Source of the DNA: Phycisphaerae bacterium
GTDB lineage: Bacteria > Planctomycetota > Phycisphaerae > Phycisphaerales > UBA1924
Assembly: GCA_016795005.1 (NCBI GenBank)
Contig: JAEUIV010000148.1
Coordinates: 1-32,690 of the forward strand
Reading direction: 5' to 3'
Length of the DNA stretch: 32,690 nt
Position 1 is the first letter of the stretch, and every line of letters starts with the position of its first letter. The notes beneath the pieces were generated by a model that was given only the letters and a program-made list of their open reading frames with translations, did no database searches and had not been told where the DNA came from. Made by a program: the position numbers and the translations under genes. Shown here one piece after another: positions 1 to 32,690 of the stretch.

Positions 1-30
1 GAATTCCGCAACACCTCCGAGGCCCCCCGA

Positions 31-504
31 ATGTTCTCCAGCACGGCCGAATATGCCCTCCGAGCGGTGGTCCAACTTGCGACGCAGCCCGAGAACGCCC
101 TGACGGCGCAGGCGATCGCCAAGGTGACGCGCGTGCCCGCCGGGTACCTGTCGAAGATCCTCCAGGACCTGGCGAAGGCGGGGATTGTGAACTCACAGCG
201 AGGCCCGAACGGCGGCTTCACCCTGGCGTCGAGGCCGGACCGACTGACGGTGCTCGACGTGGTCAACGCCGTCGATCCCATCCGGCGTATCACCGATTGC
301 CCCCTCGGCCTGCCCGAGCACGGGAAGAACCTCTGCCGGCTGCACCGGCGGCTGGATGATGCGATCGCGCTCGTCGAGACATCGTTCCGCGAGGCCACGA
401 TCCAGGACATGATGTCGCCCTCGCGCTCCGGCACGCGCTGCCTCTTTCCCACGGTCGACCGCAAGCCGATCGCCGAGCCGAAGCGTCGAAACGTGAAGAA
501 ATAG
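31..504 (+). CDS. Rrf2 family transcriptional regulator
   Basis: A 157-residue protein of the Rrf2 family, winged-helix DNA-binding regulators that often sense iron-sulfur clusters, redox state or nitric oxide. The N-terminus MFSSTAEYALRAV is the family's first helix, followed by the winged HTH (LTAQAIAKVTRVPAGYLSKI, then the wing RGPNGGFTL, residues 25-66). Cys90 and Cys102, with His105 close behind, lie where cluster ligands occur in IscR/NsrR, and Cys137 is near the C-terminus. The middle cysteine of the classical three-cysteine set is missing, so cluster binding is uncertain. The ATG fits the family N-terminus; no clear ribosome binding site is seen. It ends 20 nt before pdxH, on the same strand, so the two may be co-transcribed. 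Family assignment is firm; the target genes are unknown. Confidence 0.88.
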   Translation: MFSSTAEYALRAVVQLATQPENALTAQAIAKVTRVPAGYLSKILQDLAKAGIVNSQRGPNGGFTLASRPDRLTVLDVVNAVDPIRRITDCPLGLPEHGKNLCRLHRRLDDAIALVETSFREATIQDMMSPSRSGTRCLFPTVDRKPIAEPKRRNVKK

Positions 505-524
505 GCTGCGGACGCCGGATTCCC

Positions 525-1202
525 ATGCTCAGACAGGTGCTCGAAAATCTCCTGATCGGCCACGCGGGGCTGCCCGATCCGCTGCCCGCTGATCCCATGC
601 CCATGCTCTCGGCGTGGCTGGACGAAGCGCGGACGGCGGCACGCCAGCCCAATCCGAACGCGATGACGCTCGCGAGTTCCACGCGGGACGGGAAGCCTTC
701 GGCGCGGATTGTGCTGTGCCGGGGGATCGACGTGGCGGACGCATCGCTCACGTTTTTCACAAACTACGAGAGCCGCAAGGCGGGGGAACTGGACTCGAAC
801 CCGCGCGTCGCGGTGATTTTTCACTGGGATCATGCGGATCGTCAGGCCCGAGTCGAAGGGCGGGCCGAGCGCACCACCCCGGCCGAGAGCGATACGTACT
901 TTCAATCGCGGCCGTTGCTCTCGCGGCTCGGTTCGTGGGCGAGCGACCAGAGCCGACCGATGGAGCGACGATTGACCTTGATCGAGCGTGTCTTGGAGGC
1001 GGCGGAGCGGTTCGATATCGGTCCCGCCGACCTGCTGGATGCGCGAGGGTCGCAGCACGTGCCGAGGCCGGCGCACTGGGGCGGGTACCGTGTCCGCATC
1101 GACGCGGTTGAACTCTGGCAGGGTCACGCGGGCCGGCTCCACGATCGGGCCAGGTGGGATCGTGCCGGCGTCGGCTGGCGTTCAACCCGGCTGTTCCCGT
1201 GA
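525..1202 (+). CDS. pdxH: pyridoxine/pyridoxamine 5'-phosphate oxidase
   Basis: A 225-residue FMN-dependent oxidase that converts pyridoxine or pyridoxamine 5'-phosphate to pyridoxal 5'-phosphate, the last step of the DXP-dependent vitamin B6 route and of salvage. Family blocks appear in order: ARIVLCRG, FFTNYESRKAGELDSNP (FMN phosphate region), FHWDHADRQARVEG, SRLGSWASDQS, and the C-terminal HVPRPAHWGGYRV and ELWQGHAGRLHDR blocks that form the PLP site. Length and the terminal RLFP (usually RLxP) show it is complete. The ATG at 525 gives the normal N-terminal helix (ADPMPMLSAWLDEA); no strong Shine-Dalgarno precedes it. It lies 20 nt after the Rrf2 gene and just before the tRNA cluster. Confidence 0.95.
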   Translation: MLRQVLENLLIGHAGLPDPLPADPMPMLSAWLDEARTAARQPNPNAMTLASSTRDGKPSARIVLCRGIDVADASLTFFTNYESRKAGELDSNPRVAVIFHWDHADRQARVEGRAERTTPAESDTYFQSRPLLSRLGSWASDQSRPMERRLTLIERVLEAAERFDIGPADLLDARGSQHVPRPAHWGGYRVRIDAVELWQGHAGRLHDRARWDRAGVGWRSTRLFP

Positions 1203-1209
1203 TCGTCGG

Positions 1210-1238
1210 GTGACAGGTCGAAGCCGCGGGGCTATACT
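1210..1238 (+). promoter_or_regulatory. sigma70-type promoter of tRNA-Val
   Basis: A -35 box GTGACA at 1210-1215, a 17-nt spacer, and a -10 box TATACT at 1233-1238. Each box matches the sigma70 consensus in five of six positions. The predicted transcription start is about 7 nt before the tRNA-Val gene. The -10 lies in the 16-mer GCTATACTCCCCGCCC (1231-1246), which recurs exactly upstream of tRNA-Tyr. Confidence 0.75.
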
Positions 1239-1251
1239 CCCCGCCCACAAT

Positions 1252-1325
1252 GGGCGATTGGCGCAGTTGGCTAGCGCGCATCGTTGACATCGATGAGGTC
1301 AGTGGTTCGAGCCCACTATCGCCCA
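1252..1325 (+). tRNA. tRNA-Val (GAC)
   Basis: A complete 74-nt cloverleaf. The acceptor stem GGGCGAT/ATCGCCC and the D stem GCGC/GCGC pair fully. The anticodon stem CATCG/CGATG closes the loop TTGACAT, giving anticodon GAC, which reads valine codons GUC and GUU. The T arm is AGTGG-TTCGAGC-CCACT. The discriminator base is A at 1325, and CCA is not encoded (TTC follows). Confidence 0.95.
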
Positions 1326-1330
1326 TTCAC

Positions 1331-1354
1331 GCCCCCGGCCCCTCGGTCGGGGGC
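1331..1354 (+). terminator. hairpin after tRNA-Val
   Basis: An inverted repeat GCCCCCG (1331-1337) / CGGGGGC (1348-1354) begins 5 nt after the tRNA. No strong T-run follows, so it may terminate weakly or mark 3' processing of the tRNA transcript. Confidence 0.4.
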
Positions 1355-1364
1355 GCTTCGTTCC

Positions 1365-1384
1365 GCCGGGGCTTGCTCCCCGGC
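1365..1384 (+). terminator. second hairpin between tRNA-Val and tRNA-Thr
   Basis: A perfect 7-bp stem GCCGGGG/CCCCGGC with a 6-nt loop (CTTGCT), 12 nt before tRNA-Thr. There is no T-run. It may be a weak terminator or a processing structure. Confidence 0.35.
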
Positions 1385-1395
1385 TCGAGCCAGCC

Positions 1396-1468
1396 GCCGC
1401 TGTAGCTCAACTGGTAGAGCGCGTGATTTGTAATCTCGAGGTTGCGGGTTCAAGTCCCACCAGCGGCT
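1396..1468 (+). tRNA. tRNA-Thr (TGT)
   Basis: A 73-nt cloverleaf. The acceptor stem GCCGCTG/CAGCGGC pairs fully and the D arm GCTC/GAGC is intact. The anticodon loop TTTGTAA gives anticodon TGT (threonine, ACA). Two stem positions do not pair: T-T in the third pair of the anticodon stem (CGTGA/TCTCG) and C-A in the second pair of the T stem (GCGGG/CCCAC). The discriminator is T at 1468, and no CCA is encoded. Identity is clear from the anticodon and overall resemblance to bacterial tRNA-Thr. Confidence 0.9.
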
Positions 1469-1478
1469 TTTTGACGGC

Positions 1479-1502
1479 CGGAGCGGGCGATTCCCCACTC
1501 CG
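1479..1502 (+). terminator. imperfect hairpin after tRNA-Thr
   Basis: CGGAG-C-GGG pairs with CCC-A-CTCCG around a 6-nt loop, an 8-bp stem with one mismatch, 10 nt after tRNA-Thr. It overlaps the likely -35 region of the tRNA-Tyr promoter. It may act as a weak terminator. Confidence 0.3.
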
Positions 1503-1510
1503 ACGGCCCC

Positions 1511-1526
1511 GCTATACTCCCCGCCC
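1511..1526 (+). promoter_or_regulatory. -10 region upstream of tRNA-Tyr (repeated 16-mer)
   Basis: An exact second copy of GCTATACTCCCCGCCC, with the -10 box TATACT at 1513-1518. The best -35 (TTCCCC near 1491) is poor. The predicted start is about 1525, leaving about 40 nt of leader before tRNA-Tyr at 1566. Confidence 0.55.
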
Positions 1527-1565
1527 CAACTTTCGCGCCTTCCGGCGACCCCCGGAGCCGCGCCT

Positions 1566-1648
1566 GGGCGTGTACCGAAGTGGTCAAACGGGTCAGACTG
1601 TAAATCTGATGGCTAACGCCTTCGCTGGTTCGAATCCAGCCGCGCCCA
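1566..1648 (+). tRNA. tRNA-Tyr (GTA)
   Basis: An 83-nt class II cloverleaf. The acceptor stem GGGCGTG/CGCGCCC pairs fully with one G-T pair. The anticodon stem TCAGA/TCTGA closes loop CTGTAAA, giving anticodon GTA (tyrosine). A long variable arm follows, then the T arm GCTGG-TTCGAAT-CCAGC. The discriminator is A, no CCA is encoded, and a T5 tract follows 9 nt later. Confidence 0.95.
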
Positions 1649-1685
1649 TTCCCCTTTTTGAATCGCTTCGCGCGGGGGTCCTGGG

Positions 1686-1691
1686 TACGCT
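1686..1691 (+). promoter_or_regulatory. -10-like box next to the pseudopilin start
   Basis: TACGCT lies 7 nt before the GTG at 1699, the spacing expected if transcription starts at or beside the start codon. No Shine-Dalgarno is present. No good -35 is visible. Confidence 0.35.
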
Positions 1692-1698
1692 TGGGTGC

Positions 1699-2523
<825 letters not shown>

Positions 2524-2546
2524 GAGGATGGCCACGAGCGCCAGCC

Positions 2547-3329
2547 ATGCACATGGATTACTCCGTCATCGCCGCGTGTATCGCGTTCGGCCTGTTCCTG
2601 GGGATGCTCCTGTTGCTCGAGGTCGGGAGGCGGATCGGAAAGCGTCGGCACGCGCGTGACGCCGAGGGCGCGCGGGCGGGCATCGGCGCGATCGAAGGCT
2701 CGATGTTCGGGCTGCTCGGGCTGCTGATCGCGTTCACGTTTTCCGGGGCCGCGTCGAGGTTCGATCATCGCCGGATGCAGATTGTCGAAGAGGCGAACGC
2801 GATCGGCACCGCGTACCTGCGGATCGATCTGATGCCCGCGGAGCAGCGCGATTCGATGCGTGCCCGGTTTCGGGAGTACCTCGACTCGCGCTTGAAGGCG
2901 TTCGAGTTGGTGCCGGACCTGAAGGCGGTGGACGCCGAGCTGGCGCGCACCGCACAAATCCAGGACGCAATCTGGAAGTCCGCGATGGAGGGAGTCGCCG
3001 CGTCCGGGCCGGGGCCACTCGCGATGCTGTTCGTACCGGCGGTCAACCAGATGTTCGACATGGGCACCGCGCGGACGGCGACCGCGAGGCTGCACCCGCC
3101 CATGGTGATCTTCGCGTTGCTCGCCAGCCTGACACTGATCGGCGCGCTGCTCGCGGGTTTCGGCATGGCGGGTGGCAAGGCGCGATCGCCGCTCCACATG
3201 GTGGCGTTCGCGCTCGTCATGGCGACGACGGTCTATGTCATCGCGGACATCGAATATCCCCGGATTGGTCTCTTGAAAGTTGACGATTTCGATATCGTCC
3301 TGAACGACCTCCGCCGGTCGATGAACTGA
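2547..3329 (+). CDS. DUF4239 / bestrophin-like membrane protein
   Basis: A 260-residue integral membrane protein. Hydrophobic segments lie at about residues 4-25, 55-75 (FGLLGLLIAFTFSGAASRF), 190-210 and 220-240. The stretch IVEEANAIGTAYLRIDLMP after the second segment is the signature of DUF4239, a family with bestrophin-like topology whose bacterial members have no established function; anion transport is only a guess from the fold. The ATG at 2547 is chosen, with a second ATG two codons later. A GGAGG at 2523-2527 is about 19 nt away, too far for a normal ribosome site. It is 23 nt after the pseudopilin and 27 nt before the folate enzyme. Confidence 0.75.
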   Translation: MHMDYSVIAACIAFGLFLGMLLLLEVGRRIGKRRHARDAEGARAGIGAIEGSMFGLLGLLIAFTFSGAASRFDHRRMQIVEEANAIGTAYLRIDLMPAEQRDSMRARFREYLDSRLKAFELVPDLKAVDAELARTAQIQDAIWKSAMEGVAASGPGPLAMLFVPAVNQMFDMGTARTATARLHPPMVIFALLASLTLIGALLAGFGMAGGKARSPLHMVAFALVMATTVYVIADIEYPRIGLLKVDDFDIVLNDLRRSMN

Positions 3330-3344
3330 CCGGATGCCGCCGGG

Positions 3345-3350
3345 TAGGAT
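3345..3350 (+). promoter_or_regulatory. -10-like box adjacent to a GTG start
   Basis: TAGGAT is followed by exactly 6 nt (CACGCC) and then the GTG at 3357. This spacing would place the transcription start at the first base of the start codon, giving a leaderless mRNA. No Shine-Dalgarno is present. Confidence 0.45.
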
Positions 3351-3356
3351 CACGCC

Positions 3357-3959
3357 GTGGACCTGCGAAGCCTGACTTTTTCTGAACTGCTGGACCGCGT
3401 GAGCGCCAAGACCCCGGCGCCGGGGGGTGGCGCGGTCACGGCGTCCGTTGCCGCGCTGGCGGCCGCGCTCGCCCAGATGACGGTCAACTATTCCCTCGGG
3501 CGGAAGGACCTTGTCGCCCACGCGGCGAAGCACGAATCGGCGATTGAACAGTTGGAACGCGCCCGGTGGATGCTGCTCGAGCTCGCGGTCGAGGATGTTA
3601 GGGCCTACGAAGAACTTAACGAGGCGATGAAGACGCCGAAGGACGACCCCGCGCGTCCGGCGCTGCTCGCGGAAAAGGCGTCCGCGGCGATCCACCCGCC
3701 GATGGCCACCATTGCCACGTGCGCCGAACTGCTCCGCGCGTTCGAGATGCTCGCGCCAATCACGAATCGCATGCTCCGGTCGGACCTGGCGATCGCCGCG
3801 GTGTACGCCGAGGCGACGGCCCGGGCTTCGAGGTGGAATGTCAAGGTCAACCTGCCCCTGGTTGATCCGGCGCAGCGGACTCGACTGGATCAGGAGACGG
3901 ACGCCATGCTGACTCGTGCGGAAGCGAGCCTTCGGGTGATCGAATCCGCATGCGGCTGA
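3357..3959 (+). CDS. cyclodeaminase/cyclohydrolase family protein
   Basis: A 200-residue helical protein of the formiminotransferase-cyclodeaminase C-terminal family (FTCD_C/FchA). Near the N-terminus it carries the family's glycine-rich folate loop TPAPGGGAVTA (residues 19-29), followed by long amphipathic helices, with HPPMATIATCAELL and a late NVKVNLPLV as in family members. Stand-alone proteins of this kind act as methenyl-tetrahydrofolate cyclohydrolase or formimino-tetrahydrofolate cyclodeaminase in one-carbon metabolism. No formiminotransferase domain is attached or nearby, so the exact reaction is open. The GTG start gives the normal family N-terminus (LTFSELLDRVSA), and the -10-like TAGGAT 6 nt upstream suggests leaderless expression. 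Confidence 0.85.
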   Translation: MDLRSLTFSELLDRVSAKTPAPGGGAVTASVAALAAALAQMTVNYSLGRKDLVAHAAKHESAIEQLERARWMLLELAVEDVRAYEELNEAMKTPKDDPARPALLAEKASAAIHPPMATIATCAELLRAFEMLAPITNRMLRSDLAIAAVYAEATARASRWNVKVNLPLVDPAQRTRLDQETDAMLTRAEASLRVIESACG

Positions 3960-4053
3960 ACCTCGCCGGACACTTCGAGCCTGCGTTCGGCGTCCGGCTG
4001 GGTGACGTCTTGAGGGATGCAACAGGCCCCGCATTTCATCCGATAGAGAAGAG

Positions 4054-4296
4054 GTGCCCGATCCGCAGGACATCGTTGAGATTCCCGGCATAGCGAATCC
4101 CGCCGGCGGACCGCCGTCCGCTCCCGCGACGCGCAACTGGCTTGGAGTGTTTTTCAAGTGTTGCCATGTGTACGGGCGGATGTACCGGCTGCCGGGCGCG
4201 CCGCGTTATTCTGGGCGCTGTCCGCGGTGCATGAGCGAAGTGAGCGCCGTCGTCGGCGAGGGCGGCACGAGCCAGCGCATCTTCGTTGCGGAGTGA
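4054..4296 (+). CDS. small zinc-ribbon-like conserved protein
   Basis: An 80-residue protein. The first 25 residues are a proline-rich tail, followed by NWLGVFFKCCHVYGRMYR and SGRCPRCMSEV. Cys36/Cys37 and the CPRC pair at 56/59 could form a small zinc ribbon. The C-terminal GGTSQRIFVA resembles small proteins I associate with planctomycetes. I do not know a function; nucleic-acid or protein binding is only a possibility. It starts with GTG at 4054; the purine-rich GAGAAGAGG runs straight into the start, and GATAGA lies 6 nt upstream, so either a very close ribosome site or a leaderless start is possible. The next gene begins 61 nt later. Confidence 0.6.
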   Translation: MPDPQDIVEIPGIANPAGGPPSAPATRNWLGVFFKCCHVYGRMYRLPGAPRYSGRCPRCMSEVSAVVGEGGTSQRIFVAE

Positions 4297-4345
4297 CGCT
4301 CGGGGGATGGTCCCGGAGTGTCCCGGGGGCGGGGGTCAGCCCCGC

Positions 4346-4351
4346 TACACT
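4346..4351 (+). promoter_or_regulatory. -10-like box adjacent to an ATG start
   Basis: TACACT, within GCTACACTCCCTGC (4344-4357), lies exactly 6 nt before the ATG at 4358. The surrounding sequence is a close variant of the tRNA promoter 16-mer GCTATACTCCCCGCCC. No Shine-Dalgarno is seen, so a leaderless transcript is likely. Confidence 0.5.
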
Positions 4352-4357
4352 CCCTGC

Positions 4358-4888
4358 ATGTCACGGATGGCTTCACCTCAATACGAGACCGGCCGGATCG
4401 CCGAGCGATGCGCGGCGACGGGAGAGGCGCTGAAGCCGGGCGATCCCTTCGTCGCGGCGCTGATCCAGGTCAAGGGGGAAGAATCGTTGATCCGGCGCGA
4501 CTTTACTCCGAAGGGCTGGGCCGGGCAGCCGAAGCCGGCGGGTCTCTTTGCGACCTGGAGCGGCGTGGTCCCCGCCTCGGAAAAATCGAAGGGGACGGCG
4601 ATTGATACGGCCTCGCTGCTCGGTCTCTTCGAGCAACTCGCGGAGACGGACGATCCGAAGCGTCAAGCCTTCCGGTATGTGCTTGCGCTGATCCTCATGC
4701 GGAAGCGGGTGCTCATGCCGATGGGTTCGCGCGAAGCGAATGGTGACAAGCCGGGGGCGCTGCTGGTTCGTCCGCGCGGATCGCAGCCGGAAGAGCCGCC
4801 GATCGAAGTGATCGATCCCGCGATGGACGAGGCGACGGTGGGGGAGATCACCGACCAACTTCGCACATTGCTGAGGATTGAAGCATGA
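4358..4888 (+). CDS. conserved protein with an N-terminal CxxTG motif (unknown function)
   Basis: A 176-residue soluble protein of no known function. It has RCAATGEALKPGDPFVAAL with Cys18 at residues 17-35, RRDFTPKGWAG, LFATWSGVVP, and a later FRYVLALILMRKRVL segment. This order of blocks matches a small family I recognise from planctomycetes; the N-terminal part looks like half of a metal-binding knuckle. An in-frame ATG exists at 4286, but it would place the promoter-like TACACT inside the gene and add residues unlike the family, so 4358 is preferred. Its stop overlaps the next gene by 4 nt (ATGA), so it is probably expressed with the lipoprotein and RDD genes that follow. Confidence 0.65.
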   Translation: MSRMASPQYETGRIAERCAATGEALKPGDPFVAALIQVKGEESLIRRDFTPKGWAGQPKPAGLFATWSGVVPASEKSKGTAIDTASLLGLFEQLAETDDPKRQAFRYVLALILMRKRVLMPMGSREANGDKPGALLVRPRGSQPEEPPIEVIDPAMDEATVGEITDQLRTLLRIEA

Positions 4889-6051
4889 GGCATGTGCGGG
4901 GCACGACTTCGTACCTGGGCGCGGCCTGGCTGGCCGCGGCGCTTGCGCTGGTGGGTTGCGAGAGCGAGCAGAAGCAGACCATCACCGGGCCAACCCGCGG
5001 CGCCACGACGGCTTCCGAACGGTCCACTCCGGGTTCCGGCCCCGGTTCGTCGCGTCCGTCCAGACCGCTCGCATCGGGTGGGAGCAAGCCGCCCGCGTCG
5101 GCGGCGGGGCCGATGGCGACGACCCAGAAGTCCACCGCTCCGCCGTCAAGGGGAGCGACCTCCGGGCCGGCGTCATCGGCGGGATCGAAGGCGGCCGCGG
5201 TTCCATCCAAGGATGCGTCCAAGCCCGCGGTCGGGCTTCCACCGCCCACCTACGCGGAAATCGCGAAGGAATACAACGCGCGGGCCGCCCGCCTGCAACG
5301 GGTGTGGGCGCGGGCCGTTGTGTCCGTTGAGTTCACGGACGACGAGGGCAAGCGCCGCTCGGAACAGGGGGAGGGACACTTCCAGGTGATCCAGCCCTCG
5401 ATGATGGCGCTCTCGGCGGGCAAGCTGAGCGAGGTGATGCTCTGGATCGGCTGCGACGCGGAGCGATACTGGTTCATTGATGCCAAGGAGAAGCATCGCG
5501 CGTGGCTGGGCCGGCACGCCGCGGCGACGAGACAGAAGATCGAATCGCTCGGGATGCCGGCGGCGCCGCGCGATCTGCTCGCGCTCGCGGGGATCACGCC
5601 GCTGCCCAGGCCCACGGGCGACAAGCGTCGCGACCCGCAGGTCAGGTGGAGCGAGGACTGCCGCACACTGATCTTCGACGCGGATCGCGCGGGGACGCGC
5701 TGGCGATACTTCATCAATCCGAAGACCTACGAGCCGTCACGCATCGAGGTCATCGACTCCGAATCGAGTGAGCCGATTCTCTCTGCGACGCTCGATCGGT
5801 ACGACAATCTCATGATCCGCGGCGACGGCACGCTTCCGCCGCGCATCGCCACGCGCTTCCGATGCCTGCACCATCCGTCGGGGTCGATGCTCGGCCTCTC
5901 GATCGCGGACATGGTCGATGGGGGGACGAACCGGCTCCGCGAACAGAACTTCGACTTTGACTCGCTCCGTGATCTGCTCGGGATCCGGGAGGTGATCGAT
6001 CTTGATGCGCGGCGGCCATCGGCTTCGGCCCGCGACGCGGATCAGGAATGA
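4885..6051 (+). CDS. proline/serine-rich lipoprotein of unknown function
   Basis: A 388-residue lipoprotein. A basic N-terminus and hydrophobic stretch lead to the lipobox LVGC with the lipidated Cys25. Residues 26-120 are a low-complexity Ser/Pro/Ala/Gly linker, consistent with spanning the periplasm. The rest begins YNARAARLQRVWARAVVSVEF and continues in beta-rich segments (HFQVIQPSMMALSAGKL, VMLWIGCDAERYWFID, WRYFINPKTYEPSRIEVID), a pattern that reminds me of LolA/LolB-like lipoprotein carriers or DUF4292, but I cannot confirm this. The start overlaps the previous stop (ATGA) and its own stop overlaps the RDD gene start, so the three genes are translationally coupled. It probably acts at the outer membrane. 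Confidence 0.7.
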   Translation: MRHVRGTTSYLGAAWLAAALALVGCESEQKQTITGPTRGATTASERSTPGSGPGSSRPSRPLASGGSKPPASAAGPMATTQKSTAPPSRGATSGPASSAGSKAAAVPSKDASKPAVGLPPPTYAEIAKEYNARAARLQRVWARAVVSVEFTDDEGKRRSEQGEGHFQVIQPSMMALSAGKLSEVMLWIGCDAERYWFIDAKEKHRAWLGRHAAATRQKIESLGMPAAPRDLLALAGITPLPRPTGDKRRDPQVRWSEDCRTLIFDADRAGTRWRYFINPKTYEPSRIEVIDSESSEPILSATLDRYDNLMIRGDGTLPPRIATRFRCLHHPSGSMLGLSIADMVDGGTNRLREQNFDFDSLRDLLGIREVIDLDARRPSASARDADQE

Positions 6052-7532
6052 TGCAGGCCCCCGCGCGACGAAGCCCGAGCGCAACCAGGTTCATGAACTC
6101 ACGGTCACTCTCATTCCTGCTGCTGTGTATCGGGTTGATCCTGTCGGGAGCGCCCGCACTCGGCGCGGCCACGGCCGCGGACGAACGGGGGGGCTACTTC
6201 TTCCTGCCCACCCCACCCCTGGGTTTCACGCTTATGACCCTCCCGGCCGACGCTCCGCCGGGAACAATTACCCGCGTCATCAACCTCGGCGCGGCCCCGG
6301 ACCTCTGCGCCGCGCGCGACGGCACGCTGATCATGTTCTATCGGCCCAGCGGAACGGCCGCCGCCGGACCTCGCGCGTGGATGGTCCGTCGGGTCCACCC
6401 GGCGCCCACAAGCGAGCCGGTCGAGAGCGACCCGCTGCCGCCCCTCATCACGGAGGGAACACCGATCGGGCTTGCGTTGACGAATCGCTCGGTTCTCGCG
6501 CTCGTCGAGTCGCACAACCGGATGGAACTGGTCGAACTCGAAGGGTCCGAATGGAAGCCGGCCACGGTCCCCGAGCGCTTCAACCGCGAACGAAGCGCTC
6601 AACTCTTCACGCTGTCGGGGGACGCGGCATTGTTCCAGAATCGCACGGATTCATCGGCCGCTCTGTGGCGCCAGAGCGGCGATCCCGCCCGTCCATCATG
6701 GAGCGAAATCGAGTTCCCCGCCGTCCCCGATGCCGCGCTTCACGGGATCGCGAACCAGGTGATCGCCCTGCCGCGTCGCGGCGCGACCGACGCGGCCGTG
6801 ATGCTCGTCCGACCCACCGGAATCACTCCGATCTTCGCGCTCACGGGGCTGAAACCGGATCATTGGGTTGTGCCGGGTCCGTCGGCGATCAGCGTTGTTG
6901 AGTCGGACGGCGGTCTGCTGCCGAGGCTCTCGTGCCGCGTGATTTCGCCGAGCGGCGCGGTGCTCTACGAAGGATGGGCGCGGACGTCCGGCGCGATCGG
7001 GCATCGTGACCTTGCATTCCTGGCGGTCGCGCTCGCTTCGCTTTTCTCGGCGGTGCTGATCTTCGTGTTTCGTCCCGAGTCATCGCGCCGCGAGACGATC
7101 ACCCTCCCCCGCAACACCGCGCTCGCCGGCCCGGCGACGAGGGCGCTGGCGGGAGTGATCGACGCGGGTGCGGCGTGGCTGCTCGCGGGGCTTGGGCTGG
7201 GCATCTTCAACTCGAATCTCGGCGCCTGGCTGCTCCCGACGGGGGAAGAGTCGTCCCTCACCCTGCTCGCGGCCCTGCCGATCGCCGTGGTCGCGGGAAC
7301 GGTGCTTGAGTTCATGATCGGGCGTTCGTTCGGCAAGGTGCTGACCGGCTGCCGCGTGGTCACGACGTCGGGGACTCGCATCTCGATGACCCAGGCGGCC
7401 GCAAGAAACCTGGTGCGGTTCCTGTGCCCGCCCCTGGGAATGGCCTGGATGATCCAGACGCCCGATCGGACCTTCGGCCTGTTCGGCACCATCGTCGTCA
7501 TTGATCTTGGCGACGATCCGGGAGTTTCCTGA
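6048..7532 (+). CDS. RDD family membrane protein with a periplasmic domain
   Basis: A 494-residue protein. A signal peptide or first membrane segment (residues 20-40, ending GAPALGA) is followed by about 270 exported residues without clear homology; several short beta-type repeats with bulky and acidic turns are suggestive of a propeller. A membrane segment lies near residues 321-341. The C-terminus (about 355-485) is an RDD domain: GPATRALAGVIDAGAAWL, then a membrane helix, FMIGRSFGKVLTGCRVV and RNLVRF. RDD proteins are small membrane proteins of mostly unknown function, some linked to ion transport. The ATG at 6048 overlaps the lipoprotein stop; an internal ATG at 6093 would give a shorter signal and cannot be excluded. 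The pairing with a lipoprotein suggests an envelope role. Confidence 0.72.
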   Translation: MMQAPARRSPSATRFMNSRSLSFLLLCIGLILSGAPALGAATAADERGGYFFLPTPPLGFTLMTLPADAPPGTITRVINLGAAPDLCAARDGTLIMFYRPSGTAAAGPRAWMVRRVHPAPTSEPVESDPLPPLITEGTPIGLALTNRSVLALVESHNRMELVELEGSEWKPATVPERFNRERSAQLFTLSGDAALFQNRTDSSAALWRQSGDPARPSWSEIEFPAVPDAALHGIANQVIALPRRGATDAAVMLVRPTGITPIFALTGLKPDHWVVPGPSAISVVESDGGLLPRLSCRVISPSGAVLYEGWARTSGAIGHRDLAFLAVALASLFSAVLIFVFRPESSRRETITLPRNTALAGPATRALAGVIDAGAAWLLAGLGLGIFNSNLGAWLLPTGEESSLTLLAALPIAVVAGTVLEFMIGRSFGKVLTGCRVVTTSGTRISMTQAAARNLVRFLCPPLGMAWMIQTPDRTFGLFGTIVVIDLGDDPGVS

Positions 7533-7548
7533 AGGCCGCCGAGGTCCG

Positions 7549-7606
7549 GATAATCGTGTTTGGCCGGCCGGAATCTCCGTCCTGAACGCTTTTTGTGAGG
7601 TATTCT
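7549..7606 (+). promoter_or_regulatory. candidate promoters for the dockerin-tailed protein
   Basis: Two -10-like boxes lie upstream of the ATG at 7664. GATAAT (7549-7554) has a weak -35 TTCCTG 17 nt before it. TATTCT (7601-7606) sits in GGTATTCTCCTTGC, which resembles the tRNA promoter 16-mer and would give a leader of about 50 nt. I cannot tell which is used. Confidence 0.4.
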
Positions 7607-7663
7607 CCTTGCTGTGGTCCTGGAGGCTGCCCGGCGGTCTCCAGCCGCGCGGAGGTGAGCGAG

Positions 7664-8479
7664 ATGAAACGTGTACTGGGTGTGCTGGTGTTCGCGGCGT
7701 CGGCGTCCTCGACGTTCGGTGAGACCTTTACCGTGCCGATCAATCCGGCGCAATCGTCGATCACGGCCACGCTGACCCTTCAGGGGCGCTCGGATGATGA
7801 CACCTCGCCCGTTGCGGGAACGGTTCGGCTGAACCTGGCAACCGTGAACACTCCGGCGCAGGTGACGGGGATCGACTTTGATCTTCAGGTGGTTGAGCCG
7901 CTGGATTTTTTCATCAACTACGGATTCGGGAGCACGTTTTCGAGCACGGTGACGGGGCTGAGGTTGATGTACGCGGCGCCGGGGACGCCGATCGGCCCGG
8001 TGCCGGTGGCGATGGGGGGGTTCACGTTTCTGAGCGTGCCGGCGAACACGCAGGGGCTGCTGACCTACACCGCGACGGGCCTGGTCTGCCTGGCGCTGGG
8101 TGGGGCGGGGCTTCCATGCACGGATATGGATGATCTCTCGACCGAGCCGACGCAGCCGATTGACTTCGCGGGCACGGTGACGGTGGGGCCGGGGCGGTTG
8201 GTCACGGTGATCTCGACGGTTGACCGGACGACACCCATCGACCCTGCGAATCCGTCGCTCGGGACGCTGAGAGTGCAGGGGACCATCCGGGGGAGCGTGC
8301 TGGTGCCGGTGATCGCGGGCGATGCGAACGGCGACTGCGTAGTTGATTTCTCGGATATCACGTCGGTCCTGAGCCACTACGGCGGAGGCGGCGCGGCGGG
8401 CGATGCCGACAACAGCGGCACGGTGGACTTCGCGGATATCACGTCGGTGCTCTCGAACTGGGGCGCGGCCTGCGGCTGA
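7664..8479 (+). CDS. exported protein with C-terminal dockerin-like repeats
   Basis: A 271-residue exported protein. Residues 1-19 are a signal peptide (MKRVLGVLVFAASASSTFG). Residues 20-215 are a beta-rich domain rich in Thr, Val and Gly with no recognised family. The C-terminus carries two dockerin/EF-hand-like repeats, GDANGDCVVDFSDITSVLS and GDADNSGTVDFADITSVLS, each with calcium-ligand Asp/Asn spacing, ending SNWGAACG. Such paired tails are frequent on secreted proteins of Phycisphaerae-like bacteria; a matching cohesin is not visible. The start is fixed by a strong GGAGGT at 7651-7656, 7 nt before the ATG. It converges on the Ig/dockerin gene with a hairpin terminator between. Confidence 0.85.
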   Translation: MKRVLGVLVFAASASSTFGETFTVPINPAQSSITATLTLQGRSDDDTSPVAGTVRLNLATVNTPAQVTGIDFDLQVVEPLDFFINYGFGSTFSSTVTGLRLMYAAPGTPIGPVPVAMGGFTFLSVPANTQGLLTYTATGLVCLALGGAGLPCTDMDDLSTEPTQPIDFAGTVTVGPGRLVTVISTVDRTTPIDPANPSLGTLRVQGTIRGSVLVPVIAGDANGDCVVDFSDITSVLSHYGGGGAAGDADNSGTVDFADITSVLSNWGAACG

Positions 8480-8551
8480 CCCGCGTCGGATTTGTGCGGG
8501 TGCCGTTCCGCAAGGGAGCGCCTGGCGTCCCGAGGGTCATCATTCGGAAAA

Positions 8552-8581
8552 GAAGGCCGACGGGGTGAACCGTCGGCCTTC
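8552..8581. terminator. intrinsic terminator between convergent genes
   Basis: A 12-bp perfect stem (GAAGGCCGACGG / CCGTCGGCCTTC) with a 6-nt loop lies between the stops at 8479 and 8605. Read on the minus strand, it is followed by CTTTTCC, giving a proper T-tract for the Ig/dockerin gene. On the plus strand the tail is weaker (GGTTGCG), so it probably serves the minus-strand gene best and both partly. Confidence 0.8.
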
Positions 8582-8604
8582 GGTTGCGTCATGCGGTCAA
8601 GGGA

Positions 8605-9872
8605 TCAAGGCATCCCCGGGCAGACAAAGTTGAAGTTGGCGAGCACGTTTGTGATGTCGGCGAAGTTGACTCGGCCGTCGCGGTTGGCATCGCCGGCGCC
8701 GCTGTACGGGCCGTAGTCGGCGCCGAAGTGCGAAAGCGTCTCGGTGACGTCGGAGAAGTCGACCGCGCCGTCGTCGTCGGAATCGCCGTAGCAGATCGGT
8801 GGAGTGAGCACGGTCAGGTAGGCGCTCAGCGATGAAACGGAGCCGCACTCGGTCGAGATGACGCAGTAGTACGCTCCGGCGTCGGCCGGGGTGAGCGGGT
8901 CGATGTTGATGTCCGCGTTGTCCTCGCCGACAAGATCGACGCCGTTGTGCCGCCATTGGTAGTGGAGTTGGCTTCCGAGCGGCGCCTGGGCTTCGACCAC
9001 GAACTCCGCCCGGCCGTCGAGTTCGCCGCTGGTGTCCACCGGGTCCGCGAGCACGACGGGCACGTCCTCGCACGGGCGCACCTGGACGATCGTGGCGTTC
9101 ATGGAGCGGGAGAGCAGGGCGCCCGGCTCATGGTTGAAGTCGGGTGAGCCGGGTATCGGGGTGGCGATGTCGGCGAACGTTTCGATCAGGATGACCTGAG
9201 TCTGGACGAAGTCCTCCATGTCAATCGGCTCGACGTTCTCGATCGTCTCGCCGGGACCGAGCCGTTCGAGGTCCACTTCGAGGGGTGTCGCGGCCTGGAT
9301 GATCGGGTCGTCGATCATCAACTGCTCCAGCAGCACTTCGCCTTGGATGGCGATGACGCTGCGCCGGATCCAGATGGATTCTTCGACCTCTTCGTTCTCG
9401 ATGGCCTCGGCGATCTCGGCGCTGCCGTCGGGATTCGTGATGATCACGGGCGCGGGGGTGGGCACAGGGGGCGCGCCGTGGCCGGAGTTGACGACGATGC
9501 CGTTGTGCTTCCAGCGGAAGGTCTTGAGGGTGACGACGTTCCAGTCGCGGAGCGAGACGCCGTAGTGCTCGATGACGCCGATGTTCGTGGAGTGGCCGTC
9601 GCGCTTGTAGACGATCAGAACGCCCGTGCCCCCTGCGTTGTTGGTGACGGTGGGGCAGCCGTAGTTCCAGTTGCAGTAGGTGTGCAGCACGTCATCGGAA
9701 TGCGGGCCTTCGAACTCGATCTCGAACTCGTCGCATGGCTCCTGGTGTTGTTCGGACAGTCGAAGTTGCTCAGAGCGCCGATGATCGTGACCTCGGCGAA
9801 GACGGGGGCCGCCAGGACGGTCGCGAGCATCGCGCCGATGGAACACGCCAGTCTGATCGGGCTTGTGCGCAT
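8605..9872 (-). CDS. exported Ig-like and dockerin-tailed protein, frameshifted
   Basis: The gene starts at the ATG complementary to 9870-9872, with a good AAGGGAG ribosome site. It encodes a signal peptide (MRTSPIRLACSIGAMLATVLAAPVFA), then EVTIIGALSNFDCPNNT. The reading frame then breaks near 9740-9746. The homologous-looking continuation CDEFEIEFEGPHSDDVLHTY is in another frame and stays open to 8605. One missing base, for example a third C in the CC at the break, restores a 422-residue protein. After the frameshift come a beta-rich domain, an Ig-like domain (QWRHNGVDL ... DAGAYYCVIS) and two dockerin-like repeats (GDSDDDGAVDFSDV, GDANRDGRVNFADI). The break may be a true mutation or a sequence error; the rest shows no decay. 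Function unknown, probably secreted. Confidence 0.78.
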
Positions 9873-10095
9873 GTCTTTCTCCCTTGCTCGCCTCGATTAC
9901 GGGGTTCTGCCGGCTCGCCCACGCGGCTGGGCCGTGCCAGTTCCAAGATTCGAAGCGTCTGTGCGATGGACTGAGAGAAATGTCGCATCCGATGCGGTAT
10001 TCGTCGCACGGGGAAACTTGGCGAATCTCAACTTTTCCGCCGGGGAAGACCCGCGCCCCCGGCGTGTGTGCAGGGGAAAACCCGCGCCGGCCTCG

Positions 10096-10761
10096 TCATG
10101 GGGCGTCGGGTGTTTCGAGGAGACCGAGTTCGATCGCGAGTCGCACGATGTCCGAGCGATCCTTCAGTCCGAGTTTCTTCATCAGGCGCGCGCGGTAGGA
10201 CTCGACCGTCTTGACGCTCAGGCCGAGCGAATCGGCGATGTTCTGGTTGGTGTGACCCTTGGCGACCGCGGTGAGCACTTCGCGCTCGCGTTCGCTCAGT
10301 TGATCGACGGGAGACGCCTGGGCGTCCGAGACCGCGGCGGGGATCAGAACCGATTCGAGCGTGGCCTGGTCGCCGACGTCGATGAACACCCGTCCGCGCG
10401 CCACGGCACGGATCGCGGAGATCAGTTCGGCGTCGGCGGCGCTCTTGTTCACGTACCCCGCCGCGCCCATCGCGATCGCGCTGCGCACGTAGGCGGGGTC
10501 GTCGTGCATGGTCAGGACCACGATCCGCGCCGTCGGCACGATCGATCGGAGTCTCTGGACGGACGCGACGCCCGAAGGGCCGGGCATCGACAGATCGAGG
10601 GTGATGACCTGCGGCTGGAGACGTTGAGCGGCGTCGAGGGCGTCCTGGAGCGTTCCGGCCTCGCCGACGACGTGCAGGTCGGGTTGGGCGTTGATGAGGA
10701 GGCGAAGACCGCTTCGGAGCAGCGCGTGATCATCCACGATGAGGACGGTCGTGCGGCTCAT
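10096..10761 (-). CDS. NarL/FixJ-type response regulator
   Basis: A 221-residue two-component regulator. The receiver domain occupies residues 1-120 with acidic Asp10 and Asp11, phospho-acceptor Asp56 (ITLDLSMPG), Thr84 and Lys106 (YVNKSA). A LuxR-type HTH follows at about 150-215 (LSEREREVLTAVAKGHTNQNIADSLGLSVKTVESYRARLMK in two short blocks). It is expected to bind DNA as a dimer after phosphorylation by the kinase encoded just upstream, with which it overlaps by 4 nt (10758-10761). The kinase/regulator pair is typical of the NarX-NarL and DesK-DesR classes. Downstream on the same strand, 223 nt away, is the Ig/dockerin gene, a possible but unproven target. Confidence 0.93.
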   Translation of the reverse strand: MSRTTVLIVDDHALLRSGLRLLINAQPDLHVVGEAGTLQDALDAAQRLQPQVITLDLSMPGPSGVASVQRLRSIVPTARIVVLTMHDDPAYVRSAIAMGAAGYVNKSAADAELISAIRAVARGRVFIDVGDQATLESVLIPAAVSDAQASPVDQLSEREREVLTAVAKGHTNQNIADSLGLSVKTVESYRARLMKKLGLKDRSDIVRLAIELGLLETPDAP

Positions 10762-11657
10762 GCTTTCTCCAAGCCCGACGGTATCCGTGCGGCCAGCGCC
10801 GTGCCGGTGTGGCGTTCGGACCTGATCTCGAAACGCCCCCCGAGAAGGGCGACCCGCTCCTGCATGCTGCGGAGGCCGAGTCCCGGCCTACCCGGATGCA
10901 GTGCGGCGCCGTCCTTGGCAAGCCCGCAGCCGTTGTCGCGGACTTCAAGATCGAGACAATCCCCAGACTTTCGCAGCGCGACCTCGATGCGCGTGGCCCC
11001 GGAATGCTTGAGCGCGTTGGCGAGCGCTTCCTGGAGCACGCGGTACGCGCCGATCTCGACCGCGGCGGGCAGCCGGCCGGGGGGCAGGTCGATGGAGCGA
11101 ACGATCTCGGTCTTCGCCAGGGCGGAAAGATCCTCGCAGAGTCGCTCGGCCGCCTCACGAAGACCGAAATCCGCGAGCACGACGGGAGACAGCCCCCGGG
11201 AAATGCGACGCACCGCTTCCAGGCTGCTGCTCGCGAGGGCGCGCACGGCCTGGAGGCGCTCGCCCGCCTGTTCGAGCGAAACGGGCGGGTCCGAGGCGCG
11301 GAGCGTGAGCAGGATCGCGGTGAGGTGCTGGCCGAGGTCGTCGTGCAAGTCCCGGGCGAGCCTGGCGCGTTCCTGCTCCTGGGATTCAAAGAGACGAGAG
11401 AGCAGCACCCCGCGCTGCTGGTGGAGCGAGCGCAGGGGGAGCACGACGAGCAGCCAGATCACCGGGGCGATCACGACCGTCAGGATCATCGCGTCCGCGA
11501 AGGCGGGGCCGATCGACCGGAGCGAGAAATGCTCCGTGCCCCACACGCCGACGAGCATGATGCTTGCTTCGACGAGGAAGACCGAAGACAGAACGATCCC
11601 GAAGACCCCGAGGGGCGAGAGCGAGATCGACCTCGTCGTTGCTCGGACGCGGTGCAT
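10758..11657 (-). CDS. sensor histidine kinase, HisKA_3 (NarX/DesK) class
   Basis: A 299-residue membrane kinase. Two membrane segments lie at about residues 15-39 and 54-75 with only a short extracytoplasmic loop, so no large sensory domain is present. The dimerisation and phosphoacceptor region RARLARDLHDDLGQHLTAI places the phosphorylated His at residue 105, as in the HisKA_3 class. The ATPase domain has the N box (LQEALANALKHSG), DNGCGL and GLGLRSMQERVALLGG. The ATG at 11657 is preferred over an upstream in-frame TTG at 11687; CAGAAT 8 nt before it could be a -10 box. The gene overlaps the response regulator by 4 nt, so the two form one two-component system. The stimulus is unknown. Confidence 0.88.
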   Translation of the reverse strand: MHRVRATTRSISLSPLGVFGIVLSSVFLVEASIMLVGVWGTEHFSLRSIGPAFADAMILTVVIAPVIWLLVVLPLRSLHQQRGVLLSRLFESQEQERARLARDLHDDLGQHLTAILLTLRASDPPVSLEQAGERLQAVRALASSSLEAVRRISRGLSPVVLADFGLREAAERLCEDLSALAKTEIVRSIDLPPGRLPAAVEIGAYRVLQEALANALKHSGATRIEVALRKSGDCLDLEVRDNGCGLAKDGAALHPGRPGLGLRSMQERVALLGGRFEIRSERHTGTALAARIPSGLEKA

Positions 11658-11778
11658 GCCGCGGCATTCTGCCACAGAACACGGCAAGTCCGGGAAGTCG
11701 TCGTCCGACGGAGCGCGCCAGGCGTCGAGCCGGCGAGCGGTTCAAGCCGGAGGCGTTCGCAGGGTGATCGGGAGGGTT

Positions 11779-12360
11779 TCAACTCACCAGCGAATGCACT
11801 TTTTCGATCGCCTCGACGACCTGCCGGACCTGGAACGGTTTCTTCAGGAAGAGGTCGAAGCCCTGCTGGCGGAGTCCCATCGCCTGGCCGTCGGTGAGTT
11901 TCCCGCTCATCGCGACGATGTGGGTCATCGCGAAGTCCTCGTTCTGGCGGATCATGGCGGCGACGTTTCGTGCGTCTCCCTCGGCCCCGAGGTGGAGGTC
12001 GAGGATCATCACGTGCGGCTTGAACTTCTCGCACTCGATCCCCGCCTCGAACCCGGTGCTCGCGGTGCGCACCTCGTACCCGGCCTGCTCGGCGAGGAGT
12101 TTGCGGAGCGCGTCGGTGATGTCCTTCTCGTCATCAACGACGAGGACGCGGGTTTTGCCCGACATCACGCCGTCCATGGGGATCCCGTGTGCCTTCATGA
12201 ACTGCAGGAGGTTATTGAGCGGGATCCGGCGGTCCTTGGAGCCGGGGATCCGATAGCCTTTCAGTTGTCCGCTGTCGAACCACTTGCTGACGGTGCGGGG
12301 AGCGACGTTGCAGATCTTCGCGACTTCGCCCGTGGTCAGGACGTCTTTCTCAGGGTTCAT
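11779..12360 (-). CDS. HTH-receiver protein (excisionase-like DNA-binding domain before a REC domain)
   Basis: A 193-residue protein with reversed response-regulator order. Residues 8-60 are an excisionase/MerR-like HTH (LTTGEVAKICNVAPRTVSKW, GYRIPGSKDRRIP). Residues 70-190 are a receiver domain with Asp76/Asp77 (LVVDDEKD), phospho-acceptor Asp121 (ILDLHLGAEG), Ser152 and Lys174 (FLKKPF). Usual regulators have the receiver first. The ATG at 12360 is preferred to upstream codons because of AAAGGTG about 6 nt before it and because it gives a short leader to the HTH. It lies 121 nt upstream of the histidine kinase on the same strand, so it may share that kinase or an unlinked one. Planctomycetes carry similar proteins. 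Targets unknown. Confidence 0.85.
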   Translation of the reverse strand: MNPEKDVLTTGEVAKICNVAPRTVSKWFDSGQLKGYRIPGSKDRRIPLNNLLQFMKAHGIPMDGVMSGKTRVLVVDDEKDITDALRKLLAEQAGYEVRTASTGFEAGIECEKFKPHVMILDLHLGAEGDARNVAAMIRQNEDFAMTHIVAMSGKLTDGQAMGLRQQGFDLFLKKPFQVRQVVEAIEKVHSLVS

Positions 12361-12719
12361 GCACACACCTTTGTTAACAGCAGAGGGACGACCTGGGGCC
12401 GCGGACGATCCGCCGGCACTCCTCCGCAATGTGGATCGACTCAAAGCGGTCCCGGCTTAATCGCCACAGGCGATCTGGACCGGAATCGGTCGTTCGGGTC
12501 AAGGTCCGCCGCGAGGTCCGACAACGCCGGTTTCCAGGGTGACGGGGAAAAGGTCCGGCCCTTCGGCAGCGGCCGTCGGCCCCAATTCCCCCTGCTTTTT
12601 GGCCCGGTGAAACGGGGGCCTGGGGTGATCTTTGAACTGTTTGTCGAGGGCAAGTAGATTGCGGAACTCTTGAAGGTCGGGAGTCGGACATCTAGGACCG
12701 ACGCCGCCCCAGCGAACCC
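12361..12719. other. 359-nt divergent intergenic region
   Basis: This gap separates the minus-strand HTH-receiver gene from the plus-strand HEAT gene and holds a plausible promoter for the latter at 12632-12660. On the minus strand the ribosome site for 12360 is clear, but no convincing promoter was found. Small open frames here look like chance. A regulatory region for both genes is the likely content. Confidence 0.5.
12632..12660 (+). promoter_or_regulatory. sigma70-like promoter of the HEAT-repeat gene
   Basis: TTGAAC (12632-12637), a 17-nt spacer, and TAGATT (12655-12660). Predicted start is near 12667, giving a leader of about 50 nt to the GTG at 12720. Confidence 0.55.
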
Positions 12720-14933
12720 GTGGAGACGACCGGGCACGACGGACGCTATCTACGAACGACTCTGAGCCGGATGCTGCTGGCGCTGACGTGCGCGGCCGGG
12801 ACCGTGGCCGCGGCGACCCTCGAAACGAACGCCCAGACTCCCTCCCGGCAGACGGATTCGCAGTTGCTGGAGGATTTCAACCACTACGTCACCATCGCCA
12901 ATATCGAGATGGCCAAGGCGTCGGCCCAGGCCCTGATCGATCGGGGACTGCCGCCGGCGACCTTCGTCGGAATCGTCGAGGACTCGGCGACGATCCAGGA
13001 GCGGTTCGAGCGTGCCTACCGACGCGCCATCCTGATGCCCGATCTTGAATCCGTCGCCGCTCGTCTCTACGGGTTGTATGAGGAGGGCCGCCTGGCCCGG
13101 GCGAGAGACCCGAAGGAGATCGACCGGAACATCGCCCTGCTGACCGGGATGGCGCGGGGAAGGCTGCTGGCGCAGCAGAGGCTCGCGTTCGCCGGCGAAT
13201 ACGCCGTGCCACAGATGCTGCTCGTGCTTCAGGGACGGAAGGATCAACTGCTGTCGACCGAGGTCTCGGCCCAGTTGGCGATGATGGGGCGGCAATCGGT
13301 TCAGCCGTTGTGCGCGGCGTTGCTCGGGGTGGACCCGGCGACACAGGAAATGATCGCGCGGGTGCTCGGACGCATCGCGTACCCGAGCGCACTGCCCTAT
13401 CTCGCGGAGTTGCACCAGACCACGACCAACCCACAGGTGAAGGCCGCCGCGGCGAAAGCGATCGGACAGCTGGGGGGAAGCCTGGGAGATTCATCCGTCG
13501 CCGGCATGTACCGCGACCTGGCCGAGCAGTACTACGCCGAGCCGAAGAGCCTGACCTCATTCCCGTCTGAGAAGTACCAGTTGGTGTGGTCGTATGCGCC
13601 TTCCACCGGACTACAGCCCACGGCGGTCCGCACCGAAGTCTTCCACGAAGCGATGGCGATGGGCCTCTGCGAGCGGGCGCTCCGGCTCGACCCGACGGAC
13701 CAGGCGGCGATCTCGCTCTGGTTGGCCTCGAACTTCTCCCGTGAGACGGACCAGCCCGCGGAGTATGAGAACCCGATGTACCCCGCGTCGCGGCGCGACG
13801 CGATGTACTACGCCGTCGCGGCGGGCGCCGAGGCGACGCAGCGCGTCCTGGCACGGGCGCTCGCGGATCGTGACACGCCGCTGGCTCGGCAGGCGATCGA
13901 AGCCCTCTCACGCAGTGCCGGGGTCTCCGGCCTGGTCGGGATGGACGGCAGCGTCCCCCTCGTTGATGCGCTCACGTACCCGGAGCGGCGCGTGCGGTTC
14001 GAAGCGGCCCTGGCGCTCGGGCGGGCCAAGCCGCGCGAGCCGTTCGCCGGCGCGGACCGGGTAGTCCCGACCCTGGCCGGCGTGATCCGCGAGGGGGCAA
14101 AGCGCTACGCGGTCGTGCTGGCGTCGGACCTCGAGCGTCAGCAGGCATTGCGGAAGTTGCTCGAGGGGCAGGGGTTCGTCGTGCTGCCGCCGGGATCGTC
14201 TCTTGAGGCGGTGTCGCCGTCGATCGCCGATGCATCGGGGATTGACCTCGTCCTCGCGGACGTGACGAGCGCGGGCACGATCGAGTTGATCGAGCAGGCG
14301 CGGAACAACTCGCGTCTTCAGGCGACCCCGATCCTCGGGCTGATGTCCGCGTCGGGGTACACGCAGTACGCCGGGCAGTTCGAGGGCGACCGCCTGACCC
14401 AGATTCTCCGGCAGGGCGTGAGTGATGCGCAGTTGACCGAGGGGATTCGACAACTGGTCGAGCGTGCCGCCGGGCCGGTGATCGACGACGAGGAATCGAA
14501 GTTGTACGCCGCCGCAGCGCTGGACGTGCTCCACGACGTGGCGATCGTGTCGGGCGGGGCTTCGGCCGGGGCGAGCGCCTTCGACATCAACGACGCGGCC
14601 GTTCCCCTCATCAACGCGCTCTCGGAAGTCAAGGGCGACCTCCGGGTTCAGGTCGCCGACGTGCTGTCGTACATCGGCCAGGAGCGCGCGCAGGTCGCGC
14701 TGATGGACGCGGTCATCAACTCCACCGGCGGCGAGAGGCTGGTGCTCATGACCAAGATGAATAACTCCGCCAAGCGATTCGGCAACCTGCTGGAAGCCCG
14801 GCAGGTGAAATGGCTGGTGGACCTCGCTGAGAAGGGGGCGTCCGAGGACGCCACGGTCGCGGCGTCGCTGATCGGCGCGCTGAACCTGCCGAACGAACGG
14901 CTGGTGCCCCTGATCGTCGGGCCGGCCCGGTAA
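12720..14933 (+). CDS. exported HEAT-repeat protein with an embedded receiver-like domain
   Basis: A 737-residue protein. A basic N-terminus (RYLRTTLSR) and hydrophobic stretch (MLLALTCAAGTVAAATLE) form a signal peptide, so it should be exported. Helical HEAT-like repeats occupy about 150-250, 380-440 and 600-690, with phrases such as QMLLVLQGRKDQLLSTEVSA and AAAAKAIGQLGG. Between them, residues 460-575 look like a receiver domain: YAVVLASDLERQQALRKLL, Asp514 in DLVLADVTS, and ILGLMSAS. The second acidic residue of the usual pair is Ser469-Asp470, and the conserved Lys is not evident, so it is a degenerate pseudo-receiver. GTG at 12720 is preferred because the internal ATG at 12771 removes the basic signal region. 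Function unknown; protein scaffolding is an inference from the HEAT fold. Confidence 0.78.
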   Translation: METTGHDGRYLRTTLSRMLLALTCAAGTVAAATLETNAQTPSRQTDSQLLEDFNHYVTIANIEMAKASAQALIDRGLPPATFVGIVEDSATIQERFERAYRRAILMPDLESVAARLYGLYEEGRLARARDPKEIDRNIALLTGMARGRLLAQQRLAFAGEYAVPQMLLVLQGRKDQLLSTEVSAQLAMMGRQSVQPLCAALLGVDPATQEMIARVLGRIAYPSALPYLAELHQTTTNPQVKAAAAKAIGQLGGSLGDSSVAGMYRDLAEQYYAEPKSLTSFPSEKYQLVWSYAPSTGLQPTAVRTEVFHEAMAMGLCERALRLDPTDQAAISLWLASNFSRETDQPAEYENPMYPASRRDAMYYAVAAGAEATQRVLARALADRDTPLARQAIEALSRSAGVSGLVGMDGSVPLVDALTYPERRVRFEAALALGRAKPREPFAGADRVVPTLAGVIREGAKRYAVVLASDLERQQALRKLLEGQGFVVLPPGSSLEAVSPSIADASGIDLVLADVTSAGTIELIEQARNNSRLQATPILGLMSASGYTQYAGQFEGDRLTQILRQGVSDAQLTEGIRQLVERAAGPVIDDEESKLYAAAALDVLHDVAIVSGGASAGASAFDINDAAVPLINALSEVKGDLRVQVADVLSYIGQERAQVALMDAVINSTGGERLVLMTKMNNSAKRFGNLLEARQVKWLVDLAEKGASEDATVAASLIGALNLPNERLVPLIVGPAR

Positions 14934-15289
14934 ACCGATCCGCCATCCGATGTCCCGGCGGGAGTTCTCGGACGGGCAAAGTCCCAGAGAAACGTGCGCG
15001 GCAGCGCCGCGGCGCGCGGGCGCATTCCGTCTGGGTTGCCTCTGCCGTCGATCGGGGCGGGGCCGCGGGCACTTGGCGTCCCAGGCCTTGTGCAACCACT
15101 TATTCAAACCGATGTTCCGTTCGTCCCGCTCGTTGGCGGGGCGTCGGTTGAAGCCTCGGATGGTCCGGGCGGCCGACTTCGTCAGGGCGCGTCGGCGAGT
15201 TGAATCCGGCGCGCACAGAGGAAGCGGAACCCCGGCAAGCCGGGATCGGCCGCGGCAGTCGAGGCGGCAGCCTCAAGGAGTTTGACGCC
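14934..15289. other. 356-nt gap before the pilus locus
   Basis: I see no supported gene here. An open frame exists on the plus strand from 14950 to 15285 but its composition (Arg- and Ser-rich) looks like a GC-rich shadow. A short AT-richer patch (ACTTATTCAAACC, 15097-15109) may belong to the promoter of the pilus operon, but no good -35/-10 pair was found. CCCGGCAAGCCGGG near 15232-15245 is a small hairpin. Confidence 0.4.
15275..15280 (+). promoter_or_regulatory. Shine-Dalgarno of the first pseudopilin
   Basis: AAGGAG, 9 nt before the ATG at 15290. It decides this start over upstream in-frame codons that would put extra residues before the prepilin signal. Confidence 0.8.
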
Positions 15290-15781
15290 ATGCGCAATCG
15301 TCGGACAAGCGGATTCACACTGGTTGAGATTCTGATCGTCGTCGTGATCCTCGGCATCCTTGCCGCGATCGTGATCCCGCAGTTCACCAGCGCTTCGCAG
15401 GAGGCGATCAAGGGTGCGCTGCAGAGCCAGCTGCAGACCATTTCGAGCCAGGTCGAACTCTACCGGGTTCGGAATGCCGGTCAGCTCCCGGACAACGCGG
15501 CCGAAGCCGATCCTGTCGGCGTCGCGGCTTCCGAGAATGGCTGGGGCGTCCTCGTCGCCGGCCAGTACCTGAAGGAACAGCCCTTCAACGGCTTCACCGG
15601 CTCGTCGGCGCTCGATGTCGGCACCGAGGGCGACCAGCTCGCCGCGAACGTCAAGACCGGCAACGGCTGGGTCTTCCATGATGACTCGACCGCGCAGAAC
15701 GGCATCGTCTTCGCCTACGGCTTTGACGGCACCTTCCTCTCGACCGAAGCCGGTTACACCCCCGCGAACACCATCCCCTGA
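15290..15781 (+). CDS. GspG-like pseudopilin, first of a tandem pair
   Basis: A 163-residue protein with a classic prepilin signal: MRNRRTSG|FTLVE, Gly at -1 and Glu at +5 (residue 13), then a hydrophobic N-terminal helix to about residue 30 (LIVVVILGILAAIVIPQF). The body has a helix (LQSQLQTISSQVELYRV) and the blocks NGWGVLVAGQYLK and PFNGFTG. The order is that of major pseudopilins of type II secretion (GspG-like), and the same blocks recur in the next gene. It would be cleaved and N-methylated by a prepilin peptidase not found in this window and then polymerised by the PilBMNOPC machine encoded downstream. Its place at the head of the locus suggests the major subunit. Confidence 0.9.
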   Translation: MRNRRTSGFTLVEILIVVVILGILAAIVIPQFTSASQEAIKGALQSQLQTISSQVELYRVRNAGQLPDNAAEADPVGVAASENGWGVLVAGQYLKEQPFNGFTGSSALDVGTEGDQLAANVKTGNGWVFHDDSTAQNGIVFAYGFDGTFLSTEAGYTPANTIP

Positions 15782-15817
15782 CGGGCATGAACGTTCACGG
15801 ATGACTTGATCAACCCT

Positions 15818-15855
15818 CGCGGGCGGGCCTTTGAACGGGACCGCCCGCCTTCGCG
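15818..15855 (+). other. strong hairpin between the two pseudopilin genes
   Basis: CGCG plus GGCGGGC (15818-15828) pair with GCCCGCC and, after a TT bulge, CGCG (15843-15855), around a 14-nt loop. No T-run follows, so partial termination or mRNA stabilisation of the upstream pseudopilin message is more likely than a full terminator. Confidence 0.5.
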
Positions 15856-15908
15856 GGAACGCGCTGATCCGCGGCGGCGAGTGTCCGCCCTGCACTGCGA
15901 GAACTCTC

Positions 15909-16367
15909 ATGCACGCCGCCCATCGACGCAACGGGTTCACACTCATCGAAGTCCTGATCGTCGTGGTCATCCTCGGGATCCTCGCGGCGATCGTGATCCC
16001 ACAGGTCGCCGGAGCGAGCCAGGATGCCCTGAAGTCCGCGCTGAGGCGTCAACTCCAGTCGATCGACGACATCATCGAACTCTACCGCGTGAACAACGCC
16101 GGCACGTTGCCCACAGCCGACCCGGTCAGCCCCTTCGGCGCGGGCGGGGGCTGGGGCGTCATGGTGGGCGCCGGGTATCTGAAGCAGGCGCCGTTCAACG
16201 GGTACACGGGCGGCTCGGTTGTCGGCGTCGGCACCACGCGCGCCGCCGCCGCCGCGCTCGCGCAGGGCACGCCGGAAGGATGGCTCTACGTCCTCACCGG
16301 CGACCGACTCGATGTCTTCGCCGCCGGATACGACGAACAGTCGAACAAGCTCAGCAGCGAGCCTTGA
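15909..16367 (+). CDS. GspG-like pseudopilin, second of a tandem pair
   Basis: A 152-residue paralogue of the preceding gene. MHAAHRRNG|FTLIE has Gly at -1 and Glu at +5 (residue 14); the N-terminal helix LIVVVILGILAAIVIPQ is nearly identical to its neighbour. The shared blocks ELYRVNNAGTLP, GWGVMVGAGYLK and PFNGYTGG make a tandem duplication the simplest reading, while the C-terminal half has diverged. It ends in a Ser/Glu tail without cysteines. The ATG at 15909 is chosen to give the short basic leader; only a weak purine stretch (GAGAA) serves as ribosome site. It could be an alternative or minor subunit. Confidence 0.88.
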   Translation: MHAAHRRNGFTLIEVLIVVVILGILAAIVIPQVAGASQDALKSALRRQLQSIDDIIELYRVNNAGTLPTADPVSPFGAGGGWGVMVGAGYLKQAPFNGYTGGSVVGVGTTRAAAAALAQGTPEGWLYVLTGDRLDVFAAGYDEQSNKLSSEP

Positions 16368-16413
16368 ACCCGATCGATCGCCCGGCTCCGCGCGCCACGG
16401 GCGACGTCCAAAT

Positions 16414-16431
16414 CATAATCTCAATATGAGA
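16414..16431 (+). promoter_or_regulatory. -10-like box and overlapping inverted repeat before the GspH-like gene
   Basis: CATAAT (16414-16419) is followed 6 nt later by an ATG at 16426. Overlapping it is the perfect inverted repeat TCTCA-ATA-TGAGA (16419-16431). The patch is AT-rich against a GC-rich background. It may drive the GspH-like gene and onward pil genes, with an operator at the start point. Confidence 0.45.
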
Positions 16432-16536
16432 AATCAGGCCCGAGAACGCGGCATCCCGATGGGGCGATTGCGCCGTCTGGACCGCCGGGTCTTCCGCGCG
16501 GCCGGCTTAGGTGCCGCGATGTTCCGGTCGATCTGA
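16426..16536 (+). CDS. candidate leaderless small open reading frame, 36 codons
   Basis: ATG at 16426 opens a 36-residue frame ending at TGA 16536. It is strongly basic, with about ten arginines (MRNQARERGIPMGRLRRL and on). The -10-like CATAAT sits exactly 6 nt before the ATG, the same spacing as at 3357 and 4358. It lies in the 233-nt gap before the GspH-like gene. No homology is claimed. It could be a leader peptide, a real small protein, or merely the 5' leader of the next gene. Confidence 0.25.
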   Translation: MRNQARERGIPMGRLRRLDRRVFRAAGLGAAMFRSI

Positions 16537-16600
16537 TTGAGACCGGCGCGGAGGCATCGAGTGCTTGTGACGTGCTCGGTCCGGCGAAGGGAGCGATCGC

Positions 16601-17236
16601 ATGGTCCGAAGTCTGCCCGCCTCAGCCCGACGAAGAACGTCCGCGTTCACGCTCATCGAGGTCATGCTCGTGGTCGTCATGCTCGGCATCGCCGGCGTGC
16701 TCGTGATCCCGTCCATGTCGCAGACCAATGTCCTCCGCGTGCAGTCCACCGTCCGGACGCTCGTCGCCGACATCGCGTTCCTGCAATCCGACGCGGTGGC
16801 CTATCAGTCACGCCGCGCCATCGTCTTCGGCGTGGTCCCGCGGAAGAACCCGGACAGCGGGACGTGGGAGTTTGTCGCCGGGAACGGGTACACCCTCGCG
16901 GAGGTCCGCGGCGCATCGCTCGACCTCGCCACCGATGCGCTGATCGATCCCGATGACTCATCACGGCCCTTCGGGCGGGATTTCTCGGAAGCCCGCTACG
17001 CGGGCGCCGTTCTGTCCAACCCGTCGTTCAACGGCGACTCCATGCTGATCTTCGACGAGTTGGGCGGACCCGTCGCCGAACTCCAGGGACCCGATGCGGG
17101 CAACGGGGGATCGGTCCGCATCTCCGGCTCCGGGGCGGCGTTCCGAGTGGATATCCAGGCGTACACCGGCCGCGTCCGGGTGACGAAGATCGCCGACATC
17201 AACGACCCGGAGGGCGCGTTCGGCGGCAACGGGTAG
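16601..17236 (+). CDS. GspH/FimT-like minor pseudopilin
   Basis: A 211-residue pseudopilin. The signal reads MVRSLPASARRRTSA|FTLIE with Glu at +5 (residue 20) but Ala instead of Gly at -1. After the hydrophobic helix (VMLVVVMLGIAGVLVIP) comes QSTVRTLVADIAFLQSDAVAYQSRRAIVFGV, the GspH/FimT-type layout, then a long beta-rich domain. Minor pseudopilins of this type sit at the tip of the pseudopilus and help start assembly. Good AAGGGAG 7 nt before the ATG. It is 27 nt before pilM and may be the first gene of that operon. C-terminus ends GGNG, no odd features. Confidence 0.85.
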   Translation: MVRSLPASARRRTSAFTLIEVMLVVVMLGIAGVLVIPSMSQTNVLRVQSTVRTLVADIAFLQSDAVAYQSRRAIVFGVVPRKNPDSGTWEFVAGNGYTLAEVRGASLDLATDALIDPDDSSRPFGRDFSEARYAGAVLSNPSFNGDSMLIFDELGGPVAELQGPDAGNGGSVRISGSGAAFRVDIQAYTGRVRVTKIADINDPEGAFGGNG

Positions 17237-17263
17237 TCGAGTCAACAGGCTCCGAATCAAGAC

Positions 17264-18436
17264 ATGAACCTCCCCGACGTACTGAACTCACGCTACCTGC
17301 CGCTGGGCATTGACCTCAGCGGCTCGGTGCTGCGCGTGCTCCAGTTCAGGCGCCGTTCACGAGGGCTTGAAGTCGCCTCGGCCGTCCGGGCTGATCTCGC
17401 TCCGCCGGGCGGATCGCCGTTCGAGCCGGGCAGCGATGCCCACGTGCAGGCGATCTGTTCCGCGCTGCAGAAGCGGGTCGCGGCGCGCGAGTTTCACGGT
17501 CGGTCCTGCGTCATCACGCTGGACGATCGGCTCGTCCGGATCCGCTCGGTTCGTCTGCCGCGCATGCCCGACGACGAACTCGATCGTGCCGTGGCGATTG
17601 ACGCGCCCGGACGCCTCGGGTTCTCCGAGAAGGAAGCCGCGGAGGTGGCCTGGATCCGGGCCGGCGAGGTCAGACAGGGCGACGATTTCCGAGACGAGAT
17701 CATCATGATCGGCGCGTCGCGCGATCCGACCGAACGGCTGGTCTTCGGCCTCGCGGCGATCGGCCTGCGACCGCTCGCGGTCGAACCATCCTTCGCAGGC
17801 GTTGCACGGGCGTACTCGCGCACACTTCGGCGGAACGACGACCAGGACGTGGTCAAGGTCATCGCGGATATCGGAACACTCTCGACGGGGGTGACCATCA
17901 TCCGCGGTCAGTCGGTCGTCTTTCACAAGCCGATCGAGATCGGCGGCGACGCGATGACGAAGGCCGCCGCGACCCGGCTCGGCTTGGAGTACCAGTCGAT
18001 CCTCGATCTTCGCCGGCAGAGAATGTCAGGGGCCCCGATCGAGGCGCGCGTGGAGCGCGCGATGTTCGAGGCGATCCGCCCGACGATCATGGACATCGCC
18101 AACGAAGTGTCCCTGTGCCTGCGGTATTTCGGGGTTTCGTTCCGGGGCATGCGCACCGAGTCGTGCATTGTCACCGGCCGCGATGCCGCCGAGCCGCAAC
18201 TCGCGGAGTTGGTGGGCGAGGTTCTTCGCCTGCCGACCGCTGTCGGGAATCCGTTCGACGGAATCGACGTGCGGCGGTCGCCCCTGATCAACACTTCCTC
18301 CTGCACCAGCGAATGGGCCGTGGCCGCCGGTCTCGGGCTGAGGAGCCTCAAGCCCGCCGCGTCGCGCGTCCCCGGGCATCGACGGCAGGCGGACGGAACC
18401 AGGAGTTTGTCCCCGGCGAGAAGGGAGGCGGCATGA
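17264..18436 (+). CDS. pilM: PilM-like actin-fold assembly protein
   Basis: A 390-residue cytoplasmic protein of the PilM family, an actin/FtsA-like ATP-binding protein that links the pilus ATPase to the inner-membrane PilN/PilO complex. The N-terminal phosphate loop LGIDLSGSVLRVLQ (residues 13-26), central VIADIGTLSTGVTIIRG and IEIGGDAMTKAAA, and the late CIVTGRDA match actin-like phosphate and adenosine motifs. A long C-terminal tail rich in Arg/Ser/Ala (about 365-390) is extra. It is followed directly by pilN with a 4-nt overlap (ATGA), which also fixes the pilN start. Confidence 0.9.
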   Translation: MNLPDVLNSRYLPLGIDLSGSVLRVLQFRRRSRGLEVASAVRADLAPPGGSPFEPGSDAHVQAICSALQKRVAAREFHGRSCVITLDDRLVRIRSVRLPRMPDDELDRAVAIDAPGRLGFSEKEAAEVAWIRAGEVRQGDDFRDEIIMIGASRDPTERLVFGLAAIGLRPLAVEPSFAGVARAYSRTLRRNDDQDVVKVIADIGTLSTGVTIIRGQSVVFHKPIEIGGDAMTKAAATRLGLEYQSILDLRRQRMSGAPIEARVERAMFEAIRPTIMDIANEVSLCLRYFGVSFRGMRTESCIVTGRDAAEPQLAELVGEVLRLPTAVGNPFDGIDVRRSPLINTSSCTSEWAVAAGLGLRSLKPAASRVPGHRRQADGTRSLSPARREAA

Positions 18437-19119
18437 GCCTTTCCATCGACCTCATGCCGCGGAACTGCCGCGAAGTCCTGAACCGCCGCATGATGGTGCG
18501 ACGGTGGACGCTGGTCTACGCCCTCACCGCCACGGCGATCTTCGGGACGTATTGGTTTCTTTCGCTCGCCAACCACGTCGCGGGGCAGGACCGCGACGCC
18601 CTGGCGATCAAGGTGAAGATCAACTGGAGCCGGAACGAGGTCGTGAACCAGTTGCTCAAGGAGATCAATGAAATCGAGGAGGCGGTGACCCGCTACAACC
18701 GCCTGGCGTGGCCCGTACGCGCCAGCGAAGCGATCGACGCGATCTCCGCCGCAACGCCGCCCGCGGTCTCACTGATCGAACTCTCGATCACGCCGAAGGA
18801 AGAGAAGCCCGCGGCGGGAACCCCCCGCCCGGACGGAAGCAACAAGAAACGCGGAGCCTCGGCGCCTCCCTCGGGAGGTGCGGCCGAGACATCCAAAGTC
18901 CTGATGCGGATCGAGATGGAAGGTCTGGCGCCGGATGATTCCGCGGTCGCACGGTTTGTTTCAGCGCTGGACGCTCACCCGCTCTTCAGCCGGGTAGCGC
19001 TCGAGTTCACCCGCGCCAAGGGGCTGGCAAAGGGAGAAGTCCGCAACTTCCGTATCACGGCGGACATCGACCTTTCGCTCCGCTATTCGTTCACCGACGC
19101 GACCACGGGGGACGACTGA
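18433..19119 (+). CDS. pilN: PilN-like inner-membrane assembly protein
   Basis: A 228-residue bitopic membrane protein. The N-terminal MSLSIDLMPRNCREVLNRR is the PilN cytoplasmic tail that docks to PilM (usually INLLP-like), followed by one membrane helix at about 26-47, a coiled stretch (KEINEIEEAVTRYNRL), a Pro/Gly-rich linker and a ferredoxin-like domain at the C-terminus (RFVSALDAHPLFSRVAL). The open frame extends upstream inside pilM, but the ATG at 18433 overlaps the pilM stop (ATGA) and gives the family N-terminus. It forms the alignment subcomplex with PilO and PilP. Confidence 0.88.
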   Translation: MSLSIDLMPRNCREVLNRRMMVRRWTLVYALTATAIFGTYWFLSLANHVAGQDRDALAIKVKINWSRNEVVNQLLKEINEIEEAVTRYNRLAWPVRASEAIDAISAATPPAVSLIELSITPKEEKPAAGTPRPDGSNKKRGASAPPSGGAAETSKVLMRIEMEGLAPDDSAVARFVSALDAHPLFSRVALEFTRAKGLAKGEVRNFRITADIDLSLRYSFTDATTGDD

Positions 19120-19757
19120 TGCACCCGAAGCCGATCCACTTTGCCGCGGGATGGCTGCTCATCGCCCTGATCGGCGGCGCGGCGCTCGTCGTGCCGCCGG
19201 CAAAGGCGATGGGAAGAATCCGTCGAGAGGTCCGCGCGCTCAACGAGGAACTCGCGAAGCCCGCGGACGGGCCGGAGGTCTTCGAGCGACTGACCGCCGA
19301 CCTCGAACGCCTGAGAGAGTTCGGCAAGGGACGGATGACCCCCATCCCGAGAGACAGCAACGTCGCGGGACTGATGGGCATGCTGAGCGAGACGTTGAAC
19401 GATCTCGGGCTGAACCAGCGCGACATCACCACCCGCCCGCCGAAGTCGCACGGGGACGCCATGTCGATGCCCGTGACGATCGTGCTGAACGGACCCTTCA
19501 CGGCGGTCGCCCAGGCGATCAGCCGGATCGAGATGATGCCCCGCCTCGTCCGCGTTGAGCGGCTGCGCGTCACCACGGAACTTCCGAAGAAACCCGGGCC
19601 GAGCGAGGCCGGCGCCGAGCGTCGCGGGATCGTGCGGGCCGAGTTCTCGATCGATGCGTTCTATGCCCCGGATGCGACCCCAACCACGTCCGAGAAGTCT
19701 CAAGCGGGTTCCGTCGTCGGCGATCGCACGGGCGGCAGCGGGGGGGCAAGGCCATGA
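19119..19757 (+). CDS. pilO: PilO-like inner-membrane assembly protein
   Basis: A 212-residue protein with a short cytoplasmic start, one membrane helix (about 9-26), a coiled region with charged repeats (RIRREVRALNEELAK) and a ferredoxin-like C-terminal domain (MPVTIVLNGPFTAVAQAISRIEMMPRLVRVERLRV), the PilO/GspM architecture. A Gly/Ser tail follows. The start ATG at 19119 overlaps the pilN stop by one base (TGATG), and its stop overlaps pilP (ATGA), so translation is coupled. It should heterodimerise with PilN in the periplasm. Confidence 0.85.
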   Translation: MHPKPIHFAAGWLLIALIGGAALVVPPAKAMGRIRREVRALNEELAKPADGPEVFERLTADLERLREFGKGRMTPIPRDSNVAGLMGMLSETLNDLGLNQRDITTRPPKSHGDAMSMPVTIVLNGPFTAVAQAISRIEMMPRLVRVERLRVTTELPKKPGPSEAGAERRGIVRAEFSIDAFYAPDATPTTSEKSQAGSVVGDRTGGSGGARP

Positions 19758-20452
19758 GGCGGTACTGGATCACCTTCAAGTTGATGATCGAGCAGGAGAA
19801 GAAAAAGGCCTACGCCCTCGGCGTGCTCGGGCTGCTTCTGCTTGCTGCGCTCGTGCGGGCCGGCCTCACGCTTGGTCCGAGATCAAGCGCGGCGTCCCCG
19901 ACGACCGAAGTTTCCGGCATTTCGTCGCTGGCCAGCGCGGGGCGAGAGGCCGTCAGCCGGGCCATCGCGTCCGATGACGCGCTGCACGGCGGGCGATTCA
20001 TTGATATACCCAGATCGCCGCCCACCACGCGGAACCTGTTCGCCATGGACCCGTCGTGGTACGCGCCCGAGTTCCAGGATGCCGCGGAGTCAGACGCGCC
20101 GCCGGAACAGTCGGAACAAGCGACACAGATTCCTCGCGGCGGAGGGTACTCGGAAGGTGCTGGAGGGAAGCGCGTCGAATCCGCATCCCAGAACGCCGAT
20201 GACCTTGCGGAGCGCCAACGGGCGCAACTGCTTGAGGAGACAACAGGTTGGAGACTTTCGAGCGTGGTGATGGGTGAGCGGCCGATCGCGGTGGTGGAGG
20301 TCCCACCCATCGGAGGTCGCGGCGCCCCGCGCTCAAATGTTGTTCGAGTGGGACAGCCGCTGCGAGAGTGGCTCGTCATCGAGATCACCTCGTCCGCGGT
20401 CGTGCTTGAGAAGCAGAAGGTCAGGGTCAGATTGTCGCTCGCCAAGTCGTAA
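19754..20452 (+). CDS. pilP: PilP/GspC-like inner-membrane protein
   Basis: A 232-residue protein with an N-terminal membrane helix (about 21-36, ALGVLGLLLLAAL), a long low-complexity linker, and a C-terminal beta domain (WRLSSVVMGERPIAVVE, VRVGQPLREWLVIEI, VLEKQKVRVRLSL) like the homology region of GspC and PilP that contacts the secretin. PilP is usually a lipoprotein; here there is a membrane helix without lipobox Cys, closer to GspC. The name is assigned by position and order. It overlaps pilO by 4 nt and is separated from the secretin by 60 nt. Confidence 0.75.
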   Translation: MRRYWITFKLMIEQEKKKAYALGVLGLLLLAALVRAGLTLGPRSSAASPTTEVSGISSLASAGREAVSRAIASDDALHGGRFIDIPRSPPTTRNLFAMDPSWYAPEFQDAAESDAPPEQSEQATQIPRGGGYSEGAGGKRVESASQNADDLAERQRAQLLEETTGWRLSSVVMGERPIAVVEVPPIGGRGAPRSNVVRVGQPLREWLVIEITSSAVVLEKQKVRVRLSLAKS

Positions 20453-20512
20453 CACGTGAAGCAGGCGGGATGCGGACACGCTTCCCGGAAACGGAATCAA
20501 GGAGTCGAAGAA

Positions 20513-22666
20513 ATGAACCTCTCCCGCACGGGTCGAATCGATCGTCTGGCCGTCAGCGCGTGCCTGTCCCTGTTTGTCGCGGCGGGCACCACGGCCCAAA
20601 CCCAGCCCGCCACGGGACAGCCGACCAACACCCCATCGCAAACCGGCACGGAAGGCCACGGATCATCATCCAAGTCAACCACGAACTCCCGCCCCGCGAC
20701 CAAGCCCGGCACCTACACGCACGGCGGCTCAAAGGATGACGTCGCGCCAACGACGACGCCCGCCGCGAACGGGACCAGCGCACCGACTCCCGCTCCGGCG
20801 CCCGCGGAGGCATCCACTCCGGCCCCCATGCTGATTCCACCAACGCAGCCCAGGTTCCCCGAGGACGTGCCGGTCTATGACCAGGCGGCCGCCCCGGCCG
20901 ATCCGAACGCCACCAAGCCCGACATCACGGTCTCCGAGTACCAGACCGTGGACATGTTCGTGCAGGACGAGGACCTCGCCAACGTCCTCCAGATGCTCTC
21001 GCTCCAGAGCCATCGCAACATCGTCGCCAGCAAGGACGTTTCGGCGCACGTCACCGCAAATCTCTACGGCGTGACGCTTTACGAAGCCCTCGATTCGATC
21101 CTCCATGTCAACGGCTACGGCTACGTCGAGAAAAACAACTTCATCTACGTCTACACCCTCGATGAACTGGCGCAGATCCAGGCGCAGGACCGGCAGATCG
21201 TGTCCAAGGTCATCAATCTCAGTTACCTCAACGCCAACGACGCCGCGGAGTTCGTCTCGCCGCTCCTCTCGGCGAAGGGTCAGATCAAGACCAACGGCGA
21301 TGTCGGCTCCTTCTCGATCCCGGAGGACAGCCCGACGGGAGATGAGCAGTTCGCCCTCGCCAGCACGCTCGTCGTCTTCGACTACCCGGAGCACGTCGCC
21401 GAGATCGAAAAACTCATCACCAACCTCGACACCAAGCCGGCCCAGGTGCTCGTCGAGGCGACCATCCTCCAGGCGACACTCACCGAGTCCAACGCGTTCG
21501 GCGTGGACTTCGCGTTCCTCAACGGCGTCAACATGACCGACTTCCTGGGCCTCGGCGGGTTGCTCGGCTCATCGAACGTCCTGAACAACGGCGCCGACTT
21601 CGTCCCGGGCGACAGCCGGGGCTCCTCGGTCGTGTCCACGCCGGGCAACACCGCCGGGCCGGGCACCTTCAAACTCTCGATCCTCCACGACGACATCGGC
21701 GTCTTCATCCGCGCCCTCGACGAAGTGTCGGACGTCTCGATCGTCTCGAACCCGAAGGTCCTCGCCCTGAACCGCCAGTCGGCAAAGGTCGATGTGGGAC
21801 GCAAGATCGGTTACCTCAAGAGCACCACGAACAACGGCGTGACCGAGCAGGATGTCGAGTTCCTGCCCACCGGCACATCGCTCGCCTTCCGCCCCTTCAT
21901 CTCGAAGGACGGGCTGATCCGCATGGAACTCAAGCCGAAGGTCTCGGAAGGCATCATCAACGAATACACCGACAAGACCGGGCACACCGTCACCGTCCCC
22001 GACGAGATCACCCAGGAGATCACGACCAATGTCATCGTGCCCGACGGCTCGACGGTCGTGCTGGGCGGCCTCTTCCGCGAGCAGACATCACTCAAGCGCA
22101 GCCAGGTGCCGGGACTGGGTGACATCCCGCTCGTCGGCGCCGCGTTCCGGGGACACGACGACTCCACGAGCCGCTCCGAGGTCATCTTCATGATCAAGCC
22201 GACCATCATGAACGACAAGAATCTCCTCGCACAAGGGGAGAAGGCCATCGGCTTCACCGAGCAGGTCCGCGCCGGATCGCGCCAAGGACTGCTCCCGTGG
22301 AGCCGCGAGAAGCAGACATCGCAGTTGAATGTCCGCGCGGAAAAACTCGCCGCCGAAGGCAAGAAGGACGAAGCGCTCTACACGCTCCGCCGCTCGCTCG
22401 AACTCAGCCCCGCACAGCCCGAGGCGCATCGACTGCACGAGCGACTCTCGGGCGACACGAACAAGTGGCCCAGCCGGAGCATGCTCGAAACCATCGTCGG
22501 CGGCGAAGCCGCGGCCCGCGCCCAGGCGATGCCCGCGACCCCATCAACCGAACCGCCGCTCTTTGCGGAATTCTTCTCCTTCATCCAGTCGCCGACGACA
22601 TCCCCCGAGGGTGAATCCACGCAGAACCCGAGCCGCGACATCGCCTCCAGCCCGACGAACGACTGA
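20513..22666 (+). CDS. pilQ: PilQ/GspD-type secretin with TPR-like C-terminal extension
   Basis: A 717-residue outer-membrane secretin. Signal peptide to about residue 29 (ending FVAAGTTAQ), then a Pro/Thr/Ser-rich linker to about 140. An N-domain (VDMFVQDEDLANVLQMLSLQ, residues 146-216) is followed by N1-type repeats, the secretin core (about 415-570) with PDGSTVVLGGLFREQTS and VPGLGDIPLVGAAFRG, the hallmarks of the channel. Residues 602-650 form TPR-like helices (RAEKLAAEGKKDEALYTLRR). The ATG at 20513 is fixed by AAGGAG 8 nt upstream; the frame is open to 20456. It lies 38 nt before a TPR lipoprotein that may act as its pilotin. Confidence 0.93.
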   Translation: MNLSRTGRIDRLAVSACLSLFVAAGTTAQTQPATGQPTNTPSQTGTEGHGSSSKSTTNSRPATKPGTYTHGGSKDDVAPTTTPAANGTSAPTPAPAPAEASTPAPMLIPPTQPRFPEDVPVYDQAAAPADPNATKPDITVSEYQTVDMFVQDEDLANVLQMLSLQSHRNIVASKDVSAHVTANLYGVTLYEALDSILHVNGYGYVEKNNFIYVYTLDELAQIQAQDRQIVSKVINLSYLNANDAAEFVSPLLSAKGQIKTNGDVGSFSIPEDSPTGDEQFALASTLVVFDYPEHVAEIEKLITNLDTKPAQVLVEATILQATLTESNAFGVDFAFLNGVNMTDFLGLGGLLGSSNVLNNGADFVPGDSRGSSVVSTPGNTAGPGTFKLSILHDDIGVFIRALDEVSDVSIVSNPKVLALNRQSAKVDVGRKIGYLKSTTNNGVTEQDVEFLPTGTSLAFRPFISKDGLIRMELKPKVSEGIINEYTDKTGHTVTVPDEITQEITTNVIVPDGSTVVLGGLFREQTSLKRSQVPGLGDIPLVGAAFRGHDDSTSRSEVIFMIKPTIMNDKNLLAQGEKAIGFTEQVRAGSRQGLLPWSREKQTSQLNVRAEKLAAEGKKDEALYTLRRSLELSPAQPEAHRLHERLSGDTNKWPSRSMLETIVGGEAAARAQAMPATPSTEPPLFAEFFSFIQSPTTSPEGESTQNPSRDIASSPTND

Positions 22667-22704
22667 ACCGCGACCCCCTACCGCATACTCGAAGGAACGC
22701 CGAC

Positions 22705-23970
22705 ATGGCCACACACTCACATCGAAACGTTCGGGCTTCGAGCCTCATCGCGCTCCCGCTCGGGTTGCTCTGCATCCTCGCCGCCGGCTGCCAGAGCGGT
22801 CACGGCCAGCACACCGCCGAGTTCAAGGAACAGGCGACGCAACGGATGAACGGCGTCAAGGCCGCCACCTCGTTCGACATGGCTCAGCAGCAGTTCCTCT
22901 CGGGCGACCTCGAAAAATCACTCGCCAGCATCGAACAGTCGATCGCGCTGAACGACAAGGTCGCACGCAGCCACGTTCTGCGCGGACGGGTGCTCATCGA
23001 GATGGGTCGACTGGAAGCCGCGCTGACCTCGTTCAACAATGCGATCGCCCTCGACGAGAAGAACGCCGACGCGCACTACTACAGCGGGATCGTCTACGAA
23101 CGGTTCAGCAACTTCGACGACGCCATGCAGGCCTACCAACGGGCCGCCGCCTGCGACCCGACCAACCCGCAGTTCCCGATCGCGGCGGCGGAGATGCTCA
23201 TCGACCAGGAGAGATTCGATGAGGCGGAGGCCGCGCTGACCCCCGCACACTCCACCTTCCAGCACAACGCCGGGATACGCCAGACACTCGGGCACATCGC
23301 GTCCCTCCGCGGGAACCACGAACGCGCCGCTCAATACTTCGGCGAAGCCGCCCTCCTCGCGCCGAGCGACCCCTCCATCCTTGAAGATCAGGCCCGGTCG
23401 TTCATGACCCTCGGCCGCTTCGGCGAGGCCGAGTCCACCCTCCGCCGACTCCTCGCGAAGCAGGGAGGCGCCGCCCGCAATGATCTCCAGCACCTCCGCG
23501 CACGCGCGCTCATGGCGCTCGATCAGCCCGTCGAGGCGCGCGAGGTTCTTGTGAAGATCACGTCCGACGCGACCTCAAGCGCCGACGCCGCCGTCTGGAT
23601 CGACCTCGGCAACGTCGCGCTCATGCTGAAGGATGGCTACCGCCTCCGGGAGGCGGGTCAACGACTCATGGCGATGACACCACGATCCGCCGAGGGATAC
23701 CTCTTCATGGCCCTCTGGCAACGAGACAGCGGCAAACTCGACGCCGCCGCCAAGACGCTCGAACGCGCCGTCGCGCTCGCGCCGAATGATCCCATGCCCG
23801 CCCTGCTCCGGGGCATGATCCTCGCCGACATGGGACAGAGCACCGCCGCAAGGCAGGCGTTCGCCGAGGCGCTCCGCCGCGATCCGACCAATCAGGAGGC
23901 CCAGCGATTGATGATGGGCCTGAATCAGACCCCGGCGACCGGGCTGGTCGGCGCCAGCGTCGAACCCTAG
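22705..23970 (+). CDS. TPR-repeat lipoprotein
   Basis: A 421-residue lipoprotein with lipobox LAAGC (Cys29) and tandem TPR repeats through nearly all of the rest (for example SLASIEQSIALNDKVARSHV, ALTSFNNAIALDEKNADAHY, AMQAYQRAAACDPTNPQF). TPR lipoproteins next to secretins (PilF/PilW class) help the secretin assemble in the outer membrane, so this is the likely role here, inferred from place and architecture. GAAGGA precedes the ATG at 22705. Histidine kinase gene starts 13 nt later. Confidence 0.85.
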   Translation: MATHSHRNVRASSLIALPLGLLCILAAGCQSGHGQHTAEFKEQATQRMNGVKAATSFDMAQQQFLSGDLEKSLASIEQSIALNDKVARSHVLRGRVLIEMGRLEAALTSFNNAIALDEKNADAHYYSGIVYERFSNFDDAMQAYQRAAACDPTNPQFPIAAAEMLIDQERFDEAEAALTPAHSTFQHNAGIRQTLGHIASLRGNHERAAQYFGEAALLAPSDPSILEDQARSFMTLGRFGEAESTLRRLLAKQGGAARNDLQHLRARALMALDQPVEAREVLVKITSDATSSADAAVWIDLGNVALMLKDGYRLREAGQRLMAMTPRSAEGYLFMALWQRDSGKLDAAAKTLERAVALAPNDPMPALLRGMILADMGQSTAARQAFAEALRRDPTNQEAQRLMMGLNQTPATGLVGASVEP

Positions 23971-23983
23971 TCCGCGCTTCAGC

Positions 23984-25480
23984 ATGATCAGCACCCGTTC
24001 CATTCTGCTCGGCGCCGCGGGAGTGATCGTGCTCTCGGCGCTCTGCACTGGATCGGCGTGGACCGCCCTGCGTCTGGCTCGGGACGAAACCGCCGAGGCG
24101 TGGAAATGGTGCATCGTCGCCGTCGCCATCGCCGGACCACTCGCGGCGGCGCTCGCGGCACGGGCCGCGATCCGCGAGGGCGTCCTTACGAAACTCCGCG
24201 CATCCCTTGAGGTCGAGGGAAGCGCGGGCCTCTCCTGCATCGATGTGCCCGCGTGGGTGCGCCCGCTCTGCGAGGCCTTCAACCGTCGGCTGACGCAGGA
24301 GACCCAGCGAGCCGATCTGCTCACCGGCCGCCTCCGCGAAGCCGAGATTCGGTTGAGCATCGCCGAGGCCGAGCGACGCCACACCGAGACCATTCTCCAA
24401 TCGCTCCGCGATGCCGTGATCGTCACCGACCCGTTCAACGAACTGACGCTCGCGAACGCCTCGGCCGCGAGGCTCCTCGGGTTTGACCAGTCGGGTTCGA
24501 CCCACAAGCCCATCGAGGAAATTATCAAGGACGACGAACTCCGCCGGATGATCAAGGAAGTCCGGCAATCGGGCATGCTCTCCAAGCAGAGACACGTCGA
24601 GCATTCCATGCAGCCCGCCGGCCCGGCGCGGAACTCCGTCCCGCCCGCGTCGTTTGATGTCACCATCGCGTGCCTCCCGCCCCGGCTTCCCGAGGGGACC
24701 GCGGGCGCGGCGAAGGAAGTGGGGGGAGTCGTCACCATCCTCCGCGACATCACGAGAGAGAAGGAGATCAGCCAGATGAAGTCCGACTTCGTCTCGCAGG
24801 CGTCGCACGAACTGCGCACGCCGATCGCCTCCATCAACGCCTACGTGGAAATGCTCCTCGACGCCGAGGCCCAGGACGAGGAAACGAGGCAGGAGTTCTA
24901 CGGCATCATCAAGACCGAGACGGAGCGCCTGTCCCGCATGATCGACAACATGCTGAACATCAGCCGCATCGAAGCCGGCATCGTCTCCGTGGACCGCACC
25001 GAAGTCGATTTCGCCAAGGTGATCCGCGAAGTCATCGAGACCATGCAGCCGCAGGCGAAAGCGAAGAACATCACGCTGCAGGAACGCATCGGCCCGCTGA
25101 TCTACACCGCCGAAGCCGACCGCGACATGATGCACCAGGTCATCCTGAACCTGGTCTCCAACGCCATCAAGTACACGCCGGAAGGAGGCCGAACCACCGT
25201 CTCGGTGGAAATGGACGATGCGTCGCGGTCCATCCTCGTCGCGGTCCAGGACACCGGGCTGGGCATCCCGCCGGAATCCATCGACAAGGTCTTCGGCAAG
25301 TTCTTCCGAATCGAGTCCTACAAGCGCATGGCCAAGGGCACCGGCCTCGGGCTGAATCTCGTCAAGCACATCGTCGAGACCGTTCACCACGGCCAGGTCG
25401 GAGTCACCAGCCAGGTCGGCATGGGAAGCCGATTCTGGTTCACCGTTCCATTCGAGTTCCAGTCGGGAAGGGAGTCCTGA
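23984..25480 (+). CDS. PAS-containing sensor histidine kinase in the pilus operon
   Basis: A 498-residue membrane kinase. Two N-terminal membrane helices lie at about residues 5-28 and 40-62. A PAS-like domain follows at about 132-255 (ILQSLRDAVIVTDPFNELTLAN). The HisKA domain has MKSDFVSQASHELRTPIASI with phospho-His275. The ATPase domain has the N box at Asn393 (ILNLVSNAIKYTPEGG), DTGLG at 423-427 and GTGLGL at 452-457. It follows the TPR lipoprotein by 13 nt and precedes the receiver gene by 3 nt, so the two are almost surely a cognate pair. The stimulus is unknown; the large N-terminal region is cytoplasmic after the membrane helices. Confidence 0.92.
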   Translation: MISTRSILLGAAGVIVLSALCTGSAWTALRLARDETAEAWKWCIVAVAIAGPLAAALAARAAIREGVLTKLRASLEVEGSAGLSCIDVPAWVRPLCEAFNRRLTQETQRADLLTGRLREAEIRLSIAEAERRHTETILQSLRDAVIVTDPFNELTLANASAARLLGFDQSGSTHKPIEEIIKDDELRRMIKEVRQSGMLSKQRHVEHSMQPAGPARNSVPPASFDVTIACLPPRLPEGTAGAAKEVGGVVTILRDITREKEISQMKSDFVSQASHELRTPIASINAYVEMLLDAEAQDEETRQEFYGIIKTETERLSRMIDNMLNISRIEAGIVSVDRTEVDFAKVIREVIETMQPQAKAKNITLQERIGPLIYTAEADRDMMHQVILNLVSNAIKYTPEGGRTTVSVEMDDASRSILVAVQDTGLGIPPESIDKVFGKFFRIESYKRMAKGTGLGLNLVKHIVETVHHGQVGVTSQVGMGSRFWFTVPFEFQSGRES

Positions 25481-25483
25481 ACG

Positions 25484-25918
25484 ATGAGCGATCGGACAGA
25501 TGAACAGGGCCGGACCGCCCCGGCACGCCTCATCGTCGTGGACGACGAGGTACACATCGTGCATGTCCTGGCCCTCAAACTGCGCAACGCGGGCTACGAC
25601 GTCCGCACCGCCGCCGACGGCGAAGAGGGCTGCGAGATGGCCACCCAGGACCCGCCGGACCTCATCATCACCGATCTGCAGATGCCCTTCCTCAGCGGCC
25701 TCGAGATGTGCGCCAGGCTCAAAAAGAACCAGCCCACCGCCACGATCCCCGTCATCATGCTCACCGCACGGGGACACGCCCTGTCACAAAGCGACCTGAA
25801 CTCAACCAACATCCGCCTCGTGCTCAGCAAGCCCTTCAGCCCCAGACAGGTGCTCGAAGAAGTGGAGCGCATCCTCGGCCGGGCATCGCCCGGGACCACG
25901 GTCAAGGAGGCCGCGTGA
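25484..25918 (+). CDS. single-domain response regulator (REC only)
   Basis: A 144-residue receiver domain with no output domain. The acidic pocket is Asp20, Asp21 and Glu22 (VVDDE), phospho-acceptor Asp64 (IITDLQMPF), Thr94 and Lys116 (LSKPFSPRQ). Such proteins work by binding another protein. It starts 3 nt after the kinase and overlaps the HD-GYP gene by 4 nt (GTGA), so phosphoryl transfer from the kinase and onward to the HD-GYP protein or the pilus machine is a reasonable model, not shown. Confidence 0.93.
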   Translation: MSDRTDEQGRTAPARLIVVDDEVHIVHVLALKLRNAGYDVRTAADGEEGCEMATQDPPDLIITDLQMPFLSGLEMCARLKKNQPTATIPVIMLTARGHALSQSDLNSTNIRLVLSKPFSPRQVLEEVERILGRASPGTTVKEAA

Positions 25919-27597
25919 CCCACGACAGCAGCCATCTCGACTCGACGACGCCGCAGGCTCAGGTGGAAGAGCGGTGCCGCGCGCTTGGGATCGCCACCTG
26001 GCGGTTCGACGCCGACGGGAGCCGCCTCACAGGCCCCACCGATCCCGGCGCGTTCGGGCGGTGGCTCCGATCCGCTCCGGTTGAACAGCGCGTCGCTTCT
26101 CTGCTCGCCGAGTGGCAGGCATGCGAGACCCCTTTGCCCCACCAGGTCGCCGAAGGATTCTGGCTCATCCCCGTTGTGGAGCCGCACCGGAAAAGGCGCC
26201 GGGGCATGCTCGTCGCCGCGTTGTTCACGCCCGAGTTCCTGACATCGGCACTCGTGCGCGAGATCTGCCACCAGGCGGCCCTGCCGATCGATGCCGTTCA
26301 AGCCGACTTTGCCGGGCGAGCCGTCTTCTCACGAGAGATCGTTGACCGCATGGCGCGGGTCCTCTCGTGGAGCCAGGCGGATTTGGATGCCATCTCGCGC
26401 GATCAGGCATTGATCGCCGATTTCAGCCGAAAACTTGCCGAGTCCTACGAGGAGATCACCTTGCTCCAGAAGCTCGGCCGGGCAATGAACCAGGTCGCCC
26501 AGCCCAAGCGATTCGTCGCGCTCGCCTGCGATGAACTCCAGAAGACGCTTCCATTCCAGTGGATCGCCGTGAAGTTCACCCCCGATCGCCGTCTCGCACG
26601 ATCCATGGCGGGGAGGCTCTACCTCAGCGGGGATGCGCCCTGCGACTCATCGCGGCTTGAATCGCAGACCTCAAGGTTTCTCGAAGACCTCACGCCGGTC
26701 GATGTGCGCGTGGTCCCGCCCGAACTGTGCGAGCCAATCGGGTTCGGGTCATCGCAGCTTCTCATTCACCCCGTCGCACGCGATGGGCAGGTCGTCGCCG
26801 CGCTCTTCGCGGGAAACAAGCGAGGCGAAGACCCGCAGGTCAGCAGCACCGACATCAAACTGCTCGAAGCCGCCGCCGCCTACCTCGCCATCCTGCTCGA
26901 CAACTCCATCCTCTACGACGACCAGCAACTCATGTTCATCGGGACCCTCGAAGCACTCACCTCCTCCATCGACGCCAAAGACCCCTACACCTGCGGCCAC
27001 TCGGAGCGCGTCGCCGAACTGGCCGCGGCTCTCGCCAAGGCCCACGGACTCGACGACGAATCCGTCGAACGCATACGCCTCGCCGGGGTCGTGCACGATG
27101 TCGGAAAGATCGGCGTTCCCGAGGCCGTCCTCTGCAAGACCGGACGCCTCACGGAAGCCGAGTTTGCACAGATCAGGCTGCACCCGGAGATCGGATACCA
27201 GATCCTCAAGGACATCCCGCATTTCGAAGACCTCCTCCCGGGCGTCCTCTTCCATCACGAACGCTTCGACGGACGCGGATACCCCCGGAACCTCAAGGGT
27301 GAGGACATCCCCCTCATGGCACGCATCATCGGGCTGGTCGATGCCTTCGATGCCATGAGCAGCAACCGTACCTATCGCTCCGCCATGGCACGCGAGCGAG
27401 TCATGGAAGAACTCGCCGACAACGCCGGAACCCAGTTTGATCCGGCGCTCGTCCAGTCATTCGCCCGCGTGGACCTGGCTCGTTACGACGAACTGGTCGA
27501 AAAGCACCAGACCGCGAGCGCCACGGGCAGCGGCGGGCTTCGAATTCGCCGATCATCCACGCTCGACCCGGGACAGGTCGGAGGGATGGCCGCATGA
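25915..27597 (+). CDS. GAF-HD-GYP protein, probable cyclic di-GMP phosphodiesterase
   Basis: A 560-residue protein. Residues 1-180 are a region of unknown family. A helical linker and a GAF-like domain follow at about 180-335 (EITLLQKLGRAMNQVAQ, then FQWIAVKFTPDR). Residues 340-530 are an HD-GYP domain: CGHSERVAELAAAL, HDVGKIG with metal-binding His394/Asp395, HHERFDGRGYP (residues 447-457, GYP intact) and DAFDAMSSNRTYR. HD-GYP proteins degrade cyclic di-GMP, a signal that controls pili and motility. The GTG start at 25915 overlaps the receiver stop (GTGA); the open frame extends upstream but inside the neighbour. No diguanylate cyclase is in the window. Confidence 0.93.
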   Translation: MTHDSSHLDSTTPQAQVEERCRALGIATWRFDADGSRLTGPTDPGAFGRWLRSAPVEQRVASLLAEWQACETPLPHQVAEGFWLIPVVEPHRKRRRGMLVAALFTPEFLTSALVREICHQAALPIDAVQADFAGRAVFSREIVDRMARVLSWSQADLDAISRDQALIADFSRKLAESYEEITLLQKLGRAMNQVAQPKRFVALACDELQKTLPFQWIAVKFTPDRRLARSMAGRLYLSGDAPCDSSRLESQTSRFLEDLTPVDVRVVPPELCEPIGFGSSQLLIHPVARDGQVVAALFAGNKRGEDPQVSSTDIKLLEAAAAYLAILLDNSILYDDQQLMFIGTLEALTSSIDAKDPYTCGHSERVAELAAALAKAHGLDDESVERIRLAGVVHDVGKIGVPEAVLCKTGRLTEAEFAQIRLHPEIGYQILKDIPHFEDLLPGVLFHHERFDGRGYPRNLKGEDIPLMARIIGLVDAFDAMSSNRTYRSAMARERVMEELADNAGTQFDPALVQSFARVDLARYDELVEKHQTASATGSGGLRIRRSSTLDPGQVGGMAA

Positions 27598-27929
27598 AAA
27601 TCTCCCACCAGGACTACGAGACCGTGAGCGTCCTCACGATCTCGGGAGATTTCATCCACGACGACGTCGAGCACTTCAAGCGCGTGGCCTCGGAGCGACG
27701 GGCCGCGGGCATCAAGCACGTCCTGATCAACTGCGAAAGCCTCGAGTTCATCGACTCCGCTGGGCTGGAATGCTGGCTCCGTCTCCAGGAATCCCTGGGC
27801 GAGGCCGGGGGACAGATGCGCCTGCTCCGGCCGGACCAGTTGCTCGCGAAGATCCTCGCGCTCACTCGTCTGGACCTCGCCTTCGAGGCGCATCCGAATA
27901 TCGAGAGCGCGATCAGGAGCCTGCGATGA
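27594..27929 (+). CDS. STAS-domain protein (anti-sigma-factor-antagonist fold)
   Basis: A 111-residue stand-alone STAS domain. VSVLTISGDF, VLINCESLEFIDSAGLECW and a C-terminal helix form the SpoIIAA/RsbV fold. Ser55 after Asp54 in IDSAGL is at the position phosphorylated in SpoIIAA and RsbV by an anti-sigma kinase. No such kinase or phosphatase is in the window, so a partner protein is to be found elsewhere, or it acts on the pilus machine. It overlaps the HD-GYP gene (ATGA, 27594-27597) and the pilB start (ATGA, 27926-27929), so its synthesis is linked to both. Confidence 0.9.
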   Translation: MKISHQDYETVSVLTISGDFIHDDVEHFKRVASERRAAGIKHVLINCESLEFIDSAGLECWLRLQESLGEAGGQMRLLRPDQLLAKILALTRLDLAFEAHPNIESAIRSLR

Positions 27930-29656
27930 CCGAGCCGACCACGCTCCCGAGCGCTCCCTCCGGCGCCAGGCGCCAACTCGGCGATCGACTCGTCGAAGAC
28001 GGACACATCACGCCCGAGCAACTCCGACAGGCGCTCGAAGAACAGGCCTCCAAGGGACACTCCAAACTCCTCGGCGAGGTCATCGTCGAACTGGGCTTTG
28101 CGCCCGAGCACGTCGTGCTCGAGGTGCTCGCGAAAACCTACGGCGTGCCCTTCGCGCGGATCACCCCGCGCCTCGCCGATCCACGGGCCATCGAAACCCT
28201 CCCGCGCGAGTTCATCGACTCGCACGGCGTCCTGCCGCTCTTCTGCGTGGACAACGTCCTCACGATCGCCGTCAGCGAACCCGCGAACCTGTTCGTCGTC
28301 GAGGAGGCGGAGCGCGTCAGCGGCAAGAAGGTCCAGGTCGTGGCGTCAACCAGCCAGGACATCCGCTCGACCCTCCAGGCCTACCTCCCTTCCGCGAACG
28401 TCTTTGTCATCGACGAAATCTACGAAGACCTCGACATCCGGCAGTTCAACGCGCCCGATGCGCAAGCCCTCGACCTCAGCCAGCTGGAGCAGGTCGCCGG
28501 CCAGTCGCCCGTCATCAAACTCGTCAACTACGTCCTCTTTCACGCCATCCAGGACCGCGCCTCGGACATCCATATCGAGCCGGAGGATCATCGCTGCCGA
28601 GTTCGATTCAGGATCGACGGCCGACTCGTCCAGAAACTCAATCCGCCTTACCAGATGCACCCCGCCGTCGTCTCGCGCGTCAAGATCATGGCGGGCATGG
28701 ACATCTCCGAACGACGCATGCCCCAGGACGGGGACATCCACGTCGTCATCGAGGGAAGGCCCGTCGATCTGCGCATCTCGACCATGCCGGGAAAGCACGG
28801 CGAAAAAATCGTCATCCGAATCATCGACAACCGCAACGCAATCATCCCTTTCGAGAAGATGGGAATGTCCGCCGAGATGGTCGAGCCGTGGCGCAAGGTC
28901 ATCCGCTCGTCCAACGGCATGGTCCTCGTGACCGGGCCGACCGGATCGGGCAAGTCGTCGATGCTCTACAGCGTGATCTCCGAGATCGCCACGGATGAAC
29001 TGAACATCTCCACCGTCGAGAACCCGGTCGAAGCACAACTTACGAACATCAATCAGTTCCAGGTCAACGAGAAGGCGGGCTTCACCTTCGCCAAGGCGCT
29101 CCGCGCACTCCTGCGCCAGGACCCGGACGTCATCATGGTCGGCGAAATCCGCGACCTCGAAACCGCCACCATCGCCACCCAGGCCGCGCTCACCGGGCAC
29201 CTCCTCCTCTCCACCCTGCATACCAACGACGCCGTCTCCGCCGTCACCAGGCTCCACAACATGGGGATCGAGACATACCTCGTCGCCGCCATGCTTCGCG
29301 GCGTCCTCGCCCAGCGACTCGTTCGCAAGATCTGCCCGCACTGCAAGGAGGCCTACACCCCCGACGCCGCCACGCGCGAGAGCATCGAAGCCGTCGTCGG
29401 CCCGTGCAACGAACTGCACCGCGGGCCGGGATGCTCACGCTGCCGAGGCACGGGCTACGCCGGCCGACTCGGCATCTTCGAGTTGTTCGTCCCGAGCGAA
29501 TCGATCCTCGAACAGGTCGCCGCGGGCGCCACCCTCCAGGAACTCCGAGCGTTGCTCAGCCGCGGCGGGCACAAGACGCTCCGGGACGATGGAATGTTCA
29601 AGGCCGCCGCCGGCCTCACGACCGTTGAAGAAGTCATCCGAGCCTCCGCACTCTGA
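27926..29656 (+). CDS. pilB: PilB/GspE-type assembly ATPase
   Basis: A 576-residue hexameric ATPase that powers pilin polymerisation. The N-terminal T2SSE_N/MshEN domain (GDRLVEDGHITPEQLRQALEE, residues 17-80) could bind c-di-GMP in some family members. The ATPase has Walker A GPTGSGKSS (Lys343), the Asp box reads ENPVE (366 is Asn, usually Asp), Walker B IMVGEIRD with Glu407, His box region LLSTLHTNDA, and a zinc-binding tetracysteine (Cys470/473 and Cys503/506). The start is set by the overlap with the STAS stop; the open frame extends further upstream inside other genes. pilC follows 12 nt later. Confidence 0.95.
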   Translation: MTEPTTLPSAPSGARRQLGDRLVEDGHITPEQLRQALEEQASKGHSKLLGEVIVELGFAPEHVVLEVLAKTYGVPFARITPRLADPRAIETLPREFIDSHGVLPLFCVDNVLTIAVSEPANLFVVEEAERVSGKKVQVVASTSQDIRSTLQAYLPSANVFVIDEIYEDLDIRQFNAPDAQALDLSQLEQVAGQSPVIKLVNYVLFHAIQDRASDIHIEPEDHRCRVRFRIDGRLVQKLNPPYQMHPAVVSRVKIMAGMDISERRMPQDGDIHVVIEGRPVDLRISTMPGKHGEKIVIRIIDNRNAIIPFEKMGMSAEMVEPWRKVIRSSNGMVLVTGPTGSGKSSMLYSVISEIATDELNISTVENPVEAQLTNINQFQVNEKAGFTFAKALRALLRQDPDVIMVGEIRDLETATIATQAALTGHLLLSTLHTNDAVSAVTRLHNMGIETYLVAAMLRGVLAQRLVRKICPHCKEAYTPDAATRESIEAVVGPCNELHRGPGCSRCRGTGYAGRLGIFELFVPSESILEQVAAGATLQELRALLSRGGHKTLRDDGMFKAAAGLTTVEEVIRASAL

Positions 29657-29668
29657 ACGCTCCTGATC

Positions 29669-30889
29669 ATGCTCACGTTCGCCTACAAAGCACGAGACGC
29701 ACGCGGCGAACCCGTCGCCGGCACGATCGACGCGCGCTCGCAGGCCGACGCGCTCAGGCTCCTCGACCGCGAGGGAAAAACCGTCACCGATATCCGCCTC
29801 GGCGCCAAGCCGACGGACACGGACGAACTCCGCGTCCGCCACGCCGCCGGGACCGTCCGCCGCGAGGAAGTCATCTCGTTCGCCGGGCAACTCGCCGTGA
29901 TGCTCGACACGGGGGTGCCGCTCGCCGACGCGCTGGATGCATTCGTAAAATCCGCAAAAGCGGGGGGGCTGAGGCGCGTCACCGAGGTCGTCGCCGATCG
30001 AATCCACAGCGGCGTCCCGTTCTCCACCGCCATCGAGGAGTTTCCAAAGGTATTTCCCAACCTCATGGTCAGCCTCCTGAAGGCCTCCGAAGCCTCCGGG
30101 AAAATGGCCGAAATGCTCGGCCGAGTCTCGGACTACCTCGCAAAGGAACGCCGCACCGCACGCCAGATCAAGGGAGCGCTCACCTACCCGATGGTCATGA
30201 TCAGCATCGCGGTGATTGTCACCGGCTTCCTCGTCGTCTGGGTGTTGCCGAGGTTCGCCAAGATCTATGAATCGCGCGAGGCCGCCCTTCCTGTCATGAC
30301 ATCGGTCCTGTTGAAGTCCAGCCGATTCCTGATTCAGAACTGGATGCTGGGCGCCGCCGTCGCGTCCGCCCTGGTCGTCGGGTGCGTCGCCCTGCGCCTC
30401 ACCGCCGGCGGACGACGATTCATCGACACGCTCAAACTCAGGGCGCCCGTCATCGGCCCCATGTTCCGCCTCTTCTATCTCACCCGCGCCACGCGGACGC
30501 TCGGCACGCTCCTCGCCTCGGGTGTCCCGCTGCTCGAAGCAGTCCGAATCGTGCGAAGAGTCACCGAGAACGCGCACTGGTTCGCCCTCTGGAACGACAT
30601 GGAAAACGCCATGACCGGCGGACGAACCATCGCCGAAGTCGTCGAACCGTCCTGGCTCATCCCGCCGCAGGTCGCCCAGATGATCGCCGCCGGCGAGCGC
30701 TCCGGGCGGCTCCCGGAGGTGCTCGACAAGGTCTCGGCCTCCGCCGAGGCGGACCTGGACGAAGCCGTCAAGGCCGCCACGCAGCTCATCGAGCCGGCGA
30801 TGATCGTCTTCATGGGCGTGACCATCGGCGGAATCGCCATCGCGCTCCTCCTGCCGATCTTCAACGTCGCCAACGTCGTCGCGCACTGA
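29669..30889 (+). CDS. pilC: PilC/GspF-type platform protein
   Basis: A 406-residue polytopic inner-membrane protein on which the pilus is built. It has two T2SSF domains, the first with FAGQLAVMLDTGVPLADALDAF and the second with YLTRATRTLGTLLASGVPLLEAV. Membrane helices lie at about residues 174-198, 225-245 and 377-402. The N-terminal LTFAYKARDARGEPVAGTIDA is family-typical. It ends the operon; 43 nt separate it from the nitrilase, which is probably a separate unit. Confidence 0.94.
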   Translation: MLTFAYKARDARGEPVAGTIDARSQADALRLLDREGKTVTDIRLGAKPTDTDELRVRHAAGTVRREEVISFAGQLAVMLDTGVPLADALDAFVKSAKAGGLRRVTEVVADRIHSGVPFSTAIEEFPKVFPNLMVSLLKASEASGKMAEMLGRVSDYLAKERRTARQIKGALTYPMVMISIAVIVTGFLVVWVLPRFAKIYESREAALPVMTSVLLKSSRFLIQNWMLGAAVASALVVGCVALRLTAGGRRFIDTLKLRAPVIGPMFRLFYLTRATRTLGTLLASGVPLLEAVRIVRRVTENAHWFALWNDMENAMTGGRTIAEVVEPSWLIPPQVAQMIAAGERSGRLPEVLDKVSASAEADLDEAVKAATQLIEPAMIVFMGVTIGGIAIALLLPIFNVANVVAH

Positions 30890-30918
30890 ATCATCACGCT
30901 GCGCGTCGCCGCCGCGAA

Positions 30919-30924
30919 TATCCT
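30919..30924 (+). promoter_or_regulatory. -10-like box before the nitrilase
   Basis: TATCCT lies 8 nt before the ATG at 30933; no Shine-Dalgarno is seen. The gene probably has its own, nearly leaderless, transcript. Confidence 0.4.
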
Positions 30925-30932
30925 ATCGCAAC

Positions 30933-31871
30933 ATGAAGATCGCCATCGCACAGATCGCGCCGGTGTTCCTCGATCGAGGTCGCACCATCGCCAAGGCCGC
31001 CGCCTCGGTCCGCGACGCCGCGGCGAAGCACGCCGCCCTGGCCTGCTTCGGCGAGACACTTATCCCCGCCTACCCCTTCTGGCTCAGCCGAACCGACGGC
31101 GCCAGGTTCGACGCCGCGGATCAGAAGGAACTGCACGCACGCTACCTCGATCAGGCCGTCAACATCGAGCGGGGCGACCTCGATCCGCTCCGCGAGGCCG
31201 CCCGCGCGGGCAACATCGCGGTCGTCGTCGGCATCGCCGAGCGCCCGGACAACCGCGGACAGACAATCTACTGCTCGCGCGTCTTCATTAACGCGCGCGG
31301 CGAGGTCGCCTCCGTCCACCGCAAACTCATGCCGACCTACGAGGAAAGACTCGCCTGGGGCATCGGCGACGGCGCCGGACTCATCACGCATCGCCTCGGC
31401 GAGTTCACGCTCGGCGCCCTCAACTGCTGGGAAAACTGGATGCCCCTCGCCCGCGCCGCGCTCTACGCACAGGGAGAGGACCTGCACGTCGCGCTCTGGC
31501 CGGGTTGCAGGAGATTGACCGGCGACATCACGCGATTCATCGCCCGTGAATCCCGCTCGTATGTCGTCTCCGCGAGCGTGCTCCTCCGTGAGCAGGACAT
31601 CCCCCCCGACTTCCCCGATCGTTCACGATGCTGTCCGACCGCCGGGGAGCACATCTACGACGGCGGGTCCTGCATCGCGGCCCCCGACGGCTCGTGGCTC
31701 GTCGAGCCGGTCGTGAACCGCGAGGAAATCATCTACGCCGACATCGATCACGCGCTCGTACGCCGCGAACGCCAGAACTTCGATCCATCCGGCCACTACG
31801 CCAGGCCCGACATCCTGCGATTGATCGTCGATCGACGCCGCCAGGCGACCGCCGAGTTCATCGACGGCTGA
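30933..31871 (+). CDS. nitrilase-family carbon-nitrogen hydrolase
   Basis: A 312-residue enzyme of the nitrilase branch of the carbon-nitrogen hydrolase superfamily. The catalytic triad is complete: Glu41 (FGETLIPAYPFW), Lys131 (HRKLMPTYEERLAW) and Cys165 (LNCWENWMPLAR). These blocks are those of true nitrilases, which turn nitriles into carboxylic acids and ammonia, rather than amidases; the substrate is unknown. Length is close to the usual 310-350 residues. It starts 43 nt after pilC and appears to have its own promoter. Confidence 0.9.
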   Translation: MKIAIAQIAPVFLDRGRTIAKAAASVRDAAAKHAALACFGETLIPAYPFWLSRTDGARFDAADQKELHARYLDQAVNIERGDLDPLREAARAGNIAVVVGIAERPDNRGQTIYCSRVFINARGEVASVHRKLMPTYEERLAWGIGDGAGLITHRLGEFTLGALNCWENWMPLARAALYAQGEDLHVALWPGCRRLTGDITRFIARESRSYVVSASVLLREQDIPPDFPDRSRCCPTAGEHIYDGGSCIAAPDGSWLVEPVVNREEIIYADIDHALVRRERQNFDPSGHYARPDILRLIVDRRRQATAEFIDG

Positions 31872-31921
31872 TTGAACGCCGCACAACAACCACTCGCCCG
31901 ACACGGACCAGGATCGACGCC

Positions 31922-32380
31922 ATGCCACACGAAATGCGGAAGAACGGCTGCCTCATCAGCGACGATCCGGCACGCCTGGACTTCAACGTCATACATGCCT
32001 TCCTGACGACCGGCTATTGGTCGCCGGGCATCTCAATGGAACTCGTGCGCCGCGCCGCTTCGAACTCCATCGCCTTCGGCGTCTACCTTGAGAGCGACCT
32101 CGCGCAGATCGGCTACGCGCGCGTCGTCACCGACCGCGCCACGTTCGCCTACCTCGCGGACGTCTTCATTCTCGAACCTTACCGGGGAAAGGGTCACGCC
32201 GACGACCTGATGCACGCCATCAACGCACACCCGGACCTCCAGGGCCTCCGCCGTTGGATGCTCATGACCCGCGATGCCCACGCCCTTTACGCACGCCACG
32301 GCTTCACCCCGCTCCGGGACCCAACCAGGGCCATGGAGCGTCACGCCGCAACCACATTCACCCCCCCGGCCGCACGCTGA
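31922..32380 (+). CDS. GNAT family N-acetyltransferase
   Basis: A 152-residue GNAT acetyltransferase. FAYLADVFILEPYRGKGHADDLM holds the acetyl-CoA pyrophosphate loop RGKGHA, with IGYARVVTDRATFAYL before it and LYARHGFTPL at the end. This set of blocks belongs to a common subfamily whose substrate is not known to me. The ATG at 31922 gives the usual length; the frame continues upstream into the nitrilase gene in another frame and is not used. CAGGAT 7 nt before the start is a weak -10 match. It is 50 nt after the nitrilase. Confidence 0.85.
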   Translation: MPHEMRKNGCLISDDPARLDFNVIHAFLTTGYWSPGISMELVRRAASNSIAFGVYLESDLAQIGYARVVTDRATFAYLADVFILEPYRGKGHADDLMHAINAHPDLQGLRRWMLMTRDAHALYARHGFTPLRDPTRAMERHAATTFTPPAAR

Positions 32381-32413
32381 TCGGCCAAGAGGCCAACCCC
32401 GGACCGCGGGTGG

Positions 32414-32690
32414 TCAAGCCTCCGCCAGCGCCGCAACCTCCGCCTCGGTCTTGAGCTTCCCTTCGCTCGCGGCCACGATCGCGCACGACATCATGTCCCC
32501 CGACACGTTCACCACCGTCCGGCACATGTCGAGCACGCGGTCCACCGCCAGGACAATCGCGATCCCCTGCGTCGGCACGCCGATCGAATCCAGGACCACA
32601 GCCATCACCACCAGGCTCCCGCCGGGGATCCCCGGCACGCCGATCGAGAGCGTCGCCGCCATCACCGTCACCAGCAGCCGATCCGCGAAG
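32414..32690 (-). CDS. dicarboxylate:cation symporter (DAACS/SDF family), 3' part
   Basis: Only the last 91 residues are in the window; the 5' end lies beyond 32690. LSIGVPGIPGGSLVVMAVVL and DRVLDMCRTVVNVSGDM are the conserved C-terminal transport-core motifs of glutamate/aspartate/dicarboxylate:Na+ or H+ symporters (GltP/DctA class), including the NVxGD cation/substrate site. After this comes a short cytoplasmic tail rich in Glu and Ala. It converges on the acetyltransferase gene, with 33 nt between the stops. Confidence 0.88.
   Translation of the reverse strand, partial: FADRLLVTVMAATLSIGVPGIPGGSLVVMAVVLDSIGVPTQGIAIVLAVDRVLDMCRTVVNVSGDMMSCAIVAASEGKLKTEAEVAALAEA

Follow-up and report, generated by a model that had tools for sequence, protein, structure and literature searches.

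Four regulatory genes, encoding a PAS histidine kinase (HK), a single-domain receiver (REC), a putative c-di-GMP phosphodiesterase of the HD-GYP family and a STAS protein, lie inside a pilus or secretion operon of a Phycisphaerae bacterium, abut the gene of its motor ATPase PilB, and recur in this order in 40 other genomes belonging to 14 families. There is good support for these genes constituting a unit directed at PilB, and we give an even chance to the reading in which the unit is a dedicated regulator of the adjacent PilB/GspE-type motor, built from a c-di-GMP enzyme and a STAS switch. The window analyzed here (the whole stretch of 32,690 nucleotides) carries on its plus strand twelve consecutive genes, identified from open reading frames and Pfam matches, in the order PilM-PilN-PilO-(PilP)-secretin-TPR-HK-REC-HD-GYP-STAS-PilB-PilC, preceded by pseudopilin genes:

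15200..17236, + strand: pseudopilin genes, upstream of PilM (N_methyl matches in three open reading frames; a GspG-like match, 4.3e-14, is below its cut-off)
17264..18436, + strand: PilM (Pfam PilM_2, 7e-19; position kept in relatives)
18430..19119, + strand: PilN-like protein, start approximate (Pfam PilN, 3.1e-6)
19119..19757, + strand: PilO-like protein (Pfam PilO, 7.5e-9)
19754..20452, + strand: PilP-position protein, assigned by position (no Pfam match; homologues occupy the equivalent slot)
20456..22666, + strand: secretin, true start possibly later (Pfam Secretin, 2.2e-41)
22705..23970, + strand: TPR lipoprotein (Pfam TPR; lipobox LAAGC recognized by eye)
23984..25480, + strand: HK, two-transmembrane PAS histidine kinase (Pfam PAS, HisKA, HATPase_c)
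25484..25918, + strand: REC, single-domain receiver (Response_reg, 1e-23)
25915..27597, + strand: PAS-like/GAF/HD-GYP putative c-di-GMP phosphodiesterase, GTG start (HD_5, 8.8e-39)
27594..27929, + strand: STAS protein, SpoIIAA-like, with D54-S55 (STAS, 7.4e-13; TIGR00377 above cut-off)
27926..29656, + strand: PilB/GspE motor ATPase with N-terminal MshEN domain (T2SSE, 7.9e-132; MshEN, 7.3e-18)
29669..30889, + strand: PilC/GspF platform protein (T2SSF, 2e-57)

The preliminary description of this DNA had placed the four regulatory genes between the TPR lipoprotein and PilB and had called them tightly coupled to each other and to pilB; coordinates and Pfam assignments bear out the positions and identities, and the junctions are as claimed. 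HK follows the TPR gene after 13 nt and REC follows HK after 3 nt, the next three junctions are 4-nt overlaps (GTGA at REC/HD-GYP, ATGA at HD-GYP/STAS and again at STAS/PilB), and PilC starts 12 nt after PilB. The typing of the machine between type IV pilus and type II secretion system is ambiguous, because PilM/PilN/PilO/PilQ-like parts occur alongside a GspG-like pseudopilin and GspE/GspF-like scores, all below the family cut-offs; what we call a pilus may thus be a T2SS-like machine.

Of 60 relatives searched with the HD-GYP protein of the window, most contain a homologue of full length, and reading of their neighborhoods defined a system (hereafter system A) in which HK-REC-GAF-HD-GYP-STAS-PilB sits within PilM-N-O-P-secretin-TPR...PilC. 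It is complete and collinear in the 40 other genomes, and 13 of the 14 families belong to the class Phycisphaerae; in the 14th (G244, family f33) the gene of an intact GAF-GGDEF cyclase lies between HD-GYP and STAS. The observation is therefore correct and far more general than a single window: since the order recurs over so many families, chance co-location is ruled out, and the order which the preliminary description had suggested seeking in other planctomycetes is neither confined to one genome nor linked to pil genes by accident. The HD-GYP/STAS overlap of 4 nt was found in 19 of 24 relatives examined, a count slightly favorable to such overlaps since gene starts were picked near the contact. 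There are departures: two members of the class (G089 and G061) have no HK match, and in three genomes (G007, G018 and G034) REC-HD-GYP lies away from the motor genes. No GGDEF gene was found in the scanned neighborhoods of the A operons of the class.

The catalytic residues of the first three proteins are intact and invariant in all 25 sequences compared. HK, with two hydrophobic segments (about residues 7-26 and 40-62) and the phospho-acceptor H275, is of the classical HisKA type and not the CheA type with Hpt domains of Pil-Chp systems. REC (D20, D21, D64, T94, K116) consists of 144 amino acids and of a receiver only, lacking the DNA-binding output of PilS-PilR systems. The HD-GYP protein carries the family's motifs, namely the HD pair, HHExxDGxGYP and further His/Asp ligands (H362, H394-D395, H423, H447-H448 and D476, and G455-Y456-P457). 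RpfC-RpfG forms a comparable chain of kinase, receiver and HD-GYP, in which RpfG is a REC-HD-GYP fusion, whereas receiver and HD-GYP are separate genes here and in every relative seen; no fused frame occurred in the loci scanned, so a Rosetta-stone fusion of the two was rejected. Pfam recognizes HD_5/HD in the HD-GYP protein, and GAF near threshold, while residues 1-135 are confidently modelled as a PAS-like domain with no family match, which we label a PAS-like sensor. Its AlphaFold (AF2) model is closest to PmGH (4mcw), whose GAF-HD-GYP architecture and fold it shares; it differs in the additional N-terminal domain and in having, in the alignment, Tyr358 at the position of the third-metal Glu, for which reason a two-metal enzyme is expected, a trait of subtype within the HD-GYP family. 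The closest PDB sequence is that of the cGAMP-specific V-cGAP3 (5z7c), so the substrate may be c-di-GMP or 3'3'-cGAMP.

The motor itself is a candidate receptor. MshEN domains bind c-di-GMP (PMC5013675), and residues 17-70 of the window PilB pass the NCBIfam model of this motif, NF053729, with 53.3 bits against a cut-off of 38. Every one of the seven STAS-linked PilBs tested passes it; of the five unlinked PilB paralogues of the window genome, one does so, another narrowly misses the cut-off and the remaining three have no match. In the consensus as published, the motif starts with R (or K/L) and ends with Q (PMC5013675, PMC11731258). Neither MshEN motif of the window PilB follows (R/K/L)LG...Q exactly, motif I having Q at position 1 and motif II having T where Q is expected at position 24. 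Such deviations are widespread: among 41 A sequences, 25 have Q as the first residue of motif I, and nearly all lack Q as the last residue of motif II. Because of these two residues, binding of c-di-GMP by the window PilB is plausible, not established.

A second system (system B), present in about 20 genomes (G019 included), has the order HK-STAS-PilB-PilC-PilM-N-pseudopilins, and its REC-HD-GYP is a separate unit facing it, from adjacent to about 10 kb off. Its HK, STAS, PilB and PilC show no closer relation to any one A system than to the others, a long and fully supported branch separates the PilBs of A and B, and the kinases also fall apart, the A/B separation being the one readable feature of the HK tree since the motif filter removed most generic outgroup kinases. 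System B is an anciently diverged pilus or secretion system with equivalent partners in a rearranged order. Its HD-GYP does not share this age: it branches within the A radiation, next to the copies of the window's family, and a topology uniting the A copies of the order without the B copy was rejected by the AU test (p-AU 1.4e-5). REC-HD-GYP thus behaves as a transferable pair that moved to another STAS-PilB system. Genomes of the window's family that carry B show no A-type PilB, so that REC-HD-GYP has outlived the A motor and is associated now with another STAS-PilB motor; in family f1 the A motor genes are lost and REC-HD-GYP is still near PilB. Two genomes (G044 and G056) carry both systems yet a single full-length HD-GYP, and B has no REC-HD-GYP of its own there.

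A STAS profile search found STAS directly before PilB in further families of the phylum. Additional strong matches to the profile come from f47, f88 and f114. What lies upstream of STAS-PilB varies: HK-REC in G361 (f88) and G431 (f47); immediately ahead of the pair, a GAF-GGDEF cyclase whose RYGGEEF is intact in three f47 genomes, G276 (f84) and G207 (f61); HK-REC-HD-GYP-GGDEF in G244; and a degenerate GGDEF-like protein in G067 (f13). With such varied neighbors, STAS-PilB is the most widely kept kernel, and the slot ahead of it holds a kinase/receiver and/or a c-di-GMP hydrolase or synthase. In one system B genome (G015, a draft and the single case) STAS-MshEN-T2SSE is one open frame with no stop, direct evidence that STAS and PilB can work as one polypeptide. 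The STAS protein aligns its D54-S55 with MDSSGL of SpoIIAA, having the serine after the aspartate; the pair is invariant among 25 sequences, and S55 is kept in all homologues compared.

These data suggest the following scenario. The membrane-anchored PAS kinase would phosphorylate the stand-alone REC, the residues for this transfer being present, and REC, the PAS-like domain and the GAF domain would jointly set the activity of the HD-GYP phosphodiesterase, which would lower c-di-GMP near the motor and leave less of the PilB MshEN domain ligand-bound, with a presumed effect on the pilus or on secretion. STAS would be a serine phospho-switch tying the c-di-GMP enzyme to the motor, engaging PilB in one state and engaging or releasing the enzyme in the other. 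As a diguanylate cyclase occupies the equivalent slot in sister lineages, the logic would be one of local c-di-GMP at PilB, with a sign that depends on the resident enzyme. The preliminary description had proposed much of this: its PilB-directed c-di-GMP module gained from the conservation, the exchange of phosphodiesterase and cyclase, the NF053729 match and the intact active sites, and was weakened by the two PilB residues off consensus, while its idea of STAS as a competitor for a PilB partner fits the fusion and the adjacency across the phylum, the contact itself being what we infer. System B, the synthase variants and the place of STAS-PilB as the broadest kernel go beyond that description. 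The main rival has STAS act on PilB without c-di-GMP: phosphorylated or not, STAS would bind PilB/MshEN and gate assembly of the ATPase, the HD-GYP serving mainly global c-di-GMP or reporting via STAS, and c-di-GMP binding by PilB being dispensable. The breadth of the STAS-PilB pair, its one fusion, the invariant serine and the imperfect MshEN motif in system A all agree with it, but the position ahead of STAS is repeatedly taken by a c-di-GMP enzyme and every STAS-linked PilB tested passes the c-di-GMP model, and we think it unlikely.

Rather improbable, in our view, is co-transcription for timing only, where HK-REC-HD-GYP would lower bulk c-di-GMP and STAS would take part in a sigma-factor partner switch with a distant RsbW-like kinase. 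The STAS protein does pass the cut-off of TIGR00377, a family named anti-sigma factor antagonist, and the genome encodes one clear RsbW-like kinase, six GGDEF proteins and four PilZ proteins. That kinase gene (on contig C71), however, has its own adjacent STAS, whereas no SpoIIAB/RsbW-type kinase lies beside the window STAS, so a pairing of the latter with an adjacent SpoIIAB kinase of its own was ruled out; and co-expression leaves unexplained the swapping of enzymes, the recurrence beside a second, diverged PilB and the fusion. Hitch-hiking, that is, an order conserved with no functional coupling, draws on the fact that large pil operons can remain stable over long periods, but it is largely refuted by the rearranged recurrence of the partners in system B and by REC-HD-GYP staying near PilB after the loss of the A motor in f1, and we regard it as very improbable.

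Each half of the arrangement has known relatives. The MshEN motors MshE of V. cholerae and PilF of T. thermophilus (PMC5013675, PMC11731258) share with the window PilB an N-terminal MshEN domain above the NF053729 cut-off, but the latter differs at two key motif residues and has a c-di-GMP enzyme and STAS inside its own operon. Pairing of a STAS or STAS-like phospho-switch with c-di-GMP turnover is known from HsbA-HsbD, where the phosphorylated STAS protein HsbA binds the diguanylate cyclase HsbD (PMC5085249), and from BgrV-BgrR and SiaC-SiaD, where BgrV and the STAS-like SiaC also act on cyclases (PMC8457831). Their targets are cyclases and their outputs flagellar, polysaccharide or biofilm, whereas the window has an HD-GYP as the enzyme, with a cyclase in its place in sister lineages, and the direct neighbor of STAS is the ATPase of a pilus or secretion machine. 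A c-di-GMP-linked protein input to PilB is also known from FimX-PilZ-PilB (PMC8389850); the window operon has neither a FimX (GGDEF-EAL) nor a PilZ gene, and has HD-GYP and STAS instead. In the literature searched, including a 2024 PilB review, we found no earlier mention of PilB having a STAS partner. What would be new is the joining of a c-di-GMP-controlled pilus/secretion motor and STAS-linked c-di-GMP switching in one operon.

Such an arrangement bears on the question of how a single c-di-GMP circuit, with many others in the cell, acts on its own target alone: a hydrolase or synthase is genetically locked to a motor with a c-di-GMP-type domain, and a small phospho-switch always stands in between. 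The components are of modest size and a direct prediction follows, namely that STAS would bind PilB and that swapping the enzyme would reverse the sign. We propose tentatively, and at less than even confidence, that throughout the Planctomycetota, where pili and secretion machines have received little study, STAS proteins make up a hitherto unrecognized class of subunits regulating PilB/GspE motors. Each would be a serine phospho-switch that docks on MshEN, recruits an exchangeable c-di-GMP hydrolase or synthase and so gives the motor an on-site c-di-GMP pool.

Immediately 5' of STAS-PilB, a GAF-GGDEF diguanylate cyclase is encoded at three loci of family f47 (L292, L294 and L295) and likewise at L286 and L288, all from planctomycete families other than the window's. 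The protein that precedes STAS-PilB at L284 (1833-3272) is degenerate and GGDEF-like, with neither the GGDEF motif nor a Pfam match. In family f33, STAS-PilB is preceded by both HD-GYP and GGDEF genes at L191 (genome G244), and L192 (G177) presents the order REC-HD-GYP-GGDEF, running to the contig end.

In the cluster of the second, diverged pilus/secretion system (system B) of G015, STAS and PilB form a single open reading frame:

L218:9457-11535 (G015:C3:279056-281131), STAS-PilB frame with domains STAS, MshEN (PilB N-terminal domain) and T2SSE (ATPase)

Another PilB of the window's genome (L006) scored 67 bits, above the cut-off of the c-di-GMP motif model, and its contig (G000:C79) carries no STAS. 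Two large proteins encoded 5' of the window's pil genes, of 388 aa (4885-6051) and 1104 aa (9343-12657), have no Pfam match.

In G057, an HDOD-GGDEF-REC protein (L053:5480-7603) adjoins the REC-HD-GYP pair of the system-B cluster. This genome carries a STAS-PilB of the window's type (A-type; G057:C2:47620-49740) and has no full-length A-type HD-GYP, which may have been lost.
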